Shown here: in pieces, positions 1 to 64,000 of the stretch | Layout: each line of letters begins with the position of its first letter | Numbering within the stretch: position 1 is the stretch's first letter | Source of the DNA: Saccharomonospora viridis DSM 43017 | Lineage (GTDB): Bacteria; Actinomycetota; Actinomycetes; Mycobacteriales; Pseudonocardiaceae | Reading direction: 5' to 3' | DNA: 64,000 nucleotides | Assembly: GCF_000023865.1 (NCBI RefSeq) | Contig: NC_013159.1 | Coordinates: 4,056,001 to 4,120,000 of the forward strand | Program-made: the position numbers and the translations under genes | Notes under the pieces: model-generated | Database searches by the model: none | The model's input: only the letters and a program-made list of their open reading frames with translations | Told to the model about the DNA's origin: nothing

Positions 1-261
1 ATCGTGGCGGTGGGGGTCAACTGCTGCACCCCCGACGATGTTTCGACCGCTCTGGCCCTCGCCCGCGAGGTGACGACCAAACCCCTGGTGGTCTACCCGA
101 ACAGCGGCGAGAACTGGGACCCCGTGCGGCGCACCTGGTGGGGACCGTCACGCTACTCGCCGGAACTCGCCCGGCGCTGGACCGCCGAAGGGGCCCACGT
201 CGTCGGCGGCTGCTGTCGAGTGGGTCCCGCCGATATCGCTCGCGTCGCCGACGTGCTGTAG
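1..261 (+). CDS. mmuM: homocysteine S-methyltransferase, C-terminal fragment (cut by window edge)
   Basis: This is the last ~86 codons of a zinc-dependent homocysteine S-methyltransferase, which moves a methyl group from S-methylmethionine or S-adenosylmethionine to homocysteine to give methionine. The fragment keeps the GVNC motif at the left edge and GGCCR near the C-terminus; these carry the three cysteines that bind zinc in the family. The frame is open to the left edge, so the start lies outside. It converges on the acyltransferase gene to the right with only 4 bp between the two stop codons. Assignment rests on these motifs alone. Confidence 0.75.
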   Translation: MVAVGVNCCTPDDVSTALALAREVTTKPLVVYPNSGENWDPVRRTWWGPSRYSPELARRWTAEGAHVVGGCCRVGPADIARVADVL

Positions 262-265
262 CCGC

Positions 266-1288
266 TCAGCGCAGGGGGATAGCGGCGGCGTACTGGGGTG
301 TCAACTCCGCACCCAGCGAGGTTTTGACCTGGATCATCTTCTTGCCCAGCACCACGCCGCGTTTGCCCTCGGAGATCGCCCACCGCACCAGTTCGCCGTA
401 CATGTGGAAGTACAGGTCCGGCCTGCCGCCGTCCTCGACCTCGACCGCCGACCACGACCGCGCCAAGGGCCACTGTGGATGGTCGTACACCGTTGTCGCG
501 CCGAGGAGTCGCCGTGTTTCGACGTCACGATAGGACAGCACGAACACGTCGGGCTGTGCCAGCAGTCGGCGCAGATACCCCACGAACTGCGGTAGGGGCA
601 CGATCGGCACGTCACGGTGTTTGACCTCGTTGATGCGCAGCAGCTCCGCCACCTCGACGGCGTCCGCCTGCTCACCCCGGAGGAACTCCACAGCGAGCCC
701 CTCATCGCCTTCCACCTGCGCGAACACCTTGCGCAAATGCGCCCGACGCCTCCGGGACACCGTCTCCAGCCAGTCGTCCCGGCAACCGAACGCCTCGGTG
801 TCGATCCGCGCGATCGGCTCGGTCTCGCGCACCCACCGCCAGCGTCCGGCCACCGCCGGCACGGCGGCCTCGGGGAGCTGTCGGATCAACGCGCCTTTCA
901 ACCCCGGACCGAACAGCCGTCGCATGGCCGGCAGGTATTCGGACAGCAGCCGTCGAACGCCCCCGTCGGTTCCCGCGTCGGCGAACCACCAGGAGGGGAA
1001 CGAGCTACTCCCGGGCGCTCGCAGGTCGAGACCGCCGATGCCCCCACCCCGCCGGGAGACGACGAACCGATGCCGTCGGGTCCGGGAGCCGACCCACGCC
1101 GCACCGACCATGCCCCGCGGTCGCGAACCGTCCAACAACACGGCAAGAGCCCACGGCGTTCGCGCGCACCACGCCTGCTGGCGCAGCACCTCCCACGCCC
1201 AGTCGGCACGCAGTCCCGCACGGGCCCGAAGCTCACGCCAGTACGGTGGTTCCGCGTCGAACCGCGGGTCCAGCACCTCGATGCTCAT
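266..1288 (-). CDS. GNAT/FemAB-like acyltransferase paralogue 1
   Basis: A 340-residue protein, last gene of a five-gene leftward operon. It belongs to a set of four tandem paralogues that share an N-terminal D-P-R...EP..W motif, a central Arg-rich helix after a conserved Trp, an L..(N)...H block, an LYF(D/H)xY motif and a C-terminal (I/L)K..LG...AA(V/I)P motif. The layout resembles double-GNAT acyltransferases of the FemAB/CelD kind, which transfer acyl or aminoacyl groups onto cell-envelope amines; the substrate is unknown. This copy is the most diverged: the SAGR motif of its siblings reads GKKM and the final PRPV is lost. The ATG at 1288 is chosen because it overlaps the upstream stop as ATGA. 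Confidence 0.55.
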   Translation of the reverse strand: MSIEVLDPRFDAEPPYWRELRARAGLRADWAWEVLRQQAWCARTPWALAVLLDGSRPRGMVGAAWVGSRTRRHRFVVSRRGGGIGGLDLRAPGSSSFPSWWFADAGTDGGVRRLLSEYLPAMRRLFGPGLKGALIRQLPEAAVPAVAGRWRWVRETEPIARIDTEAFGCRDDWLETVSRRRRAHLRKVFAQVEGDEGLAVEFLRGEQADAVEVAELLRINEVKHRDVPIVPLPQFVGYLRRLLAQPDVFVLSYRDVETRRLLGATTVYDHPQWPLARSWSAVEVEDGGRPDLYFHMYGELVRWAISEGKRGVVLGKKMIQVKTSLGAELTPQYAAAIPLR

Positions 1289-2289
1289 CCCGCCACCGGC
1301 CTCGGCACCGCGGCGGCCCACCGCCTTCGGGGCTGCAATCCCAACGACTGTTTGAGGTCCAACTTGCCTCGTCCGGCCGACAACCCCGGACGACCGTGCG
1401 CCACGACGTGTCCCATCATGCGGGCGTAGGAGTCGAAGTACAGGTGCTGCTTACCGCCTTCCTCCCTGCTCAACGCGGACCAGTGCTGGTAGAGCGGCAC
1501 GACGGGATGGTCGAGCAGGTTGGCGAAGGCCAACAACCGGCCCGAGCCGTCGTGGTAGGTCAACGACACCACGTCGTCCCGGCGGACGAGTTCGTGCAGG
1601 TATTCGGCCGCTATCGGGCCACGGTTGTCGAGCAGGGGCGGTTTGCCGAACCGCATCCGGTGTCCGTTCACCAATCGGGCCAGCTCGGCGCCGTCGAGAT
1701 CATCACGGGCGGCGGCGAAACGCACCACGATGTCCGGGTCCCGCTCGATCTTGCGTCGCTGGCCGCGAAGACTGTGCCGGCGACTGCGCGCCAAGGAGGA
1801 GATCCACTCGTCCACCGTGTCGAACCGGTTGTCCAGCACGGCCGTGCCCACCGATTCCCGCACCAGCCGCCCGAATCCGGAAACCAGCGACGCGTCCTCG
1901 TCGGACAGGTACCGGTAGAACAGGCCCGTGCACCCCACACCGGCGAATCGGCACAGCTCCCGTTCCATCCTCCGCAGCAGCAGCCTCCTACCCCGGTGGC
2001 TGACCTCGTCGAGGAACGCCCAGCCGGCGAAACCGGACAGCCACGGGTTGTGCACCTCCAGCAGCCGCACCCCGAGCGGGCCGCGCACCATACTGGCGGC
2101 CATCACCCCGGCGAGATGCCCGTCGGCGCTCGCCAGCGCGAGCACCGTCGGGTGCGGTGCATGCCGCGACTCCACACCCAACAGGCCGTAGTCCCACGCC
2201 GCGTGCAGTCGCGCGGCCTTGGCGAACGTCGACCACTCGGCGGGTTCGGGATCGTGCCTTGGGTCGAGCACTGTCACGGAGACGCTCAT
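1285..2289 (-). CDS. GNAT/FemAB-like acyltransferase paralogue 2
   Basis: A 334-residue paralogue of its three neighbours. Visible family marks are VLDPRHDPEP near the N-terminus, WDYGLLGVES, a Trp followed by an Arg-rich helix (SLARSRRHSLR), LVNGHR, LTYH, LYFDSY and the C-terminal LSAGR...LK..LG...AAVPRPV. A frame extension upstream of 2289 exists but its sequence is not family-like, and ATG 2289 forms an ATGA overlap with the stop of the preceding gene. No signal peptide or membrane segment is seen, so the protein is probably cytoplasmic. The function is inferred from the fold-level resemblance only. Confidence 0.55.
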   Translation of the reverse strand: MSVSVTVLDPRHDPEPAEWSTFAKAARLHAAWDYGLLGVESRHAPHPTVLALASADGHLAGVMAASMVRGPLGVRLLEVHNPWLSGFAGWAFLDEVSHRGRRLLLRRMERELCRFAGVGCTGLFYRYLSDEDASLVSGFGRLVRESVGTAVLDNRFDTVDEWISSLARSRRHSLRGQRRKIERDPDIVVRFAAARDDLDGAELARLVNGHRMRFGKPPLLDNRGPIAAEYLHELVRRDDVVSLTYHDGSGRLLAFANLLDHPVVPLYQHWSALSREEGGKQHLYFDSYARMMGHVVAHGRPGLSAGRGKLDLKQSLGLQPRRRWAAAVPRPVAG

Positions 2290-3407
2290 CTGGCCATCAC
2301 CGGCCGCGGCACGGCGACCGACAGCAGGGTGCGGGTGTCGAATCCGAAAGCGGCCTTGAGGTCCAAAAGAGTGCGTCCCGCGGTGATTTCCGGGCGTCCC
2401 ATCTCGATCATCCTTTGTACACAGTGGACGTAAGCATCGGCGTACAGTCGTCGTCGCCCCCCTAGAGCCACAGGCAGCGAGGCCCAATGGGGCAGCGCGA
2501 TCCCCTCCTTGATGTCGATCATGGTGTGGAACGCGATGAGCCTGCCGCCTTCCCGATAGGTACGGGTGACGACCTCGGGCCTGCGGAGGAACGCCTCCAG
2601 GTAGGCGGTGGGCACGGGACTTCGGGTGTCCAGACGCAACCCGGCGATCCTGGTCGGCTGGCCCTCCCGCCAGGCGCGCTCGTCCTGTCGGGCCCGATGC
2701 CGGTTGAGCAGGGCGGCGAGTTCCCCGGCGTCGAGATCGGTGCGGCCCGCGCCCGTGGTGATGTCGAGGTCCGCGGCGTCGTCAAGCACCTCCTGCACGG
2801 CGGCGCGGACAGGCGGCCGCAACGACGCGAACCACTCGTCGACCGAGTCCCACCGGTTGACCAACACGGTGGTGGGGTCGATCTCCCGGCTCAGCCTCCC
2901 CGGGCCCGTCACCTCCCGTGCGATCTCGACGGGCAGGGCCCGGTAGACCACACCGAGCAGCCCGGGGCCGACGTACTCCACGAGTCGCCGTTCGAACAAC
3001 CGCAGCAGCTCCCGCCGCAGCCCGGCCGACACCCTGGCGAGGAACACCACGGCGGGGTGGCCCGAGAACCACGGCAGGCACACCTCGGCCCAGCACGGTG
3101 CGTACCGCCGCCAACGTCCCACGACACGCGGTGCGAACGTCTGCCCCCGCAACGGGGAACACAACATCGCCACACTCGCACCGAGCACCCTGCCGCCCTC
3201 GCGGAACACGGCGAGCACCGGAGGATTACGTGACAGCCACGCCTCCAACCGCAACAGCTCGTAGTCCCACATCGGCCAGGGTGCCGCGCGCCTGCGGAAC
3301 TTCGCCCACCCCGACGGTTCCGGAGCGGACCGGGGATCGACGATCTCCACCTCGATCCTCTGCCCGGTCGATGCGGGACGAGGCCGTTCGGCGAGTGGTT
3401 TCGTCAT
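2286..3407 (-). CDS. GNAT/FemAB-like acyltransferase paralogue 3
   Basis: A 373-residue paralogue, the longest of the four. It carries VEIVDPRSAPEP, WDYELLRLEAW followed by a Asn-Pro-Pro, ALLNRHR, TYREGGRLIAF, RRLYADAYVH and the C-terminal ITAGR..LDLK..FGF....VAVPRPV. The ATG at 3407 overlaps the stop of the upstream gene (ATGA at 3407-3404), which fixes the start. A Cys-containing insertion near residues 90-130 is absent from paralogue 2. It is likely co-translated with its neighbours; substrate unknown. Confidence 0.55.
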   Translation of the reverse strand: MTKPLAERPRPASTGQRIEVEIVDPRSAPEPSGWAKFRRRAAPWPMWDYELLRLEAWLSRNPPVLAVFREGGRVLGASVAMLCSPLRGQTFAPRVVGRWRRYAPCWAEVCLPWFSGHPAVVFLARVSAGLRRELLRLFERRLVEYVGPGLLGVVYRALPVEIAREVTGPGRLSREIDPTTVLVNRWDSVDEWFASLRPPVRAAVQEVLDDAADLDITTGAGRTDLDAGELAALLNRHRARQDERAWREGQPTRIAGLRLDTRSPVPTAYLEAFLRRPEVVTRTYREGGRLIAFHTMIDIKEGIALPHWASLPVALGGRRRLYADAYVHCVQRMIEMGRPEITAGRTLLDLKAAFGFDTRTLLSVAVPRPVMAR

Positions 3408-4471
3408 CGGCCCATCACCGGCCTCGGCACGGCCACCCCGTACACCGGCCTCGGGGTGAAACCCAACTCGTGCTTGATCTCGTGCGGCCTGCGCCCGGCC
3501 GACAGCTCCCGCACGCCCGTCGAGATCATGTGCCGCACGGCCCGCAGGTAGCTGTCGAACAGCAGGTCACGCAAGCCGCCGTCCGCGACCGACAGCGACG
3601 CCCAATGCTGCTTCACAAGGCACCGTGGATGCTCGAGCCACGTGTTGATCGCCAGCAATCTTCCCTCACTGTCGTGGTAGGTCAAGGTGTTCACATCGGA
3701 CCGACGTAGGAAGACGTCGAAGTACGACCCCGACAGCGGGCTACGGGTATCCGAGGCTGGTATGCCGAGCTCGGCCCGGTGTCGGTTGAGCAGGGCCGCG
3801 ACCTCACCGCCGGGCAGGTCCTGCCGCGCCGAACCGCTGCGGACCACCACTCGCCCGCTTTCGACGTGCCGCTGCACCGCGCGTAACGACCGCCGCAGGC
3901 TCGCGCGCCGCGACTTCGACAACCCACTCACCCAGTCGTCCTGATCGGCGAAGGTGTTGCGCAGCACCGACACGGTGTCGACCTGCCGCACCAACCGGCC
4001 CCGGCCGTCGAGGACCGCGGCGAGAGCGGCGTCGACGGAACGGTAGAGCACTCCCGCCGTTCGCATCCCCAGCCGCCGGACCAACGCCCGTTCGAAACGC
4101 CGGAGCACCTCCGCCTTCGCACCGTCGTCCACGCCCTCCCCGAACACGACCCCGGGGAAACCGCTCAACCACGGTTGAGCCACCTCGGCCCACAGCGGCG
4201 ACAGTGACGACATCGACAGCCCGCGACGCTGCGGCGCGAGCGCGTAGGACGATCGGGGCCACAGTCTGCACACGAGCACACACGCACCCGCGATGATCTC
4301 GCCACCACTCCGCGCCACCAGCAACAACGGGGGATTGCGGGCCGCCCACGCCTCCAGCCTGAGCAGTTCGTAGTCCCACACCGCGTGCAAACCCTGCGTC
4401 CGGAAGAACCCGGTCCAGCCGAACGGTTCCGACTCGGTACGGGGGTCGGCGATCTCGACCGACTCGGTCAC
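3404..4471 (-). CDS. GNAT/FemAB-like acyltransferase paralogue 4
   Basis: A 355-residue paralogue, first of the four in transcription order. It shows VEIADPRTESEPFGW, WDYELLRLEAW.ARNPP, a Trp then SGLSKSRRASLRRSL helix, ALLNRHR, LTYHDSEGRLLAINT, LLFDSYLR and the C-terminal LSAGR...IK.ELGF.....VAVPRPV. GTG 4471 is preferred over longer in-frame starts because it overlaps the upstream stop as GTGA and begins directly before the family N-terminus. Same unknown acyl-transfer role as its siblings. Confidence 0.55.
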   Translation of the reverse strand: MTESVEIADPRTESEPFGWTGFFRTQGLHAVWDYELLRLEAWAARNPPLLLVARSGGEIIAGACVLVCRLWPRSSYALAPQRRGLSMSSLSPLWAEVAQPWLSGFPGVVFGEGVDDGAKAEVLRRFERALVRRLGMRTAGVLYRSVDAALAAVLDGRGRLVRQVDTVSVLRNTFADQDDWVSGLSKSRRASLRRSLRAVQRHVESGRVVVRSGSARQDLPGGEVAALLNRHRAELGIPASDTRSPLSGSYFDVFLRRSDVNTLTYHDSEGRLLAINTWLEHPRCLVKQHWASLSVADGGLRDLLFDSYLRAVRHMISTGVRELSAGRRPHEIKHELGFTPRPVYGVAVPRPVMGR

Positions 4472-5274
4472 GGCGACACGACCGGGGTGCCGTGGCGGGG
4501 ACACGGTCGAATCTCCGCGCGCACACCGCCGTCCACGAGAACATCGACCAGCATCGGCGAACGCTGGGTCAGCAGCGTGAACGCCAAGCCGCTCCTCGTG
4601 CGCCGGGCGTAGACGCGGCGCCAGTCCAGATGCCATCGACCGCACTCTCGGAAAGCACCGAAGTAACCCAGCAGCGGGTCGTGGAGCACGCCGTACGGGC
4701 CGCCGTCGAGTTCGGACAGACTGCGATGCGGCAGCCGGTCGATCCGGTGGGCCGATTCCTGTGGCAGCGCCGAACACAGTCGGGCGAGATCCTTGTCGCC
4801 GCCCACGACGAGCACCGGTTCTCCCCGCCGTACCGCGCTCACCAGTTCGACGACCGCTCCGGAGGACGTGTCGTCGGCGAGTGTCTCCGGGTTCACCACG
4901 CAGCCACGCAGGCCACGGGGTAGGTCCACGGGTGGGGTCGGTACCGCCGGATCAACGATCACGACGAGCGTGCCGGGGCGGACCCGTCGTGCGGTGGGCA
5001 GTACCCGGCCCAGGCCCCGGGCCGGATCGATGCGTGTCTCGCCACCCGCGAGCGGCACCAGGTCGACCACGGTGCGAGTGAGCAGCTCGGGTTCGGTCGC
5101 ACCGTCGTGCCTCCCCTTACGACCCGGCACCAACGTCGGTTCCGTTCGCCCGTCGAGCGCCCAACGTTCCCGGTAGAAAGGCACGGTGTTGAAGGCCGAC
5201 AGCACCGCACGGCGGTATGCCGAACGCCACAGCACAGCAGTACTGCGAGGCAACATGGAGTCGCAGTGTGCCAC
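4468..5274 (-). CDS. small protein resembling a shortened PaaK-type adenylation enzyme
   Basis: A 268-residue protein (262 if ATG 5256 is used; neither start has a clear ribosome site) heading the leftward operon. The N-terminal AFNTVPFYRERW matches the opening of phenylacetate-CoA ligase-like (PaaK) adenylate-forming enzymes, and the tail with D..LGYFGAF.ECG..H, a LLTQRSPM segment and CPRHGTP resembles the PaaK C-terminal half. The usual length is about 430 residues, and I cannot find a clear Ser/Thr/Gly-rich ATP loop, so it may be catalytically reduced or only distantly related. It overlaps the first acyltransferase gene by 4 nt, suggesting it activates or presents an acyl donor to them. 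Family call is tentative. Confidence 0.4.
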   Translation of the reverse strand: MAHCDSMLPRSTAVLWRSAYRRAVLSAFNTVPFYRERWALDGRTEPTLVPGRKGRHDGATEPELLTRTVVDLVPLAGGETRIDPARGLGRVLPTARRVRPGTLVVIVDPAVPTPPVDLPRGLRGCVVNPETLADDTSSGAVVELVSAVRRGEPVLVVGGDKDLARLCSALPQESAHRIDRLPHRSLSELDGGPYGVLHDPLLGYFGAFRECGRWHLDWRRVYARRTRSGLAFTLLTQRSPMLVDVLVDGGVRAEIRPCPRHGTPVVSP

Positions 5275-5477
5275 TCCGGGGGCCGGAAAAACGTACCTAC
5301 CGGCCGGAATCGTCCAAACAGATCAGTCCTTCCGTAATGGACACTCGGCCGAACAGCGCAACTTTCCTCGCAACCTCTAGTCACCGTACCGGGTATGGGG
5401 CTTATAAACAGCCAACCCCTCATCCCGGGCGGCGCAACGCGCACCCACACCAGAGCTAGGGAAACCCATGTGTCGCC

Positions 5478-6503
5478 ATGAAGTACGAGAACTCCCGTCC
5501 CCCGTCGGCAGGGCCGCGAACCATCGCGATGACTGAACGCACGAACTATCCCGACGAAACCGGGCTGACAGTCGTCATCCCCTGCTACAACGAGGTCGAC
5601 AACCTCAAGCACTCCTACGACGAGGTCGTCTCCGAACTCGGTGAGTTCGACCTGGAACTGCTCTACGTCGACGACGGCAGCACCGACGGGAGCCTCGACG
5701 TCATCCGAGAACTGGCCGCGGCCGACAGCCGGGTGCAGTACCTGTCGTTCACCCGGAACTTCGGCTTCGAGGCCGCCTTCTCGGCCGGCTACCGCTACGC
5801 GAGCAAACCGTGGATCCTGCACGTGGACGCCGACCAACAGTTCCCCGCCGCCGAGGCGCACAAACTGATCGCGGCCGCCAAGTCCGGATACGACGCGGTG
5901 TTCGGAGTACGGACCAACCGGCAGGACCCACTGTTACGCCGATGGGGCACGGCCGCGTTCCATTTCATCGGACGTCGACTGCTGCGGATCGAACTCCCCC
6001 AGGGCGCCACGGCTTTCCGCCTGGTCCGCACCGAACTCGCCAAGCGGATCGTCGACCTGAACCTCGGCACCCCGTACTTCCTGGCCACCGTCCCACGCCT
6101 GACCAACCGCTACACGACCGTGCCCGTGGCACACCGGGCGCGGCAGCGCGGTGAGTCCAAAGTGGGGATGAGTTTCCTCTCCTCCCACGCCATCGAGCTG
6201 TTCGTCGGATTCAGTCGTCGACTCAGTACGGCGGCGTCGGTCTCGTGTCTGCTGGCGGGCGGCCTGGCCCTGCTGCTCGCCATCGCGGGCGCCACGGGAC
6301 TCGTGACCGGCGCTCCCCTGCTCGTCGCGCTGCTCGTCCTACTCGCCGTGGCGTTGGTGACGCTGTCGTTGACCGTGCGTTCGCTCGTCGTCGTGAACGC
6401 CGGACAACCGCGTCCCCGACTGTTCTACATCAGGGAGGCCAGCATCCCCGTGGACGACGCCGACAGGTTGCTCAGCACGTCACCGACCTTGGAAACCGTA
6501 TGA
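5478..6503 (+). CDS. family 2 glycosyltransferase with C-terminal membrane anchor (DPM1/GtrB-like)
   Basis: A 341-residue polyprenol-phosphate-glycosyltransferase-like enzyme. The GT-A domain shows VIPCYNE (33-39), YVDDGSTDGS (63-72) and the metal/nucleotide DAD motif (117-119). The C-terminus has two hydrophobic segments (about 235-260 and 270-300), as in enzymes that charge undecaprenyl phosphate with a sugar at the inner membrane face. It opens the rightward operon; the next gene starts inside its stop (ATGA). ATG 5478 is used; ATG 5529 is an alternative start just before the conserved domain. Confidence 0.8.
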   Translation: MKYENSRPPSAGPRTIAMTERTNYPDETGLTVVIPCYNEVDNLKHSYDEVVSELGEFDLELLYVDDGSTDGSLDVIRELAAADSRVQYLSFTRNFGFEAAFSAGYRYASKPWILHVDADQQFPAAEAHKLIAAAKSGYDAVFGVRTNRQDPLLRRWGTAAFHFIGRRLLRIELPQGATAFRLVRTELAKRIVDLNLGTPYFLATVPRLTNRYTTVPVAHRARQRGESKVGMSFLSSHAIELFVGFSRRLSTAASVSCLLAGGLALLLAIAGATGLVTGAPLLVALLVLLAVALVTLSLTVRSLVVVNAGQPRPRLFYIREASIPVDDADRLLSTSPTLETV

Positions 6504-7735
6504 GAAGAACACTCGTCGTGCTCGGCGGCGCTGACGGCTCCGTCAACGTCTACCGCCGGGCGCGGGAACTCGGGTACCACACCATTTGCGTCGACATCAG
6601 ACCCAACGCCCCCGGCGTGGCCGTGGCGGACGAATACCTGCAGCTCAGTGTGCGGGCACCGGAGCGGATCGACTCGGCACTGGGCTCCCGCACCGACATC
6701 GCCGGGGTGATCTGTCCCGCCAGCGACGTCGGGCTTCCGACGCAGGCATGGTTGGCGAAGAAGTGGGGCCTGCCCTCTCCCCTGCCTCCCGCCGCCGTCG
6801 AGGCGTCCGTGGACAAGCCGGTGTTCCGCTCGGTGTGTGAACGCGCAGGCGTCCCCACCTACCGCAGCGTCTCGGGTTCCTCGGGGGAGGAACTGGTGGA
6901 GGCGGCCCGCCACCTCCGTTTCCCGGCGCTGGTGAAACCCGTGGACTCGTCCGGCAGCCGTGGGGTCGTCTCGTGCGCGGACCCCGGCAAACTCCGCTCG
7001 GCGGTGGCCGAATCGTTGACGTTCTCCCATCGGGGACGCGTGGTCGTCGAGGAACACCTGGACGGCCGACACCTGACGATCGAGGCGCTGGTCGTGGACG
7101 GCGAGATCGTGTTCCACGCCGTCACCGAACGCACCATCACGCCACCGCCGCTGTTCGTCACCACGGCCCACCTGATGCCCGTCGAACTCCCCGCCGAGGT
7201 CGCCGCGGCACTGCCCGACATGCTGGCCGCCGTGTGCGCGGAACTCGGCTACCGCACCGGGCCGCTGACGTTCGACGCCGTCCTCGGCCGCGACGGCAAG
7301 CTGTACCTGATCGAGATGGGTGCCCGCATGGGCGGCAACGGCATCGCCGAAGTGGTGGAGAGCTGCTACGGCGTGGACCTCATGGCGGCCACCATGTCGC
7401 TCGCCGTGGGCGAGCAGCCGACGATCGTCAGCAAACCACCCACGCCGACACTGGTGCACATCCTCGCCTCAGACCGCACGGGACGTCTCTGCGGCATCGA
7501 CGGTGTCGACGAGGTGCGCGCCATGCCGGAAGTGCTCGCACTGCACCTGTTCGTCCACGAAGGAGACCTCGTCCGTCCCTACGAACAGGCGGGCCACAAG
7601 CTCGGATACGTCGTCGTGTCCGCCGAGTCGGTGGACCGACTGTGGGCGGCCGAAAGCGCGGTGCGCGGCACCCTGAAGTTCCGCCTGGCCAACCAGGGCG
7701 ACGGCGAACAGGATCTGGCGGTGCCTCTCCCTTGA
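6500..7735 (+). CDS. ATP-grasp family ligase
   Basis: A 411-residue ATP-grasp enzyme, forming an amide or ester through an acyl-phosphate. The N-terminal Rossmann-like part begins LVVLGGADGSVNVYRRARELGY, then a lysine-containing ATP-grasp core FPALVKPVDSSGSRGV (about residues 140-157), VVVEEHLDG, and the Mg-binding LYLIEMGARMGGNG with Glu and Asn near 270-280. The arrangement is like carbamoyl-phosphate-synthase-type and amino-acid ligases such as BacD. ATG 6500 overlaps the glycosyltransferase stop. The substrate is unknown; context suggests adding an amino acid or amine to a lipid-linked saccharide or a small precursor. Confidence 0.75.
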   Translation: MRRTLVVLGGADGSVNVYRRARELGYHTICVDIRPNAPGVAVADEYLQLSVRAPERIDSALGSRTDIAGVICPASDVGLPTQAWLAKKWGLPSPLPPAAVEASVDKPVFRSVCERAGVPTYRSVSGSSGEELVEAARHLRFPALVKPVDSSGSRGVVSCADPGKLRSAVAESLTFSHRGRVVVEEHLDGRHLTIEALVVDGEIVFHAVTERTITPPPLFVTTAHLMPVELPAEVAAALPDMLAAVCAELGYRTGPLTFDAVLGRDGKLYLIEMGARMGGNGIAEVVESCYGVDLMAATMSLAVGEQPTIVSKPPTPTLVHILASDRTGRLCGIDGVDEVRAMPEVLALHLFVHEGDLVRPYEQAGHKLGYVVVSAESVDRLWAAESAVRGTLKFRLANQGDGEQDLAVPLP

Positions 7736-9045
7736 GCACGTCCCCGTCCATGGCGGCACCGCTGCGCCCACTGATGATCCTGCGGTTACTCGCGGGACGC
7801 GGCGTTTTCCGGGTCGGCGTGCAGCTCATGGCCGTGGCGCTGCTCGCGATCTGGGGTACCGCGACCTACGGCGAATACGCCAACGCCTGGGGTACGTGTG
7901 CCTGGCTGGTGTTCCTGCCCACGGCGGCGGAGAAGGCCGCGCTGAAGATCCTGCCGAGGACCCGCCTCACGACGGTGGTACTGGCGGGTCTGACACTGCG
8001 GATCGCCGCAACGCCCGTGGTGGTCCTGGCCGTCGCGTTGGCGTTCGCCGTGGTCGTCGCGCCGTCGTCGACCGCCACGCTCTATCTGGCCTCGGGGACC
8101 TGGTCGGCGTGTACGGGCCTGTTGATGACGTTGTCGGGTCTGCACCGACTCCGCGGCCGACCGGCGCTCGACGCGGCGGCGTTCACGGTCGTCGCCGTGG
8201 CCGTCGCGGTGGTGACGACCATGACGTGGCTGTCCGGCTGGTCACCGCACACCCACCTACTCATCCTGGTGGGTGCGATCGCCGTGGTCATCGGATGCTC
8301 CCTGTCGGCTCTGCCGAACGAATGGCTGCGCGCCCCCAAACCCGACCGGCCGAGGCTGACGCGGGCCTTCGGTCGCAGCACGGTCCTGCTCGGCATCACC
8401 GAACTGCTGGACGCGCTCACCCTCTCCGCGCTCTTCCTCGTGTTCGCCTTGAGCGGGCGAATGGTGGACAGCGGCCCGTTCCACCTCGCGTTGCTCGCCG
8501 CGGGCGTGTTGTGTTCGCTCGCGCTCTACCAACTCAAACTCAGGCAACCGTCGACGTCGGTGAGCCTGCGAGGTGTCGGAGGCGCGACGGGACGGGCGCG
8601 GGCCGAACGGTTGTTGCGTGCGGCCGAGTTCACGGGAGCGGGTTTCGCCGTCGCGCTCGTCGCGGCGTTGCTCGTGCCGGCTACCAGACAGGCGCTACTG
8701 ACCGGGGCCGACATACCGATGACCGCGTCGGGCTACGTCGTCCTCGTCGTGCTCGCCGTCGTGGAGATCGCCATGTCGATCCTGCTCATCTACGCCGGCT
8801 ACCTCGTGGAGAACACCGACAGCCAGGTGTTGTCGTCCACCGCGGCGGCCGCCGTGATACGGCTGGCGGCCACGGTCGCATGCGCGTTGGTGTTGGCCCC
8901 GCCGCTCGGCGCCGTCGGCGGTTTCTGCGCCCTCACCCTCGGCCTTGCCGCCGAGGCCGTGGCGTTACGCCGTCTGCTGCGCCGCCTTCACCACGAACCC
9001 CGGAGCGCCCGGGCCTCGATTTTCCGGTCCACATCCCACAAGTAA
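7732..9045 (+). CDS. polytopic membrane protein, polysaccharide flippase-like
   Basis: A 437-residue integral membrane protein with about 11-12 hydrophobic helices spread over its length and few charged loops, consistent with the MOP/Wzx flippase type that moves lipid-linked saccharides across the membrane. No diagnostic motif is visible, so the family is inferred from topology and from the glycosyltransferase and ligase beside it. The TTG at 7732 makes a TTGA overlap with the ATP-grasp gene; ATG 7750 is an alternative start. Confidence 0.6.
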   Translation: MSTSPSMAAPLRPLMILRLLAGRGVFRVGVQLMAVALLAIWGTATYGEYANAWGTCAWLVFLPTAAEKAALKILPRTRLTTVVLAGLTLRIAATPVVVLAVALAFAVVVAPSSTATLYLASGTWSACTGLLMTLSGLHRLRGRPALDAAAFTVVAVAVAVVTTMTWLSGWSPHTHLLILVGAIAVVIGCSLSALPNEWLRAPKPDRPRLTRAFGRSTVLLGITELLDALTLSALFLVFALSGRMVDSGPFHLALLAAGVLCSLALYQLKLRQPSTSVSLRGVGGATGRARAERLLRAAEFTGAGFAVALVAALLVPATRQALLTGADIPMTASGYVVLVVLAVVEIAMSILLIYAGYLVENTDSQVLSSTAAAAVIRLAATVACALVLAPPLGAVGGFCALTLGLAAEAVALRRLLRRLHHEPRSARASIFRSTSHK

Positions 9046-9070
9046 GTAGTGAGACAGGTTGGAGCTGCCC

Positions 9071-10888
9071 ATGTATGTCCTCGGCATCAGCAGGGTGCAC
9101 GATTCCGCCGCGGCCCTCGTTCGGGATGGCGAGATCATCGCCTTCGCCGAGGAGGAACGGTTCACCCGGGTCAAACACGACGGACGGCTGCCCGTCAAGG
9201 CCATCGAGTTCTGTCTGAAACAGGCGGGCATCACGCTCGGCGACGTCGACCACGTCGCCTACTACTGGACCCGGTGGGCCGAAGCCGTCCACGCCGCGAA
9301 GGTGTTCGCCCGATACTTCCCGAAGACACTGGAGGTCTTCCGCAACGAGAACGGTGACGACGGCGGCAAGGCGGCGGGCCTGATCGAGACGATGCGCACC
9401 GGTGGCGGCAAGGGCGTGGACGACTACCACGCGGGCGGCGCGGTGCTGGCGCACATCAAGCGGTCGTTCACGCTCGAACGGGACATCAAGGAAGCCCTCG
9501 GATACGCGGGGCCGACGAAGTTCAAGGTGCACCTCATCGACCACCATCGAGCCCATGCGGGCAGCGCCTACTACATCTGTCCGTGGGAGGAGGCGGCCGT
9601 CCTCACCCTCGACGGCATCGGCAGCGACGGCACCAGCGTGCTGCTCGCACACGGCAGGGGTAACCGCATCCACGATCTGCGGCGCATCAAGTTCCCCCAC
9701 TCGCTCGGCGCGATGTACGCCGCCGTGACCGGCTACCTCGGCTTCTACCCGACGCGGGACGAGGGCAAGGTCATGGGTCTCGCGCCGTTCGGCAAGGACA
9801 CCTACGTGGAGGCGTTCCGCGAGCTGATCCACCTCGACCCGGACGGCGGCTTCGAACTCGATCTGAGCTGGTTCCGCCACCACACCACGGCCAAACATCT
9901 GTTGTCGAAGAAGTTCTACGACACGTTCGGCCCCGCCCGGCCCCGGACGCGGGTGACGGCCGAGAACCCCGTACCGCAGCACTATTGCGACATCGCCTAC
10001 GCGCTGCAGGTGACCTTGGAGGAGGCCGGTCTGCACCTGGCGCGTTGGCTGCAACGGCAGACGGGGTCCAAGCGGTTGGCCATGGCGGGTGGGGTGGCCC
10101 TCAACAGCGTGATGAACGGGCGCATCCTGCTGGAGACGCCGTTCGAGGAGTTCTTCGCCCAACCAGCGGCGGCCGACGACGGCTGCGCCCTCGGCGCCGC
10201 GCTGGAGGTCACCGTCGGCAAGCACAACCTGCCCCGCCCACGCGACGGGTTCACCTACACCGGCCCCGAATTCACCGAGGCCGAGATGGAGCAGGCGTTG
10301 CAGGACGCGGGCGTGGAGTACCGGCGGATCGACGACATCGCGAAGCACACGGCCGACAGGATCGCCAACGGTCTCATCGTGGGTTGGTTCCAGGGCCGGA
10401 TGGAATGCGGGCCCCGGGCGCTGGGCAACCGTTCGCTGCTGGCCGATCCACGGGACCCCGAGTCCAAGACCCGTATGAACGAGAAGGTCAAGCACCGTGA
10501 GGCGTTCCGACCGTTCGCCCCGTCGTGCCTGGCCGAACGGTCGGGCGAGTTCTTCGCCAGCGACTACCCCTCGCCGGTGATGCTGCTGGTCTTCGACGTC
10601 CTCGAACACCAACGCGACGTCGTTCCGGCCATCACCCATGTGGACGGCACGGCCCGCGTGCAGACGGTGAGCAAGGACGACAACCCGCTCTACTACGAGC
10701 TGATCGAGAACTTCGAACGGCTCACGGGCGTGCCCATGGTGATGAACACGTCGTTCAACGACAACGACGAGCCGATCGTGGCCACTCCGGAGGATGCCAT
10801 CAAATGCTTCCTCAAAACCGACATCGACGCGTTGGCGCTGGGTCCGTTCTGGACGCAGAAGCCACACCTGGAGGACGAACAGTCATGA
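9071..10888 (+). CDS. O-carbamoyltransferase, NodU/CmcH/TobZ family
   Basis: A 605-residue carbamoyltransferase that transfers the carbamoyl group of carbamoyl phosphate, through carbamoyl-AMP, to a hydroxyl. The N-terminal Kae1-like part begins YVLGISRVHDSAAALVRDG and holds the metal-binding DHHRAHAGSAYY histidines and LTLDGIGSDGTS. The C-terminal YrdC-like part has ECGPRALGNRSLLADPRD, a FRPFAPS block and MNTSFNDNDEPI. Length matches the family. A GGAG ribosome site lies 6 nt before ATG 9071. In context it most likely carbamoylates a sugar on the product of this locus. Confidence 0.9.
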   Translation: MYVLGISRVHDSAAALVRDGEIIAFAEEERFTRVKHDGRLPVKAIEFCLKQAGITLGDVDHVAYYWTRWAEAVHAAKVFARYFPKTLEVFRNENGDDGGKAAGLIETMRTGGGKGVDDYHAGGAVLAHIKRSFTLERDIKEALGYAGPTKFKVHLIDHHRAHAGSAYYICPWEEAAVLTLDGIGSDGTSVLLAHGRGNRIHDLRRIKFPHSLGAMYAAVTGYLGFYPTRDEGKVMGLAPFGKDTYVEAFRELIHLDPDGGFELDLSWFRHHTTAKHLLSKKFYDTFGPARPRTRVTAENPVPQHYCDIAYALQVTLEEAGLHLARWLQRQTGSKRLAMAGGVALNSVMNGRILLETPFEEFFAQPAAADDGCALGAALEVTVGKHNLPRPRDGFTYTGPEFTEAEMEQALQDAGVEYRRIDDIAKHTADRIANGLIVGWFQGRMECGPRALGNRSLLADPRDPESKTRMNEKVKHREAFRPFAPSCLAERSGEFFASDYPSPVMLLVFDVLEHQRDVVPAITHVDGTARVQTVSKDDNPLYYELIENFERLTGVPMVMNTSFNDNDEPIVATPEDAIKCFLKTDIDALALGPFWTQKPHLEDEQS

Positions 10889-11625
10889 CGGCCACGGCAC
10901 CCACGACACCCACGCCCCGGCCCGAGCACGGCTCGGGTGCGGGGGCGAACGTGATTCGCGCGCTCTACCGGCAGCGACGCTGGCTGTGGCTGGTGTTCGC
11001 GGTGCCGGCGGCCGCGCTCGCGGTGCTCATCATGGTGGTCCTGCCACCGGATCAGACACTGGACGACCTGGGCGAATGGCTGTTCAAACTCAGCCCTTTC
11101 CTGTTCGCCGTACCGGCGGTGGCCCTGTTCCCGCAGGTGCGCATGGCGCCCGTGCTGATCGCCTTCGCCGTGCTCGTCTACATGGGCTGGCTCGACACCG
11201 AGCTGGTCCTGCGGGTACAGGAGTTCGCCCGCAACGCCGAGGTCGAGGGCTCGTTCGAACCGGTGTACCAATGGGAGTTGTTCATCACGACGTTCATCGT
11301 GTTGTTCGCCCTGATGGCGTACCGACTCGGCGGGGCGCGCACGGCCACGGTGCTCAAGACCGGCGTCGCGAGCATCCTCATCGTCATCTCCGGGCTCAAC
11401 GACCTGACGTTCTGGGCGTTGAACGAGGTGTGGGCGGCGGGCAGCAGACCCGACGAACTGGCCTGGGCGTCACATATCGTGGTGTTCGTGGGTGGGCCGC
11501 CGAGCGTGACCACCGCCGTCGTGTTCCTGCTCGTGCACCTCGTGCTGGCAGCCGCGGTGCTCGCACTACCGCTGGGCAAGTGGGTGGACCGCGCCGTCGG
11601 AAGGACCACCCCGAAAGCCCACTGA
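10885..11625 (+). CDS. membrane protein of unknown function
   Basis: A 246-residue protein with a proline/threonine-rich N-terminal tail of about 25 residues, then roughly six membrane helices. Start ATG 10885 lies in the stop of the carbamoyltransferase gene (ATGA), so it is part of the same operon. I recognise no family. A conserved-looking GLNDLTFW segment sits between helices 4 and 5. It may be an export or acceptor component of the glycoconjugate pathway; that is inference from position only. Confidence 0.7.
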   Translation: MTATAPTTPTPRPEHGSGAGANVIRALYRQRRWLWLVFAVPAAALAVLIMVVLPPDQTLDDLGEWLFKLSPFLFAVPAVALFPQVRMAPVLIAFAVLVYMGWLDTELVLRVQEFARNAEVEGSFEPVYQWELFITTFIVLFALMAYRLGGARTATVLKTGVASILIVISGLNDLTFWALNEVWAAGSRPDELAWASHIVVFVGGPPSVTTAVVFLLVHLVLAAAVLALPLGKWVDRAVGRTTPKAH

Positions 11626-11647
11626 CCTCACGTCCACCGTGTTCACC

Positions 11648-11683
11648 GTTCCGGGCGGCGGCGTCCGAGCCGCTTCCCGGAAC
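11648..11683 (+). terminator. stem-loop after the rightward operon
   Basis: GTTCCGGG (11648-11655) pairs with CCCGGAAC (11676-11683), extended by CGGC/GCCG after a 3-nt bulge. It lies 22 nt beyond the stop of the membrane-protein gene. There is no strong T-run, as is common in high-G+C terminators. Confidence 0.55.
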
Positions 11684-11837
11684 CCGGACACGCACACTGT
11701 CCGTGTCAAGGGGAACACGCGAAAGGCCGACCTCCGGTTGCTTGCCCTCCCGTAATCAATCATGATCAACTTGTGACCGGCGTATGGGGCGCGACATGAC
11801 CGCCCTACCGGCGACGACGAAGGGTGGTAGGACCATC

Positions 11838-12476
11838 ATGACCCAGAAACTCGGCCCCGAGGTGGAGCTCGACCCCGAGGTCGAATACGTCGTGCTGTGC
11901 GGCACGCGACATGAACGCATCGGGTACGCGCCGAAAGCCGAGGTCCATCACCAATCCACCCCCCTTCACCTGGCCTTCTCCTGCTACCTGTTCGACGCCG
12001 ACGGCAACTTCCTGGTCACCTGGCGGGCCAAGCACAAGCCCACCTTCCCGGGCGTACGCACCAACTCCTGCTGCGGCCACCCCGGCCCCGGCGAGAGCAT
12101 CCCGGATGCGATCGCCAGGCGGTTGACCGACGAACTCGGTATCGCCGCCGATCGCATCGAACTGATGCTGCCCGAATTCACCTACGAGGCGGCCATGCCC
12201 GACGGGACACGGGAGAACGAGGTGTGTCCCGTCTACCGCGCCACGGTCGCCACTCGGCCCGAACCCGAGCCGAACCCGGACGAGGTCCACGACACGGAAT
12301 GGGTTCCGTGGGAGAAGTTCCTGGCCGAAGTGGACGCAGACCCCACGAGTGTGTCCCCGTGGTGCGCACTCCAAGTCGAACAACTCCGCGCGCTCGGCCC
12401 CGACCCGCTCACCTGGCCGGTCGCTGAGAACCAGCGACTGCCCGAAGTCGCCCGAGAGCCGTTGGAAAAGCGCTGA
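11838..12476 (+). CDS. idi: isopentenyl-diphosphate delta-isomerase (type I)
   Basis: A 212-residue Nudix-fold enzyme that interconverts isopentenyl and dimethylallyl diphosphate. Visible marks are TPLHLAFSCYLFD, the catalytic cysteine in TNSCCGHP (Cys79), the Nudix-type helix GESIPDAIARRLTDELG, and the catalytic glutamates in ENEVCPVY (Glu126, Glu128). ATG 11838 is chosen over longer in-frame starts because a GGTGGTAGGA site sits just upstream and the family alignment begins here. It stands alone between the surface locus and the conservon; its product DMAPP is the donor for the prenyltransferase encoded 6 kb downstream. Confidence 0.93.
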   Translation: MTQKLGPEVELDPEVEYVVLCGTRHERIGYAPKAEVHHQSTPLHLAFSCYLFDADGNFLVTWRAKHKPTFPGVRTNSCCGHPGPGESIPDAIARRLTDELGIAADRIELMLPEFTYEAAMPDGTRENEVCPVYRATVATRPEPEPNPDEVHDTEWVPWEKFLAEVDADPTSVSPWCALQVEQLRALGPDPLTWPVAENQRLPEVAREPLEKR

Positions 12477-12560
12477 CCAGGCATATCACCCCGGAAGACG
12501 GGGGCAGGCGAACGGCCACGACCCCGATACGCCAAGATCAGCCATCGACAAGGCACTGAA

Positions 12561-12620
12561 GGGTGACCGGGTTCAGCGGTCCGGGTGAGTCGAATCCCCC
12601 CTGACCCGACCCGGTGACCC
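12561..12620 (+). terminator. imperfect stem-loop between idi and cvnA
   Basis: GGGTGACCGGG (12561-12571) pairs with CCCGGTGACCC (12610-12620) with one G-G mismatch across a ~38-nt loop. It could end idi transcription or act within the cvnA leader; the rest of the 195-bp gap shows nothing further. Confidence 0.3.
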
Positions 12621-12671
12621 TCCGCGTGCGCGGGTGCCTGGCAGCGGTTCAACAGGTCGTCGTGGAGCGTC

Positions 12672-15191
12672 GTGAAGAACGAAGACAAGTCAACACAGGA
12701 CACGTCACAGCAGGGACACCACAAGTCGATCCGCAAGCGGCTGACAGGCACTGTGCTGGTTCCCAGTGTCGCGCTCCTGCTGTTGTGGATCATCATGTCG
12801 GCGTACTTCGTCGCCGACGCGTTCTACGTGCGCGCGGTGGCTTCGAGTGTGCAGCAGGTGTCGATCCCCGCCGTCACCTCGCTGGGCGCGGTGCAGCAGG
12901 AACGTCAACTGTCCCTTGTATATCTGGATGAACCGGATACGGGCCTGGCGGAGCTGCAACAACAGCAGCAGAAGATCGACACATCCCTCGCCACGCTCCG
13001 AGAGGCGATGGAGTCGATCAAGGGCGACGTTCCCGGCGAGATCGCGGGTCGTATGACCGACCTGGAGTCCCAGCTCGACGAACTGCCGGACGTGCGCACG
13101 CAGATCAACGTCAGGAGCCTCTCCCCCGACGAGGTCAACGAGTACTACAACAAGCTCATCGACACGGCTGCCGGCCTGTTCGACGCCCAGGCCCGCACCG
13201 TGCCGGACGTCGAGGCCAGCCAGAACGGCATCACGGCCACCGGGCTGTTCCGCGCGTCCGACCAGATGTCACGCGCCGCCTCGCTGGCGACGAGCGCCCT
13301 CGTCAACAAGACGTTCACGTCGAACGATCACCGCGCGTTCTCCCAGTTCGTCGGCGCCTACCGCTCGTCGTTGGAAGACCTGGCGCCGAACATGCTTCCC
13401 GAGGCGCACGCCCAGTACAAGGCGCTGACCTCGGGTGAGGACTGGAGACGACTGCAGGAGATCGAGAACCAGCTCATCGCCCACGGCCCGGGCCCCATCG
13501 ACTACAGCGTTCTTTCCTTCAACGACGTCGAACTGCGAGAACTGTCCGGTCGGGTCTCCACGGAACTGTCGGCGCTGACCACGGCCCAGGCCGACAAGAC
13601 CTCGGTGAAGGCGCTGGACGACAGCGGTCAGAACCTGACCAACGTTCTGTTGGGTAGCGCTCTGACGCTCATCGCGGCCATCGCGTCGATCATCGTCGCC
13701 GTGCGGGTGTCGCGCACGCTGGTGGACCGCACCCTGATGACCCGCCTCGAACGACTGCGCAACGACTCGCTCGAACTGGCCCGGACCCGCCTGCCGAGCA
13801 TCGTGGAACGGCTGAAGTCGGGCGAACCGGTGGACGTGGAGGCGGAACTGCCGAGACTGGACCACGGCCGGGACGAGATCGGCCAGGTCGCCGAGGCGTT
13901 CAACCTCGCCCAGCTCACCGCGGTCAACGCGGCCGTCAGTGAGGCCAAGGCCCGTAGCGGCGTGAACAACGTGTTCCTCGGCATCGCCCACCGCAACCAG
14001 GGCCTGGTGCACCGTCAGCTGCAGATCCTCGACCGGATGGAGAGCCGGGAGGAGAACCCGGAACAGCTCAAGAGCCTGTTCCAACTCGACAACCTCGCCA
14101 CCCGAGCCCGACGCACCACCGAGAACCTCATCATTCTCGGCGGCAAGCAGCCGGGACGTCGTTGGCGTAAGCCGGTCATGCTGATCGACGTGCTGCGAGC
14201 CGCGATCTCGGAGACCGAGCACTTCTCGCGGGTGGAGGTCGAGCCCATCCCGAACGTGGCGTTGCTCGGTTCGGCAGTGGCCGACACCATTCACCTCGTC
14301 GCCGAGCTGGTGGACAACGCCACCACGTTCTCGCCCCCCGGTTCCCCGGTCTACATGACCGGGACGAAGGTCGCGCGTGGCGTTGTCGTGGACATCGCCG
14401 ACCAAGGCCTCGGTATGAAGGACGAGGTGCGCGAATGGGCGAACAAGATGATGTCCGAACCGCCCGAGTTCGACGCCATGGCCATGAAAGCCGATGCGAG
14501 CCTCGGTCTGTTCGTGGTCGCACGGCTGGCCACACGGCTCGGTGCCCACGTCACGTTCGACTCCTCACGCTACGGCGGTACCCGCGCCACCGTGCTGTTG
14601 CCGACATCCATCCTGGCCCCTGAGGACCAGGCCACCGACGTGGACTCGGGCTTCCACGCGAGCCTGCCGAAGGAGCCGGAGATCGAAACCCACAAGCCGG
14701 GTAAGCCGAGGACCGGGTCGACAGCCCTCACCGGCGCGATCCCAACCTCCGCGACACCGACCGACACAGCACAAAACAGCACCCCGTCGACGGCCACCGC
14801 GACGGCCGCCCCGTCCGGGTCGTCCACGGTGTCGACGACCAACCCGCCCACCGTCGCGACGTCGACGGGGTCGAACGGCTCGGGCAGGACGATGTCGCCC
14901 ACCGCGGAACCCTCGGGGACGAACGGCGCCGCCCACTCCGGTGGCGCATCGACGACCGCCGAACCGTCGGGGACGACCAACGGCCTGCCCCAACGCAGGC
15001 GGCGACGTGCACCGTTGCCGCAGCGGCGTCCCCAGGAGAACCTCGCCCCGCAACTGCGCGAGGACCCCGATGCCGAGCACAGTGACATCGACCGGTTCGC
15101 CGGCAGGACTCGCAGCACTCTGTCGGCGTTCCGCAAGGGCACTCTCAGAGGACGTGACGCGGACGGTTCCGCACAACCGACCGACGAATGA
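12672..15191 (+). CDS. cvnA: conservon CvnA-type sensor kinase-like protein
   Basis: An 839-residue membrane sensor with a histidine-kinase-like ATPase domain. One membrane helix lies near residues 30-52, an extracytoplasmic sensing region of ~270 residues (nitrate-sensor-like) follows, then a second helix near 322-345, a HAMP-like linker, a dimerisation segment with AHRNQGLVHRQL, and an HATPase core with ELVDNATTFSPP (N box) and DQGLGM (G1 box). The last ~170 residues are Ser/Thr/Pro-rich and presumably disordered. It leads a cvnABCD operon; in Streptomyces conservons the four proteins form a membrane GTPase-linked signalling complex. GTG 12672 follows a GGAG site. Confidence 0.9.
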   Translation: MKNEDKSTQDTSQQGHHKSIRKRLTGTVLVPSVALLLLWIIMSAYFVADAFYVRAVASSVQQVSIPAVTSLGAVQQERQLSLVYLDEPDTGLAELQQQQQKIDTSLATLREAMESIKGDVPGEIAGRMTDLESQLDELPDVRTQINVRSLSPDEVNEYYNKLIDTAAGLFDAQARTVPDVEASQNGITATGLFRASDQMSRAASLATSALVNKTFTSNDHRAFSQFVGAYRSSLEDLAPNMLPEAHAQYKALTSGEDWRRLQEIENQLIAHGPGPIDYSVLSFNDVELRELSGRVSTELSALTTAQADKTSVKALDDSGQNLTNVLLGSALTLIAAIASIIVAVRVSRTLVDRTLMTRLERLRNDSLELARTRLPSIVERLKSGEPVDVEAELPRLDHGRDEIGQVAEAFNLAQLTAVNAAVSEAKARSGVNNVFLGIAHRNQGLVHRQLQILDRMESREENPEQLKSLFQLDNLATRARRTTENLIILGGKQPGRRWRKPVMLIDVLRAAISETEHFSRVEVEPIPNVALLGSAVADTIHLVAELVDNATTFSPPGSPVYMTGTKVARGVVVDIADQGLGMKDEVREWANKMMSEPPEFDAMAMKADASLGLFVVARLATRLGAHVTFDSSRYGGTRATVLLPTSILAPEDQATDVDSGFHASLPKEPEIETHKPGKPRTGSTALTGAIPTSATPTDTAQNSTPSTATATAAPSGSSTVSTTNPPTVATSTGSNGSGRTMSPTAEPSGTNGAAHSGGASTTAEPSGTTNGLPQRRRRRAPLPQRRPQENLAPQLREDPDAEHSDIDRFAGRTRSTLSAFRKGTLRGRDADGSAQPTDE

Positions 15192-15216
15192 TCGATAGGG
15201 AAGTGGATCTCAAGCG

Positions 15217-15633
15217 ATGAACGACAACAGCAACTCCACGTCGGACCTCAACTGGTTGCTGGATGACATGGTGGACCGCGTAGTCGGCGCCCAGCACGCC
15301 GTGGTGCTGTCCGCTGACGGTCTGTTGATGGGCAAGTCGAGCGCACTGTCCAAAGACGACTCCGATCAGCTGTCCGCGATGGCTTCCAGCCTGCAGAGCC
15401 TCGCCAAAGGAGTCAGCCGCCACTTCCAACGAGGCCCGGTACTGCAGACCCTCATCGAGATGACCGAGGGCTACTTGTTCGTGTCCGCCGCGGGCACCGG
15501 GGCCTGCCTCGCCGTCCTCGCCGAGGAGTCGGTGGACGTCGAGATGATCGCTTACGAAATGAACCGACTCGTGAAGCGCGTCGGTGACTTCATGTCCGCC
15601 GCTCCGAGGAACGAGGTGGCCTCAGAAACGTGA
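15217..15633 (+). CDS. cvnB: conservon CvnB, roadblock/LC7 domain protein
   Basis: A 138-residue cytoplasmic roadblock/LC7 protein, read from the LNWLLDDMV...AQHAVVLSADGLL opening and the MTEGYLFVSAAG...CLAVLAEE strand pair typical of the fold. Such proteins act as partners or GTPase-activating factors of the CvnD/MglA-type GTPase. It lies 25 nt after cvnA and overlaps cvnC by a GTGA junction. Confidence 0.92.
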   Translation: MNDNSNSTSDLNWLLDDMVDRVVGAQHAVVLSADGLLMGKSSALSKDDSDQLSAMASSLQSLAKGVSRHFQRGPVLQTLIEMTEGYLFVSAAGTGACLAVLAEESVDVEMIAYEMNRLVKRVGDFMSAAPRNEVASET

Positions 15634-16001
15634 CCATGGACGACCAGTGGTACGACGAGGCAGCGGGTCCCCTCATCCGTCCCTACGCCATCACCAAGGG
15701 ACGGATCCCGGCTTCGGACGTCGCACTCGACATCGCCACCCAGGTGATGGCGCTGTCCGGGATCAAACGAGACCCGGTGGGGCTCACCCCGGAACATCAC
15801 GCCATCCTCGAACTGGCCGAGCGACCGTTGTCGATCGCCGAGATCGCGGCTCATCTCAAAGTTCCGATCGCCGTGGCCAAGGTGTTGTGCGGTGATCTCA
15901 TCGAACGTGGCGATGTGATCGTGCGTTCCCCCACCCAACCGATGAAAGCTCCAGATCGTCAATTACTTCAGGCGGTGCTCGATGGCCTCTCCCAGCTCTG
16001 A
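15630..16001 (+). CDS. cvnC: conservon CvnC, DUF742 protein
   Basis: A 123-residue DUF742 protein with the signature GPLIRPYAITKGR near the N-terminus and a winged-helix-like second half (SIAEIAAHLKVPIAVAKVL) ending in an ERGDVIV strand. GTG 15630 overlaps the cvnB stop; ATG 15636 is an alternative. The last 20 nt overlap the start of cvnD, so the three small genes are likely translated in a coupled way. Confidence 0.9.
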   Translation: MTMDDQWYDEAAGPLIRPYAITKGRIPASDVALDIATQVMALSGIKRDPVGLTPEHHAILELAERPLSIAEIAAHLKVPIAVAKVLCGDLIERGDVIVRSPTQPMKAPDRQLLQAVLDGLSQL

Positions 16002-16593
16002 CGAGACCGCGGCGACAGCCGTGGTACCCACCCCAGTCAAGATCATCATTGCCGGCGGGTTCGGCGCCGGTAAGACGACCATGGTGGGCTCGGTCAGTGA
16101 GATTCCGCCACTGTCCACCGAAGAACTGATGACCACGGCCAGCGCCGGCATCGACGACACCACCGGGGTCGAGCAGAAGAAGACCACCACGGTCGCACTC
16201 GACTTCGGACGTATCACCATCTCGCCGCACACGGTGCTGTACCTGTTCGGCACGCCGGGGCAGGACCGTTTCTGGTACATGTGGGACGAGCTCGCGCGTG
16301 GTGCCATCGGCACGGTGGTGCTTGTGGACACCCGCCGACTCGACAGCAGCTTCGCGGCGATCGACTTCTTCGAACGTCGGGGCATCCCGTTCATCGTCGC
16401 GGTGAACTGCTTCGACGGCTCGGACGAGTACACCGAGGAGGAGATCCGGGAGGCCCTGGCCATCTCGCCGGGTATCCCGATCATCTTCTGCGACGCGCGG
16501 CAGCGGGAGTCGAGCAAACTCGCACTCATCCGACTGGTGCGGTACGCGATGAGCAGGCTCCCGGAACCGGAGATGGCTTCCTCGGGCGCGTGA
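15982..16593 (+). CDS. cvnD: conservon CvnD, small GTPase
   Basis: A 203-residue GTP-binding protein of the conservon type. The P-loop GGFGAGKT is at 25-32, the switch II-equivalent LFGTPGQDRF follows, and NCFD plus a C-terminal SSKLA replace the classical NKxD and SAK motifs, as usual in CvnD. It closes the conservon operon and is followed by a strong terminator. Its state likely reports CvnA signals to downstream partners not encoded here. Confidence 0.92.
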   Translation: MASPSSDETAATAVVPTPVKIIIAGGFGAGKTTMVGSVSEIPPLSTEELMTTASAGIDDTTGVEQKKTTTVALDFGRITISPHTVLYLFGTPGQDRFWYMWDELARGAIGTVVLVDTRRLDSSFAAIDFFERRGIPFIVAVNCFDGSDEYTEEEIREALAISPGIPIIFCDARQRESSKLALIRLVRYAMSRLPEPEMASSGA

Positions 16594-16602
16594 CCGCCTG
16601 AA

Positions 16603-16638
16603 AGGAAGGGGCCCTCGCAGATGCGAGGGCCCCTTCCT
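16603..16638. terminator. bidirectional terminator between cvnD and tnaA
   Basis: A perfect 17-bp inverted repeat (arms 16603-16619 and 16622-16638, 2-nt loop) starting AGGAAGGGGCCC. It sits between two converging genes and can serve both strands. Confidence 0.9.
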
Positions 16639-16655
16639 CATAACCGGGTCGGATA

Positions 16656-18038
16656 CTACGACCCGGCCGGAATCCGTTCCAGCTTCAGGTTGAAGTGCCG
16701 CAGCAGCTTGGGTGCGTCGACGACGCGGTACGACGCCACCCGGTCGGGGTTCTTCGCGATGTCGGCCAACACGTCGGCGACGTATTCCAGGTGGGCCTGG
16801 GTGTAGGTGCGACGCGGGATCGCCATCCGCACCAGTTCGAACGGCGCGGGTTCGATGAGGTTGTGATTCTCGTCGAACTTGCCCAGGTACAACGACCCCA
16901 GTTCCACACACCGCACCCCACCCGTGAGGTACATCTCGCAGGCGAGGGCGTGGCCGGGGAAGCCGTGCGGGGGGATGTGCGGCAACAGCCTGCCCGCGTT
17001 GAGGTACAGCGCGTGGATGCCCGGAGGCTGGACGATGTCCACACCCGCGTTGGTGACCAATTCGGCGAAGTAGGCCGCGTCCGCTTCCCGGGAGCGCAGA
17101 TAGTTCGGGTCGAGCACCTCCTCGATCCCCTGCGCCACACGTTCCAAGTCGTGCGCGGCCAATCCGCCGTAGGTGCGGAAGCCCTCGGTGGCGATGAGGT
17201 TGGCCTCGCACTGTTTGGCGAGTTCGGGGTCACGCACACCGATGACCGCGCCCATCGGTGCGATGGCGTCCTTCTTCAAGCTGGCCACACAGCCGTCGGC
17301 GAGCGCGAACGTCTGCCTCGCCACCTCGCGCGGCGTGAGGTGGCCGTAGCCCGGCTCACGCTGCACCACCAGCCACGAGTTCTCGGCGAACCGGGCCGCG
17401 TCCAGGAAGAACGGCACGCCGTAGCGGTCACACAGCGCCCGAACCGCACGCAGGTTCGCCATCGACACCGGCTGTCCACCGCCACCGTTGTTGGTGATGG
17501 TGATCAGCACCTGACCGACCCGTTCACGTTCGGGTCCCCTCAGGATCGCTTCCAGGGCTTCGAGGTCGATGTTGCCCTTGAACGGCTCCTGGCTGCTCAG
17601 GTCACCGAACTCAGGACACGGCAGGTCGCGGGCCTCCGCGCCGAGCAGTTCGACGTTGGCCCTCGTCGTGTCGAAGTGGGTGTTGCTCAGCGAGATCTGT
17701 CCCGGCTTCAGCACCGACGAGAACAACACGCGCTCGGCCGCACGACCCTGGTGCACAGGGAAGATGTGCGGATACGACGTGAGGTCGTCCAGCGCCCGCC
17801 GAAACCGGTAGTACGAGTCCGATCCGGCGTACGAGCGGTCGGCCTGCGCCGCGGCGGCCTCCTGCGCCGCCGACACCGCCCCCGTGCCCGAGTCGGTCAA
17901 CAGGTCGATCGTGACCATGTTCGAGGGCAGGTCGAATGCGTTGTACGACGCGCGGGCGAGCGCTTCCTCACGCTGTTGGCGGGTCGTGATCGGTATTTCC
18001 TTGACGACCTGGATCCGATACGGGGGGAACGGTTTCAC
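16656..18038 (-). CDS. tnaA: tryptophanase (tryptophan indole-lyase)
   Basis: A 460-residue PLP enzyme that splits L-tryptophan into indole, pyruvate and ammonia. Family marks are DLLTDSGTGAVS (45-56), the FPVHQGRAAE block, GGGGQPVSMANL, LDAARFAEN and the PLP-lysine motif SLKKDAIAPMG (Lys256 predicted). CVELGS in place of the SMERG of tyrosine phenol-lyase argues for tryptophan as substrate. GTG 18038 has a GAAGGAA site just upstream. The gene follows an indole prenyltransferase gene on the same strand with a 43-nt gap, so the two are probably co-transcribed. Confidence 0.85.
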   Translation of the reverse strand: MKPFPPYRIQVVKEIPITTRQQREEALARASYNAFDLPSNMVTIDLLTDSGTGAVSAAQEAAAAQADRSYAGSDSYYRFRRALDDLTSYPHIFPVHQGRAAERVLFSSVLKPGQISLSNTHFDTTRANVELLGAEARDLPCPEFGDLSSQEPFKGNIDLEALEAILRGPERERVGQVLITITNNGGGGQPVSMANLRAVRALCDRYGVPFFLDAARFAENSWLVVQREPGYGHLTPREVARQTFALADGCVASLKKDAIAPMGAVIGVRDPELAKQCEANLIATEGFRTYGGLAAHDLERVAQGIEEVLDPNYLRSREADAAYFAELVTNAGVDIVQPPGIHALYLNAGRLLPHIPPHGFPGHALACEMYLTGGVRCVELGSLYLGKFDENHNLIEPAPFELVRMAIPRRTYTQAHLEYVADVLADIAKNPDRVASYRVVDAPKLLRHFNLKLERIPAGS

Positions 18039-18081
18039 GGTTCCTTCTTTCACACTTCGAGAGGTCGGTTGTCGGATGGTT

Positions 18082-19209
18082 CTAGGAGTCCGTTCCGGAG
18101 CCGGGCCGCGTGGGCAGGACTTCGTACGCTTCCGACGACAGGTAGATCGTGGTGCCGGTACCGAACTGGCCCAGTCGCAGTGAGACGTGGGCCAACAGCC
18201 CGCGGCCCTCGTGCAACGGACGGTCTGTGAGAGCGCGGATGGCGCGGTCGAGTCCCGCCGCGTCCCCGCCCCTGCTCTCCAGGAACGACACCACCCGCGC
18301 CCGGGCCTCCACGTCGTCGGCCACGTAATCACGGATGGGCAGGTAGAGGCTGTAGTTGCCGGGGCGCTTCAAGTCGCTTTCGACGAACGAGTAGCTGGAC
18401 ACCAGCGGCCGTCCGTCGAACGACTCGGTGCCGCCGCCGAGCAGATCGCAGAACTCGTTGATGCTGTCCCGGTCGATGCCGTCGACCGCCTCCGAGGCCT
18501 GCACCGGTGCCTCAGCGGTGGCCGAGAAGTGCGAGATGTACAGCTTGACCCTCGACAACGGACTGTCGTCCAGGTCCACGGCGAAGAACGTGAACTTGTC
18601 GAGGTCCCCTCGCGACACGGAATACTCGGTCGCCGCGTCGTAGGCGTCCTCCATCCCCAGCCGCCGGAATCCCTCGGCGACCAATTCGGCCGCACGGTCC
18701 TCCCCCCGCGCCGCGGGGTTGAAGTAGACCTTCAGCTTCGGGGACGCGTTGGGCCGGAAAATCATCGAGTACCAGAACGCGAACTTCCCTTGGGGCACAT
18801 CGGGAAGGAAGACGTCCTGCACCGCCTCGAACCGATCGGTCGGAATGCCGAGACGCTCCGACATCGAGTTGAGGAACCGTCGCGCCGCGGCGACGTTGGC
18901 GACCATGCTCGGTTTCTCCGCGATCACCTCACCGAGCACGCGCACCGCACGGTCACCGGTGTCGTCCAACGCGACGGAGAATTCGACGGGCGTGGCGTCG
19001 TCCGCGACATCGGAAGGCCACAGTGGCCCTTCGGAAAGTCGACGCTTCCCGGCCTCACCCAGCAGTTCCCCGAGCATTTCGACCGGGGTGTTGTCGGATG
19101 CCGGGAAGCCGGACTCGGCACACAGGTTTCGCAGCTGCCTACTGGTGTATTCGAAAAGAGTCGGATCGTTCACGGCCACTCCGACAGGCTCATGGACAAG
19201 TGCGTTCAC
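18082..19209 (-). CDS. aromatic (indole/tryptophan) prenyltransferase, DMATS-type ABBA fold
   Basis: A 375-residue protein with the tyrosine- and lysine-rich strands of bacterial dimethylallyltryptophan synthases: KFAFWYSMIFRP, LKVYFNPAARG, FTFFAVDLDDSPLSRVKLYISH, NYSLYLPIRDYV and a final TGTTIYLSSEAYEV. Such enzymes attach a dimethylallyl group to tryptophan or indole without a metal-binding DDxxD motif. GTG 19209 has a weak GGAG very close to it; GTG 19173 with better spacing is an alternative. Pairing with tryptophanase matches the organisation of prenylated-indole pathways known from Streptomyces, in which a flavin monooxygenase is usually third; none is seen here. Confidence 0.82.
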   Translation of the reverse strand: MNALVHEPVGVAVNDPTLFEYTSRQLRNLCAESGFPASDNTPVEMLGELLGEAGKRRLSEGPLWPSDVADDATPVEFSVALDDTGDRAVRVLGEVIAEKPSMVANVAAARRFLNSMSERLGIPTDRFEAVQDVFLPDVPQGKFAFWYSMIFRPNASPKLKVYFNPAARGEDRAAELVAEGFRRLGMEDAYDAATEYSVSRGDLDKFTFFAVDLDDSPLSRVKLYISHFSATAEAPVQASEAVDGIDRDSINEFCDLLGGGTESFDGRPLVSSYSFVESDLKRPGNYSLYLPIRDYVADDVEARARVVSFLESRGGDAAGLDRAIRALTDRPLHEGRGLLAHVSLRLGQFGTGTTIYLSSEAYEVLPTRPGSGTDS

Positions 19210-19678
19210 TCCAACAGGCTTGGCGTCCAGGCTCTTGTGGCTTCTTCGCCAAAAGCATGATCAAGATACGGGTGTTTCGAAGCGCGAGATACCTCTGCCG
19301 GAGTGATCTTGAACACCGGATTGATCACACTTCGCAGCCGCTGTGAAAAACCGGATCTTCCGCTGCCGAGGTGGAAGAGTTCCGATCCAGCGCACGAAAC
19401 CGGACTCGCGTGATAGCCGCCGGGGCATAACCGATCCGTCGAGGGCCGACGGTGAGGGTGTTATCCGATCACCCGAGGACTGCGTCGGATCGTCCGATGC
19501 TCCCGACGAACCGGTCGACCGTCACCGATACGGAGACGACCTCCACGCATCCTCAAGCGGTCACGGAAGCCGCCAGCGGTGAGGACACCAACAGCATGGA
19601 AGCCGGCTGATTCGACGGTGTGGCCGCGGCGAGCCCTGCCGGGGAGCTCGCGCGAATCGGCTCGCCGACCCGGGCTTT
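19210..19678. other. gene-free stretch upstream of the prenyltransferase
   Basis: No convincing reading frame on either strand. It must hold the leftward promoter for the prenyltransferase/tnaA pair. Only short, probably chance, inverted matches (ATCAAGAT near 19260 against ATCTTGA near 19306) are visible. Confidence 0.5.
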
Positions 19679-19754
19679 TGGTGGGCCGCCTGGGACTCGA
19701 ACCCAGAACCTATGGATTAAAAGTCCACAGCTCTGCCAATTGAGCTAACGGCCC
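19679..19754 (-). tRNA. tRNA-Lys (anticodon UUU)
   Basis: A complete 76-nt cloverleaf with encoded CCA. The acceptor stem GGGCCGT pairs fully with GCGGCCC (one G-U), the anticodon loop reads CTTTTAA, and the T-loop is GGTTCGAGTCC. No integrase gene or duplicated tRNA end lies nearby. Confidence 0.95.
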
Positions 19755-19913
19755 CACCCCGAGAGTGTAACGGCGGCGGGATGCGGGCGACACAGGAGGC
19801 CCTCAACGGCTCTGAGAAGCCGTCTCACAAGCCGAGGTCTCGACGACACAGACCGCGGACACGGCTACGCAATCTGCGGACACGAGGTGTGGTGACGGTG
19901 TGGTGACGTGGAA

Positions 19914-19951
19914 CGTGCCCCGCCGCACGCCATTGTGCGGTGCGGGGCACG
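19914..19951 (-). terminator. terminator of the Cys-rich peptide gene
   Basis: Arms CGTGCCCCGCCGCAC (19914-19928) and its partner at 19935-19951 form a long hairpin with a 2-nt bulge and a 6-nt loop, 17 nt past the stop of the leftward 21-codon gene. Confidence 0.7.
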
Positions 19952-19967
19952 CGGACTTCCGAGGAAG

Positions 19968-20033
19968 TCAGCACTTCCCGCAGCAGCCGCAGTTCGGCCC
20001 GCTGCAGGAACCGCAGCAACCACACCCACTCAT
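19968..20033 (-). CDS. 21-residue cysteine-rich peptide, metallothionein-like composition
   Basis: A 21-codon frame with eight cysteines at residues 4, 6, 7, 10, 15, 17, 18 and 21; the remaining residues are mostly Gly and Ser with one Pro, Asn and Lys. The two halves repeat a C-x-C-C-x2-C pattern (4/6/7/10 and 15/17/18/21). The ATG is preceded by a purine-rich AGGGGTGGTG, and a strong hairpin follows the stop, so this looks like a complete small transcription unit. Such spacing suits tetrahedral metal thiolate binding (zinc, copper or an iron-sulfur cluster), but no characterised family is recognised. Confidence 0.55.
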   Translation of the reverse strand: MSGCGCCGSCSGPNCGCCGKC

Positions 20034-20234
20034 GGCAATCACCACCCCTTCGGGACGTGTCTGTGCCATTGACAAACGCTATGAAGCGGAAGAGGGAAGA
20101 CGACACCACTACTAGGGTGAACTACCCGGTAGCTCTGTGTAGCTTTACTGCATTTGGCGCACCGTCGTGGGAAGGGATCGACGCGCCTCGGCCTGGCAAC
20201 CTGAACCGCGGCCACACATGCCACACTGCGAACC

Positions 20235-21308
20235 GTGGAGTACCAACTCACAGCCGAACTCGTCTCCCCGCCCGGCGCACCGGACCTCGACCCCTTGCAA
20301 CAGGTCGGCGTCATGTCGTTGCTCGACGAGCGGCTGAATCACCTCGTCAGCATCGAAGGGCCGGACGACGTGGAGATCATCCCGGTCGAACACTCCCTCG
20401 AAGCGCATCTCGGCGGCGCTGTGGTGAGCTGGCTACTCGACGCCCCCGCGCTGGCCTTGGCCGAGGAGGCCGCGCGCGCCGTCCTGGAACAGATCATCGA
20501 CGAGATCGACCTGTTGGAGGACTGGGAGGTCAAGCACTGCGCCGTCACAGCGACCGACGATCAGCTGGAAAGCGCGTTGGCGGTGTCGATGGACCCAGAC
20601 GAGCTCGGCGGTCAACTCCTCGGGCTGGACTCCTCCGCCGACATGCGGACTTTCCTGCTCGACGCCGAGGACACCGATGAGATCCAAGCCGCCGTGCGGA
20701 AGGCCGAACTCGCCGACCGACGTGCGAGGCTCCTGCGCCTGGGTGAACAACTCCGAGCCTTCGACCTCTCCGCCTTCGGCGAGTCCGACGGCGTGAAGGC
20801 CCGCTACCTCGCCGGTGCCCTGCTGTACGGCGTCGAGATGCTCATCGACGAACTGTTCGGCGACGCCCAGCTCCTCGACGACGAGGACGCGACCGTCGAG
20901 GAGCTCGAAGCACTCTGGGCCCTGGATGAGCTGCCACCGCAGTACGCCGACCGTTACGACGCCCTGTTCGCCAGGCGGTTCCTCGTCACCGCGTCGGTGC
21001 TCGGACACCGCCTCACCCAGGAACACTGGAACGGCCCACTGTGCGTGGCGGAGGCGCTGGCGTTGCGTATCGCCGAATCCCGCGCGGAGGTCGAACTCGA
21101 TCTCATCGAGGTTCTGGAGGCCGACCACGGCAACGGGATCTTCTCCGTCTTCAACGAGCACGCGCTGAACGACCTGGACAGCGACTCGCTGTACGAGGTC
21201 TCCGAATCGGAGCTCGACGCCGAGTTGTCCTTCGACAACTGGTTCCGGCCACGCGGGGCGTCCGGGGAGAACCCCGCCTCCCATCCGTACCTCACCGACG
21301 GTACTTGA
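20235..21308 (+). CDS. acidic protein of unknown function
   Basis: A 357-residue, strongly acidic, leucine- and alanine-rich protein with no signal peptide, membrane helix or recognised motif; the interior looks helical (runs such as EEAARAVLEQIIDEIDLLEDW). The GTG at 20235 is the first start with continuous coding character. It is divergent from the Cys-rich peptide gene, with 201 bp between the two starts, so the pair may share a control region. I can assign no function. Confidence 0.7.
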   Translation: MEYQLTAELVSPPGAPDLDPLQQVGVMSLLDERLNHLVSIEGPDDVEIIPVEHSLEAHLGGAVVSWLLDAPALALAEEAARAVLEQIIDEIDLLEDWEVKHCAVTATDDQLESALAVSMDPDELGGQLLGLDSSADMRTFLLDAEDTDEIQAAVRKAELADRRARLLRLGEQLRAFDLSAFGESDGVKARYLAGALLYGVEMLIDELFGDAQLLDDEDATVEELEALWALDELPPQYADRYDALFARRFLVTASVLGHRLTQEHWNGPLCVAEALALRIAESRAEVELDLIEVLEADHGNGIFSVFNEHALNDLDSDSLYEVSESELDAELSFDNWFRPRGASGENPASHPYLTDGT

Positions 21309-21661
21309 AAACAGGAACACCGAGTCGATCAGAAATGACTTTTTTACTCTCGAAAAACGACCTTCTTTCGACTTGATCCCACCGAGTGATCCACACCGGA
21401 TAATTCCTCCGGCATAACCGAAAGTTATTTCGGGCGCAAGACTGCACGGAACATTTTTTCCGCATAACATACGTCGCTATCACCGCTGATCGACACCGGA
21501 CGGGGACGAAAAGTTCAAATGGAAAACAAGGGCCGTCGACACCCCTGCGAAACCTCCCCGGCCCACGACTCCCCGCCCGAAAAGTGCCGTTCGCGGCCCG
21601 GACGAAAACGGCGGGCGGCTCGAGGGCGGCCGCCCGCCGGAAGCCCTGGGACGATCGGCCC
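21309..21661. other. A+T-richer intergenic stretch with stem-loops
   Basis: No gene. Runs of six T occur near 21339 and 21455, and CCGAAA (21418-21423) pairs with TTTCGG (21428-21433) over a GTTA loop. The lower G+C stands out from the flanking genes; a regulatory RNA cannot be excluded but nothing specific supports one. Confidence 0.35.
21609..21639 (-). terminator. terminator after DUF6328 gene
   Basis: CGGCGGGCGGC (21609-21619) pairs perfectly with GCCGCCCGCCG (21629-21639) across a 9-nt loop, 22 nt beyond the leftward gene's stop. Confidence 0.75.
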
Positions 21662-22192
21662 TCAAGTGCGGTCGGACAGGACGTCACTGGGCTCTCGACG
21701 ATCCTGGCGCATCAGTTTCGGTGTCACGAACCACACGTAGCTGAACATTCCTCCGATGGACACCGCCAACACCGACATCGCGATGAAGCCGAACACCACC
21801 TTGCCGATCAACGAAACGGTCAGGGTGATCGCCACGGCGAGGCACACCAGTCCCGCCACGACGAGCCGATTACCGACATTCAGGATCGCGGTCCGTTTCC
21901 CTTTCCGGAACAGCACTCGGTGCCACGCCGCGGGAGCCATGAGCAACGCCGTGGCCGCCGTGGTGAACAGCACCGTCACCAGATAGAGGGACTTCTCGAC
22001 CCCGTCCGCCTCCCGGAACTCCACGGTGAAGGCGACGGCGAGTTGGAAACCGAAGAGGATCTGCACCCCGGCCTGCGCGACCCGCAGCTCACCGAGCAAC
22101 TCGCTGAGATTACGCGCGAGTTGCTGGTGACGTGGCTCCCCCGTCTTGCTGACGACGTGCGCGGAGTGGCGGGGATCCCTCGGTTCGCTCAC
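21662..22192 (-). CDS. DUF6328-family membrane protein
   Basis: A 176-residue protein with a soluble N-terminal helix (NLSELLGELRVAQAGVQILFGFQLAV) and four membrane helices, matching the DUF6328 pattern; function unknown in the family. GTG 22192 has a GAAGG site upstream. Its start region is part of a 32-bp-period tandem duplication shared with the end of the upstream transporter gene, and the first copy of the start codon is out of frame (see findings). Confidence 0.75.
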   Translation of the reverse strand: MSEPRDPRHSAHVVSKTGEPRHQQLARNLSELLGELRVAQAGVQILFGFQLAVAFTVEFREADGVEKSLYLVTVLFTTAATALLMAPAAWHRVLFRKGKRTAILNVGNRLVVAGLVCLAVAITLTVSLIGKVVFGFIAMSVLAVSIGGMFSYVWFVTPKLMRQDRREPSDVLSDRT

Positions 22193-22238
22193 ATACGTAC
22201 CTTCGCTTCCTTCGGTTCGCTCACGTACGTACCTTCGC
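22180..22238. repeat. tandem duplication of a stop/start gene junction (period 32 bp)
   Basis: 22180-22206 and 22212-22238 are 27-nt copies differing at one base (22193 against 22225). Each copy contains, on the minus strand, the end codons AAG GTA CGT and the overlapping stop/start GTGA followed by AGC GAA CCG. Confidence 0.9.
22189..22224 (-). CDS. 11-residue mini-ORF created by the junction duplication
   Basis: GTG 22224 overlaps the stop of the transporter gene (GTGA) and runs 11 codons (VSEPKEAKVRM) to a TGA that overlaps the true GTG start of the DUF6328 gene, again as GTGA. It may act as a translational relay; the peptide itself is unlikely to matter. Confidence 0.35.
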   Translation of the reverse strand: MSEPKEAKVRM

Positions 22239-23159
22239 CGACCCGGGACTAACCACCACTGTCTCCGAGCGAGCCCGTTCGTGCCAGCTCAGCGCGGTGA
22301 TCGAGCACACCACCACAACCAGTCCGACCCATTGCGTCATCGTCAGGTGCGCATCCAGCACGGTCACGCTGATGATCGCCGCGGTGGCCGGGAACGCCAA
22401 TTCGGCCAGCGTGGCCCGCGCCGCCGGAGTGGTCTGCATACCCATGTAGTAGAGGCTCAACGCCAACAGCCCCGGCACGACGGCCAGCAGGAGGAGCCCG
22501 GGGGCATTGCCCCAGCCCACGGCGAACGGACTGCCCTGCGCGGCCACGATGACCGCCGACACCGGAAGTCCGATGCTGAACCGCAGCACCGTCACGTCCC
22601 GGGGCCGCAGCTTCGTCGACACGAGACGACCGAGCACGGTTCCGCTCGCCCACAACGCCGCGGCCCCGGTCGCGAACAGCGCTGTCCGTAACGCCGACAC
22701 CTGGACGTCGAGCGGGTCGGCGAACGCGAGCAACCAGGCCCCCAGCAGGGTGGGGACGGCGAACGCCGCATACCCCACACGGAGTCGTTCCCCGAGGATG
22801 AGGAACGCGGCCAGCATGGCGAACAACGGCTGGAGCTTCTGCAGCACCAGCGGTGTCACCGGGTCACCCGTCTGGAACGCCGCCGTGAACAACGCGGTGG
22901 CCAGCGCGGACGCACCACCACCGATGAGGAGCACGGCGACCCACTCGCGTGGCCCGCATCGCGACAGCGCGCGCACGGCTGCGGGAAGGAACGGAAGCAA
23001 CAACGCCACCACGATCACGTGTTCCCAGAACACCACGGAGGCGGCGGGCAGATCCTCGGCCAACGGAAGCCTGAGCAGTCCGTCGGTGCCCCACAGCGCC
23101 GCCGCGACGGCCACCAGCCAAGTCCGGTCAGCGCGCCCTGTTTCAGCCGTTTTCGTCAC
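22221..23159 (-). CDS. EamA/DMT-superfamily permease
   Basis: A 312-residue membrane protein with ten predicted helices in two homologous halves, as in drug/metabolite transporters. Recognisable spots are VAAALWGTDGLLRLPL in helix 1, VLQKLQPLFAMLAAFLILGERL at the end of the first half, and LAELAFPATAAIISVTVL in the second. Such permeases move small metabolites or amino acids; substrate unknown. It is the first gene of a leftward pair with the DUF6328 gene. Confidence 0.85.
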   Translation of the reverse strand: MTKTAETGRADRTWLVAVAAALWGTDGLLRLPLAEDLPAASVVFWEHVIVVALLLPFLPAAVRALSRCGPREWVAVLLIGGGASALATALFTAAFQTGDPVTPLVLQKLQPLFAMLAAFLILGERLRVGYAAFAVPTLLGAWLLAFADPLDVQVSALRTALFATGAAALWASGTVLGRLVSTKLRPRDVTVLRFSIGLPVSAVIVAAQGSPFAVGWGNAPGLLLLAVVPGLLALSLYYMGMQTTPAARATLAELAFPATAAIISVTVLDAHLTMTQWVGLVVVVCSITALSWHERARSETVVVSPGSAKVRT

Positions 23160-23309
23160 GGGACTCAGGCTACGAGCCCGACGGCCGCTCCGAGCTCACG
23201 AGTTCCGCAACGAACGACAGGACGGGCTCGGGCCTCGACCGCGACCGATGACATCCCCGAACGGGGGACGTGTGCTGCGGGTGGCCGGGTCATCTGGTTA
23301 GCACGAGAC

Positions 23310-23891
23310 ATGCGTACCCGGAAAACTGCCACAGTCCTCGCCGCTCTCGTCACGGCCGCCACCGTCTCGACGATCTCGGCGCCCGCCGTGACCGCCGCGC
23401 AGGGCCAGCTCAGGGCCTCCGTGACGATGGACGTCTTCAAGACCGACCACCGCAGCGGTGCCGTCACCTACGACACGGAGCTCGTGCCGGCCGGTTCACT
23501 GGCCCTGGTGACGTCGGTGTCCTCCGACTCGATCGGCACGACCACCGAACTCCAGGTCATGGGCCTGGTGCCCGACCGGGAGTACGGCGCGCACGTGCAC
23601 GTCAACCCCTGTGGTCGAAGCGGTGACGACGCCGGACCGCACTACCAGCACAAGCTGGACCCCAACCAACCGTCCACCGACCCCGCCTACGCCAACCCCG
23701 AAAACGAGATCTGGCTCGACTTCACCACCGACGGCAAGGGGGCGGCGTCCGTACGGTCGAAGGTCGACTGGACTTTCCACGACGACCGCAAACCGGCCTC
23801 CGTGGTGATCCACGAGCGCCACACCTCGACCGGCGAGGGCGAAGCGGGCACGGCGGGCGCTCGCCTCGCGTGCATCACCGTGTCCTTCTGA
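23310..23891 (+). CDS. sodC: secreted Cu/Zn superoxide dismutase family protein
   Basis: A 193-residue exported protein: signal peptide to about Ala30, then the SodC beta-barrel. Metal-ligand candidates are His95 and His97 (AHVHVNPCG), His111 and His114 (GPHYQH) and His168 (SVVIHER); Cys101 and Cys188 can form the conserved disulfide. It would dismutate superoxide outside the cell. The extra N-terminal strand region and loops make it a divergent member, so activity is inferred. ATG 23310 begins the signal peptide. Confidence 0.82.
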   Translation: MRTRKTATVLAALVTAATVSTISAPAVTAAQGQLRASVTMDVFKTDHRSGAVTYDTELVPAGSLALVTSVSSDSIGTTTELQVMGLVPDREYGAHVHVNPCGRSGDDAGPHYQHKLDPNQPSTDPAYANPENEIWLDFTTDGKGAASVRSKVDWTFHDDRKPASVVIHERHTSTGEGEAGTAGARLACITVSF

Positions 23892-23934
23892 AGGAACGCC
23901 TTCCGGACGTCACTTCCCGGACGTCGCTTCCCCT

Positions 23935-23985
23935 CCGAATCGCCCGTCTTGTGGTCTCGCCGCGGTCGAAAGGCGGGTGATTCGG
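23935..23985 (+). terminator. possible terminator after sodC
   Basis: CCGAATCGCCCG (23935-23946) and CGGGTGATTCGG (23974-23985) pair with one mismatch over a 27-nt loop. Just before it an imperfect 14-bp direct repeat (CCGGACGTC.CTTC) occurs at 23903-23930. Confidence 0.4.
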
Positions 23986-24040
23986 GCTTCCGTCACCGGC
24001 CCCGTCATTGGTCGTCGTCAGCACCGACGACAATGGGAGT

Positions 24041-25180
24041 GTGACCGCGACCCTGTCCAAGCCCGCCCTGCGGATCGGCCCCTACCAGGTCGATCCGCCC
24101 GTGGTGCTCGCGCCGATGGCCGGCATCACCAATGTCGCGTTCCGTCGGTTGTGCCGCGAGTACGGCGCCGGCCTCTACGTCTGCGAAATGATCACCGCGC
24201 GTGCCGTGGTGGAGCGCCACCCCGGCACGATGCACATGATGACGTTCGACGCGAGCGAGTATCCGCGTTCGATGCAGCTCTACGGCGTCGATCCGGCCAC
24301 GATGAAAGAGGCCGTCAAGATCATCGTCGGGGAGGGTCTGGCCGATCACATCGACGCGAACTTCGGCTGTCCCGTCGCCAAGGTGACCCGCAAGGGCGGC
24401 GGTGCCGCGTTGCCGTTCAAGCGGAAGCTGTTCGGCAACATCGTGAGGGCGTCGGTGGAGGCGGCCGAGCCCGCGGGTGTCCCGTTCACCGTGAAGTTCC
24501 GCGTCGGCATCGACGACGACCACCACACGTACCTCGACGCGGGCCGCATCGCCGAGGCCGAGGGCGCCGCCGCCGTCGCACTGCATGCCCGTACCGCCGC
24601 TCAGCGGTATTCGGGTAAGGCCGACTGGTCGCACATCGCCCGACTCAAGGAAGCGGTCACCAGCATCCCGGTGCTCGGCAACGGCGACATCTTCACCGCG
24701 CACGATGCGTTGCGCATGGTGGCCGAAACCGGCTGCGACGGCGTGGTGATCGGACGCGGCTGCCTCGGTAGGCCCTGGCTGTTCGGGGAACTGGAGGCCG
24801 CCTTCGCGGGCAAGCCGATCCCGGCAGGGCCGAACCTGGGCGAGGTCGCACGCGTGTTGCGCCGCCACGCCGAACTGCTCGTGGAACACGACGGGCCGGA
24901 CAAGGCCATGCGTGACCTGCGCAAGCACATGGCCTGGTACTTCATGGGGTTCCCCGTCGGTTCCCAGCTGCGTCGTAGGTTCGCGATGGTGTCGTCGCTG
25001 GACGAGTTGGACGAACTGATCGCGCAGCTCGACCACGACGCGCCGTTCCCGGCCGATGCCCTCGGTCCCCGGGGCCGTCAGGGGTCGCCGGGCAAGGTCA
25101 CGCTGCCGCACGGCTGGCTGGACGACCCGGACGACCCGTGCGTCCCCGAAGGCGCCGACATCATGCACTCCGGCGGCTGA
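24041..25180 (+). CDS. dusB: tRNA-dihydrouridine synthase B
   Basis: A 379-residue FMN enzyme that reduces uridines in the tRNA D-loop. The TIM-barrel begins PVVLAPMAGITNVAFRRL and contains the catalytic cysteine in ANFGCPVAKVTRKGGGAAL, the tRNA/FMN-binding HART motif (ALHARTAAQRYSG) and the FMN phosphate site VIGRGCLGRPW. The C-terminal extension ends with a Pro/Gly-rich tail. GTG 24041 fits the family N-terminus; TTG 24008 would add 11 residues. It stands alone. Confidence 0.92.
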   Translation: MTATLSKPALRIGPYQVDPPVVLAPMAGITNVAFRRLCREYGAGLYVCEMITARAVVERHPGTMHMMTFDASEYPRSMQLYGVDPATMKEAVKIIVGEGLADHIDANFGCPVAKVTRKGGGAALPFKRKLFGNIVRASVEAAEPAGVPFTVKFRVGIDDDHHTYLDAGRIAEAEGAAAVALHARTAAQRYSGKADWSHIARLKEAVTSIPVLGNGDIFTAHDALRMVAETGCDGVVIGRGCLGRPWLFGELEAAFAGKPIPAGPNLGEVARVLRRHAELLVEHDGPDKAMRDLRKHMAWYFMGFPVGSQLRRRFAMVSSLDELDELIAQLDHDAPFPADALGPRGRQGSPGKVTLPHGWLDDPDDPCVPEGADIMHSGG

Positions 25181-25543
25181 AGCCGCCTCGGCGAGCCGGG
25201 CGGGGCGGTGGGAACGGGTGGGACCGCCCTCCCCGGAACGCTCGGACCACTCGTGTTCGACGTCCCTCTCCCACGTCCGCGGGACTCACTGAGAGGCTTC
25301 GTCGAGCGACGGTCGGGCCGACACCAACCGTGCACATCGATAGGCCAGATACGTGACAGTGGCCACGAACGAATACATTGTGTCGACCTTGCGCGGCCAC
25401 TATCGCGACGCAGTGTAAAAAGTTCCTGTCGCGGTGTCGTCACAAACGGCTGATATCCGTACGATAACGAACGCCGTCCTCGCGACGATCAATAGGCAGG
25501 TATCAGAGAGTCCCCAGGGGATCTTTGAGCGAAGGGAGCGTGC
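25181..25543. other. intergenic stretch before the LCP gene
   Basis: No gene seen. GGGCGGT (25203-25209) and ACCGCCC (25223-25229) may end dusB transcription. The region from about 25360 to 25510 is richer in A+T and should hold the promoter of the LCP gene. Confidence 0.4.
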
Positions 25544-28378
25544 GTGTCGGACGACCGCGACACTCCCGGGCTCAGTTCTCAAGCGGCGGAATGGCGAGAA
25601 CGCGCCCGGCGCAATCGTGAGGAAGCCGAGCGAAGGCGGCGTCGAGCACTGGACACCCAGGGCGGTATCAGCGTCGCCGAGATGCTCGCCCGACATACCG
25701 CCGAACGGCGATCGTCCGAGGAGAACGGATCAGCACGTCCGTCGAGGCTGCAGCGCAGGCGAGCGCTCGAACAGGCCCTCGACACGCCTTCCGGGTCTCC
25801 CCGTAGGGCCAGGCACGCGGCCGACGACGATGACGATCACTTCCCGTCCACCGGACGCCATCAACGGCCGGACCCGCCTGAACCGGTCGAATCAGCACAT
25901 GTCCCACCACCGCAGCCGCCTGTTCCGCAGCATCCGCCACTGCCGGAACGCACTCGCGGTGCGATGCCGTCGGTCCCCCAGCCACCGGCCGACTCCGTCC
26001 CCCGAGGCATCGCGAGGTCCGACGCGGCGCGGTCCGAACCGGCCTGGAACCGGCCGTTGCCGTCGGACGCCGGCCGTCCGCACCCTCGGGGACCGCAGCC
26101 CCGCAGGCCCGAATCGGCACGTTCGGGTCACTTCCTCGCGGTCGAACCGCCGTACGGGGAACCGCCGAGACACGTGCCCACCCGAAACGCCGAACCTCCA
26201 TCGCCCTCGGCGACCCCCCCACCGGTGCCGTCACGTGAGCAGGCACCGCCCCCGCCCGAGCGACCACGTCCCCCGGCCCGGTTCCAGCCACCCCCTCGGG
26301 AACAACATCTGCCGAAACCCGCTCGTCCGCCCGCCAACATCGGTTCCGCTCCCGACTCCGCACCGGAACGGACGGGGGACACTCCGCCACCGCCTCCGCG
26401 GATGCCGGAAGCGCCGGGACGCAGGCCGCCCGCGCCGCCGAACGGTCGACCGCATCCCCCGGCTCGTGCGGCGGAGCCCCGCCCCGGCCCGCCGCCCACG
26501 CCGTCGGGGCGGTATCCCGTGCCGCCGGAACTCCTACACCAGGCCGGAGCGGGTGAGGCGCAGCCTCCGGTGGCGACTCCACCCCCCGCGCCGCAGCGAC
26601 CGCACCACCGTCCCGAGCGGGAGGAGGACGAGCGTTCGCTCGAAGACCGGCTGACGATGACCGATCAGATGGAGCCGGTCGACGACGCCACGAAGTACCG
26701 TCGCAAGATCGACGAGTCGTTGGCGCGCTTCTCAGCCGCACACGACGAGCTGGAGGCCGAGGAACGCAGGAAGCGGCAGCGGCGACAGCGTCTTTTGGAA
26801 CAGACCATGACCGCGTTCCAGCGGGTGGTCCCGGTGGGGCCGAAGTCGCACAGGCGCAACAACGCCCGGCGTAACCACACAGACCCGGACGACGACGGTG
26901 AGTCCGAACGAGGCGGTCTCGTAGGTCTCGAAGGGGTCGCCGGGTTCGGCGGCCTCGAAGCCGGTGCCGAAACCGATGCCGCACCGGACGACGTGGACTC
27001 GGACGACACCGAGTTGGTCCGGCTCGAATCCGAAGAAACCGAATCCGACGAAACCGATTCGGACGGCGACGGGTCGAACGGCGCGAACGGCCTGCGCACC
27101 ACCGAAGCGGATGACACAGGCTCCGCCGGAACCGACTCGGATGAGTCCACATCGGACCAAGATGGGTCGGAGACGCGGGACCACGCCGAGCGCACCGGAC
27201 GGGACAGACGCGCCGTACTCGCGTCGAAGGCCGCCGTCCTCGTCGTCGCGGTGCTCGTGTTCCTCGGCACCGGGATCGGCTGGGGCGCCAAGACGTGGTT
27301 CGAAGGCCAGGTCAACGAGATCCTCGCCCTGGACGAGGACTCGGCCGACATCAGGAACGCGTCCGCGCAGATCGGTGACGCGAACTTCCTCATCGTCGGC
27401 TCCGACACCAGGGAGGGCGCGGAGGCCGAGGACAACGTCGGCTCCACGGAGTCGATCCAGGGTGCCCGGTCGGACACGGTGATGCTCGCCCACATCCCGG
27501 AGGACCGGGAGCGCGTCGTGGTGATCTCCTTCCCCCGTGACCTGGAGATCACCAGACCCGAATGCCAGCGCTGGGATTCCGCCACGGGTGCCTACGGCGA
27601 GACCGTCGGCCCGGCCGAGGCCGTGAAGCTCAACACCGCGTTCACCATCGGCGGCCCCCGGTGTCTGACGAAGGTGATCCAACAGATCAGCGGCGTGCGG
27701 ATCAACCATTTCGTCGGGATCGACTTCCAGGGCTTCAAGGGCATGGTCGACGCGGTCGGCGGGGTCACGATGCACTTCGAGGAGCCGATGCGGGACGCCG
27801 AGCTCGGGTTGATCGTGGCGGAAACCGGCGATGTCCTGCTCAAAGGCGAACAGGCGTTGAGCTTCGTGCGGGCGCGCAAGGTGTACGGCGACCCGACGTT
27901 CTCCGACTACGGTCGGATGAAGCGCCAACAGGATTTCCTCGCGTCGCTGCTGCGCAAGGTGCTGTCCGGCGATGTGCTGCTCGACATGGGCAAACTGACC
28001 AATTTCGCGCAGGCGTTCGCCAGGTCCACGTTCGGCGAGAACATCGGGGTCGACCAAATGCTCACCTTGGCCCAGTCGATGAAGGGACTGGACGCGGGCA
28101 AGGTCACGTTCCTCACGATCCCGACGGTGGGTGAGGCCAACGAGCGCGGCAACGAAGTGCTGCTGGAGTCGGAGGCCGCGAAGTTGTTCCAAGCGCTCAT
28201 CGACAACACCCCGCTACCGGGGGAGGAAGAGGAGCAGCAAGGCGCTCCCACACCGGAGGCCGGAGCCGAGACGGGAACACCGCAACAAGCCGCCGCACCG
28301 GTCGGACAGGCGTTGAACGCGGTTAACCGAGGCTTCATTTCGCGGTACGGCGTACGTGCTAACCCGCACGTAGAGTGA
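25544..28378 (+). CDS. LytR-CpsA-Psr (LCP) family cell-wall ligase with very long disordered N-terminus
   Basis: A 944-residue protein. Residues 1-110 are Arg/Glu-rich, 110-370 Pro-rich, and 440-555 acidic with repeated Glu-Ser/Asp-Ser pairs. A single membrane helix lies near 560-585. The LCP domain (about 612-860) shows NFLIVGSDTRE, GARSDTVMLAHI, SFPRDLEI, HFVGIDFQGFKGMVDAVGGV and LSFVRARKVYG, with the Arg/Asp residues that hold the polyprenyl pyrophosphate substrate. LCP enzymes attach teichoic acid-like polymers or arabinogalactan to peptidoglycan. The GTG follows an AAGGGAG site. Usual length is 350-500 residues, so the cytoplasmic tail is exceptional. Confidence 0.88.
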   Translation: MSDDRDTPGLSSQAAEWRERARRNREEAERRRRRALDTQGGISVAEMLARHTAERRSSEENGSARPSRLQRRRALEQALDTPSGSPRRARHAADDDDDHFPSTGRHQRPDPPEPVESAHVPPPQPPVPQHPPLPERTRGAMPSVPQPPADSVPRGIARSDAARSEPAWNRPLPSDAGRPHPRGPQPRRPESARSGHFLAVEPPYGEPPRHVPTRNAEPPSPSATPPPVPSREQAPPPPERPRPPARFQPPPREQHLPKPARPPANIGSAPDSAPERTGDTPPPPPRMPEAPGRRPPAPPNGRPHPPARAAEPRPGPPPTPSGRYPVPPELLHQAGAGEAQPPVATPPPAPQRPHHRPEREEDERSLEDRLTMTDQMEPVDDATKYRRKIDESLARFSAAHDELEAEERRKRQRRQRLLEQTMTAFQRVVPVGPKSHRRNNARRNHTDPDDDGESERGGLVGLEGVAGFGGLEAGAETDAAPDDVDSDDTELVRLESEETESDETDSDGDGSNGANGLRTTEADDTGSAGTDSDESTSDQDGSETRDHAERTGRDRRAVLASKAAVLVVAVLVFLGTGIGWGAKTWFEGQVNEILALDEDSADIRNASAQIGDANFLIVGSDTREGAEAEDNVGSTESIQGARSDTVMLAHIPEDRERVVVISFPRDLEITRPECQRWDSATGAYGETVGPAEAVKLNTAFTIGGPRCLTKVIQQISGVRINHFVGIDFQGFKGMVDAVGGVTMHFEEPMRDAELGLIVAETGDVLLKGEQALSFVRARKVYGDPTFSDYGRMKRQQDFLASLLRKVLSGDVLLDMGKLTNFAQAFARSTFGENIGVDQMLTLAQSMKGLDAGKVTFLTIPTVGEANERGNEVLLESEAAKLFQALIDNTPLPGEEEEQQGAPTPEAGAETGTPQQAAAPVGQALNAVNRGFISRYGVRANPHVE

Positions 28379-28383
28379 ATCCC

Positions 28384-29046
28384 ATGCGTGAGGCTTATAA
28401 CGTCGAACTTGAGAACCTGGCCACGAAGCTGGCCGACATGTCCGTTCAGGTGGCGGACGCCATGGAACGGGCGACCAAGGCCATGTTGGAGTCGGACCTG
28501 GAGCTGGCGGAGCAGGTCATCAGCGACGATGCCTTGGTCGACGACGCGCGCGCCGATTGCGAGGAGCAGGCGTACGCACTGCTCGCGCTGCAAGCACCCG
28601 TGGCCACCGACCTGCGAATCGTGCTCGCCGCCATCCACGCGGCCGAAAGTCTCGAACGGATGGGAGATCTGGCCCTGCACGTCGCGAAGGCGGCCCGTCG
28701 TCGGCACCCGGAACCGGTGCTGCCCGAGGACGTCCAGCCGTATTTCGCCGACATGGGCAAGATCGTGGTGAAGCTGGCCCGCCGGGTCGAACAGATCATC
28801 AAGACCCGCGACATCGAAGCCGCCCGCCGCCTGGAGACCGAGGACGACCAGGTCGACGACATCCACCGGCACCTGTTCAGCGTCATCATGGCCAAGGACT
28901 GGGAACACGGTGTGGCCACCGCCGTGGACGTCACGCTGCTCGGCCGCTTCTACGAGCGTTACGCCGACCACGCCGTGTCCGTGGCCCGGAGGATGGTGTT
29001 CGTGGTCACGGGCCGGATGCCGGGCTATTCGACCGAGGAATTCTGA
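28384..29046 (+). CDS. phoU: phosphate transport regulator PhoU
   Basis: A 220-residue all-helical protein made of two three-helix bundles, each with the metal-binding E/D...D pattern (ESLERMGDLALHV in the first, GRFYERYADHAVSVARR in the second). PhoU restrains the Pst transporter and the PhoR kinase when phosphate is ample. ATG 28384 matches the family N-terminus; GTG 28375 would overlap the LCP stop. It lies upstream of pstS with a 243-bp gap that carries a PHO-box-like site. Confidence 0.93.
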   Translation: MREAYNVELENLATKLADMSVQVADAMERATKAMLESDLELAEQVISDDALVDDARADCEEQAYALLALQAPVATDLRIVLAAIHAAESLERMGDLALHVAKAARRRHPEPVLPEDVQPYFADMGKIVVKLARRVEQIIKTRDIEAARRLETEDDQVDDIHRHLFSVIMAKDWEHGVATAVDVTLLGRFYERYADHAVSVARRMVFVVTGRMPGYSTEEF

Positions 29047-29169
29047 TCACCTGAAAGACACTCGCCGCACACCGGACGTCCATGCCCCGTACCGCTGATG
29101 TCCGGTTCGGCATAACGGACAGTGACGTCCGTGTGCTGTCGCCGTGACGTCCCCCGGATGTCGGGTTTC

Positions 29170-29191
29170 GTTCAACTTCTGTTTACCGACA
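29170..29191 (+). promoter_or_regulatory. PHO-box-like direct repeat upstream of pstS
   Basis: Two adjacent 11-nt units, GTTCAACTTCT and GTTTACCGACA, match the spacing of the Streptomyces PhoP site (GTTCACC-like 11-mers in tandem). They end 98 nt before the pstS start, in an otherwise empty 243-bp gap. Binding by a PhoP-type regulator is inferred. Confidence 0.55.
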
Positions 29192-29289
29192 CTGTCCTGC
29201 GGTGTCACGTACCGCCCATAACGTCCAGCAACGTGAGCATCCCCAGAGGTCGGTTGCAACCGACCGCCACCTTGCGGAAGAGGTCTACC

Positions 29290-30387
29290 GTGAAGCGTTT
29301 CCCCTTGGGCCGCGTGATCGCTCTCCCTGCGGCTGCCGCGCTCACCCTCGGCATCGCGGCATGCGGTTCGGTCAACGAACGGGGCGACAACCAAGGCGGC
29401 AACGGATCGGAACTGTCGGGGACGATCTCGGGTGCGGGCGCCAGCTCGCAGGAGGCCGCGCAGAAGGCGTGGCAGGCCGGCTTCCTCGGCAGCCACCCCG
29501 ACGTCACGGTGAACTACGACCCCATCGGCTCCGGCGGGGGTCGTGAGCAATTCATCAACGGCGGGTCCGACTTCGGCGGTACCGACGCCTTCCTGACCGA
29601 CGACGAACTGGCGGCGGCTCAGGAGCGTTGCGGCGAGGTCGTGGAGATCCCGACGTACGTGTCCCCGGTCGCGGTGATCTTCAACCTGAAGGGCGTCAAC
29701 GAGCTGAACCTCAAGCCCAGCACCATCGCGAAGATCTTCAACCAGAAGATCACCAAGTGGAACGACCCGGAGATCGCCGCCGACAACCCGGACGTCGATC
29801 TGCCCGACCTGGGGATCACCCCGGTCAACCGCTCGGACGAGTCCGGCACCACCGAGAACTTCACCGAGTACCTCAAGGCCGCCGCGCCGGAGGAATGGCC
29901 GCACGAGCCCAGCGACAGCTGGCCGGTGAACGGTGGCGAGGCGGCTCAGGGCACCTCGGGCGTGGTCCAGGCGGTGAGCAACGGCAACGGCACCATCGGT
30001 TACGCGGACGCGAGCCAGGCCGGTGACCTGGGCACGGTGAAGGTCGGCGTGGGTGACGACTTCGTCGCCTACTCCCCACAGGCGGCCGCCAAGGTGCTGG
30101 AGGTCTCCGAGCGCATCGAGGGTCGCGGCGACTACAGCTTCGCCTACGACCTCGCTCGCGACACGACGGAGGAGGGTACCTACCCCATCGTCCTCGTTTC
30201 GTACGCTCTGGCCTGCACCAACTACGATGACGCGAACAAGGCTGAACTCGTGAAGGCGTACTTCGATTACATGATCAGCTCTGAGGGGCAGCAGGCTTCA
30301 GCGCAGCACGCCGGCTCCGCTCCCATCTCCGACGCGCTGCGTGAGGAGATCCAGCCCGCGATCGACGCGATCGGCTCCGGTAGCTGA
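29290..30387 (+). CDS. pstS: phosphate ABC transporter substrate-binding lipoprotein PstS
   Basis: A 365-residue lipoprotein: basic N-terminus, hydrophobic core and lipobox LGIAAC around Cys23-24. The mature part holds GAGASSQEAAQKAW, YDPIGSGGGREQF, FGGTDAFL and NRSDESGTTENFTEYL, the residues that cradle phosphate in PstS. GTG 29290 follows a GGAAGAGG site. It captures phosphate outside the membrane for PstCAB, encoded directly downstream. Confidence 0.95.
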   Translation: MKRFPLGRVIALPAAAALTLGIAACGSVNERGDNQGGNGSELSGTISGAGASSQEAAQKAWQAGFLGSHPDVTVNYDPIGSGGGREQFINGGSDFGGTDAFLTDDELAAAQERCGEVVEIPTYVSPVAVIFNLKGVNELNLKPSTIAKIFNQKITKWNDPEIAADNPDVDLPDLGITPVNRSDESGTTENFTEYLKAAAPEEWPHEPSDSWPVNGGEAAQGTSGVVQAVSNGNGTIGYADASQAGDLGTVKVGVGDDFVAYSPQAAAKVLEVSERIEGRGDYSFAYDLARDTTEEGTYPIVLVSYALACTNYDDANKAELVKAYFDYMISSEGQQASAQHAGSAPISDALREEIQPAIDAIGSGS

Positions 30388-30509
30388 CATCGACGCACTA
30401 CTTCCTCGTCCGGGTGGTCACGATGACAGTGGCCACCCGGAGCCGTGTTCAGGCTGTCGCGGTGTCTGCTCCGCGTGGGCATCGCGACCAGCACCAGAAG
30501 GGATGGCAA

Positions 30510-31454
30510 TTGCCCAGCACAGCGGATAAGCCGCGCACGCGGAGAGCGCCACTGCGGCCGGGGGACCGTATCTTCGCCGGCGCCTCCACGGGCGCGGGCA
30601 TCCTGATCCTCGTCGTACTCGCCGGTGTCGCGGCATTCCTCGTCACGGAGGCGTGGCCGGCGATCACCGCCCCCGCCGAGGAGATCCCCGGTGGCGAGGG
30701 ACTCATCGTCTACATCTGGCCACTGCTGTTCGGCACGCTGCTGTCAGCGGTGTTCGCACTGCTGATCGCCGCTCCGCTCGCAGTGGCCATCGCTTTGTTC
30801 GTGACCTACTACGCGCCCCGACGTATCGCGCAGGCCCTGGGGTATCTGATCGACCTGCTCGCGGCCGTGCCGAGCATCGTCTACGGCCTGTGGGGCTTCA
30901 ACCAGCTCGCACCGTTGACGGTCGAACCGTCGGGCTGGTTGGCCGAGAACCTGGGGTTCATCCCGTTCTTCGAAGGACCGCCTTCGGCCACTGGCCGCAC
31001 CATGCTGGTGGCCATCCTGGTCCTCGCGGTGATGATCCTGCCGATCATCACCGCCGTCGTGCGGGAGGCGTTCGTCCAGACTCCGAGGCTGCACGAGGAG
31101 GCGTCGCTGGCGCTGGGCGCCACCCGCTGGGAAATGATCAAGATGGCGGTGCTGCCGTTCGGCAGGTCGAGCATCATCGGTGCCTCGATGCTGGGGCTCG
31201 GACGCGCGCTCGGCGAGACGATGGCCGTGGCCATCGTGCTGTCGGTCTCGGGCGGAGTCACCTTCAACCTCATCAGCACCGGTAACCCGGGGACCATCGC
31301 GGCCAACATCGCGTTGCAGTTCCCCGAGTCCACCGGCATCGCCATCAACACGCTGATCGCCTCCGGTCTGGTGCTGTTCGCCCTCACCCTGGTCGTGAAC
31401 ATGGCGGCCCGTGCGGTGGTCGAGCGGCGCAAGGAATTCTCGGGAGCCAACTGA
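30510..31454 (+). CDS. pstC: phosphate ABC transporter permease PstC
   Basis: A 314-residue inner-membrane permease with six helices and the BPD permease loop EEASLALGATRWEMIKMAVLPFG. TTG 30510 is chosen because a well-spaced AGAAGGGA site precedes it; longer in-frame starts lack one. The stop overlaps the pstA start as TGATG. Confidence 0.93.
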   Translation: MPSTADKPRTRRAPLRPGDRIFAGASTGAGILILVVLAGVAAFLVTEAWPAITAPAEEIPGGEGLIVYIWPLLFGTLLSAVFALLIAAPLAVAIALFVTYYAPRRIAQALGYLIDLLAAVPSIVYGLWGFNQLAPLTVEPSGWLAENLGFIPFFEGPPSATGRTMLVAILVLAVMILPIITAVVREAFVQTPRLHEEASLALGATRWEMIKMAVLPFGRSSIIGASMLGLGRALGETMAVAIVLSVSGGVTFNLISTGNPGTIAANIALQFPESTGIAINTLIASGLVLFALTLVVNMAARAVVERRKEFSGAN

Positions 31455-32548
31455 TGCCCAGTCCGACGAGTACTCCCGACACGGGAGACACCGACCTGCA
31501 CACACCGCTGTCCGGTGTACCGCTCACACATGGGCAGCTACCGAAGCACGCCTCGTGGATCGTGTTGGTCGTCGCGGCACTGGTCGGTCTCGGCCTGTGG
31601 TGGCTCGCCGATTGGAACATCGCGGGCGCGACCATCCTCGCCGCGATCTGCTACACCGTCGTGCTCTACACGTGGTCCCGCTTCGTCGAGGGGCCGAGGA
31701 AAGCCAAGGACCGGTTGGTCACGACCCTGGTGACAGGCGCGTTCCTGCTCGCCCTGCTGCCGTTGATCTCGGTCGTGGTCACGGTGGTGTCCAAGGGCCT
31801 GGCCCGGTTCGACGCCGAGTTCTTCACCTACTCGATGCGAGGTGTGCTCGGTGAGGGCGGTGGTGTCTACCACGCCATCACGGGCACGCTCATCATCACC
31901 GGACTCGCGACGGCCATCTCGGTGCCGGTGGGCATGTTGACCGCCATCTACCTGGTGGAGTACGGCCGGGGCAAACTCGCCAAGGCCATCACCTTCTTCG
32001 TCGACGTCATGACCGGTATCCCCTCGATCGTCGCCGGTCTGTTCGCCTACTCCCTTTTCGCGTTGCTGTTCGACAACCCCGGCATCCGCATGGGGATGAT
32101 GGGCGCCATCGCGTTGAGCGTGCTGATGACCCCCGTGGTGGTGCGGTCGACGGAGGAGATGCTGAAGCTCGTCCCCAACGAGTTGCGGGAGGCGTCGTAC
32201 GCGCTCGGGGTCCCCAAATGGCGGACTATCCTCAAGGTGGTGCTGCCGACCGCACTGGCCGGTATCGCCACGGGTGTCACCCTCGCCATCGCCAGGGTCA
32301 TCGGCGAAACCGCACCTTTGCTGGTGACGGCGGGTATCACCACGGGCGACAACTTCGATCCGTTCGACGACCGCATGGCCACCTTGCCGGTCTTCGCGTA
32401 CTACCAGTACGTCGCCCCTGGTACCCCACCCGAGCCGGCACTCGATCGGGCCTGGGCGGCCGCGCTGCTGCTCATCATCATCGTGATGGTGCTCAACCTG
32501 ATCGCCCGGCTCATCTCCCGCATGTTCGCCCCCAAGACCCGCGGCTAG
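31454..32548 (+). CDS. pstA: phosphate ABC transporter permease PstA
   Basis: A 364-residue permease, longer at the N-terminus than usual because of two additional hydrophobic segments (about 40-75). The second half has the permease motif ELREASYALGVPKWRTILKVVLP. It forms the membrane channel with PstC. Confidence 0.93.
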   Translation: MPSPTSTPDTGDTDLHTPLSGVPLTHGQLPKHASWIVLVVAALVGLGLWWLADWNIAGATILAAICYTVVLYTWSRFVEGPRKAKDRLVTTLVTGAFLLALLPLISVVVTVVSKGLARFDAEFFTYSMRGVLGEGGGVYHAITGTLIITGLATAISVPVGMLTAIYLVEYGRGKLAKAITFFVDVMTGIPSIVAGLFAYSLFALLFDNPGIRMGMMGAIALSVLMTPVVVRSTEEMLKLVPNELREASYALGVPKWRTILKVVLPTALAGIATGVTLAIARVIGETAPLLVTAGITTGDNFDPFDDRMATLPVFAYYQYVAPGTPPEPALDRAWAAALLLIIIVMVLNLIARLISRMFAPKTRG

Positions 32549-32577
32549 GTCTTTAGATACCTGGGATTGGAAGCACT

Positions 32578-33357
32578 GTGGCAAAGCAAATCGAGGTCAA
32601 GGATCTCGACATCTACTACGACAAGGTCCTCGCCGTACAAGGCGTGTCGATGACGATCCAGCCACGGTCGGTCACCGCGCTGATCGGTCCTTCCGGCTGC
32701 GGCAAGTCCACGTTCCTGCGCACGTTGAACCGGATGCACGAACTCGTGCCGAACGCGCGGGTCGAGGGCCAGGTCCTGCTGGACGGCCAGGACCTGTACG
32801 CGCCGGACGTGGACCCCGTGCGGGTGCGCACCCAGATCGGCATGGTGTTCCAGCGGCCGAACCCGTTCCCCACGATGTCGATCTACGACAACGTGGCCGC
32901 CGGGCTCAAGCTGAACAACCGGAAGATGAAGCGCTCGGAGATGGACGACATCGTCGAGCGCTCACTGCGTTCGGCGAACCTGTGGAACGAGGTCAAGGAC
33001 CGCTTGGGCAAACCGGGCTCCGGCCTGTCCGGCGGTCAGCAACAGCGCCTGTGCATCGCGCGCGCCATCGCGGTGCAGCCGGACGTGCTGTTGATGGACG
33101 AACCGTGTTCCGCGCTCGACCCGATCTCCACTCAGGCCATCGAGGACCTGATGTTGGAACTCAAGAGCGAGTACACGATCGTGATCGTCACCCACAACAT
33201 GCAGCAGGCCGCCCGGGTCAGCGATACGACCGGGTTCTTCAACCTCAAGGGCATCGGACAGCCGGGTGAGTTGGTGGAGATCGGCGAGACCGCCAAGATC
33301 TTCTCGATGCCGCAGAACAAGGCCACGGAGGACTACATCTCCGGCCGCTTCGGCTGA
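32578..33357 (+). CDS. pstB: phosphate ABC transporter ATPase PstB
   Basis: A 259-residue ABC ATPase with Walker [10 protein letters not shown] (37-45), Q-loop VFQRPNPFP, signature LSGGQQQRL, Walker [12 protein letters not shown] and the switch His in VTHNMQQA. The PstB-specific [10 protein letters not shown] follows Walker A. GTG 32578 has TTGGAAG upstream. It converges on mshD across a hairpin. Confidence 0.96.
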
Positions 33358-33371
33358 CGGGCAGCGTTCCC

Positions 33372-33410
33372 GGGTCGTGGGCGAAGGCGTCGAGCCGACG
33401 CTCACGACCC
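33372..33410. terminator. terminator between pstB and mshD
   Basis: GGGTCGTG (33372-33379) pairs with CACGACCC (33403-33410), with an inner GCGTCG/CGACGC stem. It overlaps the mshD stop codon and may serve both converging genes. Confidence 0.55.
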
Positions 33411-34322
33411 TTGCGCGTACTGGACGTCGGTCTCCACCGTCTCGAAACCGAGTTTGCGGTAGACGGCGATAGCGGGCGCGTTGTCGCCCTCGACGTAGAG
33501 GATCACCTGCTCGAGCCCACGTTGCCGCAGGTGGCGCAGTCCGGCCAGGGTCAGCGCCTTGCCGAGTCCCCCGCCTTGCGCGTCGGGGTCGACACCGACG
33601 ACGTAGACCTCCCCGACGGGACGCCCACCGAAACGGTTCGGGTTGGCCGGGTGCACTTTCGTCCAGTGGAAGCCCACGACCCGGCCCTCGGCGTTCTCGG
33701 CGAGGAAGAACCCGTCGGCGTCGAACCAGCTCTCCCGCTGCGCTTCCCGCAACGCCTTCACGTCGAATTGGCTCTGTTCGGGGTGCCAGTCGAAGGCACG
33801 CGCGTTGACGGCTATCACCGCCTCCTCGTCCTGGCCGGGGACGAATGTGCGTAACCTGACGCCCTCCGGAAGCCGGGGCTTTGGCCATTCCTGTTCGGCC
33901 GAGGACGCGCTCATCACGAGAAGCTCCCTGGCCCGCGACAGTCCGAACCGCTCGGCCAGTCGAGCGGCGGCGGGGTGATCGCCGTGGGACCAGATCCGAA
34001 GCCGGTCCGCGTGCCGCAACACTTCCTCGAGTAGGGCCGTCCCGTGTCCCCGTCGCCGGTGCGCGGGATGCACGATCAGCTCGGCGACCTGGCGTCCGAA
34101 CGCATCGCCCCGGACATCGAGGTGGGCGTAGCCGACGAGTTCGGCCGCGGCGCCCTCCCCGCTGAAACACAGCAGGTGACGTGGACCGGAGAACTCGCCG
34201 GGCAGCGGTCCGTCCGGTTCGACCTCGGGACGGCCGTCGGTCTCGCGCGCGGCCAGCAGCAATGCGCGCACATCATCGATGCGGTCGGCGTCCAGTTCCT
34301 CGGCCCACACGAAGTTGCGCAT
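33402..34322 (-). CDS. mshD: mycothiol synthase
   Basis: A 306-residue double-GNAT acetyltransferase that acetylates the cysteine amine of Cys-GlcN-Ins, the last step of mycothiol synthesis. The C-terminal active domain has VYVVGVDPDAQGGGLGKALTLAGLRHL (acetyl-CoA loop) and LYVEGDNAPAIAVYRKLGF; the N-terminal domain has VHPAHRRRGHGTALL. It follows glnR on the same strand with a 41-bp gap. Mycothiol is confined to actinobacteria. Confidence 0.95.
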   Translation of the reverse strand: MRNFVWAEELDADRIDDVRALLLAARETDGRPEVEPDGPLPGEFSGPRHLLCFSGEGAAAELVGYAHLDVRGDAFGRQVAELIVHPAHRRRGHGTALLEEVLRHADRLRIWSHGDHPAAARLAERFGLSRARELLVMSASSAEQEWPKPRLPEGVRLRTFVPGQDEEAVIAVNARAFDWHPEQSQFDVKALREAQRESWFDADGFFLAENAEGRVVGFHWTKVHPANPNRFGGRPVGEVYVVGVDPDAQGGGLGKALTLAGLRHLRQRGLEQVILYVEGDNAPAIAVYRKLGFETVETDVQYAQGS

Positions 34323-34363
34323 GGGCCCAACCCTAGTTGACAACGGCCACGCCGCCGGCGTGA

Positions 34364-35125
34364 TCAGTTCGAGGAGAGTTCCGAAAACCCGGCCGCAAAG
34401 GCGGCGTGTGCGGAGTCGGCGGCGTGGGAGGAGGAGCGTTCCGCCGCCGTTTTCCCGGGACGCACGAACTTGTAACCCACGTTGCGCACGGTGCCGATCA
34501 ACTGTTCGTGTTCCGGTCCGAGCTTGGCGCGCAGTCGTCGAACATGCACGTCGACGGTGCGGGTACCGCCGAAGAAGTCGTAACCCCACACCGCCTGGAG
34601 CAACTGCTCTCGGGTGAACACCCGCCCCGCGTGCTGGGCGAGGTACTTCAGCAGCTCGAACTCCTTGTAGGTGAGTTCCAGCGTGCGTTTGCGCAGCCGC
34701 GCCGTGTAGGTCGTCTCGTCGATCACCAGGTCGCCGACGCGCAGTTCGGTGTCGGACTCGGAGCCACCACTCGCTCGGGTGGTGGCGAGCCTGAGCCGGG
34801 CGTCCACTTCGGCGGGACCAGCGCTGGGGAGCACAATGTCATCGGTGCGCCATTCGGAGTTGACGGCCACGAGTCCGCCCTCACCGACCACCGCGATCAC
34901 CGGGGTGGACCCGGTTTCCGTCGGGTTCTTGAGCAGGCGACACAGATTCTTGGCCGAGGCCAGGTCCCTGCGGGCGTCGAGGAGGATGATGTCCGGGTGA
35001 CCTGTGTCGAGGAGGGCGCTGGGCTCCGGTCGACGCACCCGTACGGTATGCGGCAACAGGTCGAGCGCGGGAAGAACGGAGGTGGCCCGATGTTCCGTCG
35101 TCAGTACCAGCAGTTCGAATCCCAT
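34364..35125 (-). CDS. glnR: GlnR-type winged-helix response regulator
   Basis: A 253-residue OmpR-family regulator. The receiver begins [26 protein letters not shown], as in GlnR, with a [11 protein letters not shown] segment but without the full acidic phosphorylation pocket. The DNA-binding domain has [26 protein letters not shown] and [33 protein letters not shown], nearly invariant in actinobacterial GlnR. GlnR controls nitrogen metabolism genes. ATG 35125 with GGTGGTG upstream is preferred. The position beside mshD matches Rv0818-Rv0819 of M. tuberculosis. Confidence 0.93.
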
Positions 35126-35259
35126 GGTCACCACCCCGCGATTCCGCGTTCCGGTTGGATTAAGAGTAATCCCGGGTCCTGCGGCCGCAGCAGTTCTGGA
35201 ACCGGCGTCACATCATTTCGGGCTCGGTGAAACATGTTTTTAACAGGACGGAAGTGATC

Positions 35260-36129
35260 GTGAACACTGCTGTAACCGAGACGGCACAGTCGAACGGGAC
35301 AAGGAGCCGACGCCGGGTGAAGCGCATCGTGATCGTCCTGGTCGTGCTGGTGGGCCTGCTGGTGGGCGCCGATTTCGGGGCGGCCACGTTCGCCGAACAC
35401 ACGGTGTCCCAGAAAGCGCGTGAACAACTCGGGTTGGATCAGGACCCCGCGGTGTCGATTCACGGCTTTCCGTTCACGCTCCAAGCGATTTCCGGCGAAT
35501 ACGATCACATCAGCATCACCGCCGACGGAGTGCGTGTCCAAGAACTGCAGGACATCTCCGTGCGGGCCAATCTGCACGACGTGAAAGCACCGATGTCCGA
35601 TCTCACCTCGGGCAACGTCGACAACATCAAGATCGGTCGGCTCGTGGGTGAGATCACGCTGAAGGCGAGCGACATCGCCCGCGTCGCCCCGTTGACCAAC
35701 ATCGACGATCTCCGCATCGAACCGTCGTCGAAGGCGTACGTGCTCCACGGCGAGGGTGTCGACGAGGAGAAGGCCGCGGAGATCGAGGAGAGCGGTGACG
35801 ACTCCACGGCGGGTGTGCGCCTGTCCGGCAAGGCCGACGTCGCGGGCGAGCGCATCGAGATCTTCGCCTTCGCCATGATCGAGCTGGACGGGACCACGAT
35901 CCGGATCACGCCGCACCGACTGCAGTTCGGCAACGACAAGGAGACCACCGTCGTCCCCGAAGAGGTCCAACAGGCGTTGCTGCCGAACTTCGAGGCCGAC
36001 ATCAACGCCGGGGACATGCCGTTCACGGTGACCCCCACCGCGATCCATGTCGCCTCCGGCTCGCTGACCCTGCACGGCGAGGCCGAGAACGTCACGTTCG
36101 CCGGCGTCTCCGACACGTTCGGCGGCTGA
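35260..36129 (+). CDS. lmeA: LmeA family phospholipid-binding protein (DUF2993)
   Basis: A 289-residue exported protein with an Arg-rich N-terminus and one membrane/signal helix (IVIVLVVLVGLLVGADF). The DUF2993 part begins at a (F/Y)AEH.V...A...L pattern followed by V.I.GFPFTLQAISGEYD. In mycobacteria LmeA binds phospholipids and supports mannan elongation of lipomannan. GTG 35260 with GGAAG 5 nt upstream is chosen; GTG 35254 is possible. It is divergent from glnR. Confidence 0.85.
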   Translation: MNTAVTETAQSNGTRSRRRVKRIVIVLVVLVGLLVGADFGAATFAEHTVSQKAREQLGLDQDPAVSIHGFPFTLQAISGEYDHISITADGVRVQELQDISVRANLHDVKAPMSDLTSGNVDNIKIGRLVGEITLKASDIARVAPLTNIDDLRIEPSSKAYVLHGEGVDEEKAAEIEESGDDSTAGVRLSGKADVAGERIEIFAFAMIELDGTTIRITPHRLQFGNDKETTVVPEEVQQALLPNFEADINAGDMPFTVTPTAIHVASGSLTLHGEAENVTFAGVSDTFGG

Positions 36130-36158
36130 ACGGGTTCGCCGAGGCCGGTTCGAAGAAC

Positions 36159-36596
36159 ATGTCGGTGACCGGACTGTGGGTGCTGGTGGCAACGCTCGTG
36201 GCGGGCGTGCTCACCGGTGGACTGCTGCGGTCCCGCCAGGGGAGGGTGCGGCGCAGCGCCGAGGAGGCCACCGGGCCCCCCTCCCTACCGGGACCCGTGT
36301 CCGACGCGCTCGTGGCCGACGCCGTCACCCTCGTGCAGCTGTCCACCACGTTCTGCGCACCGTGTCGACATGCCCGAGCCGTACTGGCGAGGGTCGCCGA
36401 GACCACCGACGGTGTCGCGCACGTGGAACTCGACATCACCGACCGACCGGAGGTGGCGGAGGCGCTGCGGGTGCTGCGCACGCCCACCACGATCGCGTTC
36501 GATCCGACGGGTAGGGAGCTGCTGCGGATCAGCGGCGTGCCGAAACCGGCCACACTACGCACGGCACTGGCCCCTCACATACGTCCCACAGAATGA
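36159..36596 (+). CDS. thiX: membrane-anchored thioredoxin-like protein ThiX
   Basis: A 145-residue protein with an N-terminal membrane helix (about 5-24) and a thioredoxin fold with the active-site pair CAPC (Cys66, Cys69) and a cis-Pro in LRTPTTIAF. It probably reduces or shuffles disulfides at the membrane face. It sits between lmeA and the sulfur operon, as Rv0816c does in M. tuberculosis. Confidence 0.88.
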   Translation: MSVTGLWVLVATLVAGVLTGGLLRSRQGRVRRSAEEATGPPSLPGPVSDALVADAVTLVQLSTTFCAPCRHARAVLARVAETTDGVAHVELDITDRPEVAEALRVLRTPTTIAFDPTGRELLRISGVPKPATLRTALAPHIRPTE

Positions 36597-36625
36597 ACCT
36601 CATTCCCCCTTCCGAGCCGACTGAG

Positions 36626-36631
36626 TAGGGT
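36626..36631 (+). promoter_or_regulatory. -10 element (TAGGGT) for a leaderless transcript
   Basis: TAGGGT ends 7 nt before the GTG of the Cys leader peptide, so transcription would begin at or next to the start codon. No clear -35 is seen. Confidence 0.5.
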
Positions 36632-36638
36632 GGGGCCC

Positions 36639-36761
36639 GTGGACAGACTGCCTACTCACCTGCTGACACAGCGGCGCGCCATCGATCTGTGCCGTGTGCG
36701 GAGCAGTCTGTGTTGGTCGAACCGCTCGCTACGGAGTTGGAGTTCGACCCCTCGGAGGTGA
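36639..36761 (+). CDS. leaderless Cys-bearing leader peptide (sulfur-responsive attenuator type)
   Basis: A 40-residue frame whose core RRAIDLCRVRSSLCW matches the actinobacterial leader-peptide consensus with two cysteines in a DLCRV.S.LC context. The start lies 7 nt from a -10 box, and its stop falls 1 nt before the DUF4395 ATG, covering that gene's GGAGGTGAG ribosome site. In mycobacteria such cysteine-containing leaderless short frames attenuate sulfur genes according to cysteine supply. Here it precedes DUF4395, sseA and DUF1416 genes. Function is inferred from motif and position. Confidence 0.75.
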   Translation: MDRLPTHLLTQRRAIDLCRVRSSLCWSNRSLRSWSSTPRR

Positions 36762-36762
36762 G

Positions 36763-37203
36763 ATGTCCGCGCCGGCGTCGGTGGACCCCCGCGGCCCCCG
36801 GTTCGCGGCCGTGGTCACCACGGTCGTCCTCGCGATCGTGCTGTTCACCGAATGGTGGCCACTGCTCGCGGCCCAGACCGTGGTCTTCGCGCTCGGCGCT
36901 TTCGCCGGTCTCCGTTTCGCCCCGTACTCGGTGCTGTACCGCGCGCTGATCGCGCCGAAGTTGCGGCCGACGACCGAACGCGAGGACGCCGCACCGCTAC
37001 GTTTCGCCCAGGCCGTCGGGTTCGCCTTCGCACTCGTCGGAACGATCGGCTACGCGACGGGGCTGCCCACGGTGGGTGTGATCGCGACGGCGTTCGCCCT
37101 GTTCGCCGCGTTCCTCAACGCGGCCTTCAACCTCTGCCTGGGTTGCGAGGTGTACCTGCTGCTCCAACGGGTCACACCACGGACCAAGCGCATGAACGCC
37201 TGA
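36763..37203 (+). CDS. DUF4395 membrane protein
   Basis: A 146-residue protein with four membrane helices and the DUF4395 marks DPRGPRF at the N-terminus and FNLCLGCEVYLLLQR near the end, whose CxGCE cysteines suggest a thiol-linked role. ATG 36763 follows GGAGGTGAG. DUF4395 genes commonly sit beside thioredoxin-like and sulfurtransferase genes, as here. Confidence 0.85.
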   Translation: MSAPASVDPRGPRFAAVVTTVVLAIVLFTEWWPLLAAQTVVFALGAFAGLRFAPYSVLYRALIAPKLRPTTEREDAAPLRFAQAVGFAFALVGTIGYATGLPTVGVIATAFALFAAFLNAAFNLCLGCEVYLLLQRVTPRTKRMNA

Positions 37204-37234
37204 ACGACTCCGACTGCTTCCTCAACACGCCAGC

Positions 37235-37273
37235 AAGACCTGTCAATAAGACCTGTCAACAAGGCCTGCCAAG
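37235..37273. repeat. three imperfect 13-bp tandem repeats before sseA
   Basis: AAGACCTGTCAAT, AAGACCTGTCAAC and AAGGCCTGCCAAG follow one another directly in the 96-bp gap ahead of sseA. Confidence 0.85.
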
Positions 37274-37299
37274 AAGACATCAGGAAAGTGAGTACCGCC

Positions 37300-38139
37300 A
37301 TGAGCCGTGAAGACGTGCTTGTCACCGTCGAGTGGGCCGAGCAGAACCTCGACACCCCGGGTGTGGTGTTCGCCGAGGTCGACGAGGACACGACCGCCTA
37401 CGACAGCGGGCACATCCCGGGTGCCGTGAAGTTCGACTGGAAGAACGAGCTGCAGGATCCGAAGCGACGTGACATCGTCGACCGGCAGGGCTTCGAGGAA
37501 CTGCTGTCCGCCAAGGGCATCGCCAACGACGACCTGGTGATCCTCTACGGCGGCAACAACAACTGGTTCGCCGCCTACGCCTACTGGTACTTCAAGCTCT
37601 ACGGCCACGAGAAGGTGAAACTGCTCGACGGCGGCCGGAAGAAGTGGGAGCTCGACGGTCGTCCGCTGACGACCGAGGTGGTCGAGCGGGAGCGCACGAA
37701 CTACACCGCTAAGGAGCAGGACCACTCGCTGCGCGCGTTCCGTGACGAGGTCGTCGAGGCCATCAACGTCAAGAACCTGGTGGACGTCCGGTCCCCCGAC
37801 GAGTTCTCCGGCAAGCTGTTGGCACCGGCTCACCTGCCACAGGAGGGGGCGCTGCGGGCCGGTCACGTCCCGAGTGCGATCAACGTACCGTGGTCCAAGG
37901 CGGCCAACGAGGACGGCACCTTCAAGTCCAACGAGGAGCTGGAGCAGCTGTACAAGGAGGCGGGGTTGGACCCGTCCAAGCCGACCATCGCCTACTGCCG
38001 TATCGGTGAGCGCTCCAGCCACACCTGGTTCGCCCTGCACGAGTTGCTGGGGTTGAAGGACGTGAAGAACTACGACGGTTCGTGGTCCGAGTACGGCTCG
38101 CTGGTCGGCGTGCCGGTGGAGACGGGAGAGCAGTCATGA
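37300..38139 (+). CDS. sseA: thiosulfate sulfurtransferase (rhodanese, CysA/SseA type)
   Basis: A 279-residue two-domain rhodanese that passes sulfane sulfur from thiosulfate to an acceptor. The C-terminal domain holds DVRSPDEFSGK and the active-site loop AYCRIGERSSHTW with the catalytic Cys; the middle region GGNNNWFAAYAYWYFKLYGHEKVKLLDGGRKKW is almost identical in pattern to M. tuberculosis CysA2. ATG 37300 aligns with that start; GTG 37288 is an alternative. The stop overlaps the next gene as ATGA. Confidence 0.93.
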   Translation: MSREDVLVTVEWAEQNLDTPGVVFAEVDEDTTAYDSGHIPGAVKFDWKNELQDPKRRDIVDRQGFEELLSAKGIANDDLVILYGGNNNWFAAYAYWYFKLYGHEKVKLLDGGRKKWELDGRPLTTEVVERERTNYTAKEQDHSLRAFRDEVVEAINVKNLVDVRSPDEFSGKLLAPAHLPQEGALRAGHVPSAINVPWSKAANEDGTFKSNEELEQLYKEAGLDPSKPTIAYCRIGERSSHTWFALHELLGLKDVKNYDGSWSEYGSLVGVPVETGEQS

Positions 38140-38441
38140 CGAACGGTTGCGGAGCGCCGGTGCAGACGTCGACGGCCGTCGACGAGGACACGCGCGGGCA
38201 GGTCGTGGTGACGGGCAAGGTCACGGGCGCGGACGGTCCACTGGGCGGCGCGTTCGTGCGTCTGCTCGACGGCAACGGCGAGTTCACCGGAGAGGTGCAG
38301 GCGTCACCGGAGGGCGATTTCCGGTTCTACGCCGCACCGGGCACGTGGACGGTGCGCGCGCTGCACCGAACGGGCAGTGGTGAGGCCTCTGTGCGGGCCG
38401 ACGGTCCCGGGGTGCACCGAGTGGCCGTCACGATCGGCTGA
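38136..38441 (+). CDS. sseC: DUF1416 protein (SseC type)
   Basis: A 101-residue small beta-sandwich protein: VTGKV...[42 protein letters not shown]. It has the Cna-B/transthyretin-like strand pattern of DUF1416 and is coupled to sseA by an ATGA overlap, as SseC2 is to CysA2. Its partner role in sulfur transfer is not defined. Confidence 0.9.
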
Positions 38442-38470
38442 ACGACGAGCGCGCGGTACGAGCTCGAAGG

Positions 38471-38505
38471 AGGTCGTCTCCCCCGTTCCTCGGGGGAGAC
38501 GACCT
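38471..38505 (+). terminator. terminator of the sulfur operon
   Basis: A perfect 14-bp stem: AGGTCGTCTCCCCC (38471-38484) and its complement (38492-38505) with a 7-nt loop, followed by TTCGC. Confidence 0.85.
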
Positions 38506-38575
38506 TTCGCATCATCGACCCCGGATGTGGCTGGACTCTCAGGGGTCATCGCGTCCGCTGGACCGGCGAGCACGT

Positions 38576-38581
38576 TATCCT
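38576..38581 (+). promoter_or_regulatory. -10 element (TATCCT) for a leaderless transcript
   Basis: TATCCT ends 6 nt before GTG 38588, the spacing expected when the start codon is the first transcribed base. Confidence 0.45.
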
Positions 38582-38587
38582 TCGGGC

Positions 38588-38683
38588 GTGGAATTCTTCT
38601 TTACGGCACTGATGGTCCTGGTGGTCATCGCGTCCGCGTGGTTCAGCGCGTACGTGATCTACCGCCTGTACACCGACAACTGA
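38588..38683 (+). CDS. 31-residue membrane micro-protein
   Basis: A GTG-started frame encoding 31 residues, nearly all in one hydrophobic helix ([22 protein letters not shown] is the hydrophobic region, residues 3-24) with a short polar tail RLYTDN. It starts just after a terminator, has a -10 box at leaderless distance and stops 17 nt before the nitrobindin gene. The sequence looks like a genuine single-pass small protein; function unknown. Confidence 0.6.
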
Positions 38684-38700
38684 GCGAGTCATCACACGTC

Positions 38701-39315
38701 ATGACAAGCGGCGACGACGCGATTCGAGCTGCCGCGGAACGCGCGGAGAAGACCGCACACCGCAACCTTCCGCAGCTTGAGGACCTCCCCATCCCCGGCG
38801 ACACGGCGAACCTGCGGGAAGGGGCCAGTCTGGACGACGCCTGCCTCGCGCTCCTTCCGTTGGTGGGCGTGTGGCGGGGCGAGGGTGAGGTCAGCTACCC
38901 CACGCTCGATCGTTCGTACCGCTTCGCTCAGCAGATCACGATCTCCCACGACGGCAGGCCGTTCCTCTACCACGAGGCGCGCTCGTGGCTGCTCGACGAG
39001 AACGGTGAGGTGCTGCGTCTCGCCGCCCGTGAGACGGGCTGGTGGCGGCCACAGCCCGACGACACCATCGAGCTGCTGCTCGCCCACTCCACGGGCATCG
39101 TGGAGCTGTACTACGGCAAGCCGAGGAGCCAGACCGCGTGGGAACTGGGTACCGACGCGGTGGTGCGGACGGCCAGTGCCAAGGAGGTCACCGCCGCCAA
39201 ACGGCTGTACGGCATCGTCAACAACGGCGACCTCGGTTACGTCGAGGAACGCGCCATGCAGGGGCACCCCATGGCGCCGCACTGCTCGGCGGTGTTGCAG
39301 AGGGTCGTCGGCTGA
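38701..39315 (+). CDS. nitrobindin-like heme-binding beta-barrel protein
   Basis: A 204-residue member of the nitrobindin/FABP-like family (Rv0813c type). It has the [12 protein letters not shown] lipocalin-like motif (family GxWxGxGxGxYP), a [11 protein letters not shown] strand, and the C-terminal [14 protein letters not shown] where the His that ligates heme iron is expected. The family binds ferric heme and can react with nitric oxide or peroxynitrite. It converges on pabC. Confidence 0.87.
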
Positions 39316-39344
39316 CCCCTGCCGTCCTTCGCCCCCAAACTCGT

Positions 39345-40193
39345 TCAGGCGTATTGCGCCTCGTAGGCCTCGCACAGCTCGGCGTGGATGTCCCGCGAGT
39401 CGGCCAGCGGCTTCCCGTTCAACGTGTGCACCCTGGTCACCTTCCGCACGGACGAGGCCAGGAAGACACCGTCGGCCGAGACGAGTTCATCGGCTGAGAT
39501 CGGTTCCGACTTCACCGTCCAGCCCGCCTTCTGCGCGGCCCGGAAGACACTGCGCTGGGTGGTTCCGGGCAGGATGCCGATGTTGGGCGGGGGCGTGTAG
39601 AGCGTGCGTCCCTTCGCCATGAGCACGGTGGAGGTCGGGCCCTCCAGCACCGATCCGTCGGTGGCGGTGAAGATGACGTCCTGGGCGCCTCGGCGTTCGG
39701 CCTCCCGCAGCGCCGCCATGTTCACCGCGTACGACAGCGTCTTGGCCCCCAGGAGCAGCCAGGGGGCGCGTTCGGCGATGTCCGGTCCGAAGCCGCGGTC
39801 GAGCGTGACGGCCGCGATCCCCTCGGCGCGGGCACGTTTGATCTTCTCGTCGATCTCCATGCCCAGCGCGTAGCACAGCGGTTCGACGTCGGGGTCACCT
39901 TCCGCCCCTCGGGTGTAGACGAGCTTCACCGCGATCTCGGACGGTCCCCGCCAGTTGTCGATCACGGTCTGGACCGCTCGCTCCCACGCCTCCAGGTCGG
40001 GCTCGGGGAGGTCGAGCAGGGCCGCGGAACGTGCCAGGCGGTCGAGGTGCGGACCGAGTTCCCTGGGCTTGCCGTCCACGACGAGGACCGTTTCGAAGAC
40101 GCCGTCGCCTCGGAGCACACCGGTGTTGTCGACGCGGACGTAGGGCTGTGCTGGATCGCCGAGGGTGCCGTCGAGGAAGGCCAGTACGCGCAT
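39345..40193 (-). CDS. pabC: aminodeoxychorismate lyase (PabC), class IV PLP fold
   Basis: A 282-residue fold-type IV PLP enzyme, cleaving 4-amino-4-deoxychorismate to p-aminobenzoate for folate. It shows RGDGVFETVLVVDG, LPEPDLEAW, the PLP lysine in LLGAKTLSYAVNM, EGPTSTV and GILPGTTQRSVF. A D-amino-acid or branched-chain transaminase cannot be excluded from sequence alone, but the position next to ygfZ matches Rv0812. ATG 40193 is preferred to GTG 40217. Confidence 0.8.
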   Translation of the reverse strand: MRVLAFLDGTLGDPAQPYVRVDNTGVLRGDGVFETVLVVDGKPRELGPHLDRLARSAALLDLPEPDLEAWERAVQTVIDNWRGPSEIAVKLVYTRGAEGDPDVEPLCYALGMEIDEKIKRARAEGIAAVTLDRGFGPDIAERAPWLLLGAKTLSYAVNMAALREAERRGAQDVIFTATDGSVLEGPTSTVLMAKGRTLYTPPPNIGILPGTTQRSVFRAAQKAGWTVKSEPISADELVSADGVFLASSVRKVTRVHTLNGKPLADSRDIHAELCEAYEAQYA

Positions 40194-40231
40194 GCGTCCA
40201 CCGTACTCATTCGCCACGCGCGGGATCAGCC

Positions 40232-40237
40232 TACGAT
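40232..40237 (+). promoter_or_regulatory. -10 element (TACGAT) for a leaderless transcript
   Basis: TACGAT lies 6 nt before the ATG of ygfZ, with no ribosome site between, indicating a leaderless message. Confidence 0.5.
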
Positions 40238-40243
40238 CGGGTC

Positions 40244-41374
40244 ATGGCGTATGAGTCTCCGCTGCTGAGGCGTCCCGGCGTCGTCGCACCCCCCGAAGAC
40301 CACCCCGAGGCGGGCGTGCCGTGGCATTGGGGTGATCCGTTCGCCGAGCAGCGCACGGCGAGCCGTGGTGTCGCGGTCGTCGACAGGTCGCACAGGGAGA
40401 TCATCACGGTGACGGGCGAGGATCGCCTGTCGTGGCTGCACCTGGTCATCTCGCAACACGTCACCGAACTGCCGGAGGGCGAGGGCACCGAAGCCCTGGT
40501 GCTGGACAGCCACGGCCGTATCGACGCGCACATGGTCCTGGCGTATGTGGACGGCACCGTCTACCTCGACACCGACCCCGGTGCCCAGGCCACGACGGCG
40601 TTGCCCAAGGGCGGTGAGAAACAGCCGCTGCTGGACTACTTCGAGGCCATGAAGTTCTGGTCGAAGGTCGACATCCGCGACGCCACGGACGAGTGGGCGT
40701 TGCTGACCCTGCTCGGGCCCGAGGTGTCCACCATGCTCTCGCGGTTCGACATCGAACTCGACACACGCCCGTACGCCGTGACCCGGTTCTCCGGTGGGAT
40801 CGCACGGCGGATGCCGTGGCCGGGACCCTCGAGTGTGGACCTGCTGATCCCGCGTTCCGAACTGGTCGACTGGTGGACCAAACTCACCGACGCCGGAGCG
40901 CGTCCCGCCGGGACATGGGCGTTCGACGCGCTGCGGGTGGAGTCGCTACGGCCGAAACTGGGCGTCGACACCGACGAACGCACGATCCCGCACGAGGTGA
41001 ACTGGATCGGGTCGGCGGCTCACGTGGCCAAGGGTTGCTACCGCGGCCAGGAAACCGTCGCCAAGGTGCACAACGTGGGCAAACCGCCGCGCAACATGGT
41101 GTTGCTGCACCTCGACGGCTCGCAGGAGATCTACCCGGAGACGGGCGATCCGGTGCTCCGCGGCGACCGCACCGTGGGCCGGGTCGGGAGCGTGGCCCAG
41201 CACCACGAACTCGGTCCCATCGCGCTCGCGCTGCTCAAACGTTCCACCCCGGCGGACGCCGAACTGCTGGCTGGGACCGAGGACAGGGTCGTCCAGGCGT
41301 CGATCGATCCCGATTCACTGCCCCGGGAGCACACGGCCCCCGGACGGGAGGCGGCGCGGCGGTTGCGGGGATGA
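40244..41374 (+). CDS. ygfZ: folate-binding YgfZ/GcvT-like protein
   Basis: A 376-residue tetrahydrofolate-binding protein that supports iron-sulfur cluster repair. The hallmark KGCYRGQETVAK motif is present, with RGVAVVDRSHREIITVTGEDRLSWLH at the N-terminus as in GcvT-like folds. It is divergent from pabC and matches Rv0811c. Confidence 0.92.
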   Translation: MAYESPLLRRPGVVAPPEDHPEAGVPWHWGDPFAEQRTASRGVAVVDRSHREIITVTGEDRLSWLHLVISQHVTELPEGEGTEALVLDSHGRIDAHMVLAYVDGTVYLDTDPGAQATTALPKGGEKQPLLDYFEAMKFWSKVDIRDATDEWALLTLLGPEVSTMLSRFDIELDTRPYAVTRFSGGIARRMPWPGPSSVDLLIPRSELVDWWTKLTDAGARPAGTWAFDALRVESLRPKLGVDTDERTIPHEVNWIGSAAHVAKGCYRGQETVAKVHNVGKPPRNMVLLHLDGSQEIYPETGDPVLRGDRTVGRVGSVAQHHELGPIALALLKRSTPADAELLAGTEDRVVQASIDPDSLPREHTAPGREAARRLRG

Positions 41375-41427
41375 CATGATCTGAAGTTCCACTGGTGGAT
41401 TTCGTCGTCGTAGAGCAGGATGACCCC

Positions 41428-42015
41428 GTGATCGAAGTCCGGCCCGGAGGACGCCGCCGAATCGACCGAGTGCTGGCCGCCGATTACACGCGCGACCTCG
41501 ACCAGCTGACGATGGAGACGTTGCGTGAGCGGCGGAACGAGGCAGCGCAGGAAGAGACCGATCTGTCCTACCTTCGGCGACTGCTCCACGCCCGCATCGA
41601 CATCGTCAAGGCCGAACAGCGCAGCCGCGCCTCGGGCGGGCGGGAACGCGTGGTGGAGCGACTCACGACGATCCTCGCGGACAACGCCCTGGGTCCGGCG
41701 ACCGGTTCCGGTCGGTATCAGAGGCTGGAACCGTCGCGGGCGGGCGAGTACCGACGCAGCGCGGAGGCGCTCGTGGGCAACGCCGACCTCTCCGACGTCA
41801 CGTCCCTGTCCGACGAACAGTTGGCCGAGGCGCTGGAACGGTACCGGGAGCAGGAGAGGTCCGTCTCCAAACGGCGACGTGAGGTCCAGGCTGTCGTAGA
41901 TTCGTTCAACGCCGAGATCGCCCGGCGCTACGCCCAGGGCGCGGCGTCGGTCGACGAACTGTTGGACAGCGAGCGTCGCCAGGGTGAGTCCGGCGGCGGG
42001 AACGGAACGACATGA
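41428..42015 (+). CDS. rsiG: RsiG-like c-di-GMP-binding anti-sigma factor
   Basis: A 195-residue helical protein resembling Streptomyces RsiG, which binds c-di-GMP and then sequesters the sigma factor WhiG. Both copies of the c-di-GMP motif E-x3-S-x2-R-x3-Q-x3-D are visible: helix 1 reads Glu43, Ser47, Arg50, His54, Asp58 (His in place of Gln), and the last helix reads Glu143, Ser147, Arg150, Gln154, Asp158 (perfect). GTG 41428 has CAGGA upstream; GTG 41395 would add 11 residues. It is coupled to the asparaginase gene by ATGA. No sigma factor gene is adjacent. Confidence 0.75.
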   Translation: MIEVRPGGRRRIDRVLAADYTRDLDQLTMETLRERRNEAAQEETDLSYLRRLLHARIDIVKAEQRSRASGGRERVVERLTTILADNALGPATGSGRYQRLEPSRAGEYRRSAEALVGNADLSDVTSLSDEQLAEALERYREQERSVSKRRREVQAVVDSFNAEIARRYAQGAASVDELLDSERRQGESGGGNGTT

Positions 42016-42953
42016 GCTTCGCGACGAGCAACCCGGTGCTGGTCGAGGTCGTGCGGTCGGGATTCGTGGAGAGCGTGCACAGAGGTGCCGTCGTCGTGAC
42101 GGCCCCCGACGGCTCGGTTCGAGCGGCGGTCGGGGACGTTGAGACGCCGGTGTTCCCCCGTTCGACGAACAAGCCGTTCCAGGCGTTGGGCATGCTCGAA
42201 GCCGGGCTGGAGATCGAGGACGTCGATCTCGCGCTCGTGTGCGCGTCGCACGCGGGTGAGACTGGCCACATCGAGCGGGCGCTGTCGATCCTGGCCGCGG
42301 CGGGGCTCGGGGAGGACGACCTGCTCTGCCCACCCGAACCACGACCGGCTGCCATGAACTGTTCCGGCAAACACGCCGGGATGCTCACCACGTGCGTGCA
42401 ACGTGGCTGGTCCACCGCCGACTACACCGATCCCGAACACCCGTTGCAGCGGATCATCGCCGACAAGGTGGTGGAACTGACCGGTGAGAAGATCGCGGCG
42501 GTGGGGGTGGACGGCTGTGGCGCCCCCTTGTTCGCGTTCTCGCTCACGGGCCTGGCGAAGGCGTTCGGGACGGCCTCCGGAACCCGGGTGGGTGAGGTCA
42601 TGCGCGCCCATCCGTGGCTGGTGGCGGGCAGTGGCCGAGAGGACACCCTGCTGATGATGTCCGTACCGGGCCTGCTCGCGAAGGGCGGTGCCGAGGGCGT
42701 CCACGCCATGACCCTGCCCGACGGCACCACGGTGGCCTGCAAGATCGACGACGGGGCGTCCCGTGCCCGCGGTCCACTGTTGGCCGCCGTGCTGCGGGCC
42801 TTGGACGCGTGGCCGACCAATCCCGCGGCGCAGGCCGTGGTCGACGGGCTGAGCCGCGGTTCCGGCCTGGTGCTGGGCGCCGGCCGCGAGGTCGGTGAGC
42901 TCCGCGTGACGGCCGAGTTCGAGCGGGAACTGAACCGGCAGCTGTCGGCCTGA
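42012..42953 (+). CDS. ansA: L-asparaginase, R. etli type II (ReAII) family
   Basis: A 313-residue member of the ReAII-type asparaginases, hydrolysing asparagine to aspartate and ammonia. The two catalytic pairs are seen: Ser51 and Lys54 in RSTNKPFQ, and Cys117 and Lys120 in MNCSGKHAGML, with VGVDGCGAPLFAFSL further on. This family is unrelated to the E. coli asparaginases. Confidence 0.88.
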   Translation: MSFATSNPVLVEVVRSGFVESVHRGAVVVTAPDGSVRAAVGDVETPVFPRSTNKPFQALGMLEAGLEIEDVDLALVCASHAGETGHIERALSILAAAGLGEDDLLCPPEPRPAAMNCSGKHAGMLTTCVQRGWSTADYTDPEHPLQRIIADKVVELTGEKIAAVGVDGCGAPLFAFSLTGLAKAFGTASGTRVGEVMRAHPWLVAGSGREDTLLMMSVPGLLAKGGAEGVHAMTLPDGTTVACKIDDGASRARGPLLAAVLRALDAWPTNPAAQAVVDGLSRGSGLVLGAGREVGELRVTAEFERELNRQLSA

Positions 42954-42963
42954 GGGCCCGGGC

Positions 42964-43872
42964 TCAGTTGAACCGCTCCCTCGACGCCAGGTCGCCCCAG
43001 TAGTCGCGCAGGGACTCGAATGCCTCGACGACCTCCTCGAGGGCGCCTCTGCGCAGCGCGTCGAGGATGGCGTGCACGTCGTCGGCCGTGGTGTCGGTGG
43101 CCAGTACCGGGTCCTCGATGAGTTGGACCAGGCCACCGTAGTCGAGCTCGACGGCCGAGTCGGGGTGGAAGCTGTTCAGCCAGCGGTGGGTCTCGGCGAG
43201 GACTCGGGACGGCCCCGCCTCCTCGCCGAGCGCGTCGGTGATCAGCTCCTCGGCCTCCGCGATGCGCGCTCGGGCGTCGACCATCGCCACCCGCCACGAC
43301 ACCTCCCGGATCGGGTCCGACGGTCCCGAGCCGAGCACGATCCTGCGCTGGTCCGGGTCGACGACCGTGAACCACGGCAACGGCACGATCCAGTTGGTGG
43401 ACAACACGTGCATGGTCGACCCGTACAGGTCGCGTAGCGCGCTATGCGACCTGTGCTTCACCTCCTCGACGGTGAGACCGTTCGCCTCGAGGACGGCGGT
43501 CTGGAGAGCGGGAGGGGCGTCGTCGAGGAAGCTGGACAGCGCGGCGGCCGACCTCACCCGGATCTCCAACGGGCACACGAGCGGCTCGCTACCGAGGTCG
43601 ATGGCGTCGTCACTGACCGGCACCTCACCGGGGTCGAGCACGAGCACGTCGGTGCGAAGACTCGGTCCAGGACGTCCGTCGGGCAGCTCGGCGGGCAGGG
43701 CGTGAGCGGAAGAGACCTGTGATTTCAGCCATAGCCACTGTTCGCGCGCGATCGCCTCACCCGGCGTGAGTTCGGATCTCTCCACCGCCGCGAGCAGCGC
43801 ATCATCTGGTGGATCGCCGAAGGATGACAGCGGTTCATACACCCTGAGATAGGCCGCGAACGGTCGAAGCAC
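42964..43872 (-). CDS. conserved protein of unknown function
   Basis: A 302-residue soluble protein without recognised motif. It starts LRPFAAYLRVYEPLSSFGDPP and has a central WIVPLPWFTVVDPDQRRI segment followed by helical acidic stretches. GTG 43872 is chosen because coding character begins there. Its stop is 10 bp from that of the asparaginase gene, which converges on it. No function can be assigned. Confidence 0.7.
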   Translation of the reverse strand: MLRPFAAYLRVYEPLSSFGDPPDDALLAAVERSELTPGEAIAREQWLWLKSQVSSAHALPAELPDGRPGPSLRTDVLVLDPGEVPVSDDAIDLGSEPLVCPLEIRVRSAAALSSFLDDAPPALQTAVLEANGLTVEEVKHRSHSALRDLYGSTMHVLSTNWIVPLPWFTVVDPDQRRIVLGSGPSDPIREVSWRVAMVDARARIAEAEELITDALGEEAGPSRVLAETHRWLNSFHPDSAVELDYGGLVQLIEDPVLATDTTADDVHAILDALRRGALEEVVEAFESLRDYWGDLASRERFN

Positions 43873-44081
43873 CCGTGAATCGTGACACGTCTCGCCCGTT
43901 CGCCGGGCACCGACTGGTCTCTCGGGGACTAAAAGGGGGATACTGTCAGCGGTGGCACACCGTGCCACGTCGCATAAGTACCCTTCGACACGGTACGGTG
44001 TGTTGTAGGAAAAGTAGTCGAGACGACGCGGGGCCGCCGATTTCCCCCGGCCGCCCCGCCCCTGTGCAAGGGGGTCGAGCC

Positions 44082-44267
44082 ATGGGGCGCGGCCGAGCTA
44101 AGGCCAAGCAGACAAAAGTGGCCCGGGAGCTCAAGTACAGCGTTCCCCCCACGGACTTCGATGCACTGCAGCGTGAGCTGTCGGGCAAGTCGTCCAACGA
44201 CAGCCACGAGGACGAGGACCGGTACGAGGACCCGTACGACGACGGGTACGACGATTACCGCCGCTGA
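44082..44267 (+). CDS. DUF3073 protein
   Basis: A 61-residue protein with the basic N-terminus MGRGRAKAKQTKVARELKY typical of DUF3073 and a highly acidic Asp/Tyr/Glu tail. ATG 44082 follows AAGGGGG. The family is actinobacterial and usually close to purM (Rv0810c), function unknown. A very stable terminator follows. Confidence 0.92.
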   Translation: MGRGRAKAKQTKVARELKYSVPPTDFDALQRELSGKSSNDSHEDEDRYEDPYDDGYDDYRR

Positions 44268-44352
44268 TCCGGCACTGACGCGGGGGCGGGTATGGGCGCG
44301 CTCAGATCCGCCCTCGCGTTCGCGCATGCTTTGCATCGAACTGTCCGGGTAG

Positions 44353-44389
44353 GCGCCCGCCGTCTGCACATTGTGCAGACGGTGGGCGC
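44353..44389 (+). terminator. strong terminator after DUF3073 gene
   Basis: A 17-bp stem (44353-44369 with 44373-44389; one G-T pair) closed by a 3-nt ATT loop. Confidence 0.88.
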
Positions 44390-44420
44390 AGGGCCCGTTC
44401 GAATCGACGTTGAGGTGACT

Positions 44421-44426
44421 TAGGCT
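44421..44426 (+). promoter_or_regulatory. -10 element (TAGGCT) for a leaderless transcript
   Basis: TAGGCT ends 6 nt before GTG 44433, with no ribosome site between. Confidence 0.45.
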
Positions 44427-44432
44427 GCCCAC

Positions 44433-45323
44433 GTGAACGCGCGGGTGAGAGTCGGACTCGTCGGCGCGGGGTCGTGGGCCAGGCGAGTGCACGCCCCCGG
44501 TCTTGCCGACCATCCCGACACCGTACTGAGCGCCGTGTGGACCCGCCGGCCCGAGGCTGCGGCCGCGTTGGCGGACGAGCACGGTGCCAGGGCATGCGGT
44601 AGTTTCGCCGAGTTGCTCGAACGGGTGGACGCCGTCGCCCTCGCCGTCCCGCCCTCCGTGCAGCCCGAACTGGCCGTCGCCGCGGCCGAGGCGGGTAAAC
44701 ACCTGATCCTGGAGAAACCGCTCGCCACCAGCGTGGAGCAAGCCCAACGGGTCGCCCGGGCGGTCTCCGAAGCAGGTGTCGTGGCCCTCGTGCTGCTCAC
44801 CCTGCGCTACGCCCGACGTACTCGCGACTGGCTTGCCGAACTCGCCGAAACGGGCGGATGGACCGGTGGAAGCGCCAGGTGGCTGTCGGGTGCGTTACTC
44901 GGCGACCAATACGGACGTGCCGCGTGGCGCCACGAGATCGGCGCACTCGGCGACATCGGCCCGCATGTCTTCGACCTGATGTCCGCTGCTTTGGGTGACA
45001 TCACCTCGGTCGTAGCGGCGCGCTGTGACGACAACGGGCTGTGGCACGTCATGGTGGAACACGCCGGAGGGGCGACGAGCACGGCGAGCCTGGCCTCCCG
45101 CCTGCCGATCATGCCGACGGCCATCGAGTTCGCAGTGTACGGCGAACACGGACTCCGCGTCCTGGGCCGGGAACCCGACTCCCAGGCGGCGTCGTACGCG
45201 GCGCTGCTGGACGACTTCACCGCGATGATCGACAGCGGTGTACGGGAACACCCCTGCGACGTGCACAGGGGTGTTCACCTGCAACGCATCCTGGCCGAAT
45301 GCCACGAACTCGCGGGACGGTGA
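44433..45323 (+). CDS. Gfo/Idh/MocA family oxidoreductase
   Basis: A 296-residue NAD(P)-dependent dehydrogenase-like protein. The Rossmann motif GLVGAGSWARRVHAPGL is at 8-24, the conserved EKP (LILEKPLA) near 87-94 marks the active-site lysine, and GDIGPHVFDL carries the catalytic-type His. It is shorter than the usual 330-390 residues. The substrate is probably a sugar or inositol derivative, unknown. It converges with the transporter operon. Confidence 0.88.
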   Translation: MNARVRVGLVGAGSWARRVHAPGLADHPDTVLSAVWTRRPEAAAALADEHGARACGSFAELLERVDAVALAVPPSVQPELAVAAAEAGKHLILEKPLATSVEQAQRVARAVSEAGVVALVLLTLRYARRTRDWLAELAETGGWTGGSARWLSGALLGDQYGRAAWRHEIGALGDIGPHVFDLMSAALGDITSVVAARCDDNGLWHVMVEHAGGATSTASLASRLPIMPTAIEFAVYGEHGLRVLGREPDSQAASYAALLDDFTAMIDSGVREHPCDVHRGVHLQRILAECHELAGR

Positions 45324-45331
45324 CGGCCCAC

Positions 45332-46846
45332 TCACCCGGTGGGTGTCTTCGCGCGACGTCTGGACCTCACCACGCCGCGCAGCACGGGCCAAAGCAGGAT
45401 CAAAGCGACGATCACGTAGACCACCGCCGCCATCGGCGAGTTCACCAGGCCGGTGAGGTCGCCGTTGCTGATCTGCAAAGCCCTACGCATCTGCAGCTCG
45501 GCGGCGGGCCCGAGGATCACGCCGATGACCGCGGGCAGCACGGGTAGCCCGAACCGGCGCATCGTGAACCCGATCACGCCGATCGCGAACAACAGCAACA
45601 GGTCCAAAACCTGCCCTCCCACGGCGTAGGCGCCGACCGAGGCGAAGAACAGGATCCCCGCGTACAGGTACGGCCGAGGGATGTGCAGCAGCTTCGCCCA
45701 CAACGGCGCCATCGGCAGATTGATCACCAACAGCAGGACCAACCCGACGAACAGGCTCGCCACGAGCGCCCAGACCAGGTCGGCCTCGTGTTCGAACAGC
45801 AACGGCCCGGGTTGGATGCCGTACTGCTGGAACGCGGCCAGCATCACCGCGGTGACCGCCGTGGTCGGCAGGCCGAGCGTGAGCATGGTCGTCATGGTTC
45901 CCGCCGCCGAGGCGCTGGCCGTGGACTCCGGACCCGCCACCCCTTCGATGGCCCCGTTGCCGAACTCGTCCTTGCGCTTCGACAACCGCTTCTCGGTGAT
46001 GTAGGACAAGAAGGTCGGGATCTCGGCACCACCGGCTGGGATGGCCCCGAACGGGAAACCGATCGCCGGGCCGCGCAGCCACGGCTTCCAGGTGCGGCGG
46101 AGGTCGGCGGCACCGAGCCACGGCCGTCCGGCCGGCAGCGGCCGTTCGGGTTTGTTCCGCAGGTGCGCCGCCACCCACAGGGCCTCGCCGACGGCGAACA
46201 GCCCCACCGCGACGACCACGACGTCGACGCCGTCGGTCAAGTGCAGGGAACCGAACGTGAGTCGGGCCTGGCCCGTCATCTGGTCGAGTCCGATGAGTCC
46301 TATGGTCAGCCCCACCAGCAGCGACGCGAACCCGCGGATGCGCGAACGACCGAGCACGGACGTGACGGCCACGAACGCCAACACCATCACGGCGAAGTAG
46401 TCGGGCGCGCCGATCCCGACGGCCAGCGACGCCACTATCGGAGCCAACAGCACCAGCGCGATCGTGCCGATCAGGCCACCGACGAAATTGCCGATCGCGG
46501 ACGCCGCGAGGGCCTGCGGGGCCCGACCGCGTTTGGCCATCGGATACCCCTCGATGGCGGCCACCACCGAGGCGCTCTCCCCAGGGGTGTTGAGCAGGAT
46601 CGACGTCGTCGACCCGCCGAACATGCCGCCGTAGTAGATCCCGGCGAACATGATGAACGCCCCCGTCGGCTCCAACCCGTAGGTGACGGGAAGCAACAAG
46701 GCCACGGCCATCGCCGGACCGATGCCCGGCAGGACACCGATGGCGGTGCCTCCGACGACACCGACCGCGGCGAACAACAGGTTCGCCGGGGTGAGAGCGG
46801 TGCCGAAGCCGTCGACCAGGTTCGACAAAGACGATGCGAAGTCCAC
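45332..46846 (-). CDS. tctA: tripartite tricarboxylate transporter large permease TctA
   Basis: A 504-residue membrane protein with about eleven helices and the TctA marks [40 protein letters not shown] and [15 protein letters not shown] (reads [14 protein letters not shown]). GTG 46846 lies 2 nt after the tctB stop. With TctB and the periplasmic TctC it imports tricarboxylates or related dicarboxylates. Confidence 0.93.
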
Positions 46847-46848
46847 GG

Positions 46849-47409
46849 CTACAGCACCTCCATCAGGGGACCACCGGGCAGGGACACACCCAACAGCTCG
46901 TTGAACAGGAACCACGTCACCACCGACAGCACCGCGGCGATCAGCGGGTCGCGCACCGGGTTACGGCTGCCCAACGCGTACGCGGCGCCCCAGAACATCA
47001 GCGCCGACGAAGCGGGGAAGCCGAGGAGGTCGATCAGCGCGGCGTTGGCAAGGAACGCACCGGACAGCAACAGCACCGTTCTCATGTCGGTGGGCATCGA
47101 CAGGTCGATGTCCTCACCGGCCTCGGCCTCACCCCGTCCCCCACGGAGGACGTCGCGGGCCAACAGCGCCGAGACCACGAGCAGAAGCGTGCCCACGATC
47201 ACCGGCACGGCCTTGGGACCCAGAGGACCACGCTGGGCGAAGTCGGTGGGCAGGGTCAGCGCGTCGACGAGGACGAGCACCCCGAGAGCGAACAGGAACG
47301 CGCACAGCCCCAGTTCGGAGTGTTCCCGCCACCAGCTGCGCCGGGAATCCTCGGGGGAGGTCCCCTCGACGGTGGACAGGTCGGTGGCGTTCTCGGTGGA
47401 CGAGTTCAT
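46849..47409 (-). CDS. tctB: tripartite tricarboxylate transporter small permease TctB
   Basis: A 186-residue protein with four membrane helices after a ~33-residue cytoplasmic tail, the size and topology of TctB. ATG 47409 overlaps the tctC stop (ATGA). It lies between tctC and tctA in the canonical order. Confidence 0.88.
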
Positions 47410-48389
47410 GCCAGCCCCAACTCCTTCAGCACCTCCGCGACCCGGTCACTCTCCCCCTCGAGGAACTCCTCGAACTCGGCGCCGGTGGAGAACGCGTCAC
47501 CCCAGCCGTTGACGCGCAGTGCCTCCTGCCACTGTTCGGTGCCGTGCATCGCGGTGAACAGGTCGATCAGCTTCTGCCGATCGGTGTCCGACAGCCCGGG
47601 TGGCGCGACGATCCCGCGCCAGTTCGTGAAGCTCACGTCGACGCCGACCTCCTGCAAGGTCGGCGCGTCGATACCGGGAACCCGTTCCGGGCTCGTCACG
47701 GCCAGCGCCCGCAGTTCGCCCGCCTCGATCTGGTCGCGGGTCTCCCCGATACCGGACACTCCGAACGCGACCTTGCCCCCGAGCACCGACGCCATCAGTT
47801 CACCGCCGCCGTCGAAGGGCACGTAGGTGACGTCCTTCGGATCGATGCCGACGGCCTTGGCCGTCAACATCGGCGCGAGATGGTCCGGGCCTCCGGGGGC
47901 GGAGCCGCCACCGACGGGCAGAGCGCCCGGATCGGTTTTCCAGGCGTCCAGCAGGCCATGGATGTCGCGGTAGGGCGAGTTCTTCGCCACCACGATGATG
48001 TCCGCTTCCTCGGTGAGCTTCGCGATCGGCGTCGTGTCCCCAAGTGTGGACGGCGACGAGTTCGTGTAGACGGACCCGACGACACCGAGGCCCATGGACA
48101 TCGCCAGTTTGCCGTTGCCACGTTCACTGACCAGCCGTCCGAGTGCCACCGTGCCGCCCGCTCCGGGGAGGTTGAACACCTCCGTGGGGCCGTTCAGGTC
48201 GTTGTCCTCGATCACTCTCGCGGCGGTACGCGCGGTGATGTCGTAGCCACCGCCGGGAGTGTTGGGCACCATCAGTCGCAGACCACGGATGCGTGAACTC
48301 CCCTCGTCACCACCCGAGGAGACCAGCGGGGGCACGAGGAGGACGAGTAGTGCCGCGCCGAGTACCGCGAGCCACGTCTTCGGTTGGCG
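47406..48389 (-). CDS. tctC: tripartite tricarboxylate transporter substrate-binding protein TctC
   Basis: A 327-residue exported binding protein of the Bug/TctC family: signal segment WLAVLGAALLVLLVPPLV, then LMVPNTPGGGYDITAR, FNLPGAGGTVALGRL, VPFDGGGELMASVLGGKV and WRGIVAPPGLSD. TTG 48389 has GAGG 6 nt upstream and begins the signal peptide; longer starts lie in the promoter region shared with the divergent kinase gene. Confidence 0.9.
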   Translation of the reverse strand, partial: RQPKTWLAVLGAALLVLLVPPLVSSGGDEGSSRIRGLRLMVPNTPGGGYDITARTAARVIEDNDLNGPTEVFNLPGAGGTVALGRLVSERGNGKLAMSMGLGVVGSVYTNSSPSTLGDTTPIAKLTEEADIIVVAKNSPYRDIHGLLDAWKTDPGALPVGGGSAPGGPDHLAPMLTAKAVGIDPKDVTYVPFDGGGELMASVLGGKVAFGVSGIGETRDQIEAGELRALAVTSPERVPGIDAPTLQEVGVDVSFTNWRGIVAPPGLSDTDRQKLIDLFTAMHGTEQWQEALRVNGWGDAFSTGAEFEEFLEGESDRVAEVLKELGLA

Positions 48390-48548
48390 CAATTCCCACC
48401 TCGCTGTGAGCAGGGTCGATCGTGTCAGCGGGCCATCGTGCACGAACGGCCCGGCGACGTCGCGGTTACGGACGTAACGCTCGTTGTGGTCTTTGTGGTC
48501 ACGCCGACCGCGGGACCGGAGAGGGTCCACCGGTGTCATAGTGAGCGA

Positions 48549-50132
48549 GTGGGCGGCAAGGGATCACTGGCGCGGCAGCTGCTCGGCTGGCACCTGTCGT
48601 TGGTGTTCGCGCTGCTCGGCTGCGTCACCGTGTACTCGGTGATCCAGTCCAACCACGACTTCGTCACCAACGAGGGGCGGGACCTGCTGTCGGTGGCGGA
48701 GAACGTGGCCGCCGTCCCGGGGGTTCGGGAGAGTCTCTCCGACCCGGTGAACCGGGACCCGCTGCCGAGTTTCGCCGAGAGCGCCCGTAGCCTGTCCGGA
48801 GCCGACTTCGTCATCATCGCCGACCCGGACCGGGTGGTGCTGACCTCGCCGGACCCGGCGCAGCTTCGGACGCGACTGCCGCTCGGGGACAGCACCGTGC
48901 CCCAGGGACGATCCTGGGTCGGCGAGGTGGACGGTTCGCTCGTCGCCCACGTTCCCGTACTCGATGATCGCGGGCAGATGATCGGCATCGTCGCCGCGGG
49001 CAAAGCCACACCAGGTTTCCTCGAGGGCCTGACGAACCGGCCCGGCGACGCGCTCGCGCTACTCGGTATCGCGCTCGTCCTCGGTGTCACCGGCTCCCTG
49101 TTGCTGGCGTGGCGGGTGAAACGACAGACGCTCGGCCTGGAACCCCGGGAGATCACCGGCTTGGTGGAGCACCGGGAAGCCCTCCTGCACGGCATCAAGG
49201 AAGGTGTCGTCGCGCTCGATCAGCAGCACCGCATCACCCTGGTGAACAAGCAAGCGCGGGAGCTTCTCGCGCTGCCCGACGACTGCGTGGGCACCGCCGT
49301 GGCTGATCTCGACGTCGGTGGCCGCCTACGCGACGTGCTCACCGGACAGTCCAGTGGCGACGACCAGATCGTGCTGCGAGCGGGCCGGGTGCTGGTGTTG
49401 AACCGGATGCCGGTGTACCGGGGTTCCCGCCGACTCGGCGCCGTGGTGACGTTGCGGGACAGGACCGAGCTGACGACGTTGCGGGAGGAGCTGGCGGCCG
49501 CTTCGCGCACCACGGACACCCTGCGCGCGCAGGCCCACGAGTTCTCCAACCGGATGCACACCATCGCCGGGCTCATCGAACTCGGTGAGTACGACGAGGC
49601 ACGCAACTACGTGAACCTCGTCAACCGAGTCCACGGGCAGTGGCACGACACCGTGAGCGCTCGCGTCCAGGACACCGCCGTGGCCGCGTTGCTGATCGCC
49701 AAGGCGAGTCTCGCGGCCGAACAGGGGGTGGGACTGCGCCTGACCGAGGACAGCCACCTGTCCGAAGTCGACGAGAGCCTGTCGACGGACCTGGTGACCG
49801 TGGTGGGCAATCTCGTGGACAACGCACTCGACGCGGTGCGCGGCGCACCCGAGGCCTGGATCGAGATCGACGTGCGCGAACGGGACGGCGCGGTGTCGGT
49901 GGTGGTCCGTGATTCGGGTCCGGGCGTGGCACCCGAGATCGCGACCGAGGTGTTCACCCACGGCTTCACCACGAAAGCGGCCGAACACGGGGACAGTCGT
50001 GGCCTCGGCCTCGCGCTCACCAGACAGGCGTGCCGTCGCAGGGGTGGCCGGGTGGAATTGCGCAATGACGGTGGTGCGGTGTTCACAGCGGTCTTGCCGT
50101 ACGGGAGGACACCGAAGAAGGTGTCACCGTGA
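48549..50132 (+). CDS. DcuS/CitA-type sensor histidine kinase
   Basis: A 527-residue sensor: membrane helix near 12-32, an extracellular PAS-like citrate/C4-dicarboxylate-sensing domain (FVIIADPDRVVLTSPDP...VGIVAAGK), second helix near 178-198, a cytoplasmic PAS, the H box RAQAHEFSNRMHTIAGLIELG, N box NLVDNALDAV and G boxes DSGPGV and GLGLALTRQ. GTG 48549 is preceded at 6 nt by CATAGT, a possible leaderless promoter. It is divergent from tctCBA and most likely senses the transported acid. Confidence 0.9.
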   Translation: MGGKGSLARQLLGWHLSLVFALLGCVTVYSVIQSNHDFVTNEGRDLLSVAENVAAVPGVRESLSDPVNRDPLPSFAESARSLSGADFVIIADPDRVVLTSPDPAQLRTRLPLGDSTVPQGRSWVGEVDGSLVAHVPVLDDRGQMIGIVAAGKATPGFLEGLTNRPGDALALLGIALVLGVTGSLLLAWRVKRQTLGLEPREITGLVEHREALLHGIKEGVVALDQQHRITLVNKQARELLALPDDCVGTAVADLDVGGRLRDVLTGQSSGDDQIVLRAGRVLVLNRMPVYRGSRRLGAVVTLRDRTELTTLREELAAASRTTDTLRAQAHEFSNRMHTIAGLIELGEYDEARNYVNLVNRVHGQWHDTVSARVQDTAVAALLIAKASLAAEQGVGLRLTEDSHLSEVDESLSTDLVTVVGNLVDNALDAVRGAPEAWIEIDVRERDGAVSVVVRDSGPGVAPEIATEVFTHGFTTKAAEHGDSRGLGLALTRQACRRRGGRVELRNDGGAVFTAVLPYGRTPKKVSP

Positions 50133-50812
50133 TCCGAGTGTTGGTGGTCGACGATGACTTCATGGTGGCGAAGGTGCACAGCGGTTACGTGAACCGCACA
50201 CCGGGTTTCACCGTGATCGGCGCGGCGCACTCGGGGACGGCGGCGCTGCGCATGGCACGCGACGAACGTCCCGACCTGATCCTGTTGGACATCTACCTGC
50301 CCGACATCGACGGGCTCACCGTCCTGCGGGAACTACGGGCCGACCCGGCGACCGTGGACATCGACGTCGTCGTGATCACCGCGGCCCGGGACGTGGACAC
50401 CATCCGGGGTTCGTTGCACGGCGGGGCGTTGCACTACCTCATCAAGCCGTTCTCGTACGCGGTGCTGCGCGATCAGCTCGACCACGTGAGTTCACTGCAC
50501 CGGAAACTGGAACGACTGTCGGCGCGACCCGCCGCCGCGCAACACGAGGTCGACGACGTGTTCAGTGGACGTCCCCGGCGCACGGCATCGCTGCCGAAGG
50601 GACTCACCGAGCAAACGGCGGCTCTGGTGCGGACGGCGCTGACCGAACACCCGGAGGGGCTGTCGGCGACCGAATGCGCCCACGTCACCCGACTCTCCCG
50701 GCCGAGTACCCGGCGGTACCTGGAGCATTTCGCGGAAACCGGCCAGGCCGAGGTGCGGTTGCGTTACGGCGGTACGGGCCGCCCCGAACGCCGTTACCAC
50801 TGGCGGGGATGA
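50129..50812 (+). CDS. DcuR/CitB-type response regulator
   Basis: A 227-residue regulator with receiver residues Asp8-Asp10 (VVDDD), phospho-acceptor Asp54 (LLDIYLPDIDG) and Lys in YLIKPFSY, followed by a helix-turn-helix with LSATECAHVTRLSRPSTRRYLEHF. GTG 50129 overlaps the kinase stop (GTGA). It should switch on tctCBA across the 159-bp shared promoter region. Confidence 0.9.
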   Translation: MIRVLVVDDDFMVAKVHSGYVNRTPGFTVIGAAHSGTAALRMARDERPDLILLDIYLPDIDGLTVLRELRADPATVDIDVVVITAARDVDTIRGSLHGGALHYLIKPFSYAVLRDQLDHVSSLHRKLERLSARPAAAQHEVDDVFSGRPRRTASLPKGLTEQTAALVRTALTEHPEGLSATECAHVTRLSRPSTRRYLEHFAETGQAEVRLRYGGTGRPERRYHWRG

Positions 50813-50882
50813 CGTCCAAGCCGCTGCCGATGAGAGTCGGATGACGACCACCGCGGGCGGGGACGCGGCCCGGCGTGACCGG

Positions 50883-51308
50883 TCATTCGTCCCACGGCCT
50901 CCGCTCGCGTTTGAGCCGGCCCCGCCGTTTCTTGTCCGCCAGTCGACGTTCCTGCGACCCCCTCGTCGGCTTGGTGGGGCGGCGCTTCTTCGGCGGCGGC
51001 GCGGCCGCCTGTCGCAGGATCGTCACCAACCGCTCTCGCGCGGCACGGCGGTTCGCCAACTGTTCGCGGTGTTCACTCGCCGCGATGGTCAGCACGCCAC
51101 CGGAGAGCCTGCCCCGCAACCGGGCGAGCAAGCGTTTGCGCAGGTCGTCCGGCACGGACGCAGAGTGCGCCACGTCGAACGACAGCTCCACCCGCGACGA
51201 CGTGGTGTTCACGCCCTGCCCACCCGGGCCGGAGGCGCGGGAGAACCGCTCCGACAACTCCGCTTCCGGGATCACCCAACGCGGGGTGACACGCACCGCC
51301 TCGCCCAT
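50883..51308 (-). CDS. arfB: peptidyl-tRNA hydrolase ArfB (YaeJ-type ribosome rescue)
   Basis: A 141-residue release-factor-like protein that frees stalled ribosomes. It has the catalytic GGQ (29-31) in SGPGGQGVN and a Lys/Arg-rich C-terminal tail that enters the mRNA channel. It follows purM on the same strand by 15 bp. Confidence 0.93.
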   Translation of the reverse strand: MGEAVRVTPRWVIPEAELSERFSRASGPGGQGVNTTSSRVELSFDVAHSASVPDDLRKRLLARLRGRLSGGVLTIAASEHREQLANRRAARERLVTILRQAAAPPPKKRRPTKPTRGSQERRLADKKRRGRLKRERRPWDE

Positions 51309-51323
51309 CGACGTCGCGTCGAC

Positions 51324-52394
51324 CTAGAACCGCGGATGGTCCCCGATCAACGACACCCGCGACGCGTCCGGATCGTCCGAAGCGCGCACCTCGCCCAACA
51401 CCCAGGCGGGCACATGACGGGCGGTCAACATCGCAAGCGCCCTGTCCACGTCCTCGGGCGACACGACGACGACCATGCCGACGCCCATGTTGAACGTGCG
51501 TTCCATCTCGGCCCGCTCCACGCGACCCCGCTGCGCGATCAGAGCGAACACCGGATCGGGGGTCCATGTGTGCCGTTCGAGCTGTGCGACCACACCGTGA
51601 GGCAGCACCCGCTCCAGGTTGGTCTGCAGCCCGCCGCCGGTGATGTGCGCGAACGTGCGCACCTCGGCCTCGGCGATCAGGGCGAGACAGTCCTTGGCGT
51701 AGATGCGCGTGGGCTCCAGCAGCTCCTCGCCGAGCGTGCGACCGAACTCCTCGACATGCCCTTCCAACGGCATCCGAGCGATGTCGAGCAACACGTGCCG
51801 CGCCAGCGAGTACCCGTTCGAATGCAATCCCGTGGACCTCAGGCCGATCACCACGTCGCCGGGGCGCACCAGGTCCGGTCCGAGCACGGCCGACGCCTCG
51901 ACCACGCCCACACCGGTGGCGGACAGGTCGTAGTCGTGCTCACCCATCATGCCCGGATGTTCGGCGGTCTCCCCGCCGAGCAACGCGCAGCCCGCGCGCA
52001 CGCACCCCTCCGCGATACCGGACACGATCGCCTCGATCTTCTCCGGCACGACCTTGCCGACCGCGATGTAGTCCTGCAGGAACAGCGGTTCGGCCCCGGT
52101 GACCACGAGATCGTTCACCACCATCGCCACCAGGTCGATACCGACGGTGTCGTGTTTGTCCAACGCCTGTGCGATGGCGGTCTTGGTGCCGACGCCGTCG
52201 GTCGACGACGCGAGCAGCGGCTCCGTCCAACGTCCCGTCTTGAGCGCGAACAATCCGGCGAAACCACCGACACCACCCACCACCTCGGGCCTGGCCGCCC
52301 TCGTGGCATGGGGTTTGAGCAGCTCGACGGCTTTGTCTCCGGCATCGATGTCGACACCGGCAGCGGCATACGTGGCGCGCGCGGACTCGCTCAC
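51324..52394 (-). CDS. purM: phosphoribosylformylglycinamidine cyclo-ligase
   Basis: A 356-residue AIR synthetase of purine synthesis. Marks are ASSTDGVGTKTAIA, DLVAMVVNDLVVTGAEPLFLQDYIA, LLGGETAEHPGMM, ITGGGLQTNLERVLP and FNMGVGMVVVV. It follows purF by 30 bp. Confidence 0.97.
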   Translation of the reverse strand: MSESARATYAAAGVDIDAGDKAVELLKPHATRAARPEVVGGVGGFAGLFALKTGRWTEPLLASSTDGVGTKTAIAQALDKHDTVGIDLVAMVVNDLVVTGAEPLFLQDYIAVGKVVPEKIEAIVSGIAEGCVRAGCALLGGETAEHPGMMGEHDYDLSATGVGVVEASAVLGPDLVRPGDVVIGLRSTGLHSNGYSLARHVLLDIARMPLEGHVEEFGRTLGEELLEPTRIYAKDCLALIAEAEVRTFAHITGGGLQTNLERVLPHGVVAQLERHTWTPDPVFALIAQRGRVERAEMERTFNMGVGMVVVVSPEDVDRALAMLTARHVPAWVLGEVRASDDPDASRVSLIGDHPRF

Positions 52395-52424
52395 GGAAGC
52401 GGCTCCATCCTCACTTCGTAACGG

Positions 52425-53963
52425 TTAGGGACGCCGAACAGCGCCCTCGGCACCGTACCCCGGGGACGCGTTGGGCAATCGAGACGGTTTCTCACCGTTC
52501 TCAGCGGGATTCGCGTCCTCGGTCGCACCGAGGTTTTCCAGGACATGTTTGCCGATCAGCGCTTCGTCGGGAAGCGGGATCGGGTAGTTCCCGTCGAAGC
52601 AGGCCGTGCACAGTCGCGACGCGGGCTGGTCGGACGCCGCGACCAGGCTGTCCAGTGACACATATCCCAACGAATCCGCACCGATCGAGCGGCGAACGCC
52701 GTCGAGATCGGCACCGCTCGCCACCAGTTCGGCCTTGGCGGCGAAGTCGATGCCGTAGAAACACGGCCACCGCACCGGCGGGGAGGCGATCCGGACGTGC
52801 ACCTCCACCGCCCCGGACTCCCGCAACATCCGCACGAGCGCGCGTTGGGTGTTGCCGCGCACGATGGAGTCGTCCACCACGACCAGTCGCTTGCCCCGGA
52901 TGACCTCCCGCAAGGGGTTGAGCTTCAGTCGGATGCCGAGCTGTCGAATGGTCTGTGACGGTTGGATGAACGTGCGTCCGACATAGCTGTTCTTGACGAG
53001 CCCCGATCCGTACGGGATGCCGGAGGCCTGCGCGTAGCCGATGGCGGCGGGGGTCCCCGACTCGGGGACGGGGATCACCAGGTCCGCTTCGGCCGGATGC
53101 TCCTGGGCCAGTCGGCGGCCGATCTCGACGCGCGTGGCGTGCACGCTACGACCCGCGATGGTGGTGTCCGGCCTCGCCAGGTAGACGTACTCGAACACGC
53201 ACCCTTTGGGCTCGGGATTGCCGAATCGGCTGGACCGCAGGCCGCCGGAGTCGATCGCGATGAGTTCGCCGGGTTCCACCTCGCGCACGAACGAGGCGCC
53301 GACGATGTCCAAGGCGGCCGTCTCGCTGGCGACCACCCAGCCGCGTTCCAACCGCCCGAGCACCAGCGGCCGGATGCCGTGGGGGTCGCGTGCCGCGTAC
53401 AGCGTGTTCTCGTCGGCGAACACCAGGCAGAACGCACCGCGCACGGTCGGCAACAGTTCCATGGCCGCACCTTCGATGCCCTTGTCGGCGGCGGCGTGGG
53501 CCAACAGTCCGCACAACAGGTCGGAGTCGGTGGTGGCACCGTTCCGGTCGGCGATGCCCAGTTCGCGGGCGCGTTCGTACAGCGCGCGGGTGTTGACGAG
53601 ATTGCCGTTGTGACCGAGGGCCAGCCCGGTGTCGGCCTTCGTCGTGCGAAACACCGGTTGGGCGTTCTCCCAGGTACCGCCCCCACTGGTGGAGTAACGG
53701 CAGTGCCCCACGGCGACGTGCCCCTGAAGCGACGACAGCACCTGTTCGTCGAAAACCTGGCTGACCAGGCCGAGATCCTTGAAGACGACGATACGTTTCC
53801 CGTCCGACACCGAGATACCGGCCGCTTCCTGACCGCGGTGCTGGAGGGCGTACAGACCGTAGTACGTCAGTTTGGCGACGTCCTCGCCCGGCGCCCAGAC
53901 GCCGAAGACGCCACATTCTTCTCGAGGTTCCGACTCAAGCTGATCCGCCTCGAGCTGCTCCAC
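52425..53963 (-). CDS. purF: amidophosphoribosyltransferase
   Basis: A 512-residue enzyme for the first step of purine synthesis. A short propeptide precedes Cys17 (EECGVFGVW), the N-terminal glutaminase nucleophile after processing; GHCRYSTSG and GHNGNLVN belong to that domain. The PRTase domain has the PRPP loop VVVDDSIVRGNT. Three cysteines near the end (CTACFDGNYP) suit the iron-sulfur type. GTG 53963 follows GGGGAG. Confidence 0.97.
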   Translation of the reverse strand: MEQLEADQLESEPREECGVFGVWAPGEDVAKLTYYGLYALQHRGQEAAGISVSDGKRIVVFKDLGLVSQVFDEQVLSSLQGHVAVGHCRYSTSGGGTWENAQPVFRTTKADTGLALGHNGNLVNTRALYERARELGIADRNGATTDSDLLCGLLAHAAADKGIEGAAMELLPTVRGAFCLVFADENTLYAARDPHGIRPLVLGRLERGWVVASETAALDIVGASFVREVEPGELIAIDSGGLRSSRFGNPEPKGCVFEYVYLARPDTTIAGRSVHATRVEIGRRLAQEHPAEADLVIPVPESGTPAAIGYAQASGIPYGSGLVKNSYVGRTFIQPSQTIRQLGIRLKLNPLREVIRGKRLVVVDDSIVRGNTQRALVRMLRESGAVEVHVRIASPPVRWPCFYGIDFAAKAELVASGADLDGVRRSIGADSLGYVSLDSLVAASDQPASRLCTACFDGNYPIPLPDEALIGKHVLENLGATEDANPAENGEKPSRLPNASPGYGAEGAVRRP

Positions 53964-54049
53964 CGAAAGGCTCCCCTACATACGAGAACGGGCCGCCGAC
54001 AGTTTAGGCCGAGAAAGCCCGTCGGCGACCCGTTCGCGTGATGCGAAGC

Positions 54050-54493
54050 TCACGCCGTGGCGCGTAGCCACTTGGCTTGCCCCCGGTCGTCACGCACCCA
54101 GCAGCCCCGGGCGATGACGTCTCCGCCCGACCGCTGGGTTTGCAGGGATTCGGAGGCGTCGGGGAGTTCGAGCAGCGCGTCCACCACTTCGCACATGGCG
54201 CCGTCCTTCCGCCACAACACCGTCGTGGGCGAGAGGACGTCCTGCTCCCCTTCGGGCATCCGGATGGCCGTGACCTCGTCCTCCGCGTCGAGACGGACGA
54301 CATCGACCACGTTGCCGTGTACCCGCACGCCGACGACGGCGACGATCTCCCCGGCCGCGTCGCGGGGATGCACGAACTTGTAGCCGCGTTCGATGAGCCT
54401 GCCGAGCACGTCTTCGACGCGGGCCTTCTCGGTCTCCTCGGCAGCCTCTTCGGTGGAGGCGTTCGCGTCGACGACCTCAGACGGCGAGGTCAT
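54050..54493 (-). CDS. conserved protein of unknown function beside DUF397
   Basis: A 147-residue acidic protein; after an Asp/Glu-rich N-terminus it has RLIERGYKFVHPRDAAGEIVAVVGVRVHGNVVDVVRL and then GCWVRDDRGQAKWLRA. No family is recognised. The ATG at 54493 lies inside the DUF397 gene (17-nt overlap), so it is translated from the same message. It may be a third part of the XRE/DUF397 unit. Confidence 0.6.
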   Translation of the reverse strand: MTSPSEVVDANASTEEAAEETEKARVEDVLGRLIERGYKFVHPRDAAGEIVAVVGVRVHGNVVDVVRLDAEDEVTAIRMPEGEQDVLSPTTVLWRKDGAMCEVVDALLELPDASESLQTQRSGGDVIARGCWVRDDRGQAKWLRATA

Positions 54494-54716
54494 CGAACTC
54501 ACCGTCCTTGGCTCCCGCGATGAACGCCGCGATCTCGGCTTTGGTGTAGATGAGGGCAGGCCCCTGCGGATCCCGCGAGTTCCGCACGGCGATGTCCCCG
54601 GAGGCGAGGCGAGCGACCTCGACGCAGTTACCCATCGCGCCACTGTAGGAACTCTTGCGCCACACCGCATCCGACAACAGCTCGGAGGAGACACCGTTGT
54701 GAATCGCCTTCGCCAT
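54477..54716 (-). CDS. DUF397 protein, partner of an XRE regulator
   Basis: A 79-residue DUF397 protein with the signature WRKSSYSGAMGNCVEVARL and AVRNSRDPQGPALIYT. In Streptomyces such proteins are encoded next to XRE/DUF5753 regulators (WhiJ-like pairs) and modulate their DNA binding. ATG 54716 follows AAGGTGAGG. Two palindromic sites lie directly upstream. Confidence 0.92.
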   Translation of the reverse strand: MAKAIHNGVSSELLSDAVWRKSSYSGAMGNCVEVARLASGDIAVRNSRDPQGPALIYTKAEIAAFIAGAKDGEFDDLAV

Positions 54717-54757
54717 GATCCTCACCTTCCCGACTGACAACCTTTTGGAGGATGCAT

Positions 54758-54769
54758 CTGCACGTGCAG
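54758..54769. promoter_or_regulatory. palindrome CTGCACGTGCAG, candidate XRE operator 1
   Basis: A perfect 12-bp palindrome upstream of the DUF397 gene. TGCACGTGCAGCTG recurs 54 bp away, and a partial GTGCACGCA lies between them at 54777. Confidence 0.5.
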
Positions 54770-54812
54770 CTGATTGTGCACGCACTGTAGCACCGGCTAC
54801 CGCAAATGTGGA

Positions 54813-54822
54813 TGCACGTGCA
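54813..54822. promoter_or_regulatory. palindrome TGCACGTGCA, candidate XRE operator 2
   Basis: Second copy of the motif, spaced 54 bp (about five helical turns) from the first, between the XRE and DUF397 genes. Confidence 0.5.
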
Positions 54823-54932
54823 GCTGCAATTTCGCCTGGAAGATCACATGATGACCAAGATCACAACGGGCAACCTTCGGCGAACCCCGCCGGAACCGAA
54901 CATCGACATGGGTGCCGAGCAGGAGGGAAGGC

Positions 54933-55808
54933 TCAGCTCTCCGCCAACATCTTCGCGATCATCTGCCGGGACCGCTCCGGCGTCTCGGCATCCACGGCCA
55001 ACCGGTCGAGTGACCGCCCGATCCTCTCGATCTCCTCGGGGCGTTCCAAGACCAGCCCACCCGCGATGTGATCGATGTAGCCGATGTTGGGCAACTCGGG
55101 CTGGGCGAACCGCAGCAACGTGAACGCACCCTCGGCGGCGTAACCACTGCGGTCGTAAGGCACTATCTGCACCGTGATATGCGGGAGCCTGGTCATCTCG
55201 AGCAGGTGCTCCAATTGCTCCCGATACACCTTCCGGCCACCGATGGGCCGGTGGATCACCGACTCGTCCAACACCGCCCACAGCTTCGGCGCACGAGGGC
55301 GCTGCAGCAATCGCTGCCGCCGCATCCGCAGCGCCACCCTCGCCTCGGCCTCCTCGCTCGCGGCGTGGGGCAACCCGTGGGTGATGACGGCCCGCGCGTA
55401 ATCCGCCGTCTGCAGCAGTCCCGGCACGAACTGCAGTTCGTAGGTCTGGATCCGGGACGCGGCCTCCTCCAGCCCCAGGTAGGGCTCGAACCACTTGGGC
55501 GTGTAGTCGTTGAACTTCTGCCACCAGCCGACCTGGTTGGCCTCCTCGACCATGCTGAGCAGCACTTCACGCTCGTCGGGATCGGTGACCCCGTACAGCG
55601 TCAGCAGGTCGGCGACGTCGCGCTCCTTGAAACTGACCCTGCCCAGCTCGAGTCTGCTGATCTTGGACTCCGACGCACGGATGTGGTAACCGGCATCGCC
55701 TCTGCTGATCCCCGCCCGCTCCCGCAGCCGGCGAAGTTGCGCCCCGACGATCATCCGACGAGCGGTGGGGGTGGTGTGCTCGGCCCCGGAACCGCCTCGC
55801 GCAGCCAT
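54933..55808 (-). CDS. XRE-family regulator with DUF5753 domain
   Basis: A 291-residue regulator: helix-turn-helix near 20-75 (QLRRLRERAGISRGDAGYHIRASESKISRLELG is the HTH area) and a C-terminal DUF5753 ligand/partner domain with ELQFVPGLLQTADYARAV and QIVPYDRSGY. ATG 55808 is used; GTG 55859 would add 17 residues. It pairs with the DUF397 gene 216 bp downstream, as in WhiJ-type developmental control units. Confidence 0.9.
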   Translation of the reverse strand: MAARGGSGAEHTTPTARRMIVGAQLRRLRERAGISRGDAGYHIRASESKISRLELGRVSFKERDVADLLTLYGVTDPDEREVLLSMVEEANQVGWWQKFNDYTPKWFEPYLGLEEAASRIQTYELQFVPGLLQTADYARAVITHGLPHAASEEAEARVALRMRRQRLLQRPRAPKLWAVLDESVIHRPIGGRKVYREQLEHLLEMTRLPHITVQIVPYDRSGYAAEGAFTLLRFAQPELPNIGYIDHIAGGLVLERPEEIERIGRSLDRLAVDAETPERSRQMIAKMLAES

Positions 55809-55969
55809 CTGTTGCTGTCCGTTCCTTTCACCCACGTCGTCCACGTCGTCACGCGTCACCGCGCCGGCATCGCTCGCGGCTGACGAATGGTACCCGAGAA
55901 AAACACCTGATCACCGAAAGTACTCCGTGGCCCCACCACGTCAAGGCGACTGTTTCACGCAGGGTGCGA

Positions 55970-56350
55970 CTACAGCCGAACAATCGGCAGCCACCGCGAG
56001 ATATCGGCACGCGCACCTGACGCGTCGACCCTGGCGTCCTCCACCGCTTGCGTCCACTTAAGACGGCCAAGGGCGAGTTCCAACCAAGTCCTGGGGTCCG
56101 TCTCCACCACATTCGGCGGCGTTCCCCGCGTGTGCCGAGGCCCCTCCACACATTGCACCGCGGCGAAGGGAGGGACCCGTACTTCGACACTGCGCCCGGG
56201 AGCCATTTCGGAAAGCGCCTTCACCGTCAATCGCACGGCTTTCGCCACATCGTCCCGGGCCGGTTCGGGAGCGGCCCCGGAGAGCCAGGGCTCCACTTTT
56301 TCGCACGCGGCACGCAACTCGCCGGGATCAACAAAGCGTGAAGATGACAT
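55970..56350 (-). CDS. sterol carrier family (SCP2-like) protein
   Basis: A 126-residue protein close in pattern to M. tuberculosis Rv0807: AVRLTVKALSEMAPGRSVEVRVPPFAAVQCVEGPRHTRGTPPNVVETDPRTW is the conserved block (residues 40-92). Role unknown; the gene neighbours purF in many actinobacteria. The XRE unit separates it from purF here. ATG 56350 follows a TACTGT -10 box at 6 nt. Confidence 0.82.
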   Translation of the reverse strand: MSSSRFVDPGELRAACEKVEPWLSGAAPEPARDDVAKAVRLTVKALSEMAPGRSVEVRVPPFAAVQCVEGPRHTRGTPPNVVETDPRTWLELALGRLKWTQAVEDARVDASGARADISRWLPIVRL

Positions 56351-56356
56351 GCCTCC

Positions 56357-56362
56357 ACAGTA
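56357..56362 (-). promoter_or_regulatory. -10 element (TACTGT) for a leaderless transcript
   Basis: TACTGT on the minus strand ends 6 nt before ATG 56350 of the SCP-like gene. Confidence 0.45.
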
Positions 56363-56404
56363 AGGTGGTACCAACGACCGGCACGTACATCCGTGGGGAA
56401 GAAT

Positions 56405-57016
56405 ATGGCCCAACGCGACGATTCACACCGCCTCGTGCCCGAACAATCCGCCGTTGTCCGGAAACCTGAAATCACTCAGGAAATGCGGGCCAACGCACGA
56501 GCGAATCCCAACAGTTGGCTGTATGTCGTCGACGAGGCTTTCGACCCCAACGGCAACGTACCGCCCTGGGCCGTGATCGGCGCCTACCCGGTGAACGCCG
56601 ACGGCGAGATCATCGACGACTTCCACTTCAACGACCAGTACCGCCCGTCTCCCCAAGCACTGGGTTTCCCCGAACCGGGCAGCAACCTGGAGTACCTGCT
56701 CCAGCTCATCCATACGCAGCACCGCCCCCCGGAGGACCTCGCCCCCGCGGTTCTCGACGCGGAGTTGTTCGTCTTCGCCTACACGCCGGCACAACGCACG
56801 CTCGTCGGGTTCTACGACGTCGACGGCACCGTCGTGGTGCCCGCGTACACGTCGAAATCACTGGCACCACGCGACTGGCCGCACGCCCGGGCCGTGCGGG
56901 GGCGGGACATCATCGACCTGCTCGGAGGACATCCGCTCGTTCTGAACCCGGACGACGCCATCACGGCCGTGGTGACCCCGGAGGAGCTGGCCCGGGTCCG
57001 CGCCCGGCGTCTCTGA
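56405..57016 (+). CDS. SseB-like / type VII secretion-associated-like protein
   Basis: A 203-residue soluble protein. The first half (WLYVVDEAFDPNGNVPPWAVIGAY...EYRPSP-like YRPSPQALGFPEP) and the second half (VLDAELFVFAYTPAQRTLVGFYDVDG...VPAYTS) match a group annotated as type VII secretion-associated or SseB N-terminal proteins. No secretion genes are nearby, so a link to ESX is not supported by context. ATG 56405 has GGGGAAG upstream. Confidence 0.6.
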   Translation: MAQRDDSHRLVPEQSAVVRKPEITQEMRANARANPNSWLYVVDEAFDPNGNVPPWAVIGAYPVNADGEIIDDFHFNDQYRPSPQALGFPEPGSNLEYLLQLIHTQHRPPEDLAPAVLDAELFVFAYTPAQRTLVGFYDVDGTVVVPAYTSKSLAPRDWPHARAVRGRDIIDLLGGHPLVLNPDDAITAVVTPEELARVRARRL

Positions 57017-57616
57017 AGACGAGAGTGGACGAGCCCCGGGCGGGGCGGTAGGCACGGCACGCGCACTCGGAGGCGGACCGCCGGTCCCTCCGGGCACCGT
57101 CCGGCGCCACACCGCCGCACTCGCGTCCGCTCAGACCTCCTCGACGTCAGTGGTGACGTCAGTGGTTCGGTAGTGCCGTCACGCCGTTCGGCTCGCTTCG
57201 GCCCTTGCCCGCTCAACCCATGACCTCAGGGTTGCTTCGGATTCCGCATCCTGGGGTGCGTGCGCGTGCTCTGTCCACGGTCGCACTGACCCGGACGGGT
57301 GTCGTTCAAAAGACGGCCGCGAGGACCGAGCACGAGGACCGAAGTCCGTCGGACGGGGCAGCCGTTCGGCCTCGCTTCCGCCCTATTCGCATACCCGCCT
57401 GAAGTCGTAGCGGGCCACCTCCGTCCCCCACCTTTCGTCGGGAATAAGTAACGAACTTTCGGTGGAAATCAGGCACGAAAATTACCCACTTGGACCAAAG
57501 TCGTCACGCTAACTAGTGACAACGACGGCGTGCTGTGCCCACAATCAACGCCTGAACAGCCACTTTAAGTGAGCGGTTCGTAGCGAGGGCACAGTTAATC
57601 TGAAAGGACAGACCCG
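57017..57616. other. 600-bp gene-free stretch before the lysozyme gene
   Basis: No convincing reading frame. The left part is G+C-rich and contains a perfect 12-bp tandem repeat at 57143-57166. From about 57430 the sequence is richer in A+T and probably holds the lysozyme promoter. I looked for a c-di-AMP (ydaO-type) riboswitch because these often precede cell-wall hydrolase genes in actinobacteria and did not find its conserved core. Confidence 0.45.
57143..57166. repeat. perfect 12-bp tandem repeat (GACGTCAGTGGT x2)
   Basis: Two head-to-tail copies, each containing the palindrome GACGTC. Confidence 0.85.
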
Positions 57617-58480
57617 ATGGGCATCGGACGGAGAAAGTGGCGTGCAGCCGCTGCCGTCATCGCCGGGTCGGTCAGCGCGCTCCTGCTCGGTGCGCTGGCT
57701 CCCGCGACGGCTGACACCGGCACGGACGACATACGTATCACCGGGCATGGCCAAGAGTTGGGCTCGCAGATCAGGGCGGTCGAAGGCGACCACTCCAACT
57801 CTTTCACGAAACGCCGAGCACTTGAACCACAAGGCCTCAACTCCGACGGTGCGAAGGCGTACGCCACCGTCCCAGGCATCGATGTCAGCGGCTGGCAACA
57901 GAATGTCGATTGGGCTTATTGGTGGGGTCAGGGCAAACGATTCGCCTACGTCAAGGCGACGGAAGGAACCAGCTACAAGAATCCCTACTTCGCGCAGCAG
58001 TACAACGGTTCCTACAACATCGGCATGATCCGGGGGGCCTATCACTTCGCGCTTCCCAACGTGTCGTCCGGCGCAGCACAGGCCAACTTCTTCGTCGACA
58101 ACGGCGGTGGTTGGTCCGCTGACGGCAAGACACTGCCGGGCGTGATCGACCTGGAGTACAACCCGTACGGCGACACGTGCTACGGCAAGACGCAGTCGCA
58201 GATGACCGCCTGGATCCTCGACTTCCACGACACCTACCACGCCCGCACGGGTCGCTGGCCGGTGATCTACACGTCGACGAGCTGGTGGAAGCAGTGCGTG
58301 GGCACCACGGGCGACTTCTCCAGCACCGCCCCGCTGTGGATCGCTCGCTACGCCTCGTCGGTGGGTGAGCTGCCGTACAACTGGAGCTACCACACGTTCT
58401 GGCAGTACACCTCCACCCCGATCGACCAGAACAGCTTCAACGGTTCCTACGAGCGGCTGCAGGTTCTCGCGACCGGCTGA
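57617..58480 (+). CDS. secreted GH25 lysozyme (muramidase)
   Basis: A 287-residue exported hydrolase: signal peptide to about Ala32, a ~50-residue linker, then the GH25 barrel with VPGIDVSGWQ (Asp89), FAYVKATEGTSY, RGAYHFA and the catalytic GVIDLEYN (Asp178, Glu180). It cuts the MurNAc-GlcNAc bond of peptidoglycan outside the cell. AAAGGA precedes the ATG. No cell-wall-binding repeat is attached. Confidence 0.93.
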   Translation: MGIGRRKWRAAAAVIAGSVSALLLGALAPATADTGTDDIRITGHGQELGSQIRAVEGDHSNSFTKRRALEPQGLNSDGAKAYATVPGIDVSGWQQNVDWAYWWGQGKRFAYVKATEGTSYKNPYFAQQYNGSYNIGMIRGAYHFALPNVSSGAAQANFFVDNGGGWSADGKTLPGVIDLEYNPYGDTCYGKTQSQMTAWILDFHDTYHARTGRWPVIYTSTSWWKQCVGTTGDFSSTAPLWIARYASSVGELPYNWSYHTFWQYTSTPIDQNSFNGSYERLQVLATG

Positions 58481-58501
58481 GTCCGTTTCTACCGGAATTT
58501 A

Positions 58502-58550
58502 ACAACGGAGGGCTTTCCCTTGATCACGCAGAGTGAAGGTCCTCCGTTGT
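58502..58550 (+). terminator. long-loop inverted repeat after the lysozyme gene
   Basis: ACAACGGAGG (58502-58511) pairs with CCTCCGTTGT (58541-58550) over a 29-nt loop that can fold further. Confidence 0.5.
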
Positions 58551-58709
58551 CGCTGCCATCACCTGGCCCCGCCCCTATGACCTCGGCCTCGAAACAGGCA
58601 GAATCGCAGGCATTCGCGTTTCGGGGGGAACCGCCCCTCGGAGCAGCCGTCTGTAACGACCGAGGGGACGCGCCACTGGGGGCGCCCGCAGCAGGGGAGG
58701 CAGCAACAC

Positions 58710-59756
58710 ATGACGTATCCACCACCGCCTGGACAGCCACCGTATGGGCAGCAACCGGGGGATCCGTACGGACAGCAACCGGGAAACCCTTACGGCACAC
58801 CGTCGGGCGGCTTCCCCCAGCAGGGTGGACAGTATCCACAGGGATATCCGCAGGTTCCGTACGGACAGCAAGGGGGCTTCGGCCCACAACCACCGAAAAA
58901 GAGCAAGACCGGCCTGTGGGTCGGTCTGGGAATCGGCGCAGTAGCCGTGGTCGTCTTCGTCATCACCGCCTTCGTCGCACCCGGCTTCCTCCTCAGCGAC
59001 GACGATGACGACTCGACCTCCGCCAACAGCGGCGGCAACAGCAGCGGCGCCCAAGCACTGGCCGAAAAAATCCGCGACGGCCTCGTCTCCGGCGACAACG
59101 CCGCGCTTCAGCAACTGACCTGCTCCAACGCCACGGAGATGGTCCACGAGGCCATCGAACACAGCTACGAATTCGGGGAGGTCCGCGTCAACGGCCAAGC
59201 GCAGGAGAACGGCGACACCGCCACGGTCAAGGCCACCGTGGTGGACGCGGAAACGGGGAACATGGAGATCGACGTGGTCAACACCTTCGCCAAGGAGAAC
59301 GGCGAGTGGTGCTGGCAGGATCTCACCCTGGATGTTCCCGACCTGCCCAGTCCCGGCGGAATGAGCGACGTTCCGTCGATGCCGGCCAATCCATCGATGC
59401 CGGCCAATCCGTCGATGCCCGCCAATCCGTCGATGCCGAACTATCCGAGTTCCGGCGACGAGATCGGTTCGTCCAGCTCCTCCGGTGACGGGGAGGCTTT
59501 CCTCCAGCAGTTCGGTGAGGCTCTCAACAGCGGCGACACGCAGACGCTGGAGGGCATGCTCTGCCCCGACGTCACCTCGTTGGAAACGGATTCGATCGAG
59601 GAAGCCCTCTCGGCAGGCGGTGGATACACGATGGAGAACGTCGCCTCCGCCGGTTCCATGACCAGCGCTGATTTCGTCGGCTCCGGCGGAAAACTGTCGG
59701 TCTACGTCAGTGACCGGAATGGGTCGTTCTGCGTCTTCAGCGCCCTCTACTTCTGA
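58710..59756 (+). CDS. proline-rich single-pass membrane protein with two NTF2/DUF4878-like repeats, paralogue 1
   Basis: A 348-residue protein. Residues 1-62 are rich in Pro, Gln, Gly and Tyr (YGQQPG repeats); 68-95 form one membrane helix; the outside part has two related ~90-residue units, each with an (A/F)L...(G/N)SGD...L..(L/M).C opening and one conserved Cys, separated by a linker of four P-S-M-P-A-N repeats. Such units resemble DUF4878/NTF2-like domains; no ligand is known. It is the first of three tandem paralogues downstream of the lysozyme gene. Confidence 0.75.
   Translation: MTYPPPPGQPPYGQQPGDPYGQQPGNPYGTPSGGFPQQGGQYPQGYPQVPYGQQGGFGPQPPKKSKTGLWVGLGIGAVAVVVFVITAFVAPGFLLSDDDDDSTSANSGGNSSGAQALAEKIRDGLVSGDNAALQQLTCSNATEMVHEAIEHSYEFGEVRVNGQAQENGDTATVKATVVDAETGNMEIDVVNTFAKENGEWCWQDLTLDVPDLPSPGGMSDVPSMPANPSMPANPSMPANPSMPNYPSSGDEIGSSSSSGDGEAFLQQFGEALNSGDTQTLEGMLCPDVTSLETDSIEEALSAGGGYTMENVASAGSMTSADFVGSGGKLSVYVSDRNGSFCVFSALYF
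58869..59069. repeat. 201-bp block nearly identical to 61335-61535
   Basis: The two blocks differ at one base (58991 C, 61457 G). They cover the end of the Pro-rich tail, the membrane helix and the start of the first outer repeat of paralogues 1 and 3. Confidence 0.92.
59373..59444. repeat. four 18-bp tandem repeats inside paralogue 1
   Basis: Copies of CCGTCGATGCCGGCCAAT (59373-59390, 59391-59408, 59409-59426, 59427-59444; the last diverged) encode PSMPAN units, absent from paralogues 2 and 3. Confidence 0.92.
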
Positions 59757-59776
59757 TAGGCACACCCGTGAGTCAC

Positions 59777-59809
59777 GGGGCTGGGAGCGAGGCTTTCGCT
59801 CCCAGCCCC
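59777..59809 (+). terminator. terminator after paralogue 1
   Basis: Perfect 14-bp stem GGGGCTGGGAGCGA (59777-59790) with 59796-59809, 5-nt loop, followed by TTTCTC. Confidence 0.88.
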
Positions 59810-59983
59810 TTTCTCATGCGATGTCTGTGACCGGTGCGACCGTCGAATTTCGGTGAATCCACATCCGCATCGCTGTCCGCAACGGAAGAATCACAGGCTG
59901 GTTCAAGTTCCAAACACTGCTCTGAGGCGACTGGGCGAGGCACACATCACGGGAGCACCAGAGGCAGAAGAAAGCAGCGCCCC

Positions 59984-60985
59984 ATGACCTATCCACCGCA
60001 ACCCGGCCAACCACCGTACGGACAACAACCGAACGGCCCCTACGGCACACCATCACCGGGTGGATTCCCACAGCAAGGCAACCAGTACCCGCACCCACAG
60101 GCCCTGTACGGCCAACAAGGGGGATTCAACCCGCAGGAACCGAGGAAGAGCAAAACCGGTCTGATCGTCGGCGTCAGCACCGCCGCCGTCGTCCTCGTCG
60201 CGTTCCTCATCACCGGGCTCGTCGCGCCCGGCTTCCTCCTCGATGCTGACGAGTCCACGAACGACGAAAAAGCAGCCGCAGCAGGATCTTCCACCAACAC
60301 GCCCACCAACCCCGCCGGTTCGGGCGCCGTGACGAGTTCAGACCAGACCACACCGACGTCCGCAACCGATCCGGTGTCAGTGGCCACGAACTTCTTGGAA
60401 ACTGTGAACGCGGGCGACGCGGCCGCCGCCATGGAACTTGTATGTGAGCAAGCCAGGTCCAAGACCCAGCCGCAGGTGGACATCGCCGTCGCGGGATCGG
60501 CACGATACTCGCCGGTCGGCGAGCTGCTGGAAAAGCAACTCCAAGGCGGAAAAGCCTATGCGGTCGAACCTACGGGCACCTTGAACGGTGCACCGGTCGT
60601 CGGGTTCCTGACTCTCTTGAAGTTCGACAGCTCCGACAATATATGCGTAGCGGCGTTCGCCCCGGATATGGCGAACATCCAGGGCGTCGGCCCGGACGAG
60701 AGCAGTGAGGAATTCCTGCAGCAAGTCAACGATGCCCTGAACGCCGGTGACGCGAGCGCCCTGGACGGGATGATGTGCAGGCAACCCGACGAAGGAGCGG
60801 CCCAAGCGGTCCGGGAAGCGGCCTCCTTCGGCGGAAGCTTCACCATGGAGAACGCCGACATCTCGGAATACTTCGCACACGCCGAATTCACGAACTCGGA
60901 GGACACCATCTGGGTTTACGTGGACTATCAACGCGAGGACGAAGGGCCGGAAGGTTTCTGCGTTCTTCGCGCCCAAATCAAGTAA
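59984..60985 (+). CDS. proline-rich single-pass membrane protein, paralogue 2
   Basis: A 333-residue paralogue with the same layout: MTYPPQPGQPPYGQQP tail, a membrane helix near 65-87, a Ser/Thr/Asn linker, then two repeat units (ATNFLETVNAGDAAAAMELVC and FLQQVNDALNAGDASALDGMMC openings). It differs most from the other two in the helix region. It has its own upstream region after a strong terminator. The ATG at 59984 starts the conserved tail. Confidence 0.75.
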   Translation: MTYPPQPGQPPYGQQPNGPYGTPSPGGFPQQGNQYPHPQALYGQQGGFNPQEPRKSKTGLIVGVSTAAVVLVAFLITGLVAPGFLLDADESTNDEKAAAAGSSTNTPTNPAGSGAVTSSDQTTPTSATDPVSVATNFLETVNAGDAAAAMELVCEQARSKTQPQVDIAVAGSARYSPVGELLEKQLQGGKAYAVEPTGTLNGAPVVGFLTLLKFDSSDNICVAAFAPDMANIQGVGPDESSEEFLQQVNDALNAGDASALDGMMCRQPDEGAAQAVREAASFGGSFTMENADISEYFAHAEFTNSEDTIWVYVDYQREDEGPEGFCVLRAQIK

Positions 60986-61181
60986 GTAACCCGAAGACGG
61001 ACAGCCGCCCACCGCTATCGACCTCGTCGTTCGACCCACCACTGTGGACCTCCGCAACGCCGGGCAACAACGAGGCGGAACGCGAACGCTCACGTCTCCA
61101 GGAAAGGCGGGTTCCCGGAAACGTGACGTCCACGGGTTCTAGGAGCATTTCACGGGGGCGCAGCGACCGGAAGGAGCAACC

Positions 61182-62231
61182 TTGACATACCCACCCCAAC
61201 CCGGACAGCCTCCGTACGACCAGCAGCCGGGAGGGCAGTACGGTGTACCCCCCTCCGGGGGCTTCCCACAGCAAAGCGGCGGACAATATCCAGCCATACC
61301 GGGATACCCCCAGGGCCAGTATCCGCACGGCCCTCAAGGGGGCTTCGGCCCACAACCACCGAAAAAGAGCAAGACCGGCCTGTGGGTCGGTCTGGGAATC
61401 GGCGCAGTAGCCGTGGTCGTCTTCGTCATCACCGCCTTCGTCGCACCCGGCTTCCTGCTCAGCGACGACGATGACGACTCGACCTCCGCCAACAGCGGCG
61501 GCAACAGCAGCGGCGCCCAAGCACTGGCCGAAAAAGTCCACAACGGCCTCATCGCGGACGACACCGCCACACTCCAACAACTGGCCTGCCCCGACGCCAC
61601 GGAAATGGTCCACAAAGCCATTGAGCACAGTTGGGAAGTCGGGGACATACGAATCAACGGCTGGATACAGGAAAACGGCGACACCGCCATGGTCAAAGCC
61701 ACGGTGACGATTACCGAGAAGAACCGTGAGGCCGACATCATCAACACCTTCGCCAAGAAAGACGGCGATTGGTGCTGGAAGAACGTCACCATAGAACCCG
61801 CCAGGGCCTCTGGCTCCAATGAGATGAGCGACATCCCACCGCTGCCGTCCAACCCATCGGTGCCGAACTACCCGGGATCCGCTGACGGTGCGGGACTGTC
61901 CGAGGTCAAAGCGGATACCGAAGCCCTGCTCCACGCGATCGGCAACCTCGTGAACGCCGGTGACACCGACGGCCTGAGGCGGTCACTCTGCCCGGGCAGG
62001 GAGTCGGAGATGGAAGACTACGAGGAGGCCATCTCCAACGGCGAGACGTTCCATCTCACCGGGGTCGAGGAACCGAGGGTCACGACGTCCATCGACGACC
62101 CGACGGAACAGGTGACGCAAGTCGACGCGATCTTCCTCAACAGCACCGGCGACAGGGAGCTGGTCCTCTTCGTCTACGACGGATCCTGCGTCTTCCTCGT
62201 GAGCTACCAGGAACCGCTCAACCAGGGCTGA
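61182..62231 (+). CDS. proline-rich single-pass membrane protein, paralogue 3
   Basis: A 349-residue paralogue starting with TTG 61182 behind AAGGAG. Pro/Gln/Gly tail, membrane helix and acidic DDDDD stretch are encoded by a block almost identical in DNA to paralogue 1; the outer repeat units then diverge (ALAEKVHNGLIADDTATLQQLAC and LLHAIGNLVNAGDTDGLRRSLC). Role unknown; the location next to a lysozyme suggests cell-envelope duty, which is inference. Confidence 0.75.
   Translation: MTYPPQPGQPPYDQQPGGQYGVPPSGGFPQQSGGQYPAIPGYPQGQYPHGPQGGFGPQPPKKSKTGLWVGLGIGAVAVVVFVITAFVAPGFLLSDDDDDSTSANSGGNSSGAQALAEKVHNGLIADDTATLQQLACPDATEMVHKAIEHSWEVGDIRINGWIQENGDTAMVKATVTITEKNREADIINTFAKKDGDWCWKNVTIEPARASGSNEMSDIPPLPSNPSVPNYPGSADGAGLSEVKADTEALLHAIGNLVNAGDTDGLRRSLCPGRESEMEDYEEAISNGETFHLTGVEEPRVTTSIDDPTEQVTQVDAIFLNSTGDRELVLFVYDGSCVFLVSYQEPLNQG
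61335..61535. repeat. second copy of the 201-bp block
   Basis: Same-orientation copy of 58869-59069, offset 2466 bp. Sequence on both sides is clearly less alike. Confidence 0.92.
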
Positions 62232-62242
62232 ACGACGTCGAG

Positions 62243-62279
62243 AAAGGCCGTGGCGGACGTCTTCCGCCACGGCCTTTCC
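62243..62279. terminator. bidirectional terminator between paralogue 3 and purL
   Basis: A perfect 16-bp stem GAAAGGCCGTGGCGGA (62243-62258) with 62264-62279 and a 5-nt loop, between converging genes. Confidence 0.9.
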
Positions 62280-62304
62280 TATCGTCCGTTTCCTACGTGT
62301 TCAC

Positions 62305-64000
62305 TCAGCCGAACAGCGCGGGCAGGGTGCCCTCCCAGGCCTCGCGCAGCTCGTCGAGGCTGAAGGTGGCGACGTCCTGGATCTCCAACGCACCGGATTC
62401 GGGGTCCACCACACCGGTCTTACGCCACGGCAGTCCCCGCGCCGAGCACATCTCGGTGAACCGCAGCTCCTCCGTCCTCGGCACCGCCACGACCACGCGG
62501 CCCGCCGACTCGGAGAACAACTGCACGAACGGGTCGACGTCGGGGTCGAGCACGATCCGCGCACCACACTGGCCGATCAGGGCCATCTCGACGAGGGTCT
62601 GCGCCAGACCACCGTCGGACACGTCATGGGCGGCGGAGATCATGCCGTCCCGCGAGCCCGCGACGAGGATCTCGGCGAGCAACCGCTCCCGCTCCAGGTC
62701 GACCTTCGGGGGCAGACCGCCGAGGTGGTTGTGCACCACCTGCGCCCACGCCGATCCACCGAACTCGTCCCTGGTCTCGCCGAGCAACAGCAGGGTCTCC
62801 CCCGGCTCGGCACCGATGCCGGTGGGGATGCGGCGGCTCACGTCGTCGATCACGCCGAGCACGCCCACCACCGGGGTCGGCAGAATCGCCTTGTCGCCGG
62901 TCTGGTTGTAGAAGCTCACGTTACCGCCGGTCACGGGCACGCCGAGCTGCGCGCAACCGTCGGCGAGGCCGTGCACGGCACGCTCGAACTGCCACATGAT
63001 CCCCGGGTCCTGCGGCGAACCGAAGTTGAGGCAGTTGGTGACGGCTATCGGCGTCGCGCCACTGGTGGCGACGTTGCGGTACGCCTCGGCCAACGCCAGC
63101 TGCGTGCCCGCATACGGGTCGAGGTAGACGTACCGGCTGTTGCAGTCGGTGGACACCGCCACACCGCGCCCGGTGGACTCGTCGATCCGGATCATGCCGG
63201 CGTCCGAGGGCTGGGCCAGCACCGTGTTGCCGCGCACGTAGCGGTCGTACTGCTGCGTGACCCACTCCTTCGACGCCAGGTTCGGCGACGAGATCATCCG
63301 CAGCAGCGTCTCCCGCAATTCGTCAGGAGTGGACGGACGAGGAAGCGAATCCGGCGTGTCGGCCTGGATGTCGTCCTGCCCCTTCGGCCTCGCGTAGGGG
63401 CGGTCGTAGACCGGCCCCTGGTGCGCCACGGTGCGCGGTGGCACGTCGACGACGGTCTGCCCGTGCCAGTCGATGACCAGCCGGTCGCCGTCGGTCACCT
63501 CACCGATCACGGTGGCGGTGATGTCCCACTTCCGGCACACCTCCATGAATTCGTCCACATCGGAGGGACGAACGATCGCACACATGCGCTCCTGCGACTC
63601 ACTCGACAGAATCTCGGCGGGCGTCATCCCCTCGGCCCGCAACGGGACCCGGTCGAGGTCGATGTGCATGCCGCCGTCACCGGCCGCGGCCAGTTCCGAC
63701 GTGGCGCACGCGAGCCCCGCCCCACCGAGGTCCTGGATGCCCACGACGAGCTTCCTCGCGAACAGCTCGAGCGAACACTCGATGAGGAGCTTCTCGGTGA
63801 ACGGGTCGCCCACCTGCACGCTGGGCAGCTTCTTCCGCCCACCGGAGTTCTCGTCACCCGAGAACGAGTCGCTGGCCAGCACGGACACACCGCCGATACC
63901 GTCGAGACCCGTGCGAGCACCGAACAGGACGACCTTGTTACCGGTTCCGGACGCGTGCGCCAGATGCAGGTCCTCCACCCGCATCGCGCCCACACACAAG
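62305..64000 (-). CDS. purL: phosphoribosylformylglycinamidine synthase subunit PurL (5' end beyond window)
   Basis: The C-terminal 565 residues of the ATP-dependent FGAM synthase large subunit (about 750 residues in actinobacteria). Visible marks include [24 protein letters not shown], the [10 protein letters not shown] helix, [56 protein letters not shown] and [14 protein letters not shown]. The frame stays open to the right edge. It works with PurS and PurQ, not in the window. Confidence 0.96.

Follow-up and report, generated by a model that had tools for sequence, protein, structure and literature searches.

A divergent ten-gene locus of Saccharomonospora viridis and its candidate pathway for an exported, carbamoylated glycoconjugate

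Ten closely packed genes in Saccharomonospora viridis DSM 43017 raise the question of whether they act in one pathway and, if so, what that pathway makes and where its product goes. We analysed these genes in a window of 64,000 nucleotides, the whole stretch of DNA under study, which an earlier note had read as encoding a carbamoylated, acylated surface compound. On balance we lean towards one biosynthesis-and-export pathway in which a polyprenyl-linked sugar would be acylated or aminoacylated, carbamoylated and flipped outward. The features are as follows, in window coordinates.

266..1288, minus strand: g1, FemAB-like GNAT acyl/aminoacyltransferase, paralog A (340 aa)
1285..2289, minus strand: g2, FemAB-like GNAT, paralog B (334 aa)
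2286..3407, minus strand: g3, FemAB-like GNAT, paralog C (373 aa)
3404..4471, minus strand: g4, FemAB-like GNAT, paralog D (355 aa, GTG start)
4468..5274, minus strand: g5, PaaK/CapK-fold protein without ATP P-loop and C-terminal domain (268 aa or less)
5275..5528, no strand: divergent promoter region serving both operons, with conserved blocks
5529..6503, plus strand: g6, GT2 resembling polyprenyl-phosphate sugar transferases
6500..7735, plus strand: g7, ATP-grasp ligase with LAL_C2 domain
7750..9045, plus strand: g8, polytopic membrane protein whose position suggests a flippase
9071..10888, plus strand: g9, NodU/CmcH/TobZ-type carbamoyltransferase (605 aa)
10885..11625, plus strand: g10, system-wide marker, a membrane protein of an unnamed family
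11784..12476, plus strand: right-boundary flank gene outside the system, placed by the junction in congener G062

All ten genes lie where the earlier note had placed them, at 266-11625, and form two divergent operons, g1-g5 on the minus strand and g6-g10 on the plus strand. The near-universal overlap that it described holds, given the chosen starts, at six of the eight same-strand junctions, with g1/g2, g2/g3, g3/g4, g4/g5, g6/g7 and g9/g10 sharing 4 nt (ATGA or GTGA); gaps of 14 nt and 25 nt separate g7/g8 and g8/g9. This count depends on start choice, and the later starts that a codon-score script favours for g3, g5, g7 and g10 turn the g3/g4, g6/g7 and g9/g10 overlaps into short gaps. Codon-position GC is coding-like in all ten genes (0.66/0.43/0.90 in g9, for example). 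Alignment of the promoter region revealed blocks GCCGAAC.GC.CAACTT and GCTTATAAACAGCCA identical in five of five Saccharomonospora-type loci. The flank gene at 11784..12476, which we take to be isopentenyl-diphosphate isomerase-like, marks the right boundary: in congener G062 its counterpart lies 226 bases from the left-flank gene, and the interval holds none of the ten. The ten proteins gave no match to PADLOC anti-phage defence models at E 0.001, and g5, g8 and g10 matched no Pfam family at cut-off.

The genes are inherited together. Within a 150-genome sample of the family, g8 and g10 occur in an identical set of 23 genomes, a count that omits two very weak g8 matches (G016, G049); g5 is present in all 23, with a weak partial match in G136 counted apart, and 20 have a member of the close carbamoyltransferase clade. 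The spread is patchy, at 23 of 150 genomes in the family and 8 of 296 in the class, the latter counting the S. viridis genome itself. Gene order is kept across many genera, because of which the gene set is far from chance, and a strict test shows GT2 fused to ATP-grasp in 10 of 85 loci, or eight once two strains present twice are removed. Every enzyme class here is common singly and the same genome holds a second carbamoyltransferase gene, which would speak for chance adjacency of unrelated polysaccharide genes, but near-perfect co-occurrence, conserved order, presence or absence at one site and the gene fusions refute that explanation and leave its probability close to nil. The same co-inheritance, one-site presence and absence, and fusions uphold the single pathway that the earlier note had proposed, and a search for g5, g8, g9 and g10 did not find them dispersed and never co-occurring. 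Against a single pathway, genome G045 carries g8 and g9 on separate contigs in two related loci, the g9 locus being without g8 (tblastn). Among the literature matches listed we found no description of the ten-gene set, in agreement with the statement in the note that no described system has it.

A smaller core extends beyond the family. In tblastn searches of 63 named loci, a lower bound since the scan used two g10 peptide patterns, GT2, ATP-grasp, g8, GNAT and g10 occur jointly in 55; the genome-sample and named sets overlap and are not independent, with 18 of 22 genome-sample loci (L024-L045) sharing DNA with named loci (L049-L111). This wider core of GT2, ATP-grasp, g10, flippase-like protein and FemAB-like GNAT recurs in other actinobacteria and is compact in the alphaproteobacterium Kiloniella, where an operon of Kiloniella majae holds two NDP-sugar epimerase-type genes, GT2, ATP-grasp, g10, GNAT and a positional g8 counterpart matching PF01943 below cut-off (E 3.9e-5). 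An epimerase family lies near the GT2 in 35 of 61 loci of relatives, and UDP-galactopyranose mutase near the GT2 in Acrocarpospora. Family counts among the 61 loci come from all-against-all clustering, with Pfam run on few members; genes were called by the codon-score script, which lost genes in low-GC loci, and an ORF listing was used for one of these.

What chemistry might this core perform? g6 matches PF00535 at 103.8 bits and has a C-terminal hydrophobic segment at 232-292, which bears out the lipid-carrier-type GT2 of the earlier note; its GT2 class is a firm prediction, and it falls below the NCBIfam equivalog cut-offs for PgfS (119 vs 500 bits) and ArnC-type PRK10714 (86 vs 529 bits). 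As a first step, g6 would move sugar from an NDP-sugar to polyprenyl phosphate at the inner membrane face, as its class suggests. The predicted ATP-grasp ligase g7 likewise stands, matching PF18603 (LAL_C2, an L-amino-acid-ligase domain) at 60 bits and PF13535 (ATP-grasp) at 53.7 bits, both over cut-off, with profile relatives 4dim, 3vot and 4wd3 in the PDB. Its class points to a second step in which an amine may be joined by an amide bond to the sugar unit or to an acid that it carries.

The minus operon would supply further groups. Only g2 of the four acyltransferases exceeds a Pfam cut-off (PF13480, 41.2 bits vs 22); g4 matches PF04339 (FemAB_like) below cut-off (E 0.00099), and g1 and g3 alone gave no Pfam match, with g1 and g3 27-41% identical to the other acyltransferases of the locus and g3 38-41% identical to g2/g4. 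In a FastTree phylogeny of family loci and window the putative GNATs form four distinct groups, with g1, g2, g3 and g4 clades of 19/19, 16/16, 17/17 and 14/17 members and supports of 0.98, 0.99, 0.84 and 0.78. Lys322 is invariant in 130 of 130 aligned GNATs, four of 134 having been dropped by length, and lies in a C-terminal G-x6-K motif as in FemABX-type/GNAT-fold transferases, a correspondence by motif position, not structure; the GNAT profile matched no solved structure. The residues compared with it are FemXWv Lys305 and DhpH-C Lys329, as given in the available text of PMC12945691. The weak FemAB_like/PF13480 likeness of g1-g4 recalls the aminoacyl-tRNA transferases of antibiotic pathways (FemXWv, DhpH-C, PacB and Orf11 of BD-12), but here as many as four paralogs follow one another and are linked with a carbamoyltransferase and a polyprenyl-type GT2. 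In a third step g1-g4 may load acyl or amino-acid groups, with aminoacyl-tRNA as a plausible donor by analogy with FemX and DhpH. The neighbouring g5, the shortened adenylation-like protein of the earlier note, retains the PaaK fold in its N-terminal region, but adenylation itself is unlikely. Relative to PaaK/CapK AMP ligases (PaaK1, NatL2, AjiA1) it has lost three elements, the RYxxGD segment, the C-terminal domain and the P-loop; the last two are missing from 11 other aligned g5 proteins as well and present in nine full-length PaaK-like proteins of relatives in the same alignment. It is therefore probably non-adenylating, and may act as a partner or substrate-holding protein.

The carbamoyltransferase is the most conserved gene of the locus. 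g9 matches PF02543 at 203 bits and PF16861 at 242 bits over its full length (cut-offs 24 and 27), both domains shared with NodU/CmcH/TobZ/GdmN O-carbamoyltransferases, which makes its predicted class firm and agrees with the NodU/CmcH assignment of the earlier note. It forms a clade of its own, with members in 19 further genomes from six genera at 77-92% identity, against 41% for the second copy in the same genome. A fourth step would carbamoylate the sugar, probably on oxygen. A carbamoylated product, as first proposed, is predicted for this locus from the class of g9, but the trait does not hold across the core, since g9 occurs in 31 of the 63 named loci: carbamoylation is a lineage add-on outside the core.

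The nearest solved relatives of g9 are decarbamoylnovobiocin carbamoyltransferase, TobZ and GdmN, which belong to antibiotic pathways. They favour a secreted small molecule soluble in water, such as a signal or antibiotic of the streptothricin/BD-12 type, in which Fem-like enzymes would aminoacylate an amino sugar from aminoacyl-tRNA and the sugar would be carbamoylated, with g8 as exporter and any lipid link absent or transient. The BD-12 pathway includes carbamoylation. In such clusters a Fem-like transferase and a carbamoyltransferase act on an amino sugar; putative members of both classes occur in the locus, where an amino sugar would be a candidate acceptor. The clusters also contain NRPS genes, and no NRPS domain was found in the ten genes. 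Orf11 of BD-12, a transferase with the GNAT fold, depends on Gly-tRNA and acts on streptothrisamine (available text of PMC12945691), and both the patchy spread and a BesD-type halogenase in Streptomyces relatives suit a specialised metabolite. Against this, the GT2, of membrane type with its C-terminal hydrophobic segment, was found in 62 of the 63 named loci and g8 in 57, and the ten genes include no recognisable resistance gene and no ABC or MFS exporter; we regard this soluble product as rather improbable, if worth keeping in view.

The membrane proteins bear on the destination. g8 has 10 hydrophobic segments in a simple scan and adjoins the lipid-carrier GT in gene order, so that the flippase-like character proposed earlier is supported by position; 23 members gave no Pfam flippase family match at E 1, and there was no PDB profile match. 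Under the preferred polyprenyl-linked pathway, g8 would flip the product outward in a fifth step, while g10, whose conserved Y128, R147, D173 and H197 and near-invariant H218 form a candidate polar active site, may work at the lipid-phosphate end, for example in release or transfer. The product would be a small glycoconjugate outside the membrane, carbamoylated and multiply aminoacylated; it, the donor and surface retention are what we infer. No polymerase, GT-C or ligase that would place its destination was recognised in the locus. With neither a polymerase nor a ligase among the recognised classes of the ten genes, the term surface compound is not supported as stated, and the product may instead be secreted.

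Retention at the wall would have a precedent in the GT-A, flippase, GT-C scheme of Gram-positive bacteria (available text of PMC13390465): g6, which resembles PgfS/ArnC-type enzymes, would make polyprenyl-P-sugar, g8 would flip it, and g10 or an unlinked GT-C would pass the modified sugar on to arabinogalactan, teichoic acid or a similar polymer. We consider such decoration of an existing wall polymer unlikely, because no GT-C or GtrA was recognised among the ten genes or the scanned Kiloniella genes, presence in an alphaproteobacterium argues against one Gram-positive wall polymer, and four GNATs, an ATP-grasp and a carbamoyltransferase exceed the needs of adding one sugar. Wzx-dependent and three-component GtrA/GtrB envelope glycan systems likewise pair a lipid-carrier-type GT2 with a polytopic membrane protein, but this locus differs in its heavy amide, acyl and carbamoyl tailoring and has no recognised polymerase, chain-length protein, GtrA or GT-C.

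Loci of Streptomyces relatives suggest what the Fem-like enzymes might attach. They carry a class I lysyl-tRNA-synthetase-like gene, a BesD-type halogenase (its family occurs in 8 of the 61 loci) and full-length PaaK-like proteins, and the halogenase of S. wuyuanensis shares 251 of 251 residues with Halogenase B (SwHalB, PDB 7u6i), a known lysine-chlorinating enzyme. These lysine-related genes are seen in relatives, with none in the window's locus; the S. viridis genome has no PF01921 match and one partial halogenase-family match (58.8 bits) about 1.2 Mb away. BesD itself is part of the beta-ethynylserine pathway (available text of PMC8407142), and we found no pathway for SwHalB among the literature matches listed.

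Together, these data describe a conserved pathway with sharp boundaries, three of whose proteins (g5, g8 and g10) lie outside Pfam at cut-off, in genera that include Amycolatopsis, itself home to antibiotic producers. More tentatively, the locus may represent a new class of exported natural product, in which polyprenyl-linked or lipid-released sugars would carry amide-linked chains built by Fem-like batteries from tRNA-charged, sometimes halogenated amino acids. A five-protein core (GT2, ATP-grasp, g10, g8 and GNAT), which occurs in many actinobacteria and in at least one genus of alphaproteobacteria, would assemble it; individual lineages would add tailoring of their own (a carbamoyl group here, chlorolysine in Streptomyces), and partners would be of two types, g5-like PaaK-fold proteins without an ATP site and aaRS-like proteins. 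If so, this would provide SwHalB with a natural pathway. A lysine halogenase of solved structure is now set beside concrete assembly and export enzymes, which makes it directly testable what chlorolysine is for and which donor the tandem Fem-like enzymes use.

We found all ten genes at window positions 266–11625, where the earlier note had placed them; the window corresponds to G000:C1:4056001-4120000 of the 4,308,349-base, single-contig host genome (G000). The 4-nt overlaps held at six of eight same-strand junctions given the starts chosen, a start-dependent count, with a codon-score script favoring later starts for g3, g5, g7 and g10. Pfam and NCBIfam agreed with the proposed classes of the GT2 glycosyltransferase (g6), the ATP-grasp ligase (g7, with LAL_C2) and the NodU-type carbamoyltransferase (g9), and gave weaker support for the GNAT/FemAB class of g1–g4. 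Two of the four GNATs had no Pfam family match alone and the GNAT profile found no solved structure, both counting against our favored reading that the locus makes a polyprenyl-linked sugar that is aminoacylated or acylated, carbamoylated and flipped outward. The PaaK-fold protein g5 has lost its ATP site.

The flippase-like membrane protein g8 occurs in 23 of 150 sampled family genomes, a count that leaves out two marginal matches, and the membrane protein g10 occurs in the same 23. All of these carry g5, which has one weak partial match in another genome, and 20 carry g9 at E ≤ 1e-150. Among 22 relatives' loci taken at 20 kb each, 18 contain g9 and place the GNAT/g5 genes on the strand opposite the GT2-to-g10 genes, four are missing g9, and 13 have four GNATs with two or three in the remainder. 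One Actinokineospora genome with two loci (G045) carries g8 on one contig and g9 on another. Congener G062 has no g5, g8, g10 or close g9 anywhere in its genome and none of the ten genes at the corresponding site, where the locus-flanking genes are only 226 bases apart; we take these to be homocysteine-methyltransferase-like (window 261 side) and idi-like (window 11784 side). Flanks joined without the ten genes indicate a module bounded at almost exactly the limits drawn in the earlier note. The proposal of one pathway is thus strengthened: g5, g8, g10 and close g9 are co-inherited across the 150-genome sample, and the ten genes are present or absent as a unit at one site.

Within the divergent intergenic region, window 5275–5528 holds conserved blocks common to five such regions of Saccharomonospora type. 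The blocks include GCTTATAAACAGCCA and a CAACTT...GTC pair that could be an extracytoplasmic-function sigma promoter. Directly downstream, window 12672–16593 encodes four kinds of protein, sensor-kinase-like, Roadblock/LC7, DUF742 and GTPase-like (PF03029), in an arrangement resembling an actinobacterial conservon. Of the loci compared, those of Saccharomonospora type were the only ones with the kinase gene next to the locus.

A g10-profile search with one genome per species recovered at least 63 named loci. By tblastn these contain GT2 (62/63), ATP-grasp (62/63), g8 (57/63), GNAT (56/63), g5 (48/63) and g9 (31/63), and GT2, ATP-grasp, g8, GNAT and g10 are all present in 55 of 63, a wider core that recurs in other actinobacteria. 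Hosts include Saccharomonospora, Amycolatopsis, Prauserella, Goodfellowiella, Actinophytocola, Actinokineospora, Acrocarpospora, Nonomuraea, Streptosporangium, Dactylosporangium, Streptomyces, Nocardia, one Acidimicrobiales MAG and, outside actinobacteria, the alphaproteobacterium Kiloniella. In a class-wide sample g10 is rare, with 8 carriers among 296 genomes, the host genome counted. In L086, the one Kiloniella locus run against Pfam, a pair of NDP-sugar epimerase-type genes is followed in order by GT2, ATP-grasp, g10, GNAT and a PF01943-matching protein. This GNAT scores above cutoff for both PF13480 and PF04339, and the membrane-protein counterpart matches PF01943 below cutoff, which supports g8 as a flippase-like member. 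The restriction of g9 to 31 of 63 named loci makes carbamoylation a tailoring step of some lineages; against the earlier description of the product as carbamoylated, it is not a core trait of the system. Among matches listed in the literature searched, most subscription papers lying outside its scope, we likewise found no described system with this gene set.

Two genera showed further arrangements. In Acrocarpospora (L078 and L079, about 15610–20539), a second, rearranged partial core of ATP-grasp, GT2, g10, epimerase and GNAT lies no more than about 4 kb from the first copy, which suggests two related products. In Actinophytocola (L040:10887-15551), another ATP-grasp, two GNATs and an additional g5 come after g10, as if the pathway had been extended by module duplication.

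Under a strict test, 10 of 85 loci have GT2 and ATP-grasp joined in a single open frame (8 once two doubly fetched strains are removed), and these fusions argue that the two enzymes probably share one intermediate. An NDP-sugar epimerase family lies near GT2 in 35 of 61 relatives' loci, and UDP-galactopyranose mutase near GT2 in Acrocarpospora. The four GNATs share 27–41% mutual identity and form clades with FastTree supports of 0.78–0.99, the g4 clade holding 14 of 17 members; these alignments identify old, distinct paralogs, which should therefore have different jobs. All 130 GNATs aligned have Lys322. For GNAT-fold transferases that depend on aminoacyl-tRNA, a 2026 review (PMC12945691) names Lys305 in FemXWv and Lys329 in DhpH-C as the key residue; it also lists Orf11, which converts streptothrisamine to glycylthricin. 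A tRNA-Lys (TTT) gene lies at window 19679–19754, 8 kb from the locus, a proximity to a possible aminoacyl-tRNA-dependent pathway that is probably coincidence.

In the favored pathway, GT2 would use polyprenyl phosphate as acceptor, the GNATs would draw on aminoacyl-tRNA as donor and the product would be flipped outward; we infer the order of steps and the role of g10 in the same way. The product may be either retained or secreted, and a secreted antibiotic is a serious, though less likely, rival.

Streptomyces loci contain a class I LysRS-like gene. In five genomes (four Streptomyces, one Streptosporangium) the cluster matches both halves of the LysRS profile; the Actinokineospora loci showed just a shorter relative of the LysRS-like protein. 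Streptomyces loci also carry full-length PaaK-like proteins with the P-loop kept, those of S. toyocaensis giving AMP-binding matches under the Pfam cutoff. By clustering, a BesD-type halogenase occurs in 8 of 61 loci (six Streptomyces, two Streptosporangium), including two named loci:

L105:6890-7645, BesD-type lysine halogenase near a class I LysRS-like gene
L088:6959-7714, BesD-type lysine halogenase near a class I LysRS-like gene

L088, the only locus in this Pfam run, also encodes a sodium/hydrogen-exchanger-type membrane protein (PF00999, 13289–14773) that clusters with proteins of 7 of 61 loci (six Streptomyces, one Sphaerisporangium) and perhaps acts in transport or self-protection.

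Such lysine-chemistry genes occur at the locus only in relatives, and PF01921 has no match in the S. viridis genome, both counting against the favored reading for the window's locus. The lysine-halogenase family PF23169 has a single partial match in this genome (58.8 bits, cutoff 26; G000:C1:2871985-2872431), about 1.2 Mb away from the locus. The S. wuyuanensis halogenase agrees with PDB 7u6i (Halogenase B) at all 251 of 251 residues, and Halogenase B is taken to be the same protein as SwHalB, the S. wuyuanensis HalB that chlorinates lysine according to a halogenase review (PMC8407142). Relatives of this cluster therefore provide a candidate pathway for SwHalB. Every step has known relatives, and a new product class is a possibility.
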